Positions 1 through 64,000 of a DNA stretch of 64,000 nucleotides are shown here, piece after piece; position 1 is the first letter of the stretch, and every line of letters begins with the position of its first letter. The translations under genes and the position numbers were made by a program. The DNA is from Desulfomicrobium baculatum DSM 4028 (GTDB lineage: Bacteria > Desulfobacterota > Desulfovibrionia > Desulfovibrionales > Desulfomicrobiaceae), in assembly GCF_000023225.1 (NCBI RefSeq), contig NC_013173.1, forward strand, positions 2,978,501 through 3,042,500, given 5' to 3'. Under the pieces are notes generated by a model. The model did not search any database. It was not told the DNA's origin and worked only from the letters and a program-made list of their open reading frames with translations.

Positions 1-992
1 TTGACGCGGCGGCCTTTGACGCTCCATTTTCCGTTTTCGCAATAATACTCTTTCGTCGGGGTGCAGACCTTCTCCTGCAACGCCGCCGCGACCATGATCG
101 GCTTCATGGTCGAACCCGGCTCGAAAATATCCACGGCCATGCGGTTCTTCCACTCGCCACGCGTCTTTTTGACCGCGTTGGGATTGAAGAACGGATAGTG
201 CCCCCAGGCCAGGATCTCGCCGGTGGGCACCTCGACCACCAACGCCATCCCGGATTTGCCCTTGGCCCGGAGCACGCTGCGCGCCAGGGCTTCCTCGGTG
301 GCCAGCTGGACCTGGCTGTCCAGAGTCAGGCGCAGGTCCTGGCCGTTGAACGAGCTTCTGTCCCCGCTTTCCAGCGACGACAGCCTTTTGCCGGCCGCGT
401 CTTTTTGCACCGTGTACTTGGTGGACGAAGGCACAAGCAGGTCATTGAAACTTTTCTCCAGACCTTCGATGCCTTGCCCGTCCATGTTCACGAAGCCGAG
501 CAACTGCCCGGCCATGTGCCCCTGCGGATACTGACGGGAATTCTCGGTTTCCAGATAGACCCCGGGGAGCATCTCGGCCTTGACCGCCTCCGCCTGCGCG
601 TCGCTGATCTTGCGGGCCACCCACACGAAACGTTTCTTGGGACCCAGCATGGCCGCGAGGCTTTTGGGACTCATGCCCAGAATCGAACCAAGACGATGCG
701 AGACCGCCCAGACGTCCTTGACCTCGTTGGGACGGACATAGACGGACGGAGTCGCGATGGTCTTGGCCAGCAGGAGTCCGTTGCGATCGAATATTTCACC
801 GCGCTTTCCGGAAACGGTCTCCGAGGCCCAGTACTGACGGTTGGCCATCTTGGCGTACTCGGGCCCCTTGACCACCTGCACGAAGTAGGCCCGGGCCCAG
901 AGCCCCAGAAGCGCCAAGGCGAAAAGAACCCCGGCAAAGAGTATCTTGCCGCGGCTTCTGTCCTTTGATGGCTTGCTTCCGGTTTTCGTCAC
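1..992 (-). CDS. ftsI: Peptidoglycan D,D-transpeptidase FtsI (PBP3), 3' end missing
   Basis: Class B penicillin-binding protein that cross-links septal peptidoglycan in the divisome. About 330 residues are present and the C-terminus lies beyond the window edge. Reading the minus strand, a short cytoplasmic tail is followed by a membrane anchor (about residues 18-38, hydrophobic with FAGVLFALALLGLW). Then comes the PBP dimerisation region, which contains GKRGEIFDRNG, typical of class B enzymes. Near the truncated end lies the start of the transpeptidase domain, with the SxxK box STMK in FEPGSTMKP. The GTG start is chosen because an in-frame stop sits 12 bp upstream. The gene begins 18 bp after ftsL, and the order mraZ-rsmH-ftsL-ftsI is the standard dcw cluster. 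Confidence 0.95.
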   Translation of the reverse strand, partial: MTKTGSKPSKDRSRGKILFAGVLFALALLGLWARAYFVQVVKGPEYAKMANRQYWASETVSGKRGEIFDRNGLLLAKTIATPSVYVRPNEVKDVWAVSHRLGSILGMSPKSLAAMLGPKKRFVWVARKISDAQAEAVKAEMLPGVYLETENSRQYPQGHMAGQLLGFVNMDGQGIEGLEKSFNDLLVPSSTKYTVQKDAAGKRLSSLESGDRSSFNGQDLRLTLDSQVQLATEEALARSVLRAKGKSGMALVVEVPTGEILAWGHYPFFNPNAVKKTRGEWKNRMAVDIFEPGSTMKPIMVAAALQEKVCTPTKEYYCENGKWSVKGRRV

Positions 993-1010
993 TATTGAGC
1001 CCTACCCCGC

Positions 1011-1286
1011 CTATTGCTGCATGGTGCGTATCTGGTCCCGCCTGGGAGGCTGCAAACCCGCCTTTTGCGCCCGGTCGCGCAGCGTCGCCGGAGCGAGCAG
1101 ATAATGCAGTTCCACCTGTAATTTTGAATGCTGGTCCTGCTTTTCCTGCAGTTCGCGTTCGAGTACTTTCAATTCATAAGCCAGATCGACCCGTTCGATA
1201 TTGACCCATACCAAAGCCAATCCGAGAATAATGGTCACCAAAAACATGACTCCGATGGTCATATACCCCTGGCCGGTCTCGCTCAC
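1011..1286 (-). CDS. ftsL: Cell division protein FtsL-like
   Basis: A 91-residue bitopic membrane protein with a short N-terminal tail, one membrane helix (about residues 9-29) and a charged heptad-like periplasmic coiled coil (about 30-70). The coiled coil is followed by the APATLRDRAQKAGL segment often seen at the end of FtsL. FtsL acts with FtsB/FtsQ as a divisome scaffold that activates FtsWI. Primary sequence is poorly conserved in this family, so the call rests on size, topology and position between rsmH and ftsI. Its start overlaps the rsmH stop by 4 bp (ATGA), which suggests translational coupling. Confidence 0.85.
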   Translation of the reverse strand: MSETGQGYMTIGVMFLVTIILGLALVWVNIERVDLAYELKVLERELQEKQDQHSKLQVELHYLLAPATLRDRAQKAGLQPPRRDQIRTMQQ

Positions 1287-2245
1287 CGCGTCTCTCCGTC
1301 GACTCGCTCCGCCACGCGCAGCTTGGCGCTGCGACTACGGCTGTTGGCCCGCATCTCGTCCTCGGTGGGGATAAGGGGCTTGCGAAAGGGAAGCCTGAGC
1401 TTTTGCGTATGTCCGCACTGACACACGGGGTACTCCCGCGGACACAGGCAAGCGGAACTTTCCTTGCGAAAAGCCCTCTTCACAATGCGGTCTTCCAAAG
1501 AGTGGAAGGAAATGACGCAGATACGCGCTCCAGGCCGCAAATGATCAACAATCCGCTCCAGAAAAAATTCAACTTCCCGCAACTCCTGATTCACTTCCAG
1601 CCGCAGGGCCTGAAAGGTCTTGGTCGCGGGATGATTGCGCGACAATGCGCGCCGCTTGGCCGGATACGCCGCAGCCACGATGCGGGCCAACTCAAGGGTG
1701 GAGTCGATCCGGGCAGTTTCCCTGATCTTGACGATGGCGCCTGCGATGCGCCCGGCCATGGGCTCTTCGCCGTAGTCCCACAGCAGTTGACGCAGCCGCT
1801 CGAAAGAGGCTCCGTTGACGATGACCGATGCGGGTTCACCGCCTGACCCAGGGTCCATGCGCATGTCAAGAGGGCCGTCCTGCAAAAAGGAAAAGCCCCG
1901 CTCAGGGCTGTCCAGTTGCAGGGAAGACACGCCCAGATCGGCGATCACGCCGTCGAGCTTGTCCCAGCCCACTTCCCGAAGGGCCCGGGAAAAATGCTGA
2001 AACGAGGTATGGGCCAGCTGCACGTTCTCGCCGTACTGCGCCAGCCGCTCCCCAGCCTTGGCCAAGGCCTGTTCGTCCCGGTCCAGCCCCAAAAGCCGGG
2101 CCTGCCCATTGGTAAGCTCCATCAACCGGGCAGCATGTCCGCCCAGCCCAAGGGTCGCGTCCATGTAGAATCCGCCGGGACGCGGCGCGATCCAATGCAT
2201 GACCTCTTCGAGCATGACCGGAATGTGATCGGAATATGCGTCCAT
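1283..2245 (-). CDS. rsmH: 16S rRNA (cytosine(1402)-N(4))-methyltransferase RsmH
   Basis: SAM-dependent methyltransferase (formerly MraW) that methylates N4 of C1402 in 16S rRNA. It has 320 residues, the usual length. The N-terminus has HIPVMLEEV. The glycine-rich SAM site follows (DATLGLGGHAARLME, about residues 29-43), then the acidic loop LLGLDRDEQAL. Further on are DLGVSSLQLD, RGFSF and the C-terminal VISFHSLEDRIVKR block, all typical of the family. A strong Shine-Dalgarno (GGAGG) precedes the ATG, and the gene starts 11 bp after mraZ. Confidence 0.97.
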   Translation of the reverse strand: MDAYSDHIPVMLEEVMHWIAPRPGGFYMDATLGLGGHAARLMELTNGQARLLGLDRDEQALAKAGERLAQYGENVQLAHTSFQHFSRALREVGWDKLDGVIADLGVSSLQLDSPERGFSFLQDGPLDMRMDPGSGGEPASVIVNGASFERLRQLLWDYGEEPMAGRIAGAIVKIRETARIDSTLELARIVAAAYPAKRRALSRNHPATKTFQALRLEVNQELREVEFFLERIVDHLRPGARICVISFHSLEDRIVKRAFRKESSACLCPREYPVCQCGHTQKLRLPFRKPLIPTEDEMRANSRSRSAKLRVAERVDGETR

Positions 2246-2256
2246 GGCCCCTCCGA

Positions 2257-2712
2257 TCAGAACCGCAGTTCAAATCCTTTTTCGGCCAGATCATCCATGA
2301 CCTGGTCGACATTCTCCTGCAGGGCGTTGCGTCCTGCCTCAAAACGCTCCTGATCCCAAATCTCGAATTTCCGTCCCACCCCGGCCAGGACGATGTCTTT
2401 CTGCAGACCCGCGTAATTGCGCAGATGCGGTGGAATAAGAATCCGCCCCTGCTTGTCGAGGGTCACCTCGGCGGCGCCGGAGATAAAAAAGCGGTGGAAA
2501 TCCCGGACCTTGCGATCGGCCATATTCAACTTTGAAAAACTCTGTTCAATGATTTCCCATTCTGGCAGTGGGTAGGCGGCGACACAATCATCGAAATTGG
2601 TCAGCACAAGCTTGCCGTCCGGAGAATTGGCGAACACCTCGTCGCGAAATTCCGGGGGCAGCATGAGCCGTCCCTTGGGATCTTGCGTACGTTGTGAATG
2701 CCCTCTGAACAT
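2257..2712 (-). CDS. mraZ: Transcriptional regulator MraZ
   Basis: A 151-residue AbrB-like (SpoVT/AbrB fold) DNA-binding protein that autoregulates the dcw operon. Two MraZ half domains are visible. The first begins FRGHSQRTQDPKGRLMLPPEFR (residues 2-23). The second contains EVTLDKQGRILIPPHLR (about 80-96). MraZ forms ring oligomers that bind short direct repeats, and such repeats lie immediately upstream. A good ribosome-binding site (GAGGAG, complement of 2718-2723) precedes the ATG. It is the first gene of the minus-strand cluster. Confidence 0.97.
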   Translation of the reverse strand: MFRGHSQRTQDPKGRLMLPPEFRDEVFANSPDGKLVLTNFDDCVAAYPLPEWEIIEQSFSKLNMADRKVRDFHRFFISGAAEVTLDKQGRILIPPHLRNYAGLQKDIVLAGVGRKFEIWDQERFEAGRNALQENVDQVMDDLAEKGFELRF

Positions 2713-2730
2713 GTTGTCTCCTCAGTCCTT

Positions 2731-2760
2731 TCCACTTTTTACCACTTTTTACCACTCTTA
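2731..2760 (-). promoter_or_regulatory. Candidate MraZ operator: three 10-bp direct repeats
   Basis: On the minus strand AGTGG recurs at exact 10-bp spacing (complements of CCACT at 2732-2736, 2742-2746 and 2752-2756), giving units close to AGTGGTAAAA. A further CCACT lies at 2794-2798. MraZ proteins are known to bind tandem TGGG- or AAAGTG-type boxes with 10-bp period just upstream of their own gene. The repeats overlap the predicted -10 box and leader, fitting autorepression. The pattern is seen; the function is inferred from the family. Confidence 0.75.
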
Positions 2761-2784
2761 CCCATGCATCTCTTGGGGAGTCAA
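2755..2784 (-). promoter_or_regulatory. Candidate sigma70 promoter of the mraZ-ftsI operon
   Basis: TTGACT (complement of 2779-2784) is followed after 18 bp by TAAGAG (complement of 2755-2760), about 45 bp upstream of the mraZ ATG. The -35 is good and the -10 is weak. The MraZ repeats overlap the -10. Confidence 0.5.
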
Positions 2785-3132
2785 GCCATTCCTCCACTTT
2801 TTACGGATTTGCTTCCTAAAAAAAACTTTGCGCTCACGCCAATCCCGCACCATCGAAAATCACTCCTACGCCCCGGACAACGCTAACCGAGGGCAGCTTT
2901 CACCCCCAACCGCGACGACCAAAAGACAACTCCTTGAAACGACATATCTTTGCCCTTATTCGCCACGCCCTTGCCAAAAAACAGGGCTTTTCTGAACAAA
3001 ACATCGATACGCTCACAAACTTCATTTTGACGGCTTCATTTCCTTGACTCTCTATTTTGAGAGGCATATCCCCGGGAGTGGATACGATAACGTATAGCCT
3101 CCCAGCTTAATAACATGTAATTTTTGATATAG

Positions 3133-3166
3133 TTTTCAAATTTTTATCTATCATAAAATTTGAAAA
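3133..3166. promoter_or_regulatory. Perfect 12-bp inverted repeat with 10-nt spacer (candidate operator)
   Basis: TTTTCAAATTTT (3133-3144) and its exact complement AAAATTTGAAAA (3155-3166) flank TATCTATCAT. It lies about 120-150 bp before the first hydrogenase-like gene. It could be a regulator-binding site or an mRNA/DNA hairpin; the absence of a GC stem or T-tail argues against a terminator. Confidence 0.5.
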
Positions 3167-3175
3167 ACAGTATTG

Positions 3176-3210
3176 TCATGCAATTATTTCTGCATGATGA
3201 AACAATCATG
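3176..3210. promoter_or_regulatory. Overlapping inverted repeats around TCATG/CATGA
   Basis: TCATGCA (3176-3182) pairs with TGCATGA (3191-3197). CATGAT (3193-3198) pairs with ATCATG (3205-3210), so the middle arm can pair either way. This gives three spaced half-sites in 35 bp of AT-rich leader, which looks like an operator cluster. The regulator is not known. Confidence 0.4.
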
Positions 3211-3254
3211 ATCTTTCTCAACGTACCATTTAAATAATGTAAAATAGAGAAAAA

Positions 3255-3274
3255 AAAGTGATTTCTTTCACTTT
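3255..3274 (+). promoter_or_regulatory. Small hairpin just before the first operon start codon
   Basis: AAAGTGA (3255-3261) and TCACTTT (3268-3274) form a 7-bp inverted repeat ending 9 bp before the ATG at 3284, where a Shine-Dalgarno would be expected. No good ribosome-binding sequence is otherwise visible here. Confidence 0.35.
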
Positions 3275-3283
3275 ACCAGAAAA

Positions 3284-5218
3284 ATGGAAATAGATTTATT
3301 ACTGATATGCGCATTGGGAGCGACACTCATTGGCTTGGGCACAAGCCACGTATCTCCCCGCTGGTGGATCATTTCCATTCTGACAGCATCGACGTGCGCG
3401 TTTTGGACTGCCGCCAAAACCCTGTCCAGCGGTTCCGTCTGGGAATGGCACAGCGGCTGGACCCTTGGCGGTGAGCACGTATTCATGCGTCTGGATGCGA
3501 TCAGCGCCTTTTTTCTGCTGCTCCTGGCCGTCGTTGGGGCCTCGGGAGCTTTTTACAGCCGGACATACTGGTCGCAAAAAAAACACCCCCGCTCCGCAAG
3601 GCAAAGCCGACTGTGGTGGAGCGCCATGCTGGCCAGCATGGGAATGGTGCTGACCCAGTCCAACGGGCTGCACTTTCTTTTTGCCTGGGAATCCTTTGCC
3701 TTAAGCGCCTATTTCCTGGTCACCCTGGAACGCGACAACCCCAAAGTCCGGGCTGCGGGCCGGCTCTACCTGGTCGCATCCCATGCCGGAACGCTGGCGC
3801 TTTTCGGTTTCTTCACGTCACTGGCCGCGCAAACGGGCAGCTGGGAACTTGGTCCCATGACATCGCAAACCTCCTTGGCCCCGCTCTTCTGGGTCGCCCT
3901 GCTGGGCTTCGGCATCAAGGCAGGCGTCTTCCCACTGCACATCTGGCTGCCCTCGGCGCACGCAAACGCCCCGAGCCATGTTTCGGCCATCATGTCCGGC
4001 GTGGCCATCAAAATGGGAATTTACGGTCTGGTTCGGTTCAGCTCCTGGCTTCCTCTGCCCGCAGGCGCGGGCTGGGTCGTGGCGGGCCTCGGCTGCGTCA
4101 GCGCGGTGCTGGGAGTCGCCTTCGCCCTGGGGCAGCATGACGTGAAGCGCCTGCTGGCCTACCACAGCGTGGAAAACATCGGCATCATACTCATCGGGCT
4201 GGGCTTCGCCATGATCGCTCTGGACCAGGGCCGCCCGGAGTGGGGACTGCTGGCACTGAGCGGCGGACTGCTGCATGTCTGGAATCACGGGCTCTTCAAG
4301 GCGCTGCTTTTCCTGGGCGCGGGAGCCGTGCTGCACTCCACCGGCACACGGGAGATGAGCCGCCTGGGGGGACTCTGGAAGACCATGCCCTGGACGGCCG
4401 CGCTCTTCACCCTCGGTGCCATGGCCATCAGCGGCCTGCCTCCGCTGAACGGATTCGTCAGCGAATGGCTCATCTTTTCCGGATTGTTCGACGCCGGCAG
4501 GCTGAGGACCGCCGCATCCCTGGGCGCGGTACCCGCCGCCATCCTGCTGGGCGTGACCGGAGCTCTGGCCCTGGCCTGTTTCGTCAAGGTCTGCGGCGTG
4601 GTCTTCCTGGGCGCTCCCCGTTCAGAGGCTGCAGCAAACGCCCGCGAATGCGGCACAGGCATGCGCGCGGCCATGGGAGTGCTGGCCTTGGGGTGCCTGA
4701 TCATCGGCCTGGCTCCCGCGTTTTTCTGGCCGACGCTGCTGCGGGTTGCGGGCGTCTGGGCGCAGACGGCCCCGGACAGCGGCATTGCCAACCATCTCGC
4801 CCCCCTGGGAACAGCCCATGCGCTCCTGGCCCTGGCGATCCTGGCCACGGCAGCGGCCGCCATCGCCCTGCTACGCGGTCGGCAAACACGCCGCCAGACC
4901 TGGGATTGCGGCTACCGCGCGCCGACTGCGCGCATGCAGTACACCGCCGGTTCCTTTGCAGGCATCATCACCGCATGGTTCGGCTGGATTCTCCGGCCCT
5001 CCGTGCATGCCAGCCTGCCCGAAGACATATTTCCGGCCAGGTCCCGCCTGGAAAGCCACACCCCCGAGACGGTCCTGGAACAGGTGGTGACTCCGGCCGC
5101 CAATTCCATCCTCCGTCTTGCGGACTTTGCGCGAACGTTCCAACACGGCCGCGTCCAATCATATCTCTTGTATCTGTGCGCGGCCCTCGTCATGTTATCC
5201 ATCGCCGCCATCCTTTGA
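3284..5218 (+). CDS. hyfB: HyfB-type proton-translocating antiporter-like subunit, copy 1
   Basis: A 644-residue polytopic inner-membrane protein of the NuoL/MrpA/HyfB family (proton_antipo_M domain), thought to move H+ or Na+ in group-4 hydrogenases and complex I. The key family residues are present: the TM5-type glutamate in FLFAWESFALSAYFLV and the lysine of GFGIKAGVFPLHIWLPSAHANAPSHVSA (written as GIKAGVFPLHIW plus LPSAHA). A second conserved lysine is in QHDVKRLLAYHSVENIG. The C-terminus has the HyfB/HycC-type extension with TWDCGYRAPTARMQYTAGS. It heads an eight-gene operon and is roughly 70% identical by eye to the second copy at 5965-7905 over the central domain. Confidence 0.93.
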   Translation: MEIDLLLICALGATLIGLGTSHVSPRWWIISILTASTCAFWTAAKTLSSGSVWEWHSGWTLGGEHVFMRLDAISAFFLLLLAVVGASGAFYSRTYWSQKKHPRSARQSRLWWSAMLASMGMVLTQSNGLHFLFAWESFALSAYFLVTLERDNPKVRAAGRLYLVASHAGTLALFGFFTSLAAQTGSWELGPMTSQTSLAPLFWVALLGFGIKAGVFPLHIWLPSAHANAPSHVSAIMSGVAIKMGIYGLVRFSSWLPLPAGAGWVVAGLGCVSAVLGVAFALGQHDVKRLLAYHSVENIGIILIGLGFAMIALDQGRPEWGLLALSGGLLHVWNHGLFKALLFLGAGAVLHSTGTREMSRLGGLWKTMPWTAALFTLGAMAISGLPPLNGFVSEWLIFSGLFDAGRLRTAASLGAVPAAILLGVTGALALACFVKVCGVVFLGAPRSEAAANARECGTGMRAAMGVLALGCLIIGLAPAFFWPTLLRVAGVWAQTAPDSGIANHLAPLGTAHALLALAILATAAAAIALLRGRQTRRQTWDCGYRAPTARMQYTAGSFAGIITAWFGWILRPSVHASLPEDIFPARSRLESHTPETVLEQVVTPAANSILRLADFARTFQHGRVQSYLLYLCAALVMLSIAAIL

Positions 5219-5233
5219 ACCGAGTAAACAGCC

Positions 5234-5968
5234 ATGTCCTCAAAAAACCGGACCGCAAAAAATCCCATGTACATCAATCTTATTCAAATAGCCGAATCCT
5301 TTGGAGTTTCCGAGCACGTCATCATGGAATGGGTGCGCAAGGAAGACATGCCCCATGTCCATGACCGTGACCGCATCCTCTTCGAGCGCTCCCAAGTCAT
5401 GGACTGGGCGGCCAGTCACGGGCTCGGCGGTCAGGGCGGATTCCTTTCGGAGCCTGCGCCCTCGCTGGCCAATTCCCGGGAATTGGTCACTCTTCTGCGC
5501 CGGGGAGGCATCTGGCGCGACGTGAACACGGCCGACCTTGACCGTGTGTTCGAACGCATCGTGCGCAATCTGCCCGGCCTGCCCGCGGCCGTATCGAACA
5601 TGCTCGCGCAGCGCATCCTGGCCCCCGGCGGCATTACCGCTGCCCCCGTGGGCGCCGGGTTCGCCCTTCCCCATCCGGCCATGCGGGTCGCCCTGGGCGA
5701 GGCGTGCGCGCTGGTGGCGCTGATCCAGCTGAACACGGCCTGGAGCGCGGTCCAGCCCCCCGACGGCACGCCCGTCACCCGTCTGCTCTTTTTCATCTCG
5801 CCGACGCCCCGCCTGCATGTGAACATGCTCGGCCTTTTGGCGCGCAGCATCGCTTCCGGCATGCTGAATCAGGCGCTCGACAACGGCGCGGACGACGAAA
5901 CGCTGCTGCGGATCTTTGCCGAATGTGCAGGCAAGGACGTCGCGCGAGCAGCTGGAGCGTCCCGATGA
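5234..5968 (+). CDS. HTH + PTS EIIA-like (type 2) regulatory protein within the operon
   Basis: A 244-residue soluble protein. Residues about 12-62 look like a MerR/excisionase-type winged helix (INLIQIAESFGVSEHVIMEW, then a short wing and ERSQVMDWAASHG). Residues about 100-235 match the fructose/mannitol/PtsN EIIA fold. The phospho-acceptor-type histidine is in GFALPHP (His147). The second conserved histidine is in PRLHVNMLGLLA (His195), and a DGTPVTRLLFF strand lies between them. It sits 15 bp after hyfB copy 1, and its stop overlaps the next start (ATGA), so it is co-translated with the membrane complex. It may couple phosphorylation or nitrogen/carbon signalling to the operon, as a regulator or an allosteric partner. 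The role is inference. Confidence 0.8.
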   Translation: MSSKNRTAKNPMYINLIQIAESFGVSEHVIMEWVRKEDMPHVHDRDRILFERSQVMDWAASHGLGGQGGFLSEPAPSLANSRELVTLLRRGGIWRDVNTADLDRVFERIVRNLPGLPAAVSNMLAQRILAPGGITAAPVGAGFALPHPAMRVALGEACALVALIQLNTAWSAVQPPDGTPVTRLLFFISPTPRLHVNMLGLLARSIASGMLNQALDNGADDETLLRIFAECAGKDVARAAGASR

Positions 5969-7905
5969 TCGCCGCGTTCCTGGGCACTTCCGGTCTGAGC
6001 CTGCTCCTGGCCATGTGCATGGGCCGCACGTATCCGCGCATCTGGCTGGGACTCAGCGCCGTATCGGCCCTGAGCGGACTGTATGCGGCCCTGCTCGTAC
6101 TGCTCACGACGCAGGCCTGGCTCTGGCACGGCGAGTTCGCCCTGGGCGGGGAAACTCCTTTTTTGCGCCTTGACGGGATCAGCGCTCTCTTTCTCGTTCT
6201 GGTCTGCCTGGTCGGCGGCCTGGGCGCGCTGTATTCCCATGAATACTGGTCCGGACAGCATCACCCTCGTTCAGCGCCGAAAGGACGCTGCTGGTGGAGT
6301 GCCCTGACGTTGAGCATGGGCCTGGTCCTGACCTGCGCCAACGGACTGCATTTTCTTTTCGCCTGGGAAGCCTTTGCCTTAAGCGCCTATTTTCTCATCA
6401 CCCTGGACCACGACAGCACGGCAGGGCGCAAGGCGGGATGGCTTTATCTGGCGGCCTCCCACGCCGGAACCATGGCCCTCTTCGCCTTTTTCTCGGCGCT
6501 GGCCGCCCGCACCGGAACTTGGGAACTCGGACCGGTGCATGCCCAGGCCGGGCTGGCCCCGCTTTTCTGGCTCGTCCTGTTCGGATTCGGGGTCAAGGCG
6601 GGCATGTTTCCCCTGCACATCTGGCTGCCCTCGGCCCACGCGGGCGCCCCCAGCCACGTCTCGGCCATCATGTCCGCCGTGGCCATCAAGATGGGCGTCT
6701 ACGGCATAGTGCGCTTCAGCGGCTGGCTGCCCATGCCCGCCAGCGCCGGCTGGGTGTTGCTCGGCATCGGTTGCGTGAGCGCGATCCTCGGCATCGCCTT
6801 CGCCCTGGCCCAAAACGACATCAAACGCCTGCTGGCCTACTGCTCGGTGGAAAACGTCGGCATCATCCTCATCGGCCTTGGCCTTGCCGTGCTGGCCGTT
6901 CAGCATGGTCAGCCCGTGTGGGGCAAGGCCGCCCTGGCCGGGACCTTCCTGCATATCATCAATCACGGCATCTTCAAATCCTTGATCTTTTTCGGCGCGG
7001 GGTCGGTGCTTCATGCCACAGGCACCCGGGACATGAGCCGACTGGGCGGATTGTGGAAAGTCATGCCTTGGACCGCGACCCTGTTCGCCATAGGCGCCAT
7101 GGCCGTGTCCGGGCTGCCGCCCCTGAACGGATTTGTCGGCGAATGGGCGATCTACCAGGGCCTCTTGCGGGCAGTGGCCCAGAAAGGACCCGCTGTCGGA
7201 GCGCTGCCTGCGGTCATCGTGCTCGCCGGAGCCGGAGCCATGGCCCTGGCCGCCTTCGCCAAATCGGTCGGCATTGTCTTTCTCGGAGCGCCGCGAAGCA
7301 AACCCGCCGCGCACGCCGTCGAATGCGGCTGGTTCATGCGCGCGCCCATGCTGGTGCTGGTCACGATCATGATCGCCATCGGCCTGCTGCCGGGTCTTTT
7401 CTTCCGCCCGGCCATAGGCGTTGTCGCGGTCTGGGCCCCGCAATGGGCCATGACGGACCCTCTCCTTGCGACCCGGACCCTGGGTGCCACGCACACGCTC
7501 CTGCTCTGCGCCCTGCTCGCAGGCGGATTCCTGATACTGCACAAGGTCCGGGCCACCGGAACAAGGCCGGGACTCACCTGGGACTGCGGCTACGCGGCCC
7601 CGACCGCGCACATGCAGTACAGCAGCGGATCCTTTGCCGGCATCGCGCGCGGATGGTTTTCCTGGCTGCTTCAGCCCGAAATGGCGATTCAGCGGGTGCG
7701 GGGCTTTTTTCCAGGCAAAGCCCGGGTTCTGGAGCGCATTCCGGAAACGGTCCTGGAGAAAATCATCGGCCCGGGCGCGCAGGCAATCTCCTTCGCGGCC
7801 GACGGCGCCCGAAGAATGCAGCACGGACGCCTACATCTCTATATTCTGTATGTTTTCCTCGGAGTCACGGCTCTGGGACTCATGGTTCTTCTGGGAGGGA
7901 TATAA
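5965..7905 (+). CDS. hyfB: HyfB-type proton-translocating antiporter-like subunit, copy 2
   Basis: A 646-residue NuoL/HyfB family membrane protein, a tandem paralogue of 3284-5218. The ATG at 5965 is preferred over in-frame upstream codons because it overlaps the previous stop and has GGAG about 8 bp upstream. It keeps the family glutamate (FLFAWEAFALSAYFLI) and lysine (GVKAGMFPLHIWLPSAHA). NDIKRLLAYCSVENVG and the C-terminal TWDCGYAAPTAHMQYSSGS extension are also present. E. coli Hyf has HyfB, HyfD and HyfF. Here the HyfD slot appears to be filled by a second full HyfB, giving the complex three antiporter-like subunits. Confidence 0.93.
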   Translation: MIAAFLGTSGLSLLLAMCMGRTYPRIWLGLSAVSALSGLYAALLVLLTTQAWLWHGEFALGGETPFLRLDGISALFLVLVCLVGGLGALYSHEYWSGQHHPRSAPKGRCWWSALTLSMGLVLTCANGLHFLFAWEAFALSAYFLITLDHDSTAGRKAGWLYLAASHAGTMALFAFFSALAARTGTWELGPVHAQAGLAPLFWLVLFGFGVKAGMFPLHIWLPSAHAGAPSHVSAIMSAVAIKMGVYGIVRFSGWLPMPASAGWVLLGIGCVSAILGIAFALAQNDIKRLLAYCSVENVGIILIGLGLAVLAVQHGQPVWGKAALAGTFLHIINHGIFKSLIFFGAGSVLHATGTRDMSRLGGLWKVMPWTATLFAIGAMAVSGLPPLNGFVGEWAIYQGLLRAVAQKGPAVGALPAVIVLAGAGAMALAAFAKSVGIVFLGAPRSKPAAHAVECGWFMRAPMLVLVTIMIAIGLLPGLFFRPAIGVVAVWAPQWAMTDPLLATRTLGATHTLLLCALLAGGFLILHKVRATGTRPGLTWDCGYAAPTAHMQYSSGSFAGIARGWFSWLLQPEMAIQRVRGFFPGKARVLERIPETVLEKIIGPGAQAISFAADGARRMQHGRLHLYILYVFLGVTALGLMVLLGGI

Positions 7906-8810
7906 TGCCCCTGTACATTGACATTGCACTGCGCCTCCTGTGCTGGCTACTCCTTGCTCCGCTTCTCCCGGGCATCATCAACAAGGTCAAAGCCTGGGTG
8001 GCCGGGCGGCAAGGACCGCCCGTACTGCAATTGTATTACGATCTGGCGCGGCTGTGGCGCAAAGGCGTGGTCTTAAGCACCCTGGCCTCGCCCGGTTTCA
8101 TCATTGCCCCGGCCGTAGCCTGGACCGCCGTGGTCACGGCGGCCCTGCTGCTGCCCCTGGCCGGTGCGGGCACGGCGTTCTCCTTTGACGGGGACGTTCT
8201 GCTGCTGGTCTACCTGCTGGCCCTGGCCCGCTTCTGCACGGCCTGGGGAGCGATGGAGACGGGCTCCGCCTTCGAGGGCATGGGCGCGGCCCGTGAGGTC
8301 AGCTTCGCCGTCCTGGCCGAAATCGGCATCATCACCGCGATCCTGACCCTGGTCGTACAATCGGGCAGCATCGCCCTCTCATCCATGTTCGAGCCTCTTT
8401 CGGGCCCGGGCGCGGCGCTTCTGGCGGTGGGACTTTTCATCATCCTGCTGGCCGAGAACTGCCGGGTCCCTTTTGACGACCCGAATACCCACCTCGAACT
8501 GACCATGATCCACGAAGTCATGGTCCTGGATCACAGCGGTCCGCCCCTGGCCATGATCCTGCACGGGGCGGCGGTCAAACTGCTGCTCTTCGCCGTCTTT
8601 CTGGCGCAGGCGGTGCTGCCGCTCTCGGAACTGCCGCTCCTGGCCTCGGTCACGGCTCTGGCGTTAAGCGTGCTGCTGGTCACCGTGGCCGTGGGGCTGA
8701 TTGAATCCCTGACCGCGCGCCTGGCTTTTAAAAGAGTCCCGCTGCTCCTGACTATCGGCTTTCTGTTCTGCCTTTTCCCTCTGCTTTTGACCTGGATGGG
8801 TGATTTATGA
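7905..8810 (+). CDS. hyfC: HyfC/NuoH-type membrane anchor subunit
   Basis: A 301-residue membrane protein of the complex-I NuoH / hydrogenase HyfC-HycD family, which links the peripheral redox arm to the antiporter modules and lines the quinone-like cavity in complex I. Diagnostic blocks are the N-terminal KVKAWVAGRQGPPVLQLYYD, GAAREVSFAVLAEIG, and the acidic loop ENCRVPFDDPNTHLELTMIH followed by EVMVLDHSGP. The ATG overlaps the previous TAA by one base (TAATG). The downstream hyfE start overlaps its stop. Confidence 0.95.
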   Translation: MPLYIDIALRLLCWLLLAPLLPGIINKVKAWVAGRQGPPVLQLYYDLARLWRKGVVLSTLASPGFIIAPAVAWTAVVTAALLLPLAGAGTAFSFDGDVLLLVYLLALARFCTAWGAMETGSAFEGMGAAREVSFAVLAEIGIITAILTLVVQSGSIALSSMFEPLSGPGAALLAVGLFIILLAENCRVPFDDPNTHLELTMIHEVMVLDHSGPPLAMILHGAAVKLLLFAVFLAQAVLPLSELPLLASVTALALSVLLVTVAVGLIESLTARLAFKRVPLLLTIGFLFCLFPLLLTWMGDL

Positions 8811-9451
8811 ACGATACGCTGAACCTTCTGATCGGCCTGGCCATGGGTTTCAACCTTCTGGCGCTGGGCACCAGCCGCCTGCCCGTCCTGATCCGGGCAG
8901 TGGCCATACAGGGCGTGCTGCTGGGCCTTTTGCCCCTGGTGCTTGAAGCGCACGCCCTGGACTGGCGCCTCGTCCTCATTACCCTGGCCACCGTGGCCGG
9001 CAAGGGCGTGCTCATTCCCTTCATGCTCATCCGCGCCATGCGCGCCGCCAACATTGCCCGGGAGCTTGAGCCCTACATCGGCTACATCCCGTCCCTGCTC
9101 CTCGGCGCGGCCGGAACCATCGCCGCCGTGGCCCTGACCCGCTACCTGCCGCTTTTGCCCGAACACGCCGGAAACCTGCATGTTCCAGGGGCCATGGCTC
9201 TCATTCTGACCGGCTTCATCCTGCTCATCGGACGGACCAAGGCCATCTCCCAGGTCTGCGGCTACCTGATCCTGGAAAACGGCATTTATCTCGCGGGCCT
9301 GCTGCTCATCAGGTCCACCCCGATCTTGGTGGAATTCGGCATCCTGCTCGACGTCACCGTCGGCATCTTCGTCATCGGCATCATCGTTGACCGCATCCAA
9401 AGGGCCTTCGATTCTCTGGACACCCGCAAACTCACGGCGCTGCACGAATGA
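8807..9451 (+). CDS. hyfE: HyfE/NuoK-like membrane subunit
   Basis: A 214-residue, very hydrophobic protein with about six to seven membrane helices. It matches the HyfE family, in which a NuoK/MrpC-like core is extended. The C-terminal block LDVTVGIFVIGIIVDRIQRAF with the trailing SLDTRKLTALHE is typical. It lies in the canonical position between hyfC and hyfF, with ATGA overlaps at both ends, indicating tight translational coupling. Confidence 0.9.
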   Translation: MNDTLNLLIGLAMGFNLLALGTSRLPVLIRAVAIQGVLLGLLPLVLEAHALDWRLVLITLATVAGKGVLIPFMLIRAMRAANIARELEPYIGYIPSLLLGAAGTIAAVALTRYLPLLPEHAGNLHVPGAMALILTGFILLIGRTKAISQVCGYLILENGIYLAGLLLIRSTPILVEFGILLDVTVGIFVIGIIVDRIQRAFDSLDTRKLTALHE

Positions 9452-10884
9452 ACGCATACCTGCTCATCATCATCCCTCTGGTCGGGGCTCTGCTGGCCGC
9501 ACTCTGGCCGTACACGAAAAGCCGCCCCTATTTCCTGCCCGCGGTCGGACTGGCCCACACCATCCTGTGTTTTCTGCTCCTGGCAAAGCCTGTAGCCGTG
9601 GACCCGGCGGCCTGGCTGGCCTTTGATCCTCTGGCGCGCGCCATTTTGCCCGGCGTGTCCCTGCTTTTCCTGCTCTGCGGCTGCTATGCGGTGAGCTATC
9701 TGCGGCTCAAGGATCAGGACAACCGGGTCTTCGTCCCGGCCCTGCTGCTGGTCCTTGGGCTCTTGAGCGCCGGGCATCAGGCCAGACATCTGGGCATATT
9801 GTGGATTGCGACCGAGGCCGTGACCCTGGCCTGCGTGCCTCTCATCCACTTCAACGGCACCCCGAAATCCTTCGAGGCAACCTGGAAATACCTGCTCGTT
9901 GGCGGCACGGGCATCGCGCTGTCCCTTTTAGGCTCCATTTGCCTTGGCTATGCGTCCCTGCATGGAGGCGGGAGCGGAGACATCACCTTTGCGGCGCTGC
10001 TTGAGCACGGACCAAGCCTCTCCCGCGTCTGGGTCCTGACCGCCTGGGTGCTGCTCCTGGTCGGCTACGGCACCAAGATGGGCCTGGCGCCCATGCACAC
10101 CTGGAAACCCGACGCCTACGGGGAAAGCCCGGGCATCGTCGGCGCGCTGCTGGCCGGCGGGGTCACGTCCGTGGCCTTCATGGCCCTCTTGCGCATCAAA
10201 TCCGTGGTCGACGCCGCCGGAGAAGGCGTTGTCGCCAGCCGCACCCTGCTCGCCATCGGCCTCTTCTCGACGCTGGTAGCGGCGCTTTTCCTGCTGCGCA
10301 CCCGCGACTTCAAACGCATGCTCGCCTACTCCAGCATCGAACACATGGGCATCCTGTGCATCGCCACCTCCTTTGGCGGAGCCGGTGTCTGGGCGGCCCT
10401 TTTCCACGTCTGGAACAACGGTCTGACCAAGGGCGCGCTCTTCCTGAGCGCGGGAAACCTGCAACGGGTCGCGGACTCGTCCTCCATCGACGAAGTGCGC
10501 GGGATGTCCAAAATCATGCCACGTACCTCCATTCTTTTTGTGGTGGGCATGTTCGCCATCACCGCCTGCCCGCCCTTCGGACCGTTCTTCAGCGAACTGC
10601 TTGTCATCCGCACCGGCCTTAGCGCGGGACACGGATGGGCCATCGGCCTCTTTCTGACCTGCCTGCTGCTGGCCTTTTTCGGAATCTCGCGCATCGTTTT
10701 CGCCGTTGTCGACGGCCGTCCGCGGCTTTATAAACCGACCGCCGCACTACGCAAGGAATCGGCCGGGCTGATCCTGCCCCCGCTCATCCTGCTGGCCGCG
10801 TCGCTCTGGCTCGGACTTTTCACGCCGGACATCCTGAGGGATGCCTGGTCCGCCGCAGTCCTTCAACTCTCCCCAATGCCATGA
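9448..10884 (+). CDS. hyfF: HyfF/NuoN-type antiporter-like subunit
   Basis: A 478-residue polytopic protein of the proton_antipo_M family. The conserved glutamate is in ILWIATEAVTLACVPLI and the conserved lysine in YGTKMGLAPMHTWKPDAYGE. A second lysine lies in TRDFKRMLAYSSIEHMG, and the C-terminal TM block CPPFGPFFSELLVIRTG is characteristic of HyfF/HycC relatives. It is shorter than the two HyfB copies and lacks their C-terminal TWDCGY extension. It is the third potential ion-translocating module of the complex. Confidence 0.93.
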   Translation: MNAYLLIIIPLVGALLAALWPYTKSRPYFLPAVGLAHTILCFLLLAKPVAVDPAAWLAFDPLARAILPGVSLLFLLCGCYAVSYLRLKDQDNRVFVPALLLVLGLLSAGHQARHLGILWIATEAVTLACVPLIHFNGTPKSFEATWKYLLVGGTGIALSLLGSICLGYASLHGGGSGDITFAALLEHGPSLSRVWVLTAWVLLLVGYGTKMGLAPMHTWKPDAYGESPGIVGALLAGGVTSVAFMALLRIKSVVDAAGEGVVASRTLLAIGLFSTLVAALFLLRTRDFKRMLAYSSIEHMGILCIATSFGGAGVWAALFHVWNNGLTKGALFLSAGNLQRVADSSSIDEVRGMSKIMPRTSILFVVGMFAITACPPFGPFFSELLVIRTGLSAGHGWAIGLFLTCLLLAFFGISRIVFAVVDGRPRLYKPTAALRKESAGLILPPLILLAASLWLGLFTPDILRDAWSAAVLQLSPMP

Positions 10885-12362
10885 ACAAAATCGCTCCATT
10901 TTTCTCATTCACCAACGCGTCCAGAATCTCGTGGGCCTCGGTTCCGGTCTTTTCGGTTACCAAGCTCGTCCGCCTGACGGGCGAAATGCTTGAATCCGGA
11001 GCACGCCTGTGCTCGTGGTTCGGCGTGCCCGATCATGACGGCACGATCCTGGTCGCCGTACTGGCGCTGGATTCCGAAAGCATCCTGGGCGTGGCCCGTA
11101 GCGAACCCATCAGCGGCTCGTACCCGTCCCTCACCCCAAAACACCCCCAGGCTCATCTCTTCGAGCGCGAAGTCTGGGAACAGCACGGACTGGTTCCTGT
11201 CGGGCACCCGTGGCTCAAGCCCGTGCGCCACACATTCGAGAACGCCCCGGCCAACGCCCCGTTCTTCCGGGTCGAAGGCGGGGAGGTGCACGAGGTGGCC
11301 GTGGGACCGGTGCATGCCGGAGTCATCGAACCCGGGCATTTCCGCTTTCAGTGCGCTGGCGAAGAAGTTCTGCATCTGGAGATCGCGCTTGGCTACCAGC
11401 ACCGGGGCATCGAGGACGCCTTGCAGAATGGTCCGCACCCGGCGACCATGAATCAGATTGAGACAGTCGCCGGCGACACGACCATTGCCCATGCCACGGC
11501 CCACGCATCGGTCCTGGAAGCTCTTGGCGGAGTGGAGACGCCCCTGCGGGCGCAGTGGCTGCGCGCCATGGCCCTGGAGCTCGAACGCCTGGCCAACCAC
11601 ACCGGCGACATGGGCGCCCTGGCCATGGATGTGGCCTTTTTGCCCACCTCGGCGGCATGCGGAAAAATCAGGGGGGATTTTCTGAACCTGACGGCGCTCT
11701 TGTGCGGCAACCGCTTTGGGCGGGGACTGATCCGCCCCGGCGGATGCAGGCATGATCTGGAAGAAGAGCGGCTGAAAACCCTGACCGAAAGGCTCAAAGC
11801 CCACATGGCCGACGTGGAACAGGCCATGGCCTGGTTCTGGGACGCGGCCTCGGTGCGGGTGCGTTTCCGCAATGTCGGCGTCGTGCATCCTTCCCAGGCC
11901 ACCGACATCGGGCTGGTCGGTCCGGCGGCGCGGGCCTGCGGACTGGTTCGCGACGTGCGCTTCGACCATCCGGCGGGCTGGCACCGCTTCTCCCACTCAC
12001 CGGTTGCGGTCTGGCCCAGCGGGGACATTTTCGCCCGCGCCCGGGTACGCTCCCTGGAAATCCAGCGTTCCGGCCGTTACCTCTTCGACCAACTGGCAGC
12101 GCCCGTGGACGGAGACATCACGGCCGCCCTGCCCGCTCCGCAGCCGGAGTCCTTGGCCGTGGCCCTGGTCGAAGGCTGGCGCGGCGAGGTCTGCCACGTC
12201 GCCCTGACCGACTATTTCGGCCGTTTTCGCAGCTACAAGATCACGGACCCGTCCTTCCACAACTGGACCGGACTGGCCCTGTCTCTGCGCGGCACGGCGG
12301 TCTCGGACTTTCCCATCTGCAACAAGAGCTTCAACCTGTCCTACTGCGGCTTTGACCTCTAA
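10881..12362 (+). CDS. Hydrogenase-like large subunit (NuoCD/HyfG type) lacking NiFe ligands
   Basis: A 493-residue cytoplasmic protein. The first ~130 residues form a NuoC/30-kDa-like domain (FEREVWEQHGLVPVGHPWLK), the rest a NuoD/HyfG-like domain (VGPVHAGVIEPGHFRFQ, LEIALGYQHRGIE). True group-4 NiFe hydrogenases carry two CxxC pairs. Here the first position reads IETVAGDTTIAHATAHA, with no cysteine. The C-terminal DPCxxC site is replaced by KSFNLSYCGFDL. The subunit therefore should not hold a NiFe centre, as in complex I and in the so-called Ehr (energy-converting hydrogenase-related) complexes. Its electron acceptor or reaction is unknown. It overlaps hyfF by 4 bp. Confidence 0.9.
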   Translation: MNKIAPFFSFTNASRISWASVPVFSVTKLVRLTGEMLESGARLCSWFGVPDHDGTILVAVLALDSESILGVARSEPISGSYPSLTPKHPQAHLFEREVWEQHGLVPVGHPWLKPVRHTFENAPANAPFFRVEGGEVHEVAVGPVHAGVIEPGHFRFQCAGEEVLHLEIALGYQHRGIEDALQNGPHPATMNQIETVAGDTTIAHATAHASVLEALGGVETPLRAQWLRAMALELERLANHTGDMGALAMDVAFLPTSAACGKIRGDFLNLTALLCGNRFGRGLIRPGGCRHDLEEERLKTLTERLKAHMADVEQAMAWFWDAASVRVRFRNVGVVHPSQATDIGLVGPAARACGLVRDVRFDHPAGWHRFSHSPVAVWPSGDIFARARVRSLEIQRSGRYLFDQLAAPVDGDITAALPAPQPESLAVALVEGWRGEVCHVALTDYFGRFRSYKITDPSFHNWTGLALSLRGTAVSDFPICNKSFNLSYCGFDL

Positions 12363-12373
12363 GGGGAACGCGC

Positions 12374-13165
12374 ATGTATATATTCGACACCCTCATGAAC
12401 CGGATGCGGCGCGGCTGCCAGACCATGCCGTACCCCAAAGGCCCGGCCCCGGCCCTGCCCGACCGCCATGGCGGAGCCTTGCGCCTGGACGCCTCCCTCT
12501 GCCCCGAAGGCTGCGCCCAGTGCCAAGGCGTCTGCCCCACCGGGGCCATCACCCTAGAGCCGGGCCGGAGAGCGCGCCTTGATCTGGGCCGCTGCCTGTT
12601 CTGCGGGGACTGCGTGGCGGCTTGTCCGCATGGAGCCATCACCACGACAAATGATCACCGTTTGGCCACGCGCCGCCGCGAGGACCTGATTCTTGGCGAA
12701 ACGGGTGCGGAAGAATTGCGGTTGGCCGCTGCCCTGGACAAAAAGATGAAAAGTCTGCTCGGCCGGTCCCTGCGCCTGCGGCAGGTCAGCGCGGGCGGAT
12801 GCGGCGCCTGCGAGGCTGACATCAACGTGCTCGGCACCATCGGCTGGGACCTGGGGCGTTTCGGCATCCAGTACGTGGCCTCGCCGCGCCATGCCGACGG
12901 CGTGCTCATCACCGGCCCCGTGACCAAAGGCATGGAGCTGGCCCTGCAGAAAACCTGGGCGGCCGTGCCCGAACCGCGCATCGCCATCGCGCTCGGGGCC
13001 TGCGCCATCAGCGGCGGCCCCTTTATCGGCCATCCCCAGCATAACGGCGGGGCGGACCCCATCATCCCCATCGACCTCTACATCCCCGGCTGCCCCCCGC
13101 ATCCGCTGACCATCCTGGACGGCTTTCTGCGCCTGCTGGGACGGCTGCCCAAACACAACCTGTAG
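12374..13165 (+). CDS. Ferredoxin–NuoB-like small subunit fusion (HyfH+HyfI type)
   Basis: A 263-residue protein. Residues 43-54 bind a 4Fe-4S cluster with slightly unusual spacing (Cys43-x3-Cys47-x2-Cys50-x3-Cys54-Pro). Residues 74-84 give a standard CxxCxxCxxxCP. The C-terminal half is the complex-I NuoB / hydrogenase small-subunit fold, which keeps the proximal-cluster cysteines: CGAC (143, 146), GACAISGG (210) and PGCPPHP (240). Electrons would thus pass from ferredoxin-type clusters to the N2-like cluster and on to the large subunit. In E. coli these are two separate genes (hyfH and hyfI). A purine-rich AAGGGGA precedes the ATG. It is the last gene of the operon. Confidence 0.92.
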   Translation: MYIFDTLMNRMRRGCQTMPYPKGPAPALPDRHGGALRLDASLCPEGCAQCQGVCPTGAITLEPGRRARLDLGRCLFCGDCVAACPHGAITTTNDHRLATRRREDLILGETGAEELRLAAALDKKMKSLLGRSLRLRQVSAGGCGACEADINVLGTIGWDLGRFGIQYVASPRHADGVLITGPVTKGMELALQKTWAAVPEPRIAIALGACAISGGPFIGHPQHNGGADPIIPIDLYIPGCPPHPLTILDGFLRLLGRLPKHNL

Positions 13166-13291
13166 CAGGCCGCCCAAAAACGGCGATCTGCTGCGTCAGC
13201 GAAAAAATCCAGACCGCTTATGTATGCCAAATACACCGCGCGACCTGGATTTTTTCGCTTCCTTGCATCTCACCATTTTTGAACGGCCTGC
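13165..13291. repeat. 127-bp imperfect hairpin, possible interspersed repeat or 3' structure
   Basis: The outer arms (about 20 bp, starting GCAGGCCG at 13165 and ending CGGCCTGC at 13291) match with a few C/T differences. The inner arms AGCGAAAAAATCCAG (13198-13212) and CTGGATTTTTTCGCT (13245-13259) match perfectly. A small TGTAT/ATACA palindrome sits near the centre. It begins on the stop codon of the last operon gene. It lacks a conventional terminator T-tail at the stem end. Its size and nested symmetry look like a MITE-like or REP-like element. Confidence 0.6.
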
Positions 13292-13369
13292 GGATACTGA
13301 CTGAAAAATTTGTAAGCCACCCAGAACGGGGGGCTGGCCAGTTCGCAGCCTGGGGCAAACGCAGGGCGC

Positions 13370-13401
13370 AAAAAAGGGCCGGAATCGCTTCCGGCCCTTT
13401 T
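13370..13401 (-). terminator. Rho-independent terminator of groEL
   Basis: The stem AAAAGGGCCGGAA (13372-13384) / TTCCGGCCCTTTT (13389-13401) has a 4-nt loop. On the minus strand it ends in a run of six T, 22 bp after the groEL stop. Confidence 0.85.
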
Positions 13402-13423
13402 ATCATTCTGGGATCTGAACGGC

Positions 13424-15380
<1,957 letters not shown>

Positions 15381-15429
15381 GTTTTTTCCTCCAAGATGTT
15401 TAAGAATTTCTTCCGTGTAGATATTTTTT

Positions 15430-15456
15430 TTGGCGCTCGGCAATGGGGAGTGCCAA
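15430..15456 (-). promoter_or_regulatory. CIRCE operator (HrcA-binding site)
   Basis: TTGGCGCTC (15430-15438), nine bases, then GAGTGCCAA (15448-15456). This is the 9-9-9 architecture of CIRCE (TTAGCACTC-N9-GAGTGCTAA), with matching core and one mismatch between arms. It lies in the groES leader. HrcA is known to repress groESL from such sites. No hrcA gene is in this window. Confidence 0.88.
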
Positions 15457-15459
15457 ATC

Positions 15460-15489
15460 GCGGAACTGAAAACGCAGCAGCAGTTCCGC
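15460..15489. promoter_or_regulatory. Second inverted repeat next to CIRCE
   Basis: GCGGAACTG (15460-15468) and its exact complement CAGTTCCGC (15481-15489) are separated by 12 nt, 4 bp upstream of the CIRCE box in the groES direction. It may be an extra operator or an mRNA hairpin. The regulator is unknown. Confidence 0.4.
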
Positions 15490-15503
15490 ACGAGACAGAG
15501 GCC

Positions 15504-15531
15504 CAAATAATCCCTGGCGCAGTGAAGTCAA
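15504..15531 (-). promoter_or_regulatory. Candidate groESL promoter
   Basis: TTGACT (complement of 15526-15531) and TATTTG (complement of 15504-15509) are 16 bp apart, upstream of the two inverted repeats. The -35 is good and the -10 is poor. Confidence 0.4.
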
Positions 15532-15576
15532 GGGCAAGGCCCAAAAAAAAATTCACTCCTCGCCAAATCGGGCGGC

Positions 15577-15605
15577 TTGTGATTCGAGTCAAGGCAGGCT
15601 ATGCA
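15577..15605 (+). promoter_or_regulatory. Candidate serS promoter
   Basis: TTGTGA (15577-15582) and TATGCA (15600-15605) have an ideal 17-bp spacer, about 70 bp upstream of the serS start codon. Confidence 0.45.
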
Positions 15606-15673
15606 TTTCGCCTCACAACCGCCACCACCGCCCACTTTGGGACTGACCGCACGACCGCGACAAGGACATTTTC

Positions 15674-16957
15674 ATGCTCGACATTAAATTTATCAGATCA
15701 AACCCGGACGAGGTCAAAGACGGCTTGCGCAAACGCCGCAGCAAGCTGGACCTTGAGCAGTTTCTGGCCATCGACCAAAAAAGGCGCGACCTGCTGCTGG
15801 AGGTCGAAGACCTCAAAGCCCGCCGCAACCAGGCCTCGGGTGAAATGGCCCGCATGAAAAAGGCCGGCGAAAACGCCGACGCCCTTTTGCTCGAGCTTGG
15901 GGGCATGTCCACGCGCATAAAAGCCCTGGATGAAGAACTCAAAGACATCGACCAGCAGACCGCCGACTGGGTGATGTCCATCCCCAATGTTCCGCATTCC
16001 TCCGTCCCCGAGGGCGTGGACGAGGCGGACAACCGGGAAGTCCGCAGCTGGGGCGAAAAACCGGCCATGCCTTTCAGCCCCAAAGAGCATTGGGAACTTG
16101 GCACGGCCCTGAACGGACTCGATTTCGAGACCGCCGCCAAGATCACGGGCAGCCGCTTCGTGATTTTAAAAGGCTGGGCCGCCAAGATGGAGCGGGCGCT
16201 GATCAGCTTCATGCTCGACGTGCAGACCATGCAGAACGGCTACGACGAGGTCATGCCCCCGGTCATCGTCAACCGCGAAAGCCTGATGGGCACGGGGCAG
16301 CTCCCGAAATTCGAGGAAGACCTCTTTCACCTCGAAAACACCAACTACTATCTCATCCCCACGGCCGAAGTCCCGGTGACCAACATCTACCGCGACACAA
16401 CCCTGGCGCAGTCCGCGCTGCCCATCGCCCACTGTGCCTACACGGCCTGCTTCCGCTCCGAAGCCGGCTCCTACGGCAAGGACACCAAGGGCATGATCCG
16501 CCAGCACCAGTTCGACAAGGTGGAGCTGGTCCGCTTCGTCCACCCCGATACATCATATGATGAACTGGAAAAGCTCCTTGGCCACGCCGAGAGCATCCTG
16601 CAAAAACTGGGGCTGCACTACCGCGTGGTCACGCTCTGCGCCGGAGACCTGGGCTTCTCCTCGGCCAAGACCTACGACATCGAGGTCTGGCTGCCCGGCC
16701 AGGATAAATACCGGGAAATATCGTCCTGCTCCAACTTCGAGGATTTTCAGGCCCGCCGCGCGGGCATCCGCTTCAAGCCGACAGATTCCAAGAAGAGCCG
16801 GCTGGTCCACACCCTGAACGGATCAGGCCTGGCCGTGGGCCGGACCATGGTCGCCATCCTGGAGAATTACCAGCAGGCCGACGGGTCCGTCATCGTGCCA
16901 GAAGTCCTGCGCCCTTACATGAATGGGCTGGATAAAATTGAATTGAAAAAAGCCTGA
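15674..16957 (+). CDS. serS: Seryl-tRNA synthetase
   Basis: A 427-residue class II aminoacyl-tRNA synthetase that charges tRNA-Ser and tRNA-Sec. The N-terminal ~105 residues form the long antiparallel coiled-coil arm that grips the tRNA. Catalytic motif 2 is present as [20 protein letters not shown] followed by HQFDKVEL. Motif 3 is in [24 protein letters not shown] precedes the ATG. It is transcribed divergently from groESL and followed within 60 bp by a tRNA cluster with its own promoter. Confidence 0.98.
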
Positions 16958-16966
16958 CTTTCCGGC

Positions 16967-16993
16967 TTGACAAGGTGGATACCCCCCTATAGA
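16967..16993 (+). promoter_or_regulatory. Candidate promoter of the tRNA cluster
   Basis: A consensus TTGACA (16967-16972) is followed by TATAGA (16988-16993). The spacer is short at 15 bp. It lies just upstream of tRNA-Lys. Confidence 0.55.
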
Positions 16994-17009
16994 AGCGTCT
17001 TCTCTTTAC

Positions 17010-17085
17010 GGGCCGTTAACTCAGACGGTAGAGTATCTGCCTTTTAAGCAGAGAGTCGAAGGTTCGATCCCTTCACGGCCCACCA
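17010..17085 (+). tRNA. tRNA-Lys (anticodon TTT)
   Basis: 76 nt including encoded CCA. Acceptor arms GGGCCGT/ACGGCCC pair, the anticodon loop is CTTTTAA, and the T-arm GGTTCGATCC is standard. The first of five tRNA genes in one transcript-like array. Confidence 0.97.
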
Positions 17086-17091
17086 AAATGC

Positions 17092-17167
17092 GTCCCCATC
17101 GTCTAGTGGCCTAGGACGGCGGCCTCTCACGCCGCTAACAGGGGTTCAAACCCCCTTGGGGACGCCA
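17092..17167 (+). tRNA. tRNA-Glu (anticodon CTC)
   Basis: 76 nt with CCA. Acceptor GTCCCCA/TGGGGAC, anticodon stem GCGGC/GCCGC, loop CTCTCAC. It shares its acceptor with the two TTC copies, and its T arm differs by one base, consistent with local duplication and anticodon change. Confidence 0.96.
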
Positions 17168-17193
17168 CTTTTTTTCTTTGACGCGAAACTTGC

Positions 17194-17271
17194 GTCCCCA
17201 TCGTCTAGCTCGGTCCAGGACACCGGCCTTTCACGCCGATAACAGGGGTTCAAATCCCCTTGGGGACGCCA
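17194..17271 (+). tRNA. tRNA-Glu (anticodon TTC), copy 1
   Basis: 78 nt with CCA. Acceptor GTCCCCA/TGGGGAC, anticodon loop CTTTCAC. The top pair of the anticodon stem is a C-A mismatch. It is identical to the copy at 17374-17451. Confidence 0.95.
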
Positions 17272-17296
17272 CTTTTTTCTGTTTTTGTTTTTTTGC

Positions 17297-17370
17297 TGGG
17301 TGATCGTTCAACGGTAGGACAGCGGACTCTGACTCCGTCAATCTTAGTTCGAATCTAAGTCACCCAGCCA
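17297..17370 (+). tRNA. tRNA-Gln (anticodon CTG)
   Basis: 74 nt with CCA. Acceptor TGGGTGA/TCACCCA, anticodon loop CTCTGAC. It starts with T, as is usual for bacterial tRNA-Gln. Confidence 0.95.
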
Positions 17371-17373
17371 CCT

Positions 17374-17451
17374 GTCCCCATCGTCTAGCTCGGTCCAGGA
17401 CACCGGCCTTTCACGCCGATAACAGGGGTTCAAATCCCCTTGGGGACGCCA
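17374..17451 (+). tRNA. tRNA-Glu (anticodon TTC), copy 2
   Basis: 78 nt, sequence-identical to the 17194-17271 gene, separated from tRNA-Gln by only 3 bp. Followed by the cluster terminator. Confidence 0.95.
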
Positions 17452-17460
17452 GCGGAAATC

Positions 17461-17493
17461 AAGGCCGCGCATTGAAAAATGCGCGGCCTTTTT
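17461..17493 (+). terminator. Rho-independent terminator of the tRNA cluster
   Basis: The 13-bp perfect stem AAGGCCGCGCATT (17461-17473) / AATGCGCGGCCTT (17478-17490) has a GAAA tetraloop and runs into TTTTT. Confidence 0.95.
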
Positions 17494-17822
17494 CTTTGGC
17501 GAGCGCTCCATCCCCACCGTTCATCCCCCTTCCCATCGCTCCACCTGTCTTTACGGTCCTGCGCAAGCAGTCCCTAGGGCGGATCCGTTTCAAATTTCCC
17601 CTTTCGCGAGCGGAAAAGGTAGGTTACATATTTTTACATCCAGCGGAGTCGCCATGACCGGCACGACTCCGGGCAAAGCCCTTGGTGCTCTTGGTGCCCT
17701 TGATGCGGTTGGTGCCCTTGGTGCGGCTGGTGCCCTTGATGCGGTTGGTGCCAGGCGCTCTTTTCACCCGGCACGCGTTAACAACCTCGCCATACACGCC
17801 ACCGCGCATATTCGGAGGCTTC
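17494..17822. other. Gene-free leader before the hybrid kinase, containing tandem repeats
   Basis: About 330 bp with no convincing gene. It holds the 18-bp tandem repeat at 17684-17752 and the ribosome-binding site (GGAGG) of the kinase. An open frame beginning at 17654 would encode Gly-Ala-Leu repeats but runs into the kinase out of frame. Confidence 0.6.
17684..17752. repeat. 18-bp tandem repeat, about three units plus flanking partials
   Basis: Units GGTGCCCTTGATGCGGTT (17693-17710), a variant with GGTGCGGCT (17711-17728), and an exact repeat of the first (17729-17746) are flanked by partial copies. The period is a multiple of three, so open frames read through it and produce low-complexity peptides. 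It lies 70-140 bp before the hybrid kinase start. Confidence 0.85.
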
Positions 17823-20531
<2,709 letters not shown>

Positions 20532-20546
20532 CCGGGCTTCATATCT

Positions 20547-23500
20547 ATGAAGCGACCCATGGCAAAAAAACTTTTCACATCCCTGCGCTCCCGGGCGATT
20601 GTCACGCTTACTGCGATTTTCATGGCCATGGGCGTCGGTTGCGTACTCATAGTCGGGCTGATCATCATCGACCGCCTCGACACCTTCGAGCGCGACCTGG
20701 CCGCCGCCAATATACGTCGTGCGCGGAACTCGCTGCAGCAAGACATGCAACGTGTCGACAACCTGCTCAAAGACTGGGCGTGGTGGGACGACACCTATCA
20801 ATTCATGTCTACAGCCTCGGAGGAGTATGCGGAAAGCAACATCACTCCGGACGTGTTCCTCAACCAGGGCCTCAGCGTCATCGTTTTCGTGACAAAGGAA
20901 GGGGAGATCCTGCATGCCTCGCAGATGTCCCGCGACGGAGATGCGCTCCAAGCCCCCAGCAAGGCCCTGCTCAGCTATGTCAAAAGAATCAGCCTCTCCT
21001 CGCCCCCCGAAGATCTTTTCAGCGGCGCCCCCGCGCTGGTGAACGTCGACGGCTCATTATGGATCGCCGCAAACCGCGCGGTGCTGACATCCCAGCAGAC
21101 CGGGCCGGCGCGCGGCCGGCTGTGGATGATCCAGAAAATCGACGCTGCCTACGTTGAAAAGCTGACCCTGCGCACGGAACTCGCGCTGCAAATCCACGTC
21201 ACCGAAGACGGAACGCTGCCGCAAGCCATGCGCGTGCTGGAAACCGATCCTCCGGCGTCAGGCGAAGCCCTCGTTGTTCCCGAGCGCGCCCTCATCTGGA
21301 GCGCCCTGCTTCTTTCCGACGCTGCAGGCGGCCCGCCCGTAGCCATCATCGCCAATGCCCCCAGGGAACTGACCATCCTGGCCCGCTCGACAATGAAAAC
21401 CAGCCTCGCGGTGCTCATTGTGTTCGGAGCGATCGGCTTCTTCAGCGGCTTCGCCTTTCTCGAAAAAAACATCCTGTCCCGTCTGTCGCTGCTGAGCTCG
21501 CGCGTCAAAAACGATGCTCCGGACGCGCAATTTTGCAGGCTGGATCAAAAATGCGACGAAATAGACCAGCTCTCGAATCTGGTGGACACAGCATTCGAGT
21601 CCATCCGTGAGAACGAGCGCTTTCTCAAGGAAATCCTGGGCGCGATCAAGGTCGGCGTCATGCTCATCCGCAAGGAAGACAAGGTCATCGTCAGCGCCAA
21701 CCCATATGCGAGCGCCCTGGCCGGTCGGTCCGAAAAGGACATTGTGGGCAAGGTCTGCCATCAGTTCACCTGCGGCGCTGAAATCGGGAAATGCCCGGTC
21801 TGTGATTTCGGGCAGAACCTCGACAATTACAAATGCGAGTTTCTCGGCGGTGACGGTGAACGGATCGATATCCTCAAATCCGTGACCATCATCACCCGAA
21901 ACGATCAGGAATATCTGCTTGAAACATTCTGGGACATCCGTGAGATCGAACGCACGCGGCGCCTCCTGGAGGAATCCGAGGAGCGTTATCGCGCGATTTT
22001 CTTAAACACCGGCACGCCAGGAATCCTCATCAACGAGGATACGTCCATCGACGTCGCCAACACGGAATTTCTCCACCTGGCCGGGGTCACACAGGACGAC
22101 ATGCGCCAGAGCCCCTCCTGGACGCGCTTTTTCCATACGGATGACGTGCAAAGGATGCTTCGTTACCACGCGCAAAGACGCCAGGACGAAGCCATTGCGC
22201 CCAGAACCTACGAAGCGCGGCTGATGGACTCCTCGGGAGAGCTGCATCATGTCAAGCTCACCGTGGCCATGATCCCGCGCACCCAGCAATCCATTGCGTT
22301 CCTGCTCGACATCACCGACATCAAGAACGCCGAATGGAAGCTGCATGAACTCGCCTACACGGATGCTCTGACCGGCCTGCCCAACCGCCTCAGCGCCATG
22401 GAGAGGCTGGACCGCACGGTGCAGGCCCTGTCCCCTGAAACCGGAAGCCTCGCCGTCTTCCTGCTCGACCTCGACGACTTCAAGGTCATCAACGACTCCT
22501 GGGGACATGCCGTGGGCGACGTCGTACTCATGGAGGCGGGGCAGCGGCTTGTTTCCATCCTCAAGACATCCGAGCTGGTGGGCCGCCTCGGCGGCGACGA
22601 GTTCATCATCGTATCCGATGCCAACAACTCCAAGGACGAGTACGCCCAGCTGGCCCAAAAACTCATCGACGTCCTTTCCGCGCCATTCCAGTTCGGAGAT
22701 TCTGAAACATATCTCAGCGTGAGCGTCGGCGTAGCCATCTTCCCCGAAGACGGGAACACGGCCGGACAACTGATCCGGTGCGCGGATCTGGCCATGTATC
22801 AGGCCAAATCCCTCGGCAAGAACATCTACCGGTTCCATTCTCCGGAGCTGACTTTAAAAGCCCAGCGCCGGATGGAAATCGAGAGGGAGTTGCGCCTGGC
22901 CCTGGACTCCGGAGAAATTGTCGCCTTCTTCCAGCCGGTCATCGACCTCGAAACCCAGAAAATTGTTGGGGCCGAAGCCCTGGCGCGTTGGTGCAAACGG
23001 GACGGCACCCTTATCTCTCCAGTGGATTTCATACCCGTGGCAGAGCAGACAAGCCTCATCACCGACATCGACTTCAGCGTCCTGTCGCAGGCCTGCCACC
23101 AGGCCCGGGGCTGGGATGAAGCCGGATTGGGGCGGCTGCGCATCTCCTGCAATATCTCCGCGCGGCATTTCCAACGCGGAAACCTGCCCGGGGAAGTGAA
23201 GCGCGTCCTTGAGGCCAGCAAGCTGCCCCCAAGTCAGCTGACCCTTGAAGTCACCGAAACGGTATACATGGAAAACATCGAGCAGGTGCGCAGCATACTC
23301 GAGTCCATAGACGCCATGGGCGTTTCGAGCGCCCTCGACGACTTTGGGACCGGCTACTCATCCTTGTCGTACGTGCGGTCCCTTTCCTTCGATGTTTTGA
23401 AGATCGACAAGTCCTTCGTGAAAAACCTGCCGGAAGAGTCCTCGCTCGCACTCATTCGCGCCATGCTCGGCATCGCCATCAGCCTGGAGATAATCCCCTT

Positions 23501-23639
23501 GGCCGAAGGCATAGAAACCCGGGAACAATTCCTGCTGCTCAAATCACTGGGCTGCAAGCTTGGACAGGGCTACCTGTTTTCACCTCCGGTGCCCGCCGCG
23601 CAGTTTCAAGAACTGCTCAAAAAACAGAACACAACATGA
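20547..23639 (+). CDS. CHASE4–PAS–PAS–GGDEF–EAL c-di-GMP enzyme
   Basis: 1030 residues. A membrane helix (about 17-41) is followed by a periplasmic CHASE4 domain, with the signature WAWWDDTYQF near residue 77, and a second helix (about 277-297). Two PAS domains come next; the first has an unusual Cys-rich insert CHQFTCGAEIGKCPVCDF that could bind metal. The diguanylate cyclase domain keeps GGDEF (682-686) but lacks the RxxD inhibitory site. The EAL domain keeps EALARW (from 810), NISARHFQ, DDFGTGYSSLSY, KIDKSFV and EGIE, so the phosphodiesterase is probably active. No clear Shine-Dalgarno is seen. A second ATG at 20559 is possible. Confidence 0.93.
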   Translation: MKRPMAKKLFTSLRSRAIVTLTAIFMAMGVGCVLIVGLIIIDRLDTFERDLAAANIRRARNSLQQDMQRVDNLLKDWAWWDDTYQFMSTASEEYAESNITPDVFLNQGLSVIVFVTKEGEILHASQMSRDGDALQAPSKALLSYVKRISLSSPPEDLFSGAPALVNVDGSLWIAANRAVLTSQQTGPARGRLWMIQKIDAAYVEKLTLRTELALQIHVTEDGTLPQAMRVLETDPPASGEALVVPERALIWSALLLSDAAGGPPVAIIANAPRELTILARSTMKTSLAVLIVFGAIGFFSGFAFLEKNILSRLSLLSSRVKNDAPDAQFCRLDQKCDEIDQLSNLVDTAFESIRENERFLKEILGAIKVGVMLIRKEDKVIVSANPYASALAGRSEKDIVGKVCHQFTCGAEIGKCPVCDFGQNLDNYKCEFLGGDGERIDILKSVTIITRNDQEYLLETFWDIREIERTRRLLEESEERYRAIFLNTGTPGILINEDTSIDVANTEFLHLAGVTQDDMRQSPSWTRFFHTDDVQRMLRYHAQRRQDEAIAPRTYEARLMDSSGELHHVKLTVAMIPRTQQSIAFLLDITDIKNAEWKLHELAYTDALTGLPNRLSAMERLDRTVQALSPETGSLAVFLLDLDDFKVINDSWGHAVGDVVLMEAGQRLVSILKTSELVGRLGGDEFIIVSDANNSKDEYAQLAQKLIDVLSAPFQFGDSETYLSVSVGVAIFPEDGNTAGQLIRCADLAMYQAKSLGKNIYRFHSPELTLKAQRRMEIERELRLALDSGEIVAFFQPVIDLETQKIVGAEALARWCKRDGTLISPVDFIPVAEQTSLITDIDFSVLSQACHQARGWDEAGLGRLRISCNISARHFQRGNLPGEVKRVLEASKLPPSQLTLEVTETVYMENIEQVRSILESIDAMGVSSALDDFGTGYSSLSYVRSLSFDVLKIDKSFVKNLPEESSLALIRAMLGIAISLEIIPLAEGIETREQFLLLKSLGCKLGQGYLFSPPVPAAQFQELLKKQNTT

Positions 23640-23699
23640 TTGCAACAATGCAGGAGCGAATATTTCGTAAGCACAGGCATGAAATAATGTCTGCAACTT

Positions 23700-23728
23700 T
23701 TGACGCCAAGCCCTGAATTGGATATATA
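23700..23728 (+). promoter_or_regulatory. Strong candidate sigma70 promoter of the bd-like/multihaem operon
   Basis: TTGACG (23700-23705), a 17-bp spacer, then TATATA (23723-23728). The start codon follows about 55 bp downstream at 23785. Confidence 0.7.
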
Positions 23729-23784
23729 TCAGGTTCATAGGCAAGCGTTTCCCGGCAACCAGCACCCAAAAAACGGAGAAGTTC

Positions 23785-24852
23785 ATGGACCCCACCCAGC
23801 TTATCCCGCACGCCCTCCCCATCCCGGTGGAATGGGGCTGGTTTTACTTCTTTCAGGTCCTTACGTTCATCCTGCACATTCTGGTCATGAACATCATGCT
23901 CGGCGCTTCCGTCATCGCCCTGGTCCACCATCTGCGCGGCAAGGCCGACACGGAAGCTCTGACCAAATCGATTTCCACCAAGCTGCCCTTCACCATCGCC
24001 TTCGCCGTCAACTTCGGCGTTGCGCCCCTGCTCTTCATGCAGGTTTTATACGGGCAATTCCTCTACACCAGCAGCGTGCTCATGGCCGTGTATTGGCTGG
24101 GTATCGTAGGGCTGGTCATCGTCGCGTACGCAAGCGCCTACATCTATGATTTCCGCTATGTGCCGCTGGGCAGCCTGCGCACGATCTTCATCGCCGTGAC
24201 CACCCTGTGCCTCCTGGTCACCGCCTTCATCTTCACCAACAACATGACCTTCATGCTCAGCCCTGCCAGCTGGGCAACATACTTCGACAATCCATGGGGT
24301 ACGCTGCTCAACCTGAGCGATCCGACCGTGCTACCGCGCTACCTGCACTTTGTCGCGTCATCCATTGCAGTGGCGGGTCTGGCGCTGGCCATTTTTTACA
24401 GAATAAAAGTCAAGAACGACCCCGCAGCGCAGCGTTGGGTCCGGCACGGCATGAACTGGTACGCCTACACGACCATGGTGCAGATGGCGCTCGGCCTGTG
24501 GTTCCTCTCCGCCCTGCCCGAACCCGTCAAACACCTCCTGCTGGGCGGATCCCTGCCCCACACCCTGATCTTCGCGTTCAGCGCGAGCCTGGGCATCTTC
24601 AGCATCAGCAACGCGCTGAGATACAATGTCGGCACGTCGACGGCCCTGTCGCTGACCACCGTAATCCTCATGATCCTGCTGCGCGACATGGTCCGGGACG
24701 CCTATCTGACCCCGTATTTTCAGGTCAATGACCGCGTCGTCACCGGCCAGTATCTCCCGCTTGCCCTTTTCATCCTGATCCTGGCGGCCGGTCTGTGCGT
24801 CGTAGCCTGGATGCTCCGCACCGCCGCCACGGACTCGGAGGTGCGCTCATGA
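23785..24852 (+). CDS. Polytopic membrane protein, bd-oxidase subunit I-like partner
   Basis: 355 residues with about eight to nine membrane helices and no cytochrome c motif. The first helices (FYFFQVLTFILHILVMNIMLG, written to about residue 40) resemble the start of the next protein and of CydA-like quinol oxidase subunits. The match is weak, and the conserved CydA glutamates are not obvious. NFGVAPLLFMQVLYGQF and an even hydrophobic pattern suggest a b-haem or quinone-binding membrane subunit. The next gene overlaps its stop (ATGA), so the two are surely a complex. Assigned as a divergent paralogue or partner of the bd-like core. Function is inferred from context. Confidence 0.6.
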   Translation: MDPTQLIPHALPIPVEWGWFYFFQVLTFILHILVMNIMLGASVIALVHHLRGKADTEALTKSISTKLPFTIAFAVNFGVAPLLFMQVLYGQFLYTSSVLMAVYWLGIVGLVIVAYASAYIYDFRYVPLGSLRTIFIAVTTLCLLVTAFIFTNNMTFMLSPASWATYFDNPWGTLLNLSDPTVLPRYLHFVASSIAVAGLALAIFYRIKVKNDPAAQRWVRHGMNWYAYTTMVQMALGLWFLSALPEPVKHLLLGGSLPHTLIFAFSASLGIFSISNALRYNVGTSTALSLTTVILMILLRDMVRDAYLTPYFQVNDRVVTGQYLPLALFILILAAGLCVVAWMLRTAATDSEVRS

Positions 24853-27494
24853 ACTTTCCAATCTGGGAACTCCACTGGGCCGGCGGCGGTCTGCTCATCG
24901 CGCTCATCGCCGTATTTCATGTCTATATCGCCCATTTTGCCGTGGGTGGCGGCCTCTTTCTCGTTCTCACCGAACATCTGGGATATCGCAGGCAGTCCCC
25001 GGCAATCCTTGATTACACAAAGCGCCACACCAAGTTCTTCCTGCTCGTGACCATGGTCCTGGGCGGAATCACCGGGGTGGGCATCTGGTTCATCATCTCG
25101 CTGGTCGCGCCTGCGGCCACGAGCCAGCTCATCCACACCTTTGTCTTTGCCTGGGCCATCGAATGGGTCTTTTTCCTGTGCGAAATCGTATCGTTGTTCA
25201 TCTATTTCTACACCTTCGGAAAAATGGGGCGGCGCAACCATCTCACCATGGGCTGGCTCTATTTCTTCTTCGGCTGGATGTCGCTGTTCATGATCAACGG
25301 CATCATCGGCTTCATGTTGACCCCCGGCGACTGGTTGGAGACAAAAGACTTCTGGGACGGACTCTTCAACCCCTCCTTCTGGCCGGCACTGGCATTCAGG
25401 ACGTTCATCGCCCTGATTCTGGCCGGACTTTACGGCTTCGTCACCGCCACCTGGGAAAAGGATCCCAAGACCCGCGAAACCCTGGTCCGCTACTGCGCGA
25501 CATGGCTGCTGGCTCCCTTCGCCTTCCTGCTCCTGTCGGGGTGGTGGTATGTGCACGTGCTGCCCGAAGGGCCGCAGGCCATGGTCCTGGGCGCAAACCC
25601 GGAAATCGCCCCGTACCTACAGGGCTTTCTGTGGATATCAGTCGTTCTCTTTGCCGGCGGACTGATCATGGCCGTGCGCATGCCTGCCGCGATCAAGCGC
25701 CCCATGGCGCTGGTCCTGCTCGTCATCGGCCTGTTGTACATGGGCTGTTTTGAAACCATGCGCGAAGCCGGCCGCAGGCCCTACCTGATCCATGGCTACA
25801 TGTATTCCAACGCCATTCTGGTCGGCACTGAAGACGCCATCGCCGCCGAAGGCTTTCTGCAGACCTCCGGCTGGAATCAGAACCAGGAGATCACTCCCGA
25901 AAACGCCATGGCCGCAGGCCGTGAGATCTTTCGCGGCCAGTGCGCCGCCTGCCACTCCATCGGCGGGCCGCTGCACAACATCAAACGCCTGAGCGCGCAG
26001 TTCGGAACCGTTGGTCTCGAAGCCCAGATCGCGGGCATGGGCAAGATATACTCGTATATGCCGCGTTTTGCCGGCACCGCGCAGGAGCGCAAGGCCCTGG
26101 CCGCCTACATCGTGCATGACCTGGTCGAAGCTCCCGTGACGGAGCAGCACGCCCGACCCCGCCCGGAAGTCGAACTTGAAGTCCCGGCCTTCAACGCGGA
26201 TGAAGCCGAGTATGTGCTCCTGTCCTGGTGCACGCTGGGCGAAAAATGCCTCTCCGACAGCGACAGCCGCTTCTCCATTTTGCCCCCGGGCAGCACTCTC
26301 ATGGCCCAGCTCATCCGGCGCGGCCCCCTGCCTGAACTGGTGACCGAGGACGTCGAAATCACGTACACCGCCCCCGCGGGCTTCGAAAATCCGGCCAACC
26401 ATGTGGAGTTCTGGAAATACGCGCCGTCCCTGGTTGGCAAGGAGCTGCCCCAGAACGTCAGCGCCAAGGGGCTGGGCATGTCAGGCGTGATGAAGCTCGG
26501 CGAACAGGGCACGAACTTCGTGGCGGACGGCATCCCCGTGCTGCCCTACATGGACGACGGAACCATCAACCCCTACCCCGTCTTCACCATCGAAGCCAAG
26601 GACACGGCCAGCGGCGAGATCCTGGCCACCACCAAGGTTCTGGCTCCCGTCTCCACGGAAATCGGCTGCAAGAACTGCCATGGCGGCACCTGGCGGCATG
26701 AGGGGACCATGGGCATTTCCGTGACCACGGCCTCGGACGTGCTGGCCAGACACGATCGGCGTCACAAAACCCGGTTGCTGCCTGAGGCCGAGGCGGGCAA
26801 ACCCGTGCTCTGCCAGAGCTGCCACCCTGATCCGCTGCTCAAAGCCACGGGCAATCCGGAGCTTTTGAACCTTCCGGCCGCCATCCACGGTTTCCACGCC
26901 AACTACCTGTCCGGCCAGCCCGCCGCGGAGCCCTGCCACTCCTGCCATCCCACCGGGCCGGACAGCTACACCTATTGCGCCAGGGGCGCGCACGCGAGCA
27001 AGGGCCTGACCTGCGTCAACTGCCACGGCACGCTGGAAGACCACTCCCTGTCGCTCTTGCGCGGGGAAAAAGAGGCGGGCAAGCCCAAGGCCGACCTGCT
27101 CATGCGCCACATCAAGCCCAGACTGGTCGGTTCTGTCGAAGAAATCGAACCGCGCGCGCCGTGGAACGATCAACCGGACTGCCTGAACTGCCATGTGGAC
27201 TTCGAGCGCCCGCAAGACGCGGAGCCTTCGGCTTTCAACCAATGGGTGCGAGGACCGGAAGGGCTTTACCGCATGCGCACCGATGACGCGGGACTCATGT
27301 GCGAATCATGCCATGGTTCGACCCACGCCGAATATCCTGCCACAAACGCGTTTCATCCGGATCTCGACGCCATCCAGCCCCTGCAGTACCAGGGCCACCC
27401 GGGTCCCATCGGGAGCAAGGGCAACTGCGCGGTTTGCCACACCGAGGACATGTACGACGAATTCCATCATCCCAACATTCTCGGCGCACTCTAA
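24849..27494 (+). CDS. bd-oxidase-like core fused to cytochrome c and multihaem domain (8 CxxCH)
   Basis: 899 residues. The first ~330 form a polytopic region like CydA of cytochrome bd: histidines at 24 and 29 in FHVYIAHFAVGGG, and a GGITGVGIWF segment. The AIEWVFFLCEI helix has Glu105 and Glu112, near the CydA E99/E107 pair. A class-I cytochrome c domain follows with CAACH (365-369) and a likely Met ligand in YSYMPRF. After a linker, the C-terminal domain (about 607-864) holds seven more sites: CKNCH, CQSCH, CHSCH, CVNCH, CLNCH, CESCH and CAVCH. Electrons could run between the quinone pool and periplasmic c-haems. No CydB is present, so oxygen reduction need not be its job. Confidence 0.85.
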   Translation: MNFPIWELHWAGGGLLIALIAVFHVYIAHFAVGGGLFLVLTEHLGYRRQSPAILDYTKRHTKFFLLVTMVLGGITGVGIWFIISLVAPAATSQLIHTFVFAWAIEWVFFLCEIVSLFIYFYTFGKMGRRNHLTMGWLYFFFGWMSLFMINGIIGFMLTPGDWLETKDFWDGLFNPSFWPALAFRTFIALILAGLYGFVTATWEKDPKTRETLVRYCATWLLAPFAFLLLSGWWYVHVLPEGPQAMVLGANPEIAPYLQGFLWISVVLFAGGLIMAVRMPAAIKRPMALVLLVIGLLYMGCFETMREAGRRPYLIHGYMYSNAILVGTEDAIAAEGFLQTSGWNQNQEITPENAMAAGREIFRGQCAACHSIGGPLHNIKRLSAQFGTVGLEAQIAGMGKIYSYMPRFAGTAQERKALAAYIVHDLVEAPVTEQHARPRPEVELEVPAFNADEAEYVLLSWCTLGEKCLSDSDSRFSILPPGSTLMAQLIRRGPLPELVTEDVEITYTAPAGFENPANHVEFWKYAPSLVGKELPQNVSAKGLGMSGVMKLGEQGTNFVADGIPVLPYMDDGTINPYPVFTIEAKDTASGEILATTKVLAPVSTEIGCKNCHGGTWRHEGTMGISVTTASDVLARHDRRHKTRLLPEAEAGKPVLCQSCHPDPLLKATGNPELLNLPAAIHGFHANYLSGQPAAEPCHSCHPTGPDSYTYCARGAHASKGLTCVNCHGTLEDHSLSLLRGEKEAGKPKADLLMRHIKPRLVGSVEEIEPRAPWNDQPDCLNCHVDFERPQDAEPSAFNQWVRGPEGLYRMRTDDAGLMCESCHGSTHAEYPATNAFHPDLDAIQPLQYQGHPGPIGSKGNCAVCHTEDMYDEFHHPNILGAL

Positions 27495-27506
27495 CTTACG
27501 ACACCC

Positions 27507-27536
27507 GGACCGGGGCAGAAATGCCCCGGTCCTTCA
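27507..27536 (+). terminator. Terminator after the multihaem gene
   Basis: Perfect 11-bp stem GGACCGGGGCA (27507-27517) / TGCCCCGGTCC (27522-27532) with a GAAA loop. The T-tail is short (TTCA). Confidence 0.75.
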
Positions 27537-27747
27537 CATTCGCAGATATCCACATCCTGTTTCCCGCCGGGCAGTCTGCGACCACGCCCCGGTACGGACT
27601 CCCGCCAACGTTTTTTTCAGCCAGCTCGTCACGGTTACTCCTTAATGCCAGAATTCACTTTACCATCACATGCCCTTGAGCTAGCTTCCACAAAAGTTTC
27701 ATAAGCTTTACGTTCCGGCACAGCCCCCTCAACACACGGAGAATCGC

Positions 27748-27999
27748 ATGTCGTATCTGCCCTGTGTGGGCTGTGGTTGGTGCTGTCTGCATGACCAGTG
27801 CACGGATTCGTTGCGCCGCCATGGCTATCTGCCCCGCTGTCCCGAACTTTTCTGGAGCGACGAAGCACGGCGTTACCTGTGCCGGACCATGCTTAAAGGC
27901 GCATCCGGAGACGGAATCCGCCGCAATCAACATACCGGCGGGGGATGCTGCGCTCCCCTCAACTCCTGGCGACAGGACATTCGAAACCGGGACAAATGA
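27748..27999 (+). CDS. Small cysteine-rich protein, possible metal-binding
   Basis: 83 residues with nine cysteines, including CVGCGWCC near the N-terminus and GGGCC near the C-terminus. The first cluster resembles the CxxCxxCC start of the zinc/iron-chelating YkgJ family, but the protein is shorter than that family. A fair ribosome-binding site (GGAGAA) precedes the ATG. It lies 21 bp before a sensor kinase, so the two may be cotranscribed. No function is assigned. It might hold an Fe-S cluster or zinc. Confidence 0.6.
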   Translation: MSYLPCVGCGWCCLHDQCTDSLRRHGYLPRCPELFWSDEARRYLCRTMLKGASGDGIRRNQHTGGGCCAPLNSWRQDIRNRDK

Positions 28000-28020
28000 C
28001 CCGCATCTTTCGGACGGACC

Positions 28021-29721
28021 ATGACCCAACCCTCTGAAGTCAAAGACCACGCGCCCCTGACAAACAAAGCCAAAACGTCTCCGCGCCTCATGAGCGGACA
28101 ATTGACTGTCCTCTCCATATTGGTGGCCATGGTGCCGATCCTGTGCATCGCGACCCTGGGCTATGTCTTTTACGATACGGCGTTCCGGGAAAAAACCCAC
28201 GCGCTCCTGGCGCAAAAAGCCATGAGTTCGGTTCAGAGCCTGGACAGCTTCCTCGAAGAAAAAATCTCCAACCTCCGGCAAGAGACAGGCGCCGCAACCA
28301 TCCCGGAACTGTCGGACCCCGGCCATCTGCGCGCCCGCCTGCACTCGCTGCAAAACGCCTATCAAGGCGTTTTCATCGGCCTTGACCTCGTCGACGCAAG
28401 CGGCACGATCATCGCAGGTACCACCGACGACAAATCGCAGACAGTCCCCGTCGAAAAATCATGGTTTGCGCAGGCCATAAGCCGCCCGCAGTTTGTCAGC
28501 AATCTGGCCTTGCGCGAGACATCCTGCTTTCTTGCCGTACGCATCACCTCCGAACAGACCGCCTGGCTACTGCGGGCTCACCTCGATCCGGACCTGATTC
28601 AGGAAAAGATCCGCCTCTTTCATCCCGGAGGACCGGGAGGAGCGTTCTTCCTGGACCGCCAGGGCGCGTACAGCGCCGGCAGTGGCGCCGAACCGGGCAG
28701 CAGAGAGGCCGCGCACCTGCTGGCCCAGCAATTTTTCCCCGAAGGCAGGCCTGTCGTACTCGAAGCCAAGGGCGCAAACGGCCAGGTCAGTCTTTACGGC
28801 TGCGCCCCACTGCGATCCACAGGCAACATCTTGGCCATCCATCAGCCCAAGGCCCAGTTGCTGCGACCGCTGTTCAAGGCCCGCCTTCTGGCCCTGGCCA
28901 TCATCATCGCCGGCTTCGCCGGCATCGTCGTCACCGCGCTGGCTCTGGCCAGACGGACGGAGCAACGCCTGCTCAAAGCCGAAATGGAACTGCAGCAGAT
29001 GCAAAAACACGTCATGGATGCAGGCAAGCTGGCCGCCATTGGCGAACTTGCCGCCGGGGTCGCTCACGAGATCAACAATCCCCTGGCCATCATGATGGAG
29101 AACGCGGGCTGGATTCAGGATCTGCTCAAATCGGATGACCCGCACAGTGAAGAGAACACCGAAGAAATCTTCTCATCCCTGCAAACCATCACCACCCAGG
29201 GCCACCGCTGCCGGGAGATCACGCACAAGCTGCTCAGTTTCGCACGCAAGGCCGACAGCGCCACAAAGGCGGTGAACATCAACTCGCTGCTGGACGACAT
29301 CGCCGGGTTCGCGCGGCAGAAGGCCAAATATCGGAACGTGGAAATCAGGCTGAGCCTCGACCCCAACGCGGGGGAAGTCGACAGCTCGCCTGCGGAAATC
29401 CAGCAGATCATACTGAACCTCGTCAACAACGCCATCGACGCCATCGAGCACGACGACGGAATGGTGCAGCTGCGTTCCTTCCGCGAGCACAGCTTCGTGC
29501 GCATCGATGTCGAGGACAACGGGCAAGGCATCCCCGCAGACATTCTGCCCCAGATTTTCGAGCCGTTCTTCACCACCAAGGACGCCGGCAAAGGTACGGG
29601 CCTGGGCCTGTCCATTTGCCGGGATCTTCTCTCCAAAATGGGCGGCTCCATCAGCGTGGACTCCGCCCCTGGCCAAGGATGCGTTTTTCATGTCCGCCTG
29701 CCTGCGAGTTCCCCGAAATGA
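28021..29721 (+). CDS. Membrane sensor histidine kinase (CACHE-like sensor, NtrB-type core)
   Basis: 566 residues. A first membrane helix (about 27-52), a periplasmic sensor of ~230 residues with a CACHE-like pattern (SLDSFLEEKISNLRQETGA, then GVFIGLDLVDASGTII), and a second helix (about 288-310) lead to a short coiled coil. HisKA carries His349 in GVAHEINNPLAIMMENAG. The ATPase has NNAIDAI, DNGQGIPADILPQIF and GTGLGLSICRD. The NNPL form of HisKA is typical of kinases paired with sigma54 response regulators, but none is adjacent. Confidence 0.92.
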   Translation: MTQPSEVKDHAPLTNKAKTSPRLMSGQLTVLSILVAMVPILCIATLGYVFYDTAFREKTHALLAQKAMSSVQSLDSFLEEKISNLRQETGAATIPELSDPGHLRARLHSLQNAYQGVFIGLDLVDASGTIIAGTTDDKSQTVPVEKSWFAQAISRPQFVSNLALRETSCFLAVRITSEQTAWLLRAHLDPDLIQEKIRLFHPGGPGGAFFLDRQGAYSAGSGAEPGSREAAHLLAQQFFPEGRPVVLEAKGANGQVSLYGCAPLRSTGNILAIHQPKAQLLRPLFKARLLALAIIIAGFAGIVVTALALARRTEQRLLKAEMELQQMQKHVMDAGKLAAIGELAAGVAHEINNPLAIMMENAGWIQDLLKSDDPHSEENTEEIFSSLQTITTQGHRCREITHKLLSFARKADSATKAVNINSLLDDIAGFARQKAKYRNVEIRLSLDPNAGEVDSSPAEIQQIILNLVNNAIDAIEHDDGMVQLRSFREHSFVRIDVEDNGQGIPADILPQIFEPFFTTKDAGKGTGLGLSICRDLLSKMGGSISVDSAPGQGCVFHVRLPASSPK

Positions 29722-29757
29722 CTCTTTCGTCTGACAAGAGGGAGCCATCCTCTCAAT

Positions 29758-29786
29758 TTGACTCCATAATTTTCTCTCTGTAAGAC
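29758..29786 (+). promoter_or_regulatory. Candidate promoter before the PilB-like gene
   Basis: TTGACT (29758-29763), a 17-bp spacer and TAAGAC (29781-29786), about 38 bp before the start codon at 29824. Confidence 0.55.
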
Positions 29787-29823
29787 CTTTTCGCCACTGA
29801 TCAACTCTCACCGTGGAGCCCCA

Positions 29824-31704
29824 ATGCCCAAGGATAATCCCAATAACAGCGAGCCCGCCAGCCACGGCGAACTCATCGACATCCTTATCAAAGAAGGGTT
29901 GCTCTCGGAAAAACAGGCGCTCCATGCGGCGCGGCTACGTACAAAGCTCGTCCGCCCCAAACCTTTGCTCGAAATCGTCAAGGAACTCGGGTACGTCACC
30001 GCCGACCAGGTCACCGCTGCCATCCGCAAGAACAAGCTGTCCATGCGCATCGGAAGTTTGCTGCTGGAACTCGGACTGATCAGCGAGGCAGACCTTGAAG
30101 CCGCCTTCCAGATCCAGCGCACGAGCAAGACCCCGCAAAAGCTTGGCGAAGTCCTCGTCAACAACAATTTCATCAAGGAATTCAAGCTCCTTGAAGCGCT
30201 CTCCATGCAGCTTGGCTACCCCTTTGTCGATCCCAGATTCACCAACCTCGACGTCTCCCTTCTGCATCAGATTCCGGTCACGTACAGAAACAAGGCATCC
30301 TATGTGCCCATCGAGAGACAGGAGCATCAGGTCGTCGTGGCTTTTGCCAATGTGCTGGACATGGACGACCAGGAGGAGGCGCGCACCATTTTTCCCGAAG
30401 GGATTCTGCCGGCCATCGCCACGCGGGAGTCCATCATCGAGACCTACCAGCGCTTCGAACGCGGATCACAGACCAAGGAATCTCTTGATGACGATTCGGC
30501 CTCGGGCATCGTCGAACGCATCATCCTCGACGCCATCGAACTCGACGTCAGCGACATCCACATGGAACCCCTCCCCGACCGCCTGCGCATCCGCTTCCGC
30601 CGGGACGGGGTGCTTGAACCCTACAAGGACTTCCCGCGCGAGATAATCCCCAACATCTCAAGCCGCATCAAGATCATGTGCAAGGCGGATATCGCCGAGA
30701 AGCGCCGCCACCAGGGCGGACGCATCCTGTTCGAATACCCCGGCGGCGAACTCGACATGCGCGCCTCCTTTTACGTGACCATCCACGGCGAGGCCATCGT
30801 GCTGCGGTTGCTGAACCGGCAGGGCAACCTCATCGACATCGCAAGCGTCGGGATGTACCCGAAGATTCTCAAGCGCTTCCTTGAAGGTGCGCTGTCCAGA
30901 CCCAGCGGCGTCGTGATCATCACCGGTCCCACCGGGTCGGGCAAGACGACTACGGTCTACAGCTGCATCCACCACCTGAACACGCCGCTCCTGTCCATCA
31001 TCACGGCCGAAGAGCCCGTTGAATACGTCATACCGGGCATCTCCCAGTGTTCCATCGATCCCAAGATCAACCTGACCTTCGAGGAGACCCTGCGTCACAT
31101 CGTGCGCCAGGACCCCGACGTCATCCTCATCGGCGAGATCCGCGACAATTATTCGGCGGAGGTGGCCGTGCAGGCGGCGCTGACCGGGCACAAGGTCCTG
31201 ACCACCTTCCACACCGAAGACTCCATCGGCGGCCTGATCCGGCTCATGAACATGGACATCGAGGCCTTCCTCATCTCCTCCACCGTGGTCAGCGTGGTTG
31301 CACAGCGCCTGCTGCGGCGCATCTGCCCGGAGTGCTCCCAGCCGTACAAGCCAAGCCCCGGCGAGCTGCAGCTCTTCGGCTACACACAGGCCACGATCCA
31401 GGGCTCGAATTTTCGCAAGGGCACGGGCTGCGCCCACTGCCGCTACACAGGGTATCGAGGCCGCATCGCGGTGTTCGAACTGCTCATTCTCGATGAAATG
31501 GTCCGTGCCGCCATCCTGGAGCGGCGGACCAGCTTCGACATTCGCAAGATCGCCCTGGAGAGCGCGGGGCTTGTGACCTTGTTCGAGGAAGGTTTGGTCA
31601 AGGCCGCCGAAGGCCAGACCACTCTGGAAGAGGTCATGCGCTGCCTGCCTCTCGTTCTGAAACCACGCCCACTGGAAGAAACCCGCCGCCTGCTCGGAGT
31701 TTAG
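29824..31704 (+). CDS. PilB/GspE-type secretion ATPase with MshEN-like N-terminus
   Basis: 626 residues. The N-terminal ~150 hold about four tandem copies of the G-x2-L-x5-I/V-x4-L-x3-L motif. The clearest is MRIGSLLLELGLISEADLEA near residue 79, which matches the c-di-GMP-binding MshEN pattern. The hexameric motor core then follows, with Walker A GPTGSGKTTT (about 368), an Asp-box region ITAEEPVEYV, Walker B DPDVILIGEIRD and HTEDSIGG. A tetracysteine zinc site (CPEC...CAHC) lies near the end. Such ATPases drive type IV pili or type II secretion, but no inner-membrane platform or pilin gene is nearby. Two bases separate it from the HDOD gene. Confidence 0.93.
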   Translation: MPKDNPNNSEPASHGELIDILIKEGLLSEKQALHAARLRTKLVRPKPLLEIVKELGYVTADQVTAAIRKNKLSMRIGSLLLELGLISEADLEAAFQIQRTSKTPQKLGEVLVNNNFIKEFKLLEALSMQLGYPFVDPRFTNLDVSLLHQIPVTYRNKASYVPIERQEHQVVVAFANVLDMDDQEEARTIFPEGILPAIATRESIIETYQRFERGSQTKESLDDDSASGIVERIILDAIELDVSDIHMEPLPDRLRIRFRRDGVLEPYKDFPREIIPNISSRIKIMCKADIAEKRRHQGGRILFEYPGGELDMRASFYVTIHGEAIVLRLLNRQGNLIDIASVGMYPKILKRFLEGALSRPSGVVIITGPTGSGKTTTVYSCIHHLNTPLLSIITAEEPVEYVIPGISQCSIDPKINLTFEETLRHIVRQDPDVILIGEIRDNYSAEVAVQAALTGHKVLTTFHTEDSIGGLIRLMNMDIEAFLISSTVVSVVAQRLLRRICPECSQPYKPSPGELQLFGYTQATIQGSNFRKGTGCAHCRYTGYRGRIAVFELLILDEMVRAAILERRTSFDIRKIALESAGLVTLFEEGLVKAAEGQTTLEEVMRCLPLVLKPRPLEETRRLLGV

Positions 31705-31706
31705 CA

Positions 31707-32558
31707 ATGAACGAGGCCAAGTCTTTTATCGAAATCCTGAAGGAGCATGTGAATTCGGACAAGGCGCAGCTCCCGCCCTTCAATCGCACCGGCCTTGCCA
31801 TCCAGCAGGAAATGGCGAGGCCCGACCCGGATATGCAGGTCATCGAAAAGCAGATTCTGCGGGACCCGGCCGTGGCCGGCCAGCTCCTCAAGGTCGCCAA
31901 CTCATCCTTTTACCGGGGCATGATCGAAGTGACCACGGTCAGAAACGCCATGGTCCGCCTCGGCCTGGCCGAAGTCTCCAACCTGGTCACCCTGCTGACC
32001 CAGAAACAATCCTTCACCACTCCGGACCCCTTCATCCGCGAATACATGGATCAGCTCTGGATCCACTCCGTGGCCTGCGCCCTTGGCGCCAAATGGATCG
32101 CCAAGGAATGCCGGCTGCCAAGCAAGATGAATGAAGCCTTTTTCGCAGGGCTCCTGCACGACATCGGCAAGGCCTTTTTGCTCATGGCCATCGCCGACCT
32201 GAAACAAAGCGGACAGCTGGGCGAAGACGTTCCGCAGACTTTTATCGAGGAAGTTCTCGACACCCTGCACCAAAGCATCGGAGCGCAACTGCTCAAAAAA
32301 TGGAACCTGCCGGAGATCTATTGCACGGTGGCTGAGCATCACCACGATGAAAGCATGGACGGCCAGGATGTCGTTCTGCTCATAGTCAGCCTGGCCAACA
32401 AGGTCCTGGCCAAGGCCGGAATCGGGATCATGCACACCCCCGATATCGATCTGGCGACCAGTCCCGAAGCGATTCAACTGGACCTCTCCGAGATCAAGGT
32501 CGCCGAACTGGAATTGACCATGGAGGATTACGTCGAATTTGTCGGGGAAGTGGGCTGA
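31707..32558 (+). CDS. HDOD-domain signalling protein
   Basis: 283 residues. The HDOD output-domain pattern covers residues about 20-220: LPPFNRTGLAIQQE, then ILRDPAVAGQLLKVANSSFY, and VTTVRNAMVRLGLAEVSNLV. The HD-like block HDIGKAF (His151-Asp152) and AEHHHDE follow. HDOD proteins are regulatory helpers, usually not catalysts, in motility and stress circuits. The C-terminal ~60 residues are acidic. It is tightly linked to the PilB-like ATPase (2-bp gap) and ends at a strong terminator, so the pair forms a unit. Confidence 0.88.
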   Translation: MNEAKSFIEILKEHVNSDKAQLPPFNRTGLAIQQEMARPDPDMQVIEKQILRDPAVAGQLLKVANSSFYRGMIEVTTVRNAMVRLGLAEVSNLVTLLTQKQSFTTPDPFIREYMDQLWIHSVACALGAKWIAKECRLPSKMNEAFFAGLLHDIGKAFLLMAIADLKQSGQLGEDVPQTFIEEVLDTLHQSIGAQLLKKWNLPEIYCTVAEHHHDESMDGQDVVLLIVSLANKVLAKAGIGIMHTPDIDLATSPEAIQLDLSEIKVAELELTMEDYVEFVGEVG

Positions 32559-32590
32559 TTATCCGGCGATCCTCTCCTGTTTGCCGTTTG

Positions 32591-32635
32591 AAAACAGCAG
32601 GGGCCGGTTCGCTTGAACCGGCCCCTGCTGTTTTT
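32591..32635. terminator. Strong bidirectional terminator
   Basis: A 20-bp perfect stem (32591-32610 with 32615-32634) has a GCTT loop and T runs on both strands. It lies between the convergent HDOD and DUF2207 genes. Confidence 0.93.
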
Positions 32636-32647
32636 CATGTCACGAAA

Positions 32648-34528
32648 TCACCATCCGCCCCCGCCGCCTCCACCGCCTCCGCCGCCGGACGAGCCGCCCC
32701 CGCCCATGCCCGAGGAACTGCCCGGCGCAGATGAGGCCGAGGACACGGCAGACTGCATGCCGCTCCCCAGGCTTGACGCGAAAACGCCTGGGTGCATCCG
32801 GTTCCAGTGACGGCCCTCATACCAGCCAGGCTCGTATCCTGCCTGATCCAGCAGGCGCGCGAACCTTTCGCCCCACTGGTTTTCAACGCCCAGCGCCATG
32901 GCGTAGGGCAGAAACTTCTCAAAAAGCTCGGGAGTCTCATCCGGAGGATGAATGAAATTAAGCCGGTCCTCCTCGGCCACGGAAAGATAGAGCTTAAAGC
33001 CTTCGATCTCGTCCAAAGTCTGACGCCCGATGCGCGTCGGCGCCTTCAGGAGTTCATAGAAAAGCGCGTTCATGGCGATCATGACCCCAAACCCGAACAT
33101 GACCGCGAACCCAAGCTGGCTGGAGAGAAACCACAACCCAATCGCCTCAGCCGCCAGAAATGGGATCGCAAAGACGGACAGCACCAGGGCCGAGATCTTG
33201 CCCCGAACACCCCTGCCCTGCCACGCCGTGCCGACCTGACGCACCAGCGTGAAACAACCGAAAGTCCAGAACGTCAGCCACACGCAAAGGAAGAGCGCCT
33301 CGGGAGGAATAGAAGCTGCCCAGACCATGCCCGCCACCGAGGCCAGGGTGATGGCCAGCCCCGGCGCAAGCCAGCCCGTGTTGGACAGGAAGTAATTGGA
33401 GGACAGCTCCCTCTTCAGTTTGTCCTTTATGGCCTGCCTGGCGCCTCTGATGACCTTGTGGTTCACATTCTTGAGCTCGATGCTTGTACCGGCCTTGCGC
33501 AGTTCGTCCCAGGCCGCCCGCTCGCCCATGGAGAGGCTGACCGGGGCCTGGTCGGCCAATGTCAGGTGCATCTTCGCGTTGTCGCCGATCTTCAGCGCCC
33601 CCTTGACCGCCATGTTGACCACGGCCGCGGTGAAGGCTCCGTTGTCGAATTGCATGCGCCACAACATGCGGACCATGGCTGGAGAAAATCCGTGCGGCGG
33701 CGCAAAACGGGGTATGATCACGCCTTTGGCCGGATCGCGGCCGACCTTCATCCAGGCCAGGACATAATAGATGGCAAGCAAAGCGACTCCGATGCCCACG
33801 GGAAGCACCCCCCCTCCTCTGGCCAGGACCTGCGCCGCCTGTTCCGTGACCGGTGGCGGAGTGACGAAGCCCTTGGGCCAGGACACCGCGATGGTCAGCC
33901 CCTCGCCGGGGGCATACGGACGCGAAGAAACAAAGGTCACCTCCTGCTGTCCGCCGGCGGGAAAAGCGCGGCTGTCCGTGCTACCCATGGGTCCTTCGTA
34001 GGCCACGGCCTCAAGAGCCCGGGCCTCGCCCGGCAGCCGCACCTCGCAGCGAACCTGGTCAAAGGGCAGGCGCCAGCCATTGCCGTTCACGTTCCAATAG
34101 AGTTCGTCGTGATCGTCAAAAAAACCCAGCTGTCTGGTGGTGCGGTATATGAGGCTGTAGGAATAACGGCCCGGCTGCAAAAAGACATCCTTGCTGCCGA
34201 CATAGACGGCCACCCCGTTGGACATGTTCTCGGTGTGGTACGGCTCGGTCACGCCGTCGCGCTTCACGTCCAGAAGCGTGAACCCGACGCGCACCCGACT
34301 CCCGTCGCGACCGGTGTAGAGCGTCGGGAACTCGCGCACGATGCCGCGTTTGATCTGCGCCCCCGTGGCCTGGACCGTGATCGTCTCGGTGACCACCATG
34401 GACCCGTCCGGATCAATGAGGACCAGGGAGGAAAAATCGAGGATTCGTTCGCTCTCGGCCAGCAGGGGCGCGCAGAAAAGCAGCGTGAACAGCGCGGCCA
34501 GAAATATGCGGATACGGATGCCCGCCAT
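32648..34528 (-). CDS. DUF2207 membrane protein with Gly-rich tail
   Basis: 626 residues from ATG at 34528, one base after the lemA stop; this begins a clear signal peptide (IRIFLAALFTLLFCAPLLAES). A longer in-frame start would run into lemA. The extracytoplasmic domain (about 25-235) has the DUF2207 pattern: LIDPDGSMVVTETITVQ, RGIVREFPTLY and YWNVNGNGWRLPF. Membrane helices follow near 250, 410-440 and 475-515, with a cytoplasmic segment between. The C-terminus ends in a long Ser/Gly tail ending GGGGGGW, a hallmark of the family. Function is unknown. It is commonly paired with LemA, as here. Confidence 0.9.
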   Translation of the reverse strand: MAGIRIRIFLAALFTLLFCAPLLAESERILDFSSLVLIDPDGSMVVTETITVQATGAQIKRGIVREFPTLYTGRDGSRVRVGFTLLDVKRDGVTEPYHTENMSNGVAVYVGSKDVFLQPGRYSYSLIYRTTRQLGFFDDHDELYWNVNGNGWRLPFDQVRCEVRLPGEARALEAVAYEGPMGSTDSRAFPAGGQQEVTFVSSRPYAPGEGLTIAVSWPKGFVTPPPVTEQAAQVLARGGGVLPVGIGVALLAIYYVLAWMKVGRDPAKGVIIPRFAPPHGFSPAMVRMLWRMQFDNGAFTAAVVNMAVKGALKIGDNAKMHLTLADQAPVSLSMGERAAWDELRKAGTSIELKNVNHKVIRGARQAIKDKLKRELSSNYFLSNTGWLAPGLAITLASVAGMVWAASIPPEALFLCVWLTFWTFGCFTLVRQVGTAWQGRGVRGKISALVLSVFAIPFLAAEAIGLWFLSSQLGFAVMFGFGVMIAMNALFYELLKAPTRIGRQTLDEIEGFKLYLSVAEEDRLNFIHPPDETPELFEKFLPYAMALGVENQWGERFARLLDQAGYEPGWYEGRHWNRMHPGVFASSLGSGMQSAVSSASSAPGSSSGMGGGGSSGGGGGGGGGGGW

Positions 34529-34529
34529 C

Positions 34530-35084
34530 CTAGAATTCCACCTTGGGCACGGCCCGCTCCGACGGACTTTCGAGCTCGAAGAATTCCGCCTTTTCAAAGC
34601 CGAAGCGTCCGGCGACCAGGTTGGACGGAAACGACTCCACCGCGATGTTCAGATTGCGCGCGGCCCCGTTGTAATAACGCCGGGCCAGCTGGATCTGTTC
34701 CTCGATCTCGCCCAGGGACGCCTGCAGCTGGGCGAAATTGGCGTTGGCTTTGAGTTCCGGATAGCTTTCGGCCAGGGCGAAGAGCTTGCCCAGCGCCGCC
34801 CCCAGGAGCCCCTGCGCCTGGGCCGTCTCACCCACGCCATGGGCGTTCTGGGCCAGGCCGCGCAGACGGATGACCTCTTCCAAGGTGCCCTTTTCGTGCT
34901 CGGCGTACCCCTTGACCGTGGACACGAGGTTGGGGATCAGGTCCGTGCGCCGTTTGAGCTGCACGTCGATCCCGCTCCAGGCCTCCTGTACCATGTTGCG
35001 CATGCGCACCAGGCCGTTATAGAGCAGGATGGCCCACAGCAAAATGGCGACCGCCAGGGCGAGCACGACAAGAAAAGCGATCAT
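34530..35084 (-). CDS. lemA: LemA family protein
   Basis: 184 residues. One N-terminal membrane helix (about 2-22) is followed by a helical bundle with the family signature YNGLVRMRNMVQEAWSGIDV, QLKRRTDLIPNLVSTVKGYA and NLNIAVESFPSNLVAGRFGF. LemA proteins are membrane-anchored with an unknown biochemical role. The DUF2207 gene begins one base after its stop, so the two are coupled. It diverges from the macroglobulin gene on the other strand. Confidence 0.95.
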   Translation of the reverse strand: MIAFLVVLALAVAILLWAILLYNGLVRMRNMVQEAWSGIDVQLKRRTDLIPNLVSTVKGYAEHEKGTLEEVIRLRGLAQNAHGVGETAQAQGLLGAALGKLFALAESYPELKANANFAQLQASLGEIEEQIQLARRYYNGAARNLNIAVESFPSNLVAGRFGFEKAEFFELESPSERAVPKVEF

Positions 35085-35223
35085 GATGCCTCCATGACAG
35101 AATGTTTGTGCCTTATCATGTAGAGCAAAGCCCGATCGTTGAAAAGCCGCCTCTTGCTTTTTGAGCCGGTCCTTGCCAGATCATGGGTTCCAAAACACAA
35201 TTCTTCACGCGCGCGAGGTGCTC

Positions 35224-38200
35224 ATGTCCAACCCCAAAAACTGGGTCATCGCCCTGCTCCTTCTGGTCATCGCGGGCCAGACATGGCTGCTCAAAGACCG
35301 CTTCTCAAGCGATGAACCGCAAGCCCTGACCGTAAGCGGGGTCAGTCTCGACAGCGCCATGCGCACCACCCTGGCCGTAGAGTTCGACCAGCCCGTCCCG
35401 GACTCCGTACGCGCGCAGGCGGCCCCGGCCGCCATCGAGCCCGCAGCCGCAGGGCAATGGGTCTGGACCAATCCCTACACCTTGAAATTTCTGGCCCAGA
35501 CGCCCCTGCCGCTTGACATGCAGTACTCCCTGACCCTCAGCCCCGTGGTCTTTCCGGACAAGCTGCTGCGCGCCGAGCGCAGCAGGCTGATCCGCACCGG
35601 CAGCTTTGCCGTGCAGGAATTGACCGTGAACGAACTGGCCTCCGACGCCGGACCGGACATGGTCGAACTGGAGGGACGCGTCGTCTTCAATGCGCCCGTG
35701 GACCCGGAAAAGCTGCTGGCTGCCATGCGCCTGAGCGAAGCAGGCGGCGCATCGGTCGAACTTTCGCTCCTGACCCAGTGGCGCACGACCAGCTTCGGCT
35801 TCCGCAGCGCGCCCGTGCGCAAGGATACGGCCGGTCGCATCCTGACCCTGCGGCTGGCTCCGGAGCTGACCGTGGCCGAAAAGAGCCTGGCCCTTGGGCA
35901 GGAATTCAAGCGGGACATCGAGCTTCGCCTGGACCCGGTGCTGCGCATCGTTGCCGTCAGCCCCCAGGCCGACAAGGACCTTTCGCGCATCAACCTTGAT
36001 TTTTCCGCGCCCGTCAGCGCCGCCGCCATCCGCGAACTGCTGCGCATCGAGCCCGAAGCCCGGATTTCGGTCTCGGCCCACGGCAAGACCGCCTCCCTGA
36101 CCGGCAAACTCGCCCCCGGAGCCACCTACACAGTCCGCATCGCCAAGGGTCTTCTGGCCGAAGACAAAGCCGTGCTTGAAGCGCCTTTCGAGCAGACCCT
36201 GCGCATGCCGGACCTCCCGCCAAGCGTGGACTTCTCATCCGAGGGCATGTTCCTGCCGCGCCAGGGACAGGGCTTGCTTGGAGTCGAATACGTCAACGCC
36301 GACGCGGTCGAGCTGACCGTGAGCCGGGTCTTCCCCAACAACTTGAGCGTCCTCTTCCAGGATTACGGCTACTCCATCTTCGACAGCACCGCCGCCCGAG
36401 ACTCGGTGCCGTATCATCTGGGCAGCGAAATCCACCGCGAGACCTTCAGCGTGACCTCCCCGCCGAACACGGTGCAGGAGCGAACCCTGTCCATGTCCAA
36501 GCTTATCCCCGACCAGCGCCCTGGCCTGTACAAGCTCGGTCTGAGCCTGCCTGCGGACTATCGCGGCGCAACGCGCTGGGTCCTGCGCACGGACATTGGC
36601 CTCGTGGCCAAACAGGACGCGGCGGGCTTTCTGGTCTGGGCCAATTCCCTGGGGGATCTGCGCGCTCTGGAAGGCGTGGAACTGACGCTCCTGAGCTTCA
36701 AGAACCAGGTACTGGGCACCACCCGCACCAACTCGGACGGCCTGGCCCGCATCCCCTCCGCCGGGAACGAGGGGGAACTGGGCTCGCCGGCCATGATCCT
36801 GGCCCGCCACGGAGAGGATTTCAGCTTCATCTTTCTGGACCGTTTCCGCATCGACACCACGGGGCTCGATGTCAGCGGCACCTCGATCAGCCAGACCGGC
36901 CTGCAGGCCTATCTTTACGGCAAACGCGACATCTACCGCCCCGGCGAAACCCTGGACGGCGCGATTCTGGTGCGCGACGGCCGTATCGGCACGCCCCCCG
37001 ACCTGCCCGTGACCGTCGAACAACGCGACCCCGAAGGCCGCCTGCTGCGCACCATGAACCTGGTCCTGGACCGGGGCATGGCCGGTTTCAGCCTGGACAT
37101 CCCGGATTGGTCCCTGACCGGGCACTATCTGCTGCAAGCCATGAGCGGCGGCCAGGTCATCGGCTCCTACTCCTATCAGGTCGAAGAATTCATCCCCGAC
37201 CGCCTGAGCGTGGAGATCGCATCCACCGAAACCGGGGGCGAACCGGGCCGGAAGCTGACCTTTGACGTGATTTCACGCTACCTCTTCGGCCCGCCGGCCT
37301 CGAATCTGGCCGTCTCGGTCAAGGCGCGGCTGCTGGCCGCCGATTTCGCGCCCAAGGGCTTTGAGGCCTACAGCTTCGGCGATCCGGGCAAAAACTTCGA
37401 GCCCCTGCCGCTTTTGACCACGGATGGCCGCCTCGACGCCGACGGCCGGGCCGCCTTCGGGGTGGAAATCCCCAAGGATCTGACCCCGCCGCTGGCGCTC
37501 TGGGCCGAGTTCACCGGCCGTGTGCGCGAACAGGGCGGGCGCGGCGTGACCGCCAGAAAACGCATCCCGGTGCATGCCTACTCCTTGTATCCCGGCATCA
37601 AACGGCCCGGATCCATGGAGCTTGAGCCGCGCAAACGGGCCGTGTTCGAGTTCGTGACGCTAAGCCCCGAGGGCAAAAAAATCGCGCACCCGGAGCTCGT
37701 CGCGACCCTGTTTCAGGATCAGTGGCAGACGGTCATGCGCCGGACGCAGTCCGGGTTCAACTACGAATCGGTGCGAAATCCGGTGGAAATCTCGACCCAG
37801 CGCGTGAGCGCAGGCGACGGAGCAGGCTCCTTCTCCGTCACGCCGCCGGATTACGGCTCGTACCGGGTCCGTCTCGGCGACCCCAAGAGCGGGGCGGCCT
37901 CGGAGCTGGAATTCTACTGCGGCGGCTGGGGCTACTCGCCCTGGGCGGTCAAGAACCCGGCCCGCCTGGAACTGATCCCGGACAAGGCGGGCTATCAGGC
38001 AGGCGAAACGGCTTCCATCCAGATCCGCTCGCCTTTTGCGGGCAAGGCGCTGGTCACGGTTGAAGGATCACGCGTGGAGCACCTTGAAGTCGTCGAATTA
38101 ATCGAAAACACGGGCCATATCCGCATTCCGGTGCGTGAAGAATGGCAACCCAATGTGCATCTCACGGCCACCCTGATCCGCCGGGCCACGGACATCGCCC

Positions 38201-40581
38201 CCGGCAGCGCAGGGCGCGCCTTCGGAGCCACGCCCATTTTCGTGGACAGCCTCATAAACCGCATGGGCCTGCAGGTTGACGCCCCGGACGAGGTCCGCCC
38301 GCAGACGGACCTTGAAATCCGGGTCCAGGCCCAGCCTCGCGCACGAGTGACCGTGGCCGTGGTCGACGAGGGCATCATGCAGCTGGCCGGGGGCAAAAAT
38401 CCGGATCCCTTTGCCCATTTCTACGCCCCGCGCGCCCTGGATGTGATCAGCTACGACAATTTCGCCTTCATGTTCCCGCACGTCGGCGCGGCCAGACCTC
38501 TGGCCGGAGGCGGCGACGACCTGGGCGGGGCCTCGTCCTTCATGCGCACCGAAGGCATCCGCCGCGTAAGGCCCGTGACCTTCTGGTCCGGCGTGCTCGA
38601 CGCCGACCAAAGCGGGACGGTGAGCCACCGCGTACGCCTGCCCGACTTCCAGGGCGCGCTGCGCATTGTCGCCGTCGGCAACCAGGGCAAAAGCTTTGGC
38701 GCGGGTACGGCCATGACCCGCGTGCGCACGCCCCTGGTCCTGACTCCGACCCTGCCTCGCTTCCTGGCGCTGGGCGACGAGATCGAGATCCCCCTGACCC
38801 TGCGGAACGACACGCCCTCCGCCGGGTCGTTCCGCATCAGCGCCAGCGTCAGCGGCCCGGCAACGCTTGGAACCATGCCCGCCCCCCTGACCCTGGAACC
38901 GGGGCGGGAAGACACCGTCTACCTGCCCCTGCGCTGCGGCATGGAGGAAGGCAAGGTCACGCTGTCCTTCACCGCCACAGGAGGCGGCGAGACCGCCACG
39001 GCCGGGGAAGAGCTTGATCAGCGATCCCCCTTGCCCGTGACCCGGATGATGGAAAGCACGGTCCTTGACGCGGCTTCGGGCCAGATCGGCGCGGCGCTGC
39101 CGGACACCTTCCTGCCGGGATCGGTCGAACGCACGGTGCGGCTTTCCACCCGCCCGCTGCTGCGCTACTCCGGGCACCTGGAGAACCTGCTCGGCTACCC
39201 GTACGGCTGCGCCGAGCAGACCGTGTCCAAGGCCTTCCCGCTCCTGCACTTCGGAGCCCTGGCCCGGGAACTGGCGCCGGGACGCTTCAATACCACCGGC
39301 CCGGCCGGACTGGTGCAAGCGGCCATCCGCCGCCTGCAGACCATGCAGACCGGACAGGGCGGCTATGCCTTCTGGCCTGGAGACACCGAGCCCGACCCGT
39401 GGGTTTCGGCCTATGTCTGCCACTTCCTGCTGGAGGCCCAGTTGGCCGGACACACCATACCCGAACGCATGCTCGACAGCGCATTCTATTATCTTGAATC
39501 ACTGGCCAATCCTGAAGCCGGAAGTTCGGCGCAAAAGATCGAACAGGCCGCCTATGCGCTCTATGTCCTGGCGCTGGGCAAGAGGTCCAACCTGGGCAGC
39601 CAGGACTACCTGCGCACGACCTTCGAAAAATCCCTGAGCGGCGTGGCGCGGACCCTGCTGGCCGGGGCCTATCTGGAGACGAGCAACCAGTCCGCGGGCT
39701 TCACGCTGTTGCACGCGGCCCCGGCCATCGACGACAAACGTCGGGAAAGCGGCGGCAACCTGGGTTCGGGCCTGCGCGACAGGGCGCTCATCGCGCTCAT
39801 TCTGCTCAAAAGCGTACCAGACGATCCGAGGCTGCCGGAACTCATCACCCGCCTTGGGTCGGAGCTTGGCCATGGCGGATGGCATTCGACCCAGGAGACA
39901 AGCCTGGCCTTCATGGCTCTGGGAAAATATCTGGCCGCCCTGGATGACAGCCGACCCTTCGCGGGCACGCTGACCTGGCCTGACGGGGCGCAGGTTTTCG
40001 AGGAGACAAAGCTCTTCATGCGCGAGAATATCCAGACCACGGGCGCGTTGACCCTGGAAAAAACGCCTGCGGACCGGGCCGTCTTCGCCACCGTGCTGAC
40101 CTCGGCCACGCCCAAGGCTGATTCCCATACCCCGAGCAGTCAGGGGCTTGAAGTCGAGCAGACGTTGCTGCGCGAAAACGGGCTGCCCCTGGAGGGGGAC
40201 AGCGTCGGCCAGGGGGCTCTGGTCATCATGCGCACCAGGGCGCGCAGCACCTCCGGGCCTATCGACAACGTGGTCGTGCAAAGTTTGCTACCTGCGGGTC
40301 TGGAAGTGGAAAACCCGCGTCTGGCGACCACGGAGCGGCTCGACTGGATGGAGGAAGGGGCGACGCTTGAAGGCCATCAGGACCTGCGTGACGACCGCAT
40401 CCTTGTCTTCACCACCCTTGATGGGAACGGCTGGAAGACGCGTTTCAGCGTGCTGAGAGCCGTGACTCCGGGGCGATTCACGTTCCCACCGGTGCAGGCC
40501 GAGGCCATGTACCATCCCGGCCTGCGCGCCGGCGGGGCGCTTGGGGCCGTCACCGTCACGAGAGAAACGCCGGTCCCATGA
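35224..40581 (+). CDS. Bacterial alpha-2-macroglobulin (YfhM-like)
   Basis: 1785 residues. ATG at 35224 begins a signal-anchor (NWVIALLLLVIAGQTWLL) after a fair ribosome-binding site (GAGGTG); an upstream in-frame TTG is less likely. Multiple macroglobulin beta domains lead to the thioester site YPYGCAEQTVSKAF (Cys1329 with Gln1332), so the trap is probably active, and a C-terminal alpha-helical TED and receptor-like domain follow. Such proteins are thought to trap foreign proteases in the periplasm. No lipobox cysteine is seen, so it is anchored by the helix rather than lipid. The next gene, pbpC, overlaps it by 4 bp, the classic pairing. Confidence 0.93.
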   Translation: MSNPKNWVIALLLLVIAGQTWLLKDRFSSDEPQALTVSGVSLDSAMRTTLAVEFDQPVPDSVRAQAAPAAIEPAAAGQWVWTNPYTLKFLAQTPLPLDMQYSLTLSPVVFPDKLLRAERSRLIRTGSFAVQELTVNELASDAGPDMVELEGRVVFNAPVDPEKLLAAMRLSEAGGASVELSLLTQWRTTSFGFRSAPVRKDTAGRILTLRLAPELTVAEKSLALGQEFKRDIELRLDPVLRIVAVSPQADKDLSRINLDFSAPVSAAAIRELLRIEPEARISVSAHGKTASLTGKLAPGATYTVRIAKGLLAEDKAVLEAPFEQTLRMPDLPPSVDFSSEGMFLPRQGQGLLGVEYVNADAVELTVSRVFPNNLSVLFQDYGYSIFDSTAARDSVPYHLGSEIHRETFSVTSPPNTVQERTLSMSKLIPDQRPGLYKLGLSLPADYRGATRWVLRTDIGLVAKQDAAGFLVWANSLGDLRALEGVELTLLSFKNQVLGTTRTNSDGLARIPSAGNEGELGSPAMILARHGEDFSFIFLDRFRIDTTGLDVSGTSISQTGLQAYLYGKRDIYRPGETLDGAILVRDGRIGTPPDLPVTVEQRDPEGRLLRTMNLVLDRGMAGFSLDIPDWSLTGHYLLQAMSGGQVIGSYSYQVEEFIPDRLSVEIASTETGGEPGRKLTFDVISRYLFGPPASNLAVSVKARLLAADFAPKGFEAYSFGDPGKNFEPLPLLTTDGRLDADGRAAFGVEIPKDLTPPLALWAEFTGRVREQGGRGVTARKRIPVHAYSLYPGIKRPGSMELEPRKRAVFEFVTLSPEGKKIAHPELVATLFQDQWQTVMRRTQSGFNYESVRNPVEISTQRVSAGDGAGSFSVTPPDYGSYRVRLGDPKSGAASELEFYCGGWGYSPWAVKNPARLELIPDKAGYQAGETASIQIRSPFAGKALVTVEGSRVEHLEVVELIENTGHIRIPVREEWQPNVHLTATLIRRATDIAPGSAGRAFGATPIFVDSLINRMGLQVDAPDEVRPQTDLEIRVQAQPRARVTVAVVDEGIMQLAGGKNPDPFAHFYAPRALDVISYDNFAFMFPHVGAARPLAGGGDDLGGASSFMRTEGIRRVRPVTFWSGVLDADQSGTVSHRVRLPDFQGALRIVAVGNQGKSFGAGTAMTRVRTPLVLTPTLPRFLALGDEIEIPLTLRNDTPSAGSFRISASVSGPATLGTMPAPLTLEPGREDTVYLPLRCGMEEGKVTLSFTATGGGETATAGEELDQRSPLPVTRMMESTVLDAASGQIGAALPDTFLPGSVERTVRLSTRPLLRYSGHLENLLGYPYGCAEQTVSKAFPLLHFGALARELAPGRFNTTGPAGLVQAAIRRLQTMQTGQGGYAFWPGDTEPDPWVSAYVCHFLLEAQLAGHTIPERMLDSAFYYLESLANPEAGSSAQKIEQAAYALYVLALGKRSNLGSQDYLRTTFEKSLSGVARTLLAGAYLETSNQSAGFTLLHAAPAIDDKRRESGGNLGSGLRDRALIALILLKSVPDDPRLPELITRLGSELGHGGWHSTQETSLAFMALGKYLAALDDSRPFAGTLTWPDGAQVFEETKLFMRENIQTTGALTLEKTPADRAVFATVLTSATPKADSHTPSSQGLEVEQTLLRENGLPLEGDSVGQGALVIMRTRARSTSGPIDNVVVQSLLPAGLEVENPRLATTERLDWMEEGATLEGHQDLRDDRILVFTTLDGNGWKTRFSVLRAVTPGRFTFPPVQAEAMYHPGLRAGGALGAVTVTRETPVP

Positions 40582-42959
40582 ACAGACTCCGCAGGATCGC
40601 GGCGACGCCATCGCGCAAGGCCGCCGCGATCCTTTTTTTGACCCTAGGGCTTGCGGCCTGCCTGGGCCTGCTGCTGGACCGCCTCTTCCCCTTTCCCGTG
40701 GAACGCCTTGAGGCTCCGGCCGCCACCCGCGTCCTGGACCGGGACGGCAAACCCTTGCGCTTTTTCCTGGCTGCCGACGGGATGTGGCGATTCCCGTTGA
40801 CTCTGAAGGAAATTTCCCCGGACCTGACCGCCGCCCTGATCGATTCCGAAGACCGGCATTTCCTCCTTCATCCGGGCATCAACCCGCTGTCCGTATTACG
40901 TGCGCTGTGGGTCAACGTCCGGCATGGACGGGTCATAAGCGGAGCCTCGACCATCCCCATGCAGGTCGCCCGCCTGGCCGACCCGCGCCCGCGCACCCTT
41001 GGGGCCAAGGCCGTGGAAGCGCTGCGCGCCCTGCAGCTGTGCTGGCATTATCCCAAGGAAAAAATTCTGCTGTGGTACGTCAATCTGGCTCCGTTCGGCT
41101 CCAACATGGTCGGAGTCGGAGCCGCCGCCTGGTATTATTTCGGCAAGGCCCCGGACACCCTCTCCCTCGGGGAGATCGCCCTGCTCTCTGTCCTGCCGCG
41201 CTCGCCGACCCGCTACAACCCGCTCAGCAACCCAGAGCGTGCACGCGAAGTCCGCGACCGGGTCCTGGAGCGCTTTGCCGCGCATGGCGTCTTCGACCCG
41301 GCCCGTATCACCGAAAGCACGACCCGCCCGCTTCTGGCCCGCCGCGCTAGCGTGCCGCAGGGCGCGCCACACTTCAGCCGCTGGGTGCGTTCGCGGCTGC
41401 CCGAAGCGCCCGTAATCAGAAGCAGCCTGGACAGACGCGCCCAGAATATCGTCGAAGAGCTGCTCTCCGGCCGCATGGACAACTTGCGCCGTCAGGCCAT
41501 CGGCAACGCGGCGGCGGTGGTGCTCGACATCAAAAGCCGCGCGATTCTGGCTTATGCCGGATCGGCGGATTTCTGGGATGATTCCCGGCAGGGGCAGGTC
41601 GACAACGCCCTGTCCAGGCGCTCTCCCGGATCGACGTTAAAACCCTTCCTCTACGCCCTGGCCTTTGACCAGGGGCATCTCGTGCCCGACTCCATGCTCC
41701 TTGACGTGCCCACGGATTTCGCGGGCTACGTCCCGGAAAACTACGGCCAGAATTTTCAGGGCCTCGTCAGCGCGCGCACGGCCCTGGCCACCTCCCTCAA
41801 TGTTCCGGCCGCGCGCCTGCTGACCCGCTGCGGGCTTGTGCCCTTCCACGAACTGCTGCGCCGGGGCGGCCTTTCCACCCTGGACAGACCGGCCAGCCAC
41901 TACGGGCTGTCCATGGCCCTGGGCGGCTGCGAGGTGCGGCTGCTGGAGCTGACCAACCTTTACGCCACCCTGGCCGACACAGGGGTGCACAGAGCCGTCC
42001 GCCCCCTGGCCGGAGGTAAAGACGAATACAGCAAGGGCGTGCAGCTTTTCTCCCCCGAAGCCTCGGCCATGATTCTTGGCATCCTGGCCACGACCAGAAG
42101 GCCCGACCTGCCCGACGCCTGGGAGTTCACCCTGTCCGCCCCCAAGGTGGCCTGGAAGACCGGGACGTCCTTCGGACACCGCGACGCCTGGGCCGTGGGC
42201 ATAAGCCGCGACCTGGCCATCGGGGTCTGGGTCGGCAACCCCGACGGCTCGCAGTGCACGAACATCTCCGGAGCGCGCCACGCCGGTCCCCTGCTTTTTG
42301 ATCTTTTCCGAGCGCTCTCTCCCCGCACAACGCAGCTGCCCTCGTTTCCCACGCCCGCGCTGCAACGGATCCAGCTCTGCGCCGTCAGCGGGGAGCGCCC
42401 CGGCCCCAGCTGCCCGGTCACCACGAGCACGGCCATCGCCGGGGTGACGAGCCTCCCGGTCTGCGGCATGCACAGACAGATCTTCGTAAATCCCGCCACG
42501 GGCCTGCGCCTGCACGGAGACTGTCTGCTCGCAAAGGAATCCACAGAAGAGGCCGCGCTGGTCTGGCCGGCCGAACTGGTGGCCTTTCGCCGTGCCCAGG
42601 GATCGGGCCTGCCGGGCCTGCCCGGCATCGACCCGGAGTGCCTTGACGTGCCGGAGGAAGGCGGCCCGGTCATCCAGTCCCCTTCAGCCACAACGCCCTA
42701 CCATGTCCGCCCTGACGCGCCCTCGGAGTTTCAGCGCCTGTCCCTGTCCGCGGCCGGGGCGGCGGGCGCTTCGATACATTACTGGTACGTGGATGGCCGT
42801 CATGTGGGCCGGACCGCGCCCGAAACACCCTGCTTCATCCCTTTGGAGCGCGGGATGCACGAGGTCATCGTCACCGATGACCAGGGGCGCAGCGCCCGCA
42901 CGACCTTCACGGTGCACGCCTGGACCGACGACGCCCTTGGCAGCCGGGTTCAGCCCTGA
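40578..42959 (+). CDS. pbpC: Penicillin-binding protein 1C
   Basis: 793-residue bifunctional peptidoglycan synthase of the PbpC family. A membrane anchor (about 15-35) leads to the GT51 glycosyltransferase, with catalytic Glu91 in DSEDRHFLLHPG and a GASTIPMQVARL block. The transpeptidase has SxxK at Ser352 (GSTLKPF), SLN in ATSLNVPAAR and KTGTSFG. The C-terminal ~90 residues are the BiPBP_C domain. PbpC is thought to repair the wall after breach sensed with alpha-2-macroglobulin, whose gene overlaps its start. Confidence 0.95.
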   Translation: MNRLRRIAATPSRKAAAILFLTLGLAACLGLLLDRLFPFPVERLEAPAATRVLDRDGKPLRFFLAADGMWRFPLTLKEISPDLTAALIDSEDRHFLLHPGINPLSVLRALWVNVRHGRVISGASTIPMQVARLADPRPRTLGAKAVEALRALQLCWHYPKEKILLWYVNLAPFGSNMVGVGAAAWYYFGKAPDTLSLGEIALLSVLPRSPTRYNPLSNPERAREVRDRVLERFAAHGVFDPARITESTTRPLLARRASVPQGAPHFSRWVRSRLPEAPVIRSSLDRRAQNIVEELLSGRMDNLRRQAIGNAAAVVLDIKSRAILAYAGSADFWDDSRQGQVDNALSRRSPGSTLKPFLYALAFDQGHLVPDSMLLDVPTDFAGYVPENYGQNFQGLVSARTALATSLNVPAARLLTRCGLVPFHELLRRGGLSTLDRPASHYGLSMALGGCEVRLLELTNLYATLADTGVHRAVRPLAGGKDEYSKGVQLFSPEASAMILGILATTRRPDLPDAWEFTLSAPKVAWKTGTSFGHRDAWAVGISRDLAIGVWVGNPDGSQCTNISGARHAGPLLFDLFRALSPRTTQLPSFPTPALQRIQLCAVSGERPGPSCPVTTSTAIAGVTSLPVCGMHRQIFVNPATGLRLHGDCLLAKESTEEAALVWPAELVAFRRAQGSGLPGLPGIDPECLDVPEEGGPVIQSPSATTPYHVRPDAPSEFQRLSLSAAGAAGASIHYWYVDGRHVGRTAPETPCFIPLERGMHEVIVTDDQGRSARTTFTVHAWTDDALGSRVQP

Positions 42960-42984
42960 TAGGCAACCTCATTCCGGAGGGCTC

Positions 42985-44583
42985 ATGGCCATCAAGCTGC
43001 ATCTCGTCTTTCAGGACCGCGTCGGCATCGTCGCCGACCTGTCCCGCCGCATCGCCGACCGCATGTTCAATATCGTGGCCATGGAAGTGGATCGCGTAGA
43101 CGACCTGGCCCACGTCTATGTGGAAGCCGAAGACCGCAGAAGCGAGGGAACGCCCTCGGACCTGCCGCAAGCCCTAAGCGACATTCCCGGCCTGCTCACC
43201 TCCCGGGCCATAGACACCCTGCCGCAAGAAGAGCAGGCCCGGCGTCTGCGCGTGGTTCTGGACAACATCGCCGACGGGGTCGTGGCCGTGGACGCTGCCG
43301 GGCTGGTCACGACCATCAACGCCTCCGCCTGCCAGATCCTGAACCTGGATCAGGACAGCGTGACCGGCACGGACGTGCGCGAACTGGGCCTTGGCGACAC
43401 GGCCATTCTGGACAGCCTGGCCGGACTGGAAAGCCCCGACGTGAAGCGCACCCTGGTCACGCCTTCGGGACGCTTCCAGTATTTCGCCACCTGCCGCCCC
43501 ATCCGCGACGCCGAAGGACATATCATCGGGGCGGTGGAAATCGTAAGGGACATGCAGGAAATCCGCATGCTGGCGCGGAGCCTCTCCGAACCCGCCCAGA
43601 TCAGCTTTTCGGACATCGTCGGCCAGAACCAGAACATCAACAACCTCATCGGCTACGCCCAGCTCATCGCGGCCACGGATTCCATCGTCTGCATCCGGGG
43701 CGCTTCCGGCACGGGCAAGGAACTCTTCGCCCGGGCCATGCACACGGCAAGTGGACGATCCGGGCCCTTCGTGCCCATCAACTGCGCGGCCCTGCCCGAA
43801 CAGCTGCTGGAGAGCGAGCTCTTCGGCTACGTCGGCGGAGCCTTCACCGGCGGTCTGAGGGACGGCAAGCCCGGCCTGTTCGAGGTCGCGGGGGAAGGCA
43901 CTGTCTTTCTTGACGAGATCGGCGACATGCCGCAGCCCTCCCAGGCCAAGATATTGCGGGTCATGCAGGATCACTGCGTGCGGCGCATCGGGGGCTCGCG
44001 GGAGATACCCATCCGGGCGCGAATCATCACCGCCACCAACGGAAATCTGGAGAAAATGGTCGAGGAGGGAACCTTCCGGCAAGACCTGTACTACCGCATC
44101 AACGTGCTGCCCATCCATATCCCGCCATTGCAGGAGCGCCTGGACGACATCGGCCTTTTGGCGGAGCATTTCCTTTTTACCCTGGCCTCGCGCATGGGGC
44201 GGCCGGTCAAGAGCATCACCCCGGAGGGCCTTGCCAAACTGCGCACCCACAGCTGGCCGGGCAACGTGCGCGAGCTCAAGAACGTGGTCGACCGCGCCGC
44301 CATCCTCTGCCCGGCGGAAAGCATCGACGAGCGTTTCCTGATCCTGGCCCACGAACTCGGCGACCGCATTCCGGGCCAGACCCGGCAGACCCAGGCTATC
44401 GAACCGGGAAAACCCCTTAGAGAGCAGCTCGACCGCCTGGAAAAGGACATCCTTGAAAACGTCCTGACCCGGGCCAAAAGCGTGCGCCAGGCCGCCCGGA
44501 CCTTAAGCCTGTCCCACACCGCCATCCTGAACAAAATCAAGAAACACGGCCTGCGCGTGTCCAGAACCGTGCGCGTCGACTAG
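42985..44583 (+). CDS. TyrR-like regulator: ACT–PAS–AAA+–HTH
   Basis: 532 residues from ATG at 42985, with GGAGGG 5 bp upstream; a much longer in-frame start lies inside pbpC and is rejected. The order is an N-terminal ACT domain (LVFQDRVGIVADLSRRIADR), a PAS domain (VLDNIADGVVAVDAAGLVTT), the AAA+ domain and a C-terminal TyrR-type HTH (LSLSHTAILNKIKKHGL). Walker A reads GASGTGKE rather than GESGTGKE. The sigma54-contact loop reads GAFTGG (285-290) instead of GAFTGA. It probably senses an aromatic amino acid or related ligand through ACT. Whether it contacts sigma54 is uncertain because the loop is altered and E. coli TyrR does not. Confidence 0.9.
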   Translation: MAIKLHLVFQDRVGIVADLSRRIADRMFNIVAMEVDRVDDLAHVYVEAEDRRSEGTPSDLPQALSDIPGLLTSRAIDTLPQEEQARRLRVVLDNIADGVVAVDAAGLVTTINASACQILNLDQDSVTGTDVRELGLGDTAILDSLAGLESPDVKRTLVTPSGRFQYFATCRPIRDAEGHIIGAVEIVRDMQEIRMLARSLSEPAQISFSDIVGQNQNINNLIGYAQLIAATDSIVCIRGASGTGKELFARAMHTASGRSGPFVPINCAALPEQLLESELFGYVGGAFTGGLRDGKPGLFEVAGEGTVFLDEIGDMPQPSQAKILRVMQDHCVRRIGGSREIPIRARIITATNGNLEKMVEEGTFRQDLYYRINVLPIHIPPLQERLDDIGLLAEHFLFTLASRMGRPVKSITPEGLAKLRTHSWPGNVRELKNVVDRAAILCPAESIDERFLILAHELGDRIPGQTRQTQAIEPGKPLREQLDRLEKDILENVLTRAKSVRQAARTLSLSHTAILNKIKKHGLRVSRTVRVD

Positions 44584-44922
44584 AAGAGACTCCTCACCAA
44601 AGTCACTGAAATATGCCGACAACGCCTCAAGGCCCGTTGGCGGCATAAGTTTGAGGCCGAAGAGGAAATTCCAGCGGGTTCCAAACCGAAGGATCATCTC
44701 TTCATCCCGGCATCGCGGCATATTGAACGACCACGGCTGCTATAAATCCCAATAGACGTATCTGGCGGAGAACAGCGCTCTTGGAGCCAATATTATCCGC
44801 TGGCATTCTGACCAAGACTTGCTTACGAAACCCAAAAGATAAAGATATTGCGTAACCACTCGGAAGACCCCCAACGCGAGCTCGGGCACACCCCGATCTC
44901 AACACGGCCAGGACAAACCACA
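44584..44922. other. Gene-free stretch left of the zeta-toxin unit
   Basis: 340 bp of lower-GC sequence with no convincing gene. A hairpin ATGCCGACAACG (44613-44624) / CGTTGGCGGCAT (44635-44646) with one mismatch lies 30 bp after the TyrR-like stop. It could be a weak terminator, but it has no T-tail. AAAAGATAAAGATA at 44834-44847 matches one of the direct repeats near 49081. Probably the left border of an inserted toxin module. Confidence 0.5.
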
Positions 44923-45456
44923 ATGCCAACGTGCTGGATAATCGCAGGACCAAACGGGGCAGGCAAAACAACCTTCGCCCTTGAATACTTGCCTACGGTT
45001 GCAGGCTGCACCACATTCATCAACGCCGACCTCATCGCTGCCGGTCTTTCGCCTTTGGCGCCTGAACGGGAAAGGATGGCAGCCAGCCGGATCTTCCTGA
45101 AGGAGCTCAAGGAACGCATCAGAATCCGAGAAAACTTTGCCTTTGAAACAACCTTGGCAGGAAGAACGTACCTGCGCTTAATCAGGGAACTCCGCCATGA
45201 CGGATGGACCATCAAACTGATATTTTTGGGGCTGCCCAATGTTGAAATGTCAAAAATGAGAGTTGCCGAAAGAGTTGCTCACGGCGGTCACAACATCCCG
45301 GAAAAAGAAATCGAAAGGCGTTTTCCACGAAGCCTCTTAAATCTTTTTCAAAATTTCTGCTCAATTGTGGACAACTGCCTTTGTTTCATGAACGATAGAG
45401 GCACCCCCCTGCCCATTTTCGAGCAGCAGAGCGGACGCAGGATCATTCACCACTAG
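44923..45456 (+). CDS. Zeta-toxin-like P-loop kinase
   Basis: 177 residues from ATG at 44923 (AGGA 8 bp upstream). Walker A is [16 protein letters not shown] (residues 9-24). The [14 protein letters not shown] switch-like block, [22 protein letters not shown] (split as FETTLAGR and [10 protein letters not shown]) and [18 protein letters not shown] are typical of chromosomal zeta-toxin/UNAG-kinase-like families. Known zeta toxins phosphorylate UDP-sugars, but this subfamily's substrate is not shown. The gene is lower in GC than its neighbours. A 60-residue gene follows and may be its antidote. Confidence 0.85.
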
Positions 45457-45494
45457 GACTTGTATAATTTGATGCTCAAGGAAGCAGGACTATC

Positions 45495-45677
45495 ATGAAA
45501 GTAACCCAGGAAGCCCCCTCCAAAGAAAGCATGATCGTGCTGGAATCACTCCGAAAGGCTGTTGCACAGGCATTGGACAGGAAGAAACGCCTCGGACAGT
45601 ATGCGGTCGTCTGGCAGGATGGACAGCCGACCATCATTGGCGATGACAAGCCGGAAACCAGCAGACAGAAGGACTGA
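45495..45677 (+). CDS. Small partner of the zeta-like kinase, candidate antitoxin
   Basis: 60 residues: a helical charged start (SKESMIVLESLRKAVAQALD) then GQYAVVWQDGQPTIIGDD. An AGGA lies about 13 bp before the ATG. It sits 38 bp after the zeta-like gene in the same direction. Zeta toxins usually sit with a small epsilon-type antitoxin, normally upstream; this one is downstream and not epsilon-like by eye. The pairing is inferred from size and context. Confidence 0.6.
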   Translation: MKVTQEAPSKESMIVLESLRKAVAQALDRKKRLGQYAVVWQDGQPTIIGDDKPETSRQKD

Positions 45678-45944
45678 ACCTTTCCACAAATCCTTGTCGA
45701 TTCAAGGCACGTCTAAGTCCTTGTTTTTCCTGGTTGAGACGGCCGAAATCAAACCAGCGCCCCTCGGTTCAATTCATGAAAACAACAGACCGCATACCGC
45801 CCCTGGCTCGAATCTGACGCTATAAACCTTGCCGAGAGTTACGCTCAAGCCCCCTCCCGCACACAAAGTCCACCTTTACGGTGATAAACCGCAATCAGCC
45901 TTCCCTCTTTTCCTTCAATCTTCTCGGTGATAGAAAAAATAATT
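45678..45944. other. Gene-free region between the toxin unit and the REC-PAS kinase
   Basis: 267 bp without a convincing gene. On the minus strand, 45845-45930 can be read as a short peptide ending KGGLCVREGA. It has no start codon with a ribosome-binding site, so it is at most a gene remnant. No good promoter was found. Confidence 0.45.
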
Positions 45945-47603
45945 ATGGAATCCAGCAGCAAATCCAGACCGTCCCACCGATCCATCCTCATCATCGAGGA
46001 CGAGGAATTCATCCGCCTGACCGTCGCCGACCATCTCAAGGATAATGGGCACAGCGCGGACGAGGCTGCAAGCGGAGCGGAGGGGCTGCGTCTGCTCGAC
46101 GTTGACCGCCACGAAACAGTGCTGCTTGATTTGCGACTCGGCGACATGGACGGGCATTCCATCCTGGCCGGAATTCGGGAGAAATCCGCCGAAATCCCGG
46201 TCATCATCGTTTCTGGAGCCGGCGACATGCACGACGTCATCAAGGCCTTGCGCGCCGGAGCGTCGGATTTTCTGACCAAGCCGATCCTCGATTTCGCCCT
46301 GCTTGACCTGGCCCTGGAAAAGGCCTGGGAACGCCTCGACCTGCTTCAGGAACGCCGTGAATATGCCCATGAGCTGGAAAGACGGGTCCTTGAACGAACC
46401 GCCGAACTGGCCGAGACCAATAGCAAGCTGCAGGAAAGCGAAGCTCTTTTTCGTCAGCTCGTGGAAAATATAAACGAAATATTTTGGCTCCAGCAGCTTG
46501 ATCCCCCGCGAATGCTGTATTTCAGCAAGGCCTGCGAAGGTATTCTCGGCGTGTCCAGGGATGTCGTAATGGATGACATCAGGAATCTGGTCAAACATAT
46601 CCACCCCGATGACTATGCTCGCGCCCGGGACTTCTTCCAGCTCAAAACTCTTGAAAACCCTGTCGATGAATACTTCAAGTTCATAAGGCCCGACGGAGAG
46701 ATTCGCTGGCTTCGCTCCAAGATATTCCCTATCGCGAGTGCCCACGGAATTTCCCCCCGCGTCGCGGGCATAACCGAAGACATAACCGAACGCATCGCTG
46801 CGGCCGAAAGGGACAAGGACAACCAGCGCAAGCTCATCCAGGCCGACAAGCTGATCTCGCTTGGTACCCTGGCGGCAGGGGTGGCTCACGAAATCAACAA
46901 CCCCAATCACCTGTTGCGACTGAATGCCCAGGCCGTGGAACAAATCTGGAGCCAGCTCCGGGAACAGTTTGACGTGTCCCTTCCTGAAGCCTCCGCCATA
47001 TCCATTGGCGGCATGACCATGGAACAGCTCGACACGGAAATCCCGCGCCTGCTGCGTGGCATGATCGGCGCTTCGGACCGCATCCGCGACATTGTCCAGC
47101 ACATGAAGGATTTCGCCCGCACGGATACCCAGGACACCGACCAGCCGGTCAACGTGGAAGATGTCCTGCGTGCCGCCGTCTCCCTGCTGCACAACAAGCT
47201 CAAAAACGCGACCGACCGCCTTGAGATCAGCATCGAGAGCGGCGTTCCGCCAGTGAAGGGAAGCCACCAACGCCTGGAGCAGGTTTTCATCAACCTGCTG
47301 ATGAACGCCGCCGAAGCCCTCCAGGACAAAAATGCAGGAATCCATGTTTGCCTGCGCAGACAGAGTCCGCATCAACTGGAGCTGACAATCCGCGACGAAG
47401 GGACAGGAATTACCGCGCAGGTGCTGGAACACATCTTCGACCCTTTCTTTACTACCAAACGCGACTGCGGCGGCCTCGGACTCGGACTTTCCATCAGCAA
47501 GACCATCATCGACGCCCACGGCGGGGAACTTAGCTTCGAGCCTGCGCAAAACGGAGGCACATTGGCTCGGGTGACGCTTCCGATAATGGAGACGAGGTCA
47601 TGA
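45945..47603 (+). CDS. Soluble REC–PAS–histidine kinase
   Basis: 552 residues from ATG at 45945; an in-frame GTG at 45927 is possible but neither has a good ribosome-binding site. The order is unusual, with the receiver first: residues 13-130 (IIEDEEFIRLTVADHL, Asp62, lysine in SDFLTKPI). A coiled coil, a PAS domain (LFRQLVENINEIFWLQQLD) and HisKA with His315 (GVAHEINNPNHLL) follow, then HATPase (NLLMNAAEALQDKN, GGLGLGLSISKT). There are no membrane helices, so it senses cytoplasmic cues or receives phosphoryl groups from elsewhere. It overlaps the next response regulator by 4 bp and is its likely cognate kinase. Confidence 0.9.
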   Translation: MESSSKSRPSHRSILIIEDEEFIRLTVADHLKDNGHSADEAASGAEGLRLLDVDRHETVLLDLRLGDMDGHSILAGIREKSAEIPVIIVSGAGDMHDVIKALRAGASDFLTKPILDFALLDLALEKAWERLDLLQERREYAHELERRVLERTAELAETNSKLQESEALFRQLVENINEIFWLQQLDPPRMLYFSKACEGILGVSRDVVMDDIRNLVKHIHPDDYARARDFFQLKTLENPVDEYFKFIRPDGEIRWLRSKIFPIASAHGISPRVAGITEDITERIAAAERDKDNQRKLIQADKLISLGTLAAGVAHEINNPNHLLRLNAQAVEQIWSQLREQFDVSLPEASAISIGGMTMEQLDTEIPRLLRGMIGASDRIRDIVQHMKDFARTDTQDTDQPVNVEDVLRAAVSLLHNKLKNATDRLEISIESGVPPVKGSHQRLEQVFINLLMNAAEALQDKNAGIHVCLRRQSPHQLELTIRDEGTGITAQVLEHIFDPFFTTKRDCGGLGLGLSISKTIIDAHGGELSFEPAQNGGTLARVTLPIMETRS

Positions 47604-49000
47604 ATCTTTACCCCGCAAACCCCGTTCTGTTGGTGGATGATGAAGAGGAAATCCTGTCCAGCCTGAGGGTTACGCTGGCCCTGGCCGGGATCACGAACGC
47701 CGTCCTCTGCGCCAGTGGCGCTGCGGCGGTGGACATCGCCCAAAAACGGGAAGTCGAGGCCGTGTTGCTGGACATACTCATGCCCGGACGCAAGGGTGAC
47801 GATATTCTCGAAGAGCTCCTGCATGCCCAGCCCGACCTGCCTGTCATCATGGTCACCGGCGTCGACGACGTGGACCTGGCCGTTTCCTGCATGCGTAAAG
47901 GGGCCTATGACTACATCCGCAAGCCCGCCGATTCGGAGCGCATCGTCTCGGCCCTGACCAGAGCCTTCGAACTGCGTACCATGCGAAGGGAACGCCGCAA
48001 TCTTTCCGCCGGATTCCTGGTACCGCCTCCGCACAAATCCGAAGCCTTCAATGAACTCATCACCTACAGCCCGGCCATGCTGCGCATCTTTCAGTACTGC
48101 GAGGCCATCGCCGCAAGCCCGGAGCCGGTGCTCATCATGGGGGAAACGGGGGTCGGCAAGGAGCTTCTGGCCAAGGCCATCCACGGGGCAAGCGCTCGCA
48201 AGGGAGAGTTCGTGGCCGTCAATGTGGCCGGACTTGACGAACAGGCCTTTTCCGACACTCTTTTCGGTCATGTCCGGGGCGCCTTCACCGGCGCGGACCG
48301 AGCACGCGGCGGGTTCATGGAACGGGCATCCGGGGGCACGCTCTTTCTCGATGAGATCGGGGACCTGCCCCTGCAAGCCCAGATCAAACTGTTGCGAGTC
48401 CTGCAGGAAAGGGAATTCTACCCCATGGGCTCAGACCGGCCCAAGCCCCTGACCGCCAGAATTATTTCAGCGACCAATCGGGCAGTTGATGAATTGAAAG
48501 ACGCTCAGCGCTTTCGCGCCGACTTTTACTTCCGCATCGCCACCCATTCCCTGACCATCCCCCCTTTGCGGCAACGGCCCGAAGACATTACCCCTCTGGC
48601 GGATCACTTTCTGGCACAAGCCGCCCGAACGTACGGGCGAGCCATCGAACACCCTTCCCAGGCGCTCGAACTCCTGCTCGGATACGCATTTCCGGGCAAT
48701 ATCCGGGAATTGCGGGGGCTAATCCTCGACATGGCAGGAAGATCCCAAAACGATCAACACTGCCTCGACGCCCTAAAGGAGCAACTGTCCCAAGCCCAGC
48801 CCGTCCTGCAAAGCTCCATGCCGGATCACTTGTTTTCAACCTTTCTGCGGCTGCCCACCCTGCAGGAAGGCTCCGAAGCCCTTGTCGCTGAAGCGCTGAA
48901 GCGCACCGAGGGCAATCAACGGCGCGCGGCCCAACTGCTGGGCATCACGCCGCAGGCCCTGAATTCACGCCTCAAACGCCGTTCGTCCTCATCCGCATAA
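47600..49000 (+). CDS. NtrC-type sigma54 response regulator
   Basis: 466 residues. The receiver has DDEEE and phospho-acceptor Asp58 ([14 protein letters not shown]). The AAA+ domain has Walker A GETGVGKE, the intact sigma54 loop GAFTGA (227-232) and Walker B LFLDEIGD. The C-terminal Fis-type HTH reads [20 protein letters not shown]. It overlaps the REC-PAS kinase by 4 bp. A sigma54-like promoter and two direct repeats lie in the gap downstream, making the HD-GYP/chemoreceptor genes its probable targets. Confidence 0.93.
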
Positions 49001-49105
49001 AGATACATTGATCCCATTCCAAAATCTTGAGTTTCCTTTCCGCCCCTGGCCCACGCGGCCGTCTACTCCCTCGCCATGAGAAAAGATAAAGATACGTTGA
49101 TTCCA
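48997..49105 (+). promoter_or_regulatory. Pair of 20-bp direct repeats, candidate sigma54 enhancer sites
   Basis: ATAAAGATACATTGATCCCA (48997-49016) and ATAAAGATACGTTGATTCCA (49086-49105) match at 18 of 20 positions. They are 89 bp apart and 70-180 bp upstream of the sigma54-like promoter at 49176. The first overlaps the regulator's stop codon. The spacing and place fit upstream activator sites. Confidence 0.65.
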
Positions 49106-49175
49106 AATGCTGTCCCCCACCCTGCTCCCTTCATACAACATACTGTTTTAATTCTTTTTTAGACTCTAAAACCGT

Positions 49176-49192
49176 GTGGCACGTCTCTTGGT
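49176..49192 (+). promoter_or_regulatory. Candidate sigma54 (-24/-12) promoter of the HD-GYP gene
   Basis: The sequence reads GTGGCACGTCTCTTGGT. TGGCACG, four bases and TTGG match the consensus TGGCACG-N4-TTGC except for the last base. It lies about 25 bp before the ATG at 49217. Confidence 0.75.
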
Positions 49193-49216
49193 TATCGCAT
49201 TCCAGGAGGTGCCCCC

Positions 49217-50311
49217 ATGGACACATCAAATCAAATAACAACGCCCACGGTCCTGCTCATCGACGATGAGCGAATGAACCGTCTGATCGTTGGCGACTAC
49301 CTCCGCGACAGCGGATACGCCGTTCTCGAAGCGGAATCGTCATCCGAGGGGCTGCGCATTTTCGATAATGCCCGGCCCGATATCGTCATCACCGACCTGC
49401 GCATGCCGGGAGGCGACGGGAACCAGGTCGTCACGCGGTTACAGAATGTCGCGCCCGACACACCGGTCATCATCATATCCGGAACAGCAAGCCTGGAAGA
49501 GGCGCTGTGCACGCTGCGCGAAGGAGCCAGCGATTTCATCACCAAACCGGTGCGGGAAATGGACCGCATCAAGCACGCCATCGAGGCGGCCATGAAAAAA
49601 GCGCATCTGAATCGGGAAAACCGCCTCGTCAAAACCGCCCTGGAAGACGCAATTCAACAACATACGCATGACTTGCGGGATCTCAACGCGAAACTCAAGA
49701 ATGCCCTTGAATCCACGGTCAACGCCCTGGGCGTCATCGTGGCCCAGAAGGACCCCTACACCGCCGGACACAACGATCGCGTGGCACGTATCGCCATGGC
49801 TCTGGGACATGCCATGGCCCTGCCCCAGAATCGCATCGAAACCCTGCGAGTAGCCGGGAACCTTCACGATATCGGCAAGATCAGCGTCCCGGAAGAAATT
49901 CTGAACAAGCCCGGCAGACTCACACCGGAAGAGTACGAACAGGTCAAGATCCATCCGGAAACAGGATTCGACATACTCAAAGACATCCCGTTCCATGGGC
50001 CGGTAGCTGAAATCGTACTCCAGCATCACGAGCGCTACGATGGCACGGGCTATCCGCGTGGACTCAAAGGGAACGAAACCCTGCTTGAAACCCGTATCCT
50101 CTCCGTGGCCGACATCTACGAAGCGCTCACCTCGGACCGCCCCTATCGACGAGGCCTTCCACACGAGCAGGTCGTGGCCCATATCGTCCGCGAAGCCGGG
50201 AAGCAGCTCTGTCCCCTCTGCGTATGCGCTTTCGTCGCCGCCAACAAATCCGGAGTCCTCTCCGCCATCGCTAATAGCGAACGCGCCGGACAATTCCCTG
50301 AGCGCCCATGA
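49217..50311 (+). CDS. Response regulator with HD-GYP c-di-GMP phosphodiesterase
   Basis: 364 residues, GGAGGT ribosome-binding site. The receiver (about 10-125) has LLIDDERMN and phospho-acceptor Asp60 ([14 protein letters not shown]). A coiled linker follows. The HD-GYP domain keeps [31 protein letters not shown] (His217-Asp218), [18 protein letters not shown] and [16 protein letters not shown], so all metal and GYP residues are present. It should hydrolyse c-di-GMP to GMP when activated. Beyond the domain the last ~25 residues are atypical and contain CPLC. It is the first gene after the sigma54 promoter, followed within 60 bp by chemoreceptors. Confidence 0.93.
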
Positions 50312-50366
50312 ACGCCAGGGGATTCATGAAAACCTTATCACGCACATCCAGTTACGGAGCACAATC

Positions 50367-52244
50367 ATGACTCTGCGCATCAAACTGTTTTCTATCGCCA
50401 TCACAGCTATCATCGGTTTTTTGTGTGTTTTCTTCGTCAACGAATACGGGACCCAAAGAAAGGACAAAGCGGCCCTGCTGCTTGAAGAAGCCACACATGT
50501 GCAAATTGGGATGCTGGAGGCACGCCGATCGGAAAAGGATTTCCTGGCCCGGAAAGATATGAAATACGAGGCAATTGTCCGCGAAACGGTGGCAAGAACC
50601 CTGGAGGAACTTGGCCATTTAAGCGAGGAACCGTCCCTGCGCGACAAGGCTGCCGTCATCAAGGGATTGATGAATGAATACCTGACCCATTTCTCATCGG
50701 TCGTCCAAAACGAACAGTTACTGGGCCTGAATGAAAATGAAGGTCTGACCGGCGAATTGCGGTCAAGCATACACAAAGTCGAAAAACTGATTGCCGATCG
50801 GAATAGCGATGCCTTGAGCGTAAGGATGCTGATGCTACGCCGCCTGGAAAAGGATTTCATGCTGCGCGGCGACATTAAGTACGTAGAGTCATTTCAAAAA
50901 GAAATGCTGCGCATGCGCAGGACGGCAGAAGATGCATTGGCTGATGATCCCCAAGCCATGCAGAGCATTAATGATCTTCTGGCAGCCTATGACCAATCGT
51001 TCACGGCCTATGTCAAAGAAGCGGCGGTCATAAAGGAAACGCAGGAACAGTTCCGTAAGATTATCAGAAAGACAGAACCCCTTATCGAGGAGCTTGCCTC
51101 AACGACGCACCAACTCATTACGGATGAAAAAAAATCCATCCGCCAGCTCACCATTATCGGAGTGCTGATCTTTTCGACCCTGACACTGGGAGTCATCGCC
51201 CTGGTGATGCGATCCATCACGGCCCCCTTGAACCATCTGGCCGCCCAGAGCCTTAAAGTCGCCCAAGGGGACTACACGGTCATCATCTCCTACAAGGTCA
51301 AGGATCCCATCGGGCATCTGGCGGACTCCATGAACATCATGATCGAACGGACCAAGGCCATGCTCGCCGAAATATCCGCCGCTACCCAGACTTTGGCCGC
51401 TTCCTCTTCCGAACTCTCCGCCATCTCCGGGCAAATGACTGCGGGCGCCGGCCAGACCGCAGCCATGGCCTCCACCGTCAACACCTCCTCCGAAGAGGTC
51501 AGCGAAAGCATGAACTCGGTTTCCGCAGCCATGGAGCAGGCCACCAACAACATAGGCACGGTGGCTGCGGCCGCCGAGGAAATGTCCGCCACCATCCAGG
51601 AAATTGCCCAGAACTCCGAACGCGCCAGAGCCACAACATCCAGCGCCGTCGACAAGGCCCGAGAAACCTCTGGCAAAGTCAATGAACTGGGCCTTGCGGC
51701 CAAGGAAATTTCCACCGTCACCGCAACCATCGCGGCCATTTCATCCCAGACCAACCTGCTGGCCTTAAACGCCACCATCGAGGCGGCCAGGGCCGGAGAA
51801 GCCGGACGAGGATTCGCGGTGGTCGCCAACGAGATCAAGGAACTCGCTCAGCAGACAGCCCGCGCCACAGAGGACATCCGCGAAAAAATCACGGACGTTC
51901 AAGACGTAACCACCCGAACCGTGCTTGAGATCACGGACATAACAGGACTCATCCACGAAATGAACGACATCATCGGCACCATCGCCACTGCCGTTGAGGA
52001 GCAGTCCGTAACCACCCGCGACATCGCCGAAAATGTGGGCCAGGCCTCCATGGGCATCACGGAAATCAACGAAAGCATCGCTTCCAGCTCGGCCATGACC
52101 AAGTCCATCAGCTCCGACATCTCACAAGTTCGCATGGCTTCCGACGAGATGAGCGTCAGCAGCCGCACCGTGCAAGAAAGCTCCACGGAGTTATCGCAGC
52201 TCGCAGAGCGTCTGGCGGATTTGGTTTCACAGTTCAAAATATAA
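50367..52244 (+). CDS. Methyl-accepting chemotaxis protein with HBM sensor
   Basis: 625 residues from ATG at 50367 (GGAG upstream). A first membrane helix (about 5-24) is followed by a helical periplasmic sensor, in which [16 protein letters not shown] and [15 protein letters not shown] are clear paired motifs of the helical bimodular (HBM) family. A second helix (about 270-290) and a HAMP follow, then the long cytoplasmic coiled coil with signalling tip [23 protein letters not shown] receptors in other species bind small organic acids, but the ligand here is unknown. The C-terminus ([10 protein letters not shown]) carries no obvious methylase-docking pentapeptide. Confidence 0.95.
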
Positions 52245-52292
52245 TCAGTCACAGCAACAACAAGAAGACAGCACGATTTAAGGAGTATCCTC

Positions 52293-53957
52293 ATGCAATG
52301 GTTCATCAACATGCGCATCATGAACAAGCTTTTGCTTTCATTCAGCATCATTCTGTCCATCATGGCAGGCCTGGGCTGGTTCGCGAGCACCCAGATGTCC
52401 CTCGTCAATGACAAATCGACTGAAATCAGCGCTACCTGGCTCCCTAGCGTCCAGGCTTGCGGAGAGCTTAATTCATTAATCCTTGAGGTTCGCAACACGG
52501 AATATGGACATGCCATTTCCGAGAGCGAAGAAGATATGGCTCAATACGAAAAGCGTATCGAGCAATACCAGGTTGAAATACAAAATGTCAGGATCGCGTA
52601 TGAAAAACTTCCCAGCTTGGAAGAAGAGAGTCGCCTATACCAAGAATACAAGAATCATTGGGATCTCTATATAAAGGAAAACGCAGCAATAATAGCCCTT
52701 TCCCGAGCCAACAAGACTCAAGAAGCAGTCGAAAAGATGCGCGGAACATCGCGCACCGAATACTACGCAGCCAAGGAAGCCTTGGATAAAATCATTCAAA
52801 TCCAAAAAAACGCATCCGATGCCGCCAGCGCCGAGGCCGACACGATATACGCCCACGCCCGCACATCCATCATCGTCGCCAATATCATCGCCATCCTAAT
52901 AGGCCTCCTGGTGGCGTATCTCGTAGCCAGGGTCATCACTCGCCAATTGGGCACCGAACCCGGCGTCATCGCGTCTGTCGCGGAGCGGATATCAAGTGGA
53001 GACCTGACTATCTCCTTCAATGACACCACTCGCCATATCGGCGTCTATGCCGACATCAAACGGATGTGCGAACGCCTTCGCGAAATCGTGGCCGAGGTTC
53101 AGGGCGCATCTGAAAACGTAGCCTCGGGTTCCGAGGAAATGAGCGCCTCGGCCGAGCAGCTCTCCCAGGGTTCCACAGAGCAGGCCGCATCCGTGGAGGA
53201 AGTGTCCTCCAGCATGGAGCAGATGGCCTCCAATATTCGGCAAAACGCCGACAATGCCGCGCAGACGGAAAAGATCGCCCTCAAGGCCGCCCAGGACGCC
53301 GACAAGAGCGGCAAGACAGTGGTCCAGGCCGTGGACGCCATGAAGAAGATCGCCGAAAAAATCTCCATCGTCGAAGAGATCGCCCGGCAGACCAACCTCT
53401 TGGCCCTCAATGCCGCCATCGAGGCGGCCCGTGCCGGGGAACACGGCAAGGGCTTCGCCGTTGTCGCGGCCGAAGTCAGGAAGCTGGCCGAGCGCAGCGG
53501 CACGGCCGCGGCCGAGATCAGCGAGCTGTCTTCCTCCACCGTCAGCGTAGCCGATCAGGCCGGGCAGATGCTGGTCAAACTGGTCCCGGATATCCAGCGC
53601 ACGGCCGAACTGGTGCAGGAGATCTCCGCCGCATCGAACGAACAGAATGCGGGCGCGGAACAGATCAACAAGGCCTTGCAGCAGCTTGACCAGGTCATTC
53701 AGCAGAACGCTTCGGCCTCCGAAGAAATGGCCTCCACCTCCGAAGAACTGTCCAGCCAGGCCGAACAGCTGCAGAGCACCATCGCTTTCTTCCGTCTCGG
53801 CACCGATACTGGCAAGACCGTCCGTCAAGTAGCTCGCCAGACCAGGCCGCAGCCTGCCCGCAAAGCCCCCAAGGCCCTGGTTTCCAGAGCTCCCGCCGGC
53901 GGGCTGGCCCTGGACATGGGACGCGACGATGAAGACGACGAATTCGAACGCTTCTAA
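52293..53957 (+). CDS. Methyl-accepting chemotaxis protein with 4-helix sensor and C-terminal pentapeptide
   Basis: 554 residues, AAGGAG ribosome-binding site. Membrane helix (about 9-30), a four-helix-bundle sensor, second helix (about 192-212), HAMP, then the MCP signal domain with tip [20 protein letters not shown]. After the coiled coil a flexible segment leads to a very acidic end: [17 protein letters not shown] fits the aromatic-x-x-aromatic shape of CheR/CheB docking pentapeptides. Its role here is inferred, since neither enzyme is encoded nearby. It is linked to cheW by 19 bp. Confidence 0.94.
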
Positions 53958-53976
53958 CCAGAGGACGGGATGACCA

Positions 53977-54468
53977 ATGAATGACAACGCTATTCTGCAA
54001 TATCTGACCTTCGCCCTGGGCGATGAGGTTTTCGCCCTGGAGACCGGTTTCGTGCGCGAAGTCATCGAACTCGTGCCCGTGACCCGCATCCCCAAGACTC
54101 CGCCATTCCTGCGCGGCGTCATCAACCTGCGCGGCCACGCCGTGCCCGTGGTCGACCTGCGCATAAAGTTTGGCATGCCTTCGGCCCAGGACACGGTGAG
54201 CACCTGCATCATCATCGTGGATGTGGAGATCGAAGGCGAGCAGTGCCACATGGGTGCCATCGTCGATTCCGTGCTCGAAGTCTTCGAGATGACAAACGAC
54301 CAGATCACACCGCCGCCGCGCATGGGCACGTCCATCCGCGCCGACTTCATTCGGGGCATGGGCAAGCAGAACGAGGAATTCATCATGATCCTCGACATCG
54401 GCAAGGTCTTCTCCACCGAAGAGCTGTCCTTGCTGGAAGCCGCCCAATCCGGCGAAGCGGAAAATTGA
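53977..54468 (+). CDS. cheW: Chemotaxis coupling protein CheW
   Basis: 163 residues. The CheW fold is plain: YLTFALGDEVFALETGFVRE, PVTRIPKTPPFLRGVINLRG, AVPVVDLRIKFG and a C-terminal FIMILDIGKVFS. CheW bridges receptors and CheA in the signalling array. It has a GAGGA ribosome-binding site 11 bp before the ATG. It follows the second receptor and is separated from the STAS gene by a 115-bp gap. Confidence 0.96.
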   Translation: MNDNAILQYLTFALGDEVFALETGFVREVIELVPVTRIPKTPPFLRGVINLRGHAVPVVDLRIKFGMPSAQDTVSTCIIIVDVEIEGEQCHMGAIVDSVLEVFEMTNDQITPPPRMGTSIRADFIRGMGKQNEEFIMILDIGKVFSTEELSLLEAAQSGEAEN

Positions 54469-54520
54469 TATGGGCGCCCTTGCGGCGCCCCAGCCCGCGA
54501 TATTGCGACCCTTCGCAAAG

Positions 54521-54560
54521 GCTTTCATCCAAACGGACTGCGGCACCGATGGATGAAAGC
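54521..54560 (+). promoter_or_regulatory. Inverted repeat before the STAS gene
   Basis: GCTTTCATCCA (54521-54531) and TGGATGAAAGC (54550-54560) form a perfect 11-bp inverted repeat with an 18-nt spacer, in the gap between cheW and the STAS gene. It could be an operator, an mRNA-processing hairpin or an attenuator. Confidence 0.4.
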
Positions 54561-54583
54561 CCGCGCAAGCCAGGAGACATTCC

Positions 54584-54901
54584 ATGTTTTCATGTACCAT
54601 CAAAGGCGCTCCGGAGCATCCGGTCGCCAAACTCTCCGGCAGTCTGACCCTGGAACACTCCAGAAAGATTCACACCGAACTGCTGGCTCTCCTCTCCCAG
54701 GCCGAGGTCATGACCATTGATCTGGGCGAGTCGGACAAATCGGACCTGTCCTTTATCCAGATGCTGCTCGCCCTGCTCAAGGATCCGGATAAAAAGATCC
54801 GTTTCGCGAACCTACCCGCACACCTGCTCGACAACGCTGCACGCCTCGGCGCGGACGCGTTCATGGCTGAACTCTCGAATCGAACGGGGAAAAGCGCATG
54901 A
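54584..54901 (+). CDS. STAS-domain protein (anti-sigma-antagonist-like)
   Basis: 105 residues with a STAS-like pattern: CTIKGAPEHPVAKLSGSLTL, a helix, VMTIDLGESDKSDLSFIQML and IRFANLPAHLLDNAARLG. Serine at the usual SpoIIAA phospho-position is plausibly in SDLSFIQ. STAS proteins bind partner kinases or act as phospho-switches. Its 4-bp overlap with cheY (ATGA) makes it part of the chemotaxis unit. Confidence 0.8.
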   Translation: MFSCTIKGAPEHPVAKLSGSLTLEHSRKIHTELLALLSQAEVMTIDLGESDKSDLSFIQMLLALLKDPDKKIRFANLPAHLLDNAARLGADAFMAELSNRTGKSA

Positions 54902-55260
54902 GCACGATCATCATGACTGTCGACGACTCGGCAAGCATTCGCCAGATGGTCAGTCTGACCCTGAAGGACGCCGGCTATGCCGTCATCGAAGCCTGCGACG
55001 GCAGGGACGCGCTGTCCAAGCTGTCCGGACCCGTGAGCCTGATCCTGACCGATCTGAACATGCCGGGCATGAACGGCATCGAACTGATCCGCGCCGTGCG
55101 CGCCACGCCCCAGTACAAGTTCACGCCCATCGTCATGCTGACCACGGAATCGCAGGCCTCCTCCAAAGAGGAAGGAAAGGCGGCCGGGGCCACCGGCTGG
55201 ATCGTCAAACCTTTCAAGCCCGATCAGCTTTTGGCAGTGGCCAAGAAACTGTTGCGATAA
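54898..55260 (+). CDS. cheY: CheY-type response regulator
   Basis: 120-residue stand-alone receiver: Asp9-Asp10 (TVDDSAS), phospho-acceptor Asp52 (LILTDLNMPGMNG), threonine in MLTTES and lysine in WIVKPFKPDQL. It is phosphorylated by CheA and would act on the flagellar switch or another output. It follows the STAS gene with an overlap and is 21 bp before cheA. Confidence 0.95.
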   Translation: MSTIIMTVDDSASIRQMVSLTLKDAGYAVIEACDGRDALSKLSGPVSLILTDLNMPGMNGIELIRAVRATPQYKFTPIVMLTTESQASSKEEGKAAGATGWIVKPFKPDQLLAVAKKLLR

Positions 55261-55281
55261 CCCCCAGAACCGGAGCCGAAA

Positions 55282-57330
55282 ATGTTCAGAGAAGAAATGC
55301 ACCGCCAGGCGTTCAAGGAAGAAGCCTTGGAGCTGTTGGGCGAACTGGAAATCTCGCTATTGGAGCTAGAGGCGGCCCCGGCCAACGACGAGGTCATCAA
55401 CCGAGTATTCCGCGCCATGCACACCATCAAGGGGTCCGGCGCCATGTTCGGTTTCGAGGACATCGCCTCCTTCACCCACGAGGTGGAAACGATCTTCGAT
55501 CTGGCCCGCACTGGCCGGATTGCCGTGACCAGAGAACTCCTGAGCCTGACGCTTTTGGCCAGGGACCACATCCTGGCCATGGTCGAAGGAACCGACTCGG
55601 ACACGCGGGCTGAAGAGGTCATCAAGGGGCTTAAGGCGCTCAACCCAAAATCCGTGTTTCCCGAGGCCACGCCCGTACGCGAACCGCTCACGTGCGCTCT
55701 GAACCCGGACCTGTGCACCTGGCGCATCCGCTTCGCTCCGCCCAAGAACGTGTTCATGAGCGGGACCAATCCGGCCTCTTTGCTGGAAGAGCTGTGCGAG
55801 ATGGGCGAGCATCACGTCATCATGCACGTCAAAGATATCCCGGGCCTGCCCCGGCTCAATCCCGAGGAATGCCTAGTGTGGTGGGACGTCATCCTGACCA
55901 CGGCCAGGGGCGAGGACGAGATCCGCGACGTTTTCATTTTCGTGGAGGAGGACAGCGCTCTGACCATCCAGATGGTCGGCAGCTGCCAGAACATCGACGA
56001 CGAGTCCTACAAGCTCATCGGCCAGATCCTGGTCGAGAAGAACGACATCACCAAGGACGCCCTCGAACGCATCCTGATCGAACGCAAGCCCATCGGGCAG
56101 CTTTTGTCCGAAGCGGGCCTGGTCAGCGCCAGCCAGGTCGAGGCGGCCCTGGCCGAACAGCAGGAGGTCAAGCGCCTCAAACAATCGGCCGGCGCCGAGC
56201 CGCAGACGTCGAGTATCCGCGTTCCGGCCCAGAAGCTCGACTACCTGGTCGATCTGGTCGGGGAACTGGTCACGGCCCAGGCCCGGCTGACCCAGTTCGC
56301 CAGCGAACAAAACGACGCGCGCCTGCAGGGCATCTCCGAGGAAATCGAGCGCCTTTCGGACGAACTGCGCGACAACACCCTGGGCATCCGCATGCTGCCC
56401 ATCGGCACCACCTTCACCCGCTTCAAGCGGCTGGTGCGCGACCTGTCCCAGGAACTGGGCAAGCGCATCACGCTCGAAACCCACGGCGAGGACACGGAGC
56501 TGGACAAGACCGTCATCGAGCGCCTGAACGACCCCCTGGTCCACCTGCTCCGGAACAGCATCGACCACGGCATCGAAAGCCCCGAGGAGCGCCAGGCCAA
56601 AGGCAAGAAGCCCGAGGGACGGATCGAGCTTTCGGCCGAGCATTCCGGAGGCGAGGTGCTCATCCGCATCATCGACGACGGCGCGGGCATAGACCCCGAC
56701 CGCATCCGGGCCAAGGCCGTGGAAAAAGGCATCATCGCACCGGACGCGCTGATTTCCGATAAAGACGCGCTCATGCTCATCTTCGCGCCGGGATTCTCCA
56801 CGGCCGAAAAGGTCACCAGCGTGTCGGGGCGGGGCGTTGGCATGGATGTGGTCAAGCGCAACATCGATGCCCTGCGCGGCCGCGTGTCCCTTGAGAGCGT
56901 CCCCGGACAGGGTACCACCATTTCCGTGCGCATCCCCCTGACCCTGGCCATCATCGACGGTTTGCAGGTCCAGGTCGAGGACAGCTATTTCATCATGCCC
57001 CTGTCCGCCGTGGAGGAATGCGTGGAACTGATCCGCAAGGATAGCGCCCGCGCCGATCTCATCAACCTGCGCGGCCAGATGGTGCCCTATGTCAGCCTGC
57101 GCGCCGGATTCGAAATTCCGGGACAAGCGCCGGAGATCGAGCAGATCGTGGTCTGCAACTCCCAGGGGCGGCGCGTCGGCATTGTCGTGGACCGGGTCAT
57201 CGGCGAGCACCAGACCGTCATCAAGAGCCTGGGCAAGGTCTACCAGGATGTGCGCGGCATTTCCGGCGCGACCATCAAGGGCGACGGCAGCATGGCGCTC
57301 ATCCTCGACATAACCGCCCTTGTGTCCTGA
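55282..57330 (+). CDS. cheA: Chemotaxis histidine kinase CheA with MshEN-like insert
   Basis: 682 residues. Hpt domain with phospho-acceptor His47 (RAMHTIKGSGAMFGFED). A P2-like region spans about 130-235. Residues about 245-296 hold two tandem G-x2-L-x5-I/V-x4-L/V-x3-L units, of which IGQLLSEAGLVSASQVEAAL is a near-perfect MshEN-type motif. Then come the dimerisation helices (DYLVDLVGELVTAQARL), the ATPase (LLRNSIDHGIES, SGRGVGMDVVKRNID) and the C-terminal CheW-like regulatory domain (QVEDSYFIMPLSAVEECV). It phosphorylates CheY in response to receptors. The insert might sense c-di-GMP; that is inference. Confidence 0.95.
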   Translation: MFREEMHRQAFKEEALELLGELEISLLELEAAPANDEVINRVFRAMHTIKGSGAMFGFEDIASFTHEVETIFDLARTGRIAVTRELLSLTLLARDHILAMVEGTDSDTRAEEVIKGLKALNPKSVFPEATPVREPLTCALNPDLCTWRIRFAPPKNVFMSGTNPASLLEELCEMGEHHVIMHVKDIPGLPRLNPEECLVWWDVILTTARGEDEIRDVFIFVEEDSALTIQMVGSCQNIDDESYKLIGQILVEKNDITKDALERILIERKPIGQLLSEAGLVSASQVEAALAEQQEVKRLKQSAGAEPQTSSIRVPAQKLDYLVDLVGELVTAQARLTQFASEQNDARLQGISEEIERLSDELRDNTLGIRMLPIGTTFTRFKRLVRDLSQELGKRITLETHGEDTELDKTVIERLNDPLVHLLRNSIDHGIESPEERQAKGKKPEGRIELSAEHSGGEVLIRIIDDGAGIDPDRIRAKAVEKGIIAPDALISDKDALMLIFAPGFSTAEKVTSVSGRGVGMDVVKRNIDALRGRVSLESVPGQGTTISVRIPLTLAIIDGLQVQVEDSYFIMPLSAVEECVELIRKDSARADLINLRGQMVPYVSLRAGFEIPGQAPEIEQIVVCNSQGRRVGIVVDRVIGEHQTVIKSLGKVYQDVRGISGATIKGDGSMALILDITALVS

Positions 57331-57364
57331 AGCTGCGCCAAGGAGTCGCTTGAAAAGTTTCCGC

Positions 57365-59866
57365 TCACGCGCCCGGGTTCAACGGCAGCGAAACGATGAA
57401 CTTGCTTCCCCGCCCCTCGCACGTCGTCGCGGTGAGATGCCCGTGATGATTGTTGGTGATGATGAAGTAGGACACCGAAAGCCCGAGCCCCGTCCCTTCC
57501 CCGACCTTCTTGGTGGTGAAGAACGGTTCGAATATGCGGGAGAGGTCCTTTCTGGGAATGCCCGGCCCGTTGTCCTCCACCTCGATCACCGCCCAATCCC
57601 GCATCTTTCTTGTGCGCAGGGTCAGCGTCGGGTTCTCCGTTCCGGCCCGGACCATGGCCTGGGCGGCATTGCGCACAAGGTTCAAGAGCACCTGTTCGAT
57701 TTCCGTGCCGACGCAGGGCACCAGCGGCAAATCGGGATCATACTCCCGGACAATATTCAATCTTCTGAAATCATAATGCTTCTTTAAATCAAAATCCTTG
57801 CCCGCCAACTCAAGGGCCTTGGACGCGATAGCATTCACGTCATTGGAGGAAAACGTCCGTTCGCTGCGCCGACTGAAGGACAACATGCTTGCCACGATAG
57901 CTGCAGCGCGCTCGCCCGCGTCGCGAATTCCCTGGAGATAGCGAAAAATGTTGCGTTCTTCGAGAAACATGGACAGCCGATGCAAGTCCAACTCGTACCG
58001 TTTGGCCGCCTCGATGTTGGGCCCCAAGTACGGATCGAGCCTGCGCACGATATTCTGCACGCCCTGCACGATGATGCCCAGGGGATTATTAATCTCGTGC
58101 GCCATCCCCGCCGCTAATCCACCCAGAGACTGCATCTTCTCCGTCTGGATCATGAACTGCTGCATGCGCTTCATCTCCCGCAGATCGCGAAGCACGGCAA
58201 AAACGAGTGACCTGCCATTGATGCCTATGACTTGGCATGAAAGCAGGCAGAGAATCTCTTCCCCGTCTTTCCTGTAGGCTGCGAACTCAAAGTCCCTGAT
58301 TATTTGGTGTTCATTCATCAACGCATACAGACGATCTCTCAAGGCAGGAGACTGATAGAGCCCGAGTTCAAGAGACGTCTTGCCCAGAACCTCCTCACGG
58401 GAAAATCCGAAAAGAGCGACAAAGGCATCGTTGACGTCCTGAATGCGCTGCGTATCCATCTCAAAAAGCACGATGGCGTCCGGCGAGAGCCGAAATATGC
58501 TCGCGAACTTTTCCTCGGACTGCCGCAACATGTCCTCGGCGGCCTTGCGGATGGTGATGTCCTCAATGGTACCGTCGAGATAGGCGGGACGGCCGGATTC
58601 GTCGAATTGCAAGGACGCGTTGATGACGGCGTAAAAAGGAGCCCCATCCTTGCGCTTGAACTCGATGTCCCGGCGGACTCCTTGCGGCGAAACGAGCAAC
58701 GATTCAATAAGCTCCTGGCGGGTGGAGGGATACGGGTAGAGATCCGTCTCCAGATTCCCCACCGAGGCAAGAAGATCGTTCCTGTCCCGGTATCCCAGCA
58801 TATGGGCGAGGGTGGGGTTGGCTTCCAGAAAGCGCCCCGTGAAGCTGGTACGGAAAATCCCTATGGGTGCGTTATTGAAAATATCCCGGTACTTCTCCTC
58901 GCTTTGCAGCAAAGCCCTTTCCGTACGCTTTGCCTCGGACACATCCTGTATGATTCCGAGCACCCGCCGCGGCGCATCCTGCGTTCTGGCAAACATTCGC
59001 CCATATTCAAAAACATCGGCGTACGTTCCATCCTTGCGCCGCAGACGGTACTCGATGACATACCTTTTCTGTTGCGACAACGCCTCTTCGAAAAGAGCTA
59101 TTGCTCTGTCTGCATCCTCTGGATGAAGCAACTCCGTCCAAACACTGAGGTTACCCTTCATCGCCTCCGGGTCATACCCCAGCACATCCAGCATGCTCCC
59201 ACTCCAGGTGAGAACGTCATTTTCCACATCATATTCATAAAAGGTCAGCCTGGCGGCCGCCGTGGTCAGATCGAATTTTTCCCGCCAGCGTTTGATGTCC
59301 TTTTCCGCCTCTTTGAGCGAGGTGACGTCCACGGCAGTGGATAAAATGCTGGCCTGCCCCCCGGCGGAAACCATGGCTGAAGAGAACAGCAGGTGCCTCA
59401 CATTTCCGTCAGGTCTGACCATCTGCGTTTCCATGTTGCTGAAACGGCCGTCCCGTTCAAGCATGTCCCTGAAGCGTTGTCTTTCGTCCTCAACTCCCGC
59501 AGCGAGTTCCGCCGCCGAAAGACTGAGCACCTCTTCACGCGAGAGCCCCCAACGGGACAAAAATGCTTTGTTGACATCCGCATACGTACCATCGAGTCGA
59601 TTGAAGGCGATGGAATATGGTGAATTATCGAAAATGGCTTGAAACTTCTCCTCGAATTCACGTTTCTCGCGTGACAGAACCTCAATTTTCTCATGGGCGG
59701 ACAGCAGTTCACGAGTTCGCGTGTCCAACGCATTCCTGGTTGACCGCAAACGGGTGCGGACAATCAAAAGCGCGGTCGCGCAAAATAGCGTAAGCACGGC
59801 AAGGAAAACAGGAAGAACGGCGTCAAAAAGCAGGGCAGGCGGGGAAACCGCGTTCATCGCGTTCAC
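57365..59866 (-). CDS. Multi-PAS sensor histidine kinase
   Basis: 833 residues. GTG at 59866 is chosen because GGAGGA lies 7 bp upstream; an in-frame TTG further up and an ATG nine bases inside are worse placed. One membrane helix (about 9-36) is followed by a coiled coil, then four PAS domains beginning at FQAIFDNSPYSIAFNRLDG, FDLTTAAARLTFYEYDVEND, YRDIFNNAPIGIFRTSFTG and FASIFRLSPDAIVLFEMDTQ. HisKA carries His590 (GMAHEINNPLGII). HATPase has NAAQAMVRA, DNGPGIPRKDLSRIF and GTGLGLSVSYF. Convergent with cheA. Its partner regulator is not adjacent unless it is the NtrC-type gene 207 bp upstream. Confidence 0.93.
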   Translation of the reverse strand: MNAMNAVSPPALLFDAVLPVFLAVLTLFCATALLIVRTRLRSTRNALDTRTRELLSAHEKIEVLSREKREFEEKFQAIFDNSPYSIAFNRLDGTYADVNKAFLSRWGLSREEVLSLSAAELAAGVEDERQRFRDMLERDGRFSNMETQMVRPDGNVRHLLFSSAMVSAGGQASILSTAVDVTSLKEAEKDIKRWREKFDLTTAAARLTFYEYDVENDVLTWSGSMLDVLGYDPEAMKGNLSVWTELLHPEDADRAIALFEEALSQQKRYVIEYRLRRKDGTYADVFEYGRMFARTQDAPRRVLGIIQDVSEAKRTERALLQSEEKYRDIFNNAPIGIFRTSFTGRFLEANPTLAHMLGYRDRNDLLASVGNLETDLYPYPSTRQELIESLLVSPQGVRRDIEFKRKDGAPFYAVINASLQFDESGRPAYLDGTIEDITIRKAAEDMLRQSEEKFASIFRLSPDAIVLFEMDTQRIQDVNDAFVALFGFSREEVLGKTSLELGLYQSPALRDRLYALMNEHQIIRDFEFAAYRKDGEEILCLLSCQVIGINGRSLVFAVLRDLREMKRMQQFMIQTEKMQSLGGLAAGMAHEINNPLGIIVQGVQNIVRRLDPYLGPNIEAAKRYELDLHRLSMFLEERNIFRYLQGIRDAGERAAAIVASMLSFSRRSERTFSSNDVNAIASKALELAGKDFDLKKHYDFRRLNIVREYDPDLPLVPCVGTEIEQVLLNLVRNAAQAMVRAGTENPTLTLRTRKMRDWAVIEVEDNGPGIPRKDLSRIFEPFFTTKKVGEGTGLGLSVSYFIITNNHHGHLTATTCEGRGSKFIVSLPLNPGA

Positions 59867-59880
59867 AGGCGAATCCTCCA

Positions 59881-59979
59881 ATCTCAAAACATAATTGAAG
59901 GATCAGACGAAAACCGTGCCGGCACGAACAACACGATTCGTGTCGGTCCGCCGGTAAAGAGAATTTCATGTTTTGAGAT
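59881..59979 (-). promoter_or_regulatory. Nested inverted repeats in the leader of the multi-PAS kinase
   Basis: ATCTCAAAACAT (59881-59892) and ATGTTTTGAGAT (59968-59979) are perfect 12-bp complements, 75 bp apart. The proximal arm directly abuts the Shine-Dalgarno. Inside lie CGTGCCGGCACG (59915-59926) and ACACGATTCGTGT (59931-59943), both palindromes. Operator or translation-control structure. Confidence 0.45.
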
Positions 59980-60072
59980 GGTTACACATACACGATGATG
60001 CGAACGAAGAAAACGGCGAAATAGCGACTGAGACCATCGGCAAGACAAAAAGGAAGGGGCGGAGCGAGTCCG

Positions 60073-61521
60073 TCAGTCCCGAAATCGCGCCGCGCTTTCG
60101 CCCATGCGCGAGAGGATTTTCTGCACGGCCACGCGGGACAGGCCTGAGACGCGGGCGGCTTCGGACACGTTGCCCTTGGTCTGGGCCAGGAGTTCATTTA
60201 CGTAGGATTGGGTGAAGACCGCCACCGCCTCGGCCTTGGCAACCTTGTACGGCCCAAGCGCAGTCCCGCCGCCGTTCATGTCCCCTCCCATGGGCACGGG
60301 CAGGCATCCGCCCTGCTGCACCATGCGCAGCAGATTCATGTCCACCCGCTCCGTGGTGGCAAAGACGGTCAGCCGGCGCACGAAATTCTGCAACTCGCGC
60401 ACGTTGCCGGGCCAGGGGTGGGCGGCCATCCAGTGCATGACCTCGGGGTCGACCTCTTTTTCGGCCAGCCCCATTTCGCGGCAGGCCGCCCGGAAAAAAT
60501 GCCCGGCCAGCAGGGGGATGTCCTCGGCCCTTTCGCGCAGGGGCGGCAGGGTGACGGTCAATACATTCAGACGATAGTACAGGTCTTCGCGAAAGGTCTT
60601 GGCCTGCATGAGGGCTTCGAGATCCTGGTTGGTGGAAGCGACCACGCGCACATTCACCCGCAAAGACTTGTTCGAGCCGACGGGCCGAACCTCCCCGTCC
60701 TGCATGACCCGCAGCAGCTTGGTCTGCACTGCCGGGGAAATATCACCGATTTCGTCCAGATGGATGGTGCCCTTGTCGGCCGCCGCGAAAAGGCCCTTGT
60801 GGTCACGGTCGGCCCCGGTGAAGGCGCCCTTGACGTGACCGAAGAGTTCGCTCTCCAGCAGGTTTTCGGGAATGGACGGACAGTTCACCGCCAGAAAGGG
60901 CCGGGAAGCGCGCACGCCAAGATGATGCACCATGCGGGCCACCAGCTCCTTGCCGGTGCCCGATTCGCCCCTGACCAGCACCGTGTACTCGGACTGGGCC
61001 ACGGCCGCGATGGTGCGCTTGAGTTGCCGCATGGCCGCGCCTTCCCCGACCAGCTCCCCGCCGCATTCCTTGCTGGCCAGGATCTGACGCAGACGATTGT
61101 TTTCTTCGAGCAGCCTGCTCCGCTCCAGTCCTTTCTCCACCACGCGAAAAAGCTGTTCCGGCTCGATGGGCTTGGTCAGAAAATCATAGGCCCCGGCCCT
61201 CAGGGCCTCCACCGCGGTCTCGATGGTTCCATAGGCCGTGAGCACGACCATGCTCAGATCCGGCTGCAGGCCGAGCGCCTGGGACAGAAGCTGCAGCCCG
61301 GTCATTTCAGGCATGCGCAAATCCGTGATCATGAGCTGCGCCGATTTGGCGGACAGGGCGAGGAGGGCTTCTTTTGCGCTGTGCACGGCCACCACGTCCA
61401 GGTCAGGAAAATGTCCGCCGACAAGTCTGGCCAGACCACGCGCGAAATCCACCTCATCGTCGACAATGACGACCCGGGCCCCAGCGACAGTGCGGGGCGA
61501 ACCTATGACATCCATGCTCAT
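60073..61521 (-). CDS. NtrC-type sigma54 response regulator
   Basis: 482 residues. Receiver with VDDEVDF and phospho-acceptor Asp67 (LMITDLRMPEMTG). AAA+ domain with GESGTGKE, the intact sigma54 loop GAFTGAD and Walker B IHLDEIGD. Fis-type HTH NVSEAARVSGLSRVAVQKIL near the C-terminus. The start overlaps the stop of the haem-binding kinase by 4 bp, so this is its cognate regulator. Targets are not evident, but redox or cytochrome genes are natural candidates. Confidence 0.94.
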   Translation of the reverse strand: MSMDVIGSPRTVAGARVVIVDDEVDFARGLARLVGGHFPDLDVVAVHSAKEALLALSAKSAQLMITDLRMPEMTGLQLLSQALGLQPDLSMVVLTAYGTIETAVEALRAGAYDFLTKPIEPEQLFRVVEKGLERSRLLEENNRLRQILASKECGGELVGEGAAMRQLKRTIAAVAQSEYTVLVRGESGTGKELVARMVHHLGVRASRPFLAVNCPSIPENLLESELFGHVKGAFTGADRDHKGLFAAADKGTIHLDEIGDISPAVQTKLLRVMQDGEVRPVGSNKSLRVNVRVVASTNQDLEALMQAKTFREDLYYRLNVLTVTLPPLRERAEDIPLLAGHFFRAACREMGLAEKEVDPEVMHWMAAHPWPGNVRELQNFVRRLTVFATTERVDMNLLRMVQQGGCLPVPMGGDMNGGGTALGPYKVAKAEAVAVFTQSYVNELLAQTKGNVSEAARVSGLSRVAVQKILSRMGESAARFRD

Positions 61522-63956
61522 TCTTTCCTCAGCTGCGTTGTATCCGACTCCGGATTGGTCACGGACGGCAGGAGCACCACAAAACGCGCCCCGCCCAGGT
61601 CCGAATGCTCCACGCGGACCTCTCCGCCCACATCCCTGGCCATGCCGTAGACCACGGCCAGGCCCAATCCGGTACCGGCGCCGATGGCCTTGGTCGAATA
61701 AAAGGGGTCGAAAATATGCGGCGCATCCGCCGCCGAGACACCCGGCCCGTTATCTTCCACCACAATGGCCACCCGCCCGTCCATGGGCGCGACCCGCACC
61801 ACGATCTCTCCATCCTCCTCGCCGACCGCGTCAAGGGCGTTGATGACCAGATTGCTCAGGACCTGCTCCAGCTCACCGATGCCCATGCGCACCAGCAAGG
61901 GCTCCGCAGGATGATCCACGCTCAGGCGCGCTCTCTTTTTGGCGGCCTGCACGGAAAAAACTTCGGAAACGGAAACCGCCACGCTGCAGGCATCGGCCGT
62001 GCCGGACCCTGCGGCCTTGGGGCGGGCAAAGTTGAGAAGTTCCTGCAGCACCCTCTGCGCCTGTCTGGTGTGACGCTCGATAATGTTCAGGTCGGATGCC
62101 TGCTGCGGATCGGAGATCGTCTGTCGCAGCAGTCCTGCGTAGCAGAGGATGACCCCGAGCGGGTTGTTGATCTCATGCGCCAGGCCCGCCGTGAGTTTGC
62201 CCACCGTGGCCATCTTCTCCGAATGCCAAACCTGGGAGCGCATGCGTTTCTCCATGGTCGTCTCGCGCACGTAGACGACCACGCGGTCCGTCTGTCCGTC
62301 GGAACTTCGCACCGGGTACATCGAAAGCGAAAAGGATCTGCCCGCGGGCAGTTCGACTTCGCGCAGATCCGGGGTTCCTCTGCGGATGGCTTCACCCATC
62401 GGACACCGCTGGGACTGCGGATCGAAAAAGATGGCCAGCATATTACCGTCCGTGCGTTCGCCGTCCGTCAATTCCGAGGTCAACTGACGGGCGGCCTGGT
62501 TCACGGTCAGCACGGCGCAGTTCGCATCCATGAGCGCCAGCGGATCGGTGATGCCTTCGACTATGGTCTCAAGCACGTTCATCTGCCGGAGCAGGCTGTC
62601 GATGGCCGTCAGATTTTCCGCCGCTGTGCCTAGCTGACGCCCGAGCGCCGTGAGCACCCGCTGGTCATGCCGTGCGGCCTCGGCTTCGGTGTCCCAGTAG
62701 AGGCAGAGAATGCCCTCGGCATTGCCGGAGCTCGACTCGACCGGCACGAAAACCCTGGCCCCCGATTGCAGGCAGGCACTGCCGGTCAAGACCTCCACCA
62801 TGTTCTCCGGCAGCTCCGGACTGGGCGACGATTCCGGCCAGACATAATAATTCCGGGAGACCATGGTGCAGACATAGGCGATACTGCGCGCCCCGAAACG
62901 GGTGCAGATCTGGGGCAGGGCCAGACTCCAGAGCTCGGAACGAGAGCCGCTGCGGCGCATGTCCTCCAGCAGGCGCACAAAAAGATGCACGTCCGCCTGC
63001 CGGGCTTCGGCCTCGTGAGAGAGGGCCTCGGTGCGCTCATCGACCATCTTGCGCAGATTCTCCGCATAATCCTGCAGCTGCCGCCGGACCTCGAAGAGAT
63101 GATTTCCCATCTGTTCCATGCCGTCGACCAGCTCCTCGATCTCGTCGCCCTGCTCCAGCCGGTGCAGGAGTTCAGAGCCTTCGGCATCGACCACGTTGCG
63201 CCTGAAAACACTGTTGAGCCGTTTCAGGTTATTGACCACCAGGACCCGAAACAAAAAATTTGTCGCGGAAAAGAAAAGCAGCGCGCCAAAGGCGAAAAAT
63301 GCGAAATAGGTCAGAATGGTCTGCTGCACACGCCCGACGCTGCTCTGCACGGAGATACCCACGAAATCGACTCCGGCGATGGAGTTCTCCTCCTTGCCGA
63401 ACCCCCGGCCCCCGTAAAGGGTCAGCAGTTCGGGCGGGGCGTCCTCGGGGCGGCCATGGCAATACATGCATCCGTCCTCGAAACGCACGGAGCGCACTTT
63501 CAGGAAATATCTTTCCCCGTCCATGGTCTTGTAGCCCTGCCACAGCTCCTGTTCGGGATTGGCCCGGAAATAGCGGATCAGCTCCCGTTCATGCGTGTTG
63601 GCTTCATAGGCGGGGTTGCGGGCGTCGATGGCCACGCGTCGATAGATGGTGCCACCTCGATCGTCGTTGATTGGCGACATGATGGTCCGCGAAATATAGG
63701 ATGAGGACATGGCCTCGATCACAAACGAGGCCGGCAGGCGCTCGTACATCGCCGGGCGGAGGACGTCGCGCACGTAGTGCTGGATGGAATCGACGTGGGC
63801 GAAGATGAGCATGGCCTTGTCCCGGACTTCCTCCTCCAGCACGTTTTTCATGTGCAGGTAAAAGCCTATGGAGAAGACAATACCCAAAAAAATGGAAGCC
63901 GCCAAAAGTCCGGACACGAATTTGGTCTGTATTTTTGATGGCTTGAAGATGTGCAT
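61518..63956 (-). CDS. Membrane histidine kinase with periplasmic c-haem sensor
   Basis: 812 residues. Helix (about 12-33), a periplasmic domain of ~180 residues, helix (about 214-235), HAMP-like region, coiled coil, GAF-like (about 330-450) and PAS (about 470-570), then HisKA with His594 (GLAHEINNPLGV) and HATPase. The periplasmic domain carries one CxxCH site, Cys163-Cys166-His167 in DGCMYCHG, preceded by YRRVAIDARNPAYEAN and YFRANPEQELWQ. This matches the Tll0287/DUF3365-like c-haem PAS sensors known from Geobacter kinases. It should report redox state or a gas through haem to the overlapping NtrC-type regulator. Confidence 0.92.
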   Translation of the reverse strand: MHIFKPSKIQTKFVSGLLAASIFLGIVFSIGFYLHMKNVLEEEVRDKAMLIFAHVDSIQHYVRDVLRPAMYERLPASFVIEAMSSSYISRTIMSPINDDRGGTIYRRVAIDARNPAYEANTHERELIRYFRANPEQELWQGYKTMDGERYFLKVRSVRFEDGCMYCHGRPEDAPPELLTLYGGRGFGKEENSIAGVDFVGISVQSSVGRVQQTILTYFAFFAFGALLFFSATNFLFRVLVVNNLKRLNSVFRRNVVDAEGSELLHRLEQGDEIEELVDGMEQMGNHLFEVRRQLQDYAENLRKMVDERTEALSHEAEARQADVHLFVRLLEDMRRSGSRSELWSLALPQICTRFGARSIAYVCTMVSRNYYVWPESSPSPELPENMVEVLTGSACLQSGARVFVPVESSSGNAEGILCLYWDTEAEAARHDQRVLTALGRQLGTAAENLTAIDSLLRQMNVLETIVEGITDPLALMDANCAVLTVNQAARQLTSELTDGERTDGNMLAIFFDPQSQRCPMGEAIRRGTPDLREVELPAGRSFSLSMYPVRSSDGQTDRVVVYVRETTMEKRMRSQVWHSEKMATVGKLTAGLAHEINNPLGVILCYAGLLRQTISDPQQASDLNIIERHTRQAQRVLQELLNFARPKAAGSGTADACSVAVSVSEVFSVQAAKKRARLSVDHPAEPLLVRMGIGELEQVLSNLVINALDAVGEEDGEIVVRVAPMDGRVAIVVEDNGPGVSAADAPHIFDPFYSTKAIGAGTGLGLAVVYGMARDVGGEVRVEHSDLGGARFVVLLPSVTNPESDTTQLRKE

Positions 63957-64000
63957 GGCTCGCCTGAAATTGATGCTTCCCGCAGTCAGGGGAAGATGAG

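Follow-up and report, generated by a model that had tools for sequence, protein, structure and literature searches.

The CheA histidine kinase of Desulfomicrobium baculatum encoded in the 64,000-nucleotide stretch of genomic DNA analysed here (the window) contains, between its P2-like domain and its P3 dimerisation domain, a short module that is homologous to the N-subdomain of MshEN, is conserved in a family of CheA proteins, and has its two units separated by a single residue. The module is real, widespread and homologous, and comparison of related sequences suggests that it is likely to provide a c-di-GMP input in this family. The reading we favour, a compact MshEN-derived module that would bind c-di-GMP in a CheA subfamily and tune the kinase, with a worn half-site in D. 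baculatum, stands at about an even chance. Its stronger form, in which the 49-residue MshEN variant would make CheA itself the c-di-GMP receptor, gating the linker between P2 and P3 and setting kinase output, falls somewhat short of even, and direct c-di-GMP control of a CheA kinase, which the earlier note had raised, is put forward only tentatively.

As proposed, residues 245-293 would be the descendant of an MshEN N-subdomain, compacted into two helical hairpins of 24+1+24 residues. In the CheA family c-di-GMP would most likely be held between the two hairpins, although we infer both the ligand and the geometry. Binding could alter the geometry of the helix entering P3, which may in turn alter kinase activity or access of P1, and in this way an intracellular c-di-GMP input would be added to a kinase that is otherwise receptor-driven.

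Table 1. Features of the cheA gene, its product and the surrounding operon (positions in the window)
Feature	Position	Strand	Basis
Receiver + HD_5 (HD-GYP) protein	49217..50311	+	Pfam; HDIGK read in sequence
Methyl-accepting chemotaxis protein with HAMP	50367..52244 (likely start 50367, in ORF 50040-52244)	+	Pfam
Methyl-accepting chemotaxis protein, 4HB sensory module	52293..53957	+	Pfam
CheW	53977..54468	+	Pfam
STAS domain protein, in cheA operon	54584..54901	+	Pfam STAS_2
CheY-like single receiver domain protein, directly upstream of cheA	54898..55260	+	Pfam Response_reg
cheA gene, 682 aa	55282..57330	+	ORF
P1 / Hpt domain, residues 9-96	55306..55569	+	Pfam
P2-like alpha/beta domain, residues 145-234	55714..55983	+	predicted secondary structure and position; without Pfam match
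MshEN-like unit I, residues 245-268, LIGQILVEKNDITKDALERILIER	56014..56085	+	sequence, hhalign
One-residue spacer K269	56086..56088	+	5 or 7 residues in 20 MshEN domains compared
MshEN-like unit II, residues 270-293, PIGQLLSEAGLVSASQVEAALAEQ	56089..56160	+	sequence, hhalign
P3 dimerisation domain (H-kinase_dim), residues 310-366	56209..56379	+	Pfam
P4 HATPase_c, residues 417-554	56530..56943	+	Pfam
P5 CheW-like, residues 560-681	56959..57324	+	Pfam

The gene product is a CheA histidine kinase, with Hpt, H-kinase_dim, HATPase_c and CheW all above their Pfam cut-offs. The earlier note had described two tandem units, each with a G/L/I-V/L-V/L pattern, at about residues 245-296 between the Hpt/P2 and dimerisation domains; sequence and Pfam confirm this arrangement, and the units were found in the claimed spacing at L245-R268 (G247/L250/I256/L261/L265) and P270-Q293 (G272/L275/V281/V286/L290), so that the module reads LIGQILVEKNDITKDALERILIER - K - PIGQLLSEAGLVSASQVEAALAEQ. 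Sequence comparisons give good support for a relation to MshEN. Compared with PDB sequences, a 76-residue stretch matched the GSPII (MshEN-type) domains of Thermus PilF at an E-value of 1.1e-6, and a profile of 25 family members, D. baculatum CheA included, matched PilF (1.5e-21), MshE (5HTL; 2e-7) and PilB (7.5e-7), these being whole-sequence values, with no individual stretch of MshE passing alone. Aligned by hhalign to a profile of 20 MshEN N-subdomains of secretion-type ATPases, the CheA-module profile reached 98.4% probability (E 8e-15) with both units covered and with a lone gap of four residues, placed in the spacer; the result was 98.4% and 7.5e-15 when the D. baculatum row was removed, and probabilities in 30 column-shuffled controls were at most 3.4%. 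Homology of the module to the MshEN N-subdomain is taken as secure because it comes from these profile comparisons and not from regular-expression matches.

The regular expression was the relaxed 24-residue motif of Wang et al., loosened to admit L at position 1, N at position 10 and any residue at 11. It matched unit I only, and since unit II fails it at position 7 (Ser), there is no strict tandem match in the CheA. Shuffles of the 76-residue stretch matched a single motif in 2 of 20,000 cases; the corresponding tandem-motif shuffles (0/20,000) were dropped as evidence because the real protein is also without a strict tandem match. The published motif, RLGxx(LVI)(LVI)xxG(LVI)(LVI)xxxxLxxxLxxQ, does not occur in both 24-residue units: unit I departs from it with L, I, G at positions 1-3, N10, D11 and R24, and unit II with P1, I2, S7 and V17, while the family consensus is closer to the motif than are the D. 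baculatum units.

An alternative explanation could be an unrelated helical linker with a chance similarity to MshEN. Short helical repeats are common, there are weak Pfam matches to DUF4388 and others, a structural match and a strict tandem motif are both missing, but the profile evidence with its controls disfavours this explanation strongly and it would not account for conservation in CheAs across phyla; we consider it very improbable. Matches to DUF4388 (PF14332) were seen in 19 of the 25 members at E up to 1 (best 8.5e-5), and in the two members with coordinates a 28-residue part of that family was weakly matched by unit II. The DUF4388 family may possibly contain a single MshEN-like hairpin.

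The Pfam model PF05157 gave no match to D. baculatum CheA up to E 10 and is absent from the 23 Pfam families listed for the 25 members. In ATPase loci the PF05157 match starts after the second unit (of 31 segments, 28 show a unit pair on visual reading, the own-genome loci L001, L003 and L005 being those without a clear pair), and in the window's own ATPase it covers residues 130-215, directly after unit II. This silence was dropped as evidence against MshEN because the Pfam model begins downstream of the unit pair, which makes it uninformative. The ATPase in the window (29824-31704, + strand) is of the T2SSE type, with a true MshEN unit pair and a 7-residue spacer, and is followed by an HDOD gene at 31707-32558.

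The earlier note had proposed a survey of CheA proteins for the insert, and the insert proved to be widespread. Of 297 genomes of the phylum searched with the 76-residue stretch, 94 had matches at E 1e-3, and other proteins may be present among the weaker of these matches; among the best-scoring 30 loci, own locus included, which were those inspected, all 30 were CheAs with the module, with the P3 start after it and a GRGxGxD box, and 29 had an H-box-like motif. A scan of a genome collection with the exact peptide EILVERGD, a query that fixes unit I positions 4-11 in the loci retrieved, matched 268 stretches, of which 133 were confirmed and the best 80 kept. All 80 were CheAs with the module (78 carried an H-box-like motif, 76 a GRGxGxD box, and every locus had one or both). 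Their record titles are chiefly from the former Deltaproteobacteria, among them named Geobacter, Geotalea and Geomonas records; the others, many of them metagenome bins, include Nitrospirae, Spirochaetes, Brocadiaceae, Chitinivibrionia, Aestuariibacter and Alphaproteobacteria. The CheA reading frame is partial or short in six of the 80 loci (L045, L071, L072, L093, L112 and L115). Three of these reading frames (L045, L112 and L115) end at 428-480 residues inside longer contigs, perhaps through frameshifts or assembly errors in metagenome bins. Set A3 comprised 70 of the 80 loci, set A4 55 of the 74 full-length loci, and set A5 20 of the 31 ATPase segments, visual inspection having removed three that lacked a unit pair and eight similar segments.

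The D. baculatum genome (3,942,657 bases, one contig) has three H-kinase_dim matches, corresponding to the window CheA, a paralogue (L186, C1:1592702-1594756, - strand) that is 89% identical overall and 91% identical over the 76-residue stretch, and a third CheA (L039), in which reading of the sequence found no such units before P3; the stretch search matched two places in the genome. Likewise, by reading, no recognisable units precede P3 in L139, a second CheA of another genus of the same family (50% identical). The module is thus not obligatory in the CheA family, because L139 lacks recognisable units; L139 may have lost it or have something else in its place.

The spacer is one residue long in 80/80 genome-collection loci and in 31/31 aligned sequences. 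Among the 20 ATPase MshEN domains it is five residues in 15 and seven in five, and the published five-residue spacer (53-residue domain) was found neither in D. baculatum CheA nor in the inspected relatives. An AlphaFold model of the module built from 71 aligned sequences predicted helices at 246-252, 258-267, 271-277 and 283-302, covering positions 2-8 of each unit and those from 14 onwards, with block pLDDT of 92-97 and pTM of 0.52. In the full-length model the last module helix spans residues 283-304 and is joined to P3 by a linker of low confidence (305-312). The one-residue spacer may change how the hairpins pack. Foldseek of the module model against the PDB, run without a positive control, returned seven matches (best E 3.6) with no MshEN, and VIA-align over Foldseek's 13 chains, also without a positive control, gave none with Z of 2 or more and no MshEN. 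Because there was no positive control, these negatives neither refute nor support the fold. In the comparison with MshEN that the earlier note had called for, the four predicted helices correspond in position, and no structural match to MshEN was obtained.

A family-wide shortening of the spacer, together with a modelled last helix that leads towards the dimer helices, could also indicate a site formed between two CheA chains, in which the short spacer would pair hairpins of the two protomers and a ligand, c-di-GMP or another nucleotide, would bridge the dimer above P3. Nothing in this analysis points to another ligand, and we regard this arrangement as improbable. A site between the two hairpins of one chain remains our preferred reading.

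The accessible parts of Wang et al. (2016; PMC5013675) describe MshEN position 1 as stacking on guanine, whose edge is held by the amides of positions 3 and 4, Leu 2 with Leu 17 and Leu 21 of the other unit as a hydrophobic floor, and Gln 24 as holding ribose and phosphate. These positions were examined in 29 pattern-free relatives, which were not found via the motif pattern yet are best-scoring matches to the D. baculatum module. Unit I has K/R1 in 29, G3 in 29, L21 in 27 and Q24 in 24 (K/R in 4); unit II has R/K1 in 22, G3 in 29, V/I17 in 29, L21 in 27 and Q24 in 29. Because the contact residues are mostly kept, the CheA family looks fit to bind c-di-GMP, and for binding in the family we estimate somewhat better than an even chance. 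Wang et al. (2016; PMC5013675) also found that the isolated MshEN N-subdomain binds c-di-GMP without the C-subdomain, with a KD of 0.35 uM.

In D. baculatum CheA itself, 11 of the 12 published contact positions are consensus, conservative or with precedent, the residues that depart being, for unit I, L1, I2 and R24 and, for unit II, P1, I2 and V17. For position 1 the accessible text on binding PilF domains supplies precedents, with K and L in GSPII-B and P335 in GSPII-C. For Arg at position 24 of a binding domain, unlike L1 and P1, no precedent was found in the sources as far as they were accessible. Arg268 replaces the unit I Gln24 in D. baculatum CheA, and the other sequences read from the genus also have Arg there apart from L128, which retains R1, L2 and Q24; Lys or Arg occupies this position in 18/80 relatives. 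The consequences of such changes vary in the portions of the published work available: PilF GSPII-A, with units ending in His and Arg, shows no c-di-GMP binding, which became measurable in a trimmed construct after both were changed to Gln with one more change; a single Gln-to-Glu change in PilF GSPII-B caused a 158-fold loss; and a change of Gln32 in MshE cost at most fivefold in earlier work to which Wang et al. (PMC5013675) refer. Because Arg268 replaces the first-unit Gln, the affinity of D. baculatum CheA is likely to be reduced or lost, with the first half-site worn. Binding by this particular protein is possible rather than probable.

It is also possible, and we give this serious weight while placing it below an even chance, that MshEN ancestry was kept and the ligand lost, leaving a rigid helical connector or a docking surface for a protein such as CheY, P1 or an array partner. 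There are non-binding MshEN relatives on record, XpsE (Wang et al., 2016; PMC5013675) and the PilF GSPII-A domain described above; the short spacer is universal in the CheA sequences compared, Arg268 and Pro270 sit in the site of D. baculatum CheA, no MshEN structural match was obtained, and L139 does without recognisable units. In unit II, A20, L21, E23 and Q24 are identical in 80/80 loci (E23 in 28/29 of the pattern-free set), and E23 lies outside the contacts given in the accessible part of Wang et al. (2016). This explanation would not account for the exposed ligand contacts K/R1 and Q24, which are largely conserved across phyla but which a plain connector would not need. Asp at unit I position 11 (residue 255), where the MshEN motif is hydrophobic, is found in 27/29 pattern-free relatives.

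Whatever the ligand, the module seems to be still under selection in the genus, because its identity there is high: mean pairwise identity over 14 genus CheAs (14 of 18 CheA places, four partial ones being left out) is 90.3%, compared with 88.2% for P4, 79.6% for the P2-like domain and 93.3% for P3. Covariation offers weak evidence for an MshEN pocket. Covariation is striking between positions 1.17 and 2.2, a pair in contact in the MshEN pocket: Met is combined with Phe in 22/22 cases among 112 distinct sequences, and the pair ranks 32 of 1035, with relatedness corrected by weighting only. The other expected contact pairs, 1.2-2.17, 1.2-2.21 and 1.21-2.2, showed no covariation (ranks 332, 296 and 498 of 1035), and many of the top covarying pairs are variable positions, as expected from shared ancestry.

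The cheA operon has the order MCP, MCP, CheW, STAS, CheY, CheA. As the earlier note had observed, a receiver/HD-GYP gene, whose product is a probable c-di-GMP phosphodiesterase, lies in the same cluster, on the same strand and about 5 kb upstream of cheA. The paralogous operon (L186) has the order MCP, CheW, STAS, CheY, CheA, CheR, and a search of the 14 kb around it detected no HD-GYP gene. Among seven compared regions besides the window, an HD-GYP gene was present in two genus genomes (L188 and L189) and absent in five, one of which (L190) extends under 3 kb upstream of cheA, so that its absence there says little. Of the 80 relatives, 6 had HD-GYP and 5 had GGDEF in the vicinity, and one or the other was found for 9 of the 43 relatives flanked by 5 kb or more on each side; these counts come from phmmer (threshold 1e-6; one query for HD-GYP, three for GGDEF), are an undercount and have no insert-free control set. 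In the same 43, CheY was nearby in 40, CheR in 35, MCP in 34, CheB in 29 and CheW in 28. An HD-GYP neighbour does not generally accompany the module-bearing CheA family, and its adjacency was dropped as support because none was found beside the paralogue and c-di-GMP enzymes were detected near only 9/43 relatives. The window operon may have arisen by duplication and then acquired the HD-GYP and sensor genes. With 30 GGDEF matches in the genome, c-di-GMP is very likely made in D. baculatum, which according to the accessible part of its description (PMC3035215) is motile with a single polar flagellum. Judging from the sequence, the che operon sits in a dense signalling region: the genes flanking it at 45927-49000 and 57365-63956 resemble those for PAS-type histidine kinases and NtrC-type regulators.

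Signals from c-di-GMP reach chemotaxis via receptors, CheY-like proteins and adaptors. If our preferred reading is true, a sensor built into the kinase would tie chemosensory output to the choice of lifestyle with no additional protein needed, and receptor signals and the motile/sessile switch would meet in one protein. The named Geobacter, Geotalea and Geomonas members make the family directly testable, and the one-residue spacer raises the question of the minimum length of an MshEN site. The idea of MshEN in CheA is not new as such, having been named in print by Wang et al. (2016; PMC5013675), where the motif is associated with CheA, among other partners, in one clause. We did not find an earlier description of the compact one-residue-spacer form, its site before P3, its breadth or its genus-specific wear. 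Auxiliary CheA domains were surveyed by Berry et al. (2023; PMC10782961), in the main text of which MshEN, T2SSE, GspE and c-di-GMP do not occur, and in the portions of the open-licence literature covered we found no experiment testing whether a CheA binds c-di-GMP.

The association reported by Wang et al. (2016) resembles the present one in that MshEN occurs with CheA, and their CheAs may or may not belong to the spacer-1 family. Cbp1 (PMC6454048), in the part of its description available, is likewise a c-di-GMP input into a chemosensory pathway, but it is a PilZ chemoreceptor that acts at the receptor, whereas the CheA module is situated at the kinase. Relative to the MshEN/GSPII domains of V. 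cholerae MshE (5HTL) and T. thermophilus PilF, the module shares two 24-residue units, a hydrophobic residue and Gly at positions 2-3, hydrophobic residues at 6, 17 and 21, Gln at 24 (in D. baculatum, in unit II) and corresponding predicted helices. It differs in having a spacer of 1 rather than 5 (or 7) residues, no C-terminal subdomain, Asp at position 11 of unit I and, in D. baculatum CheA, also Arg at 24, and in lying inside a CheA instead of at the N-terminus of a secretion ATPase.
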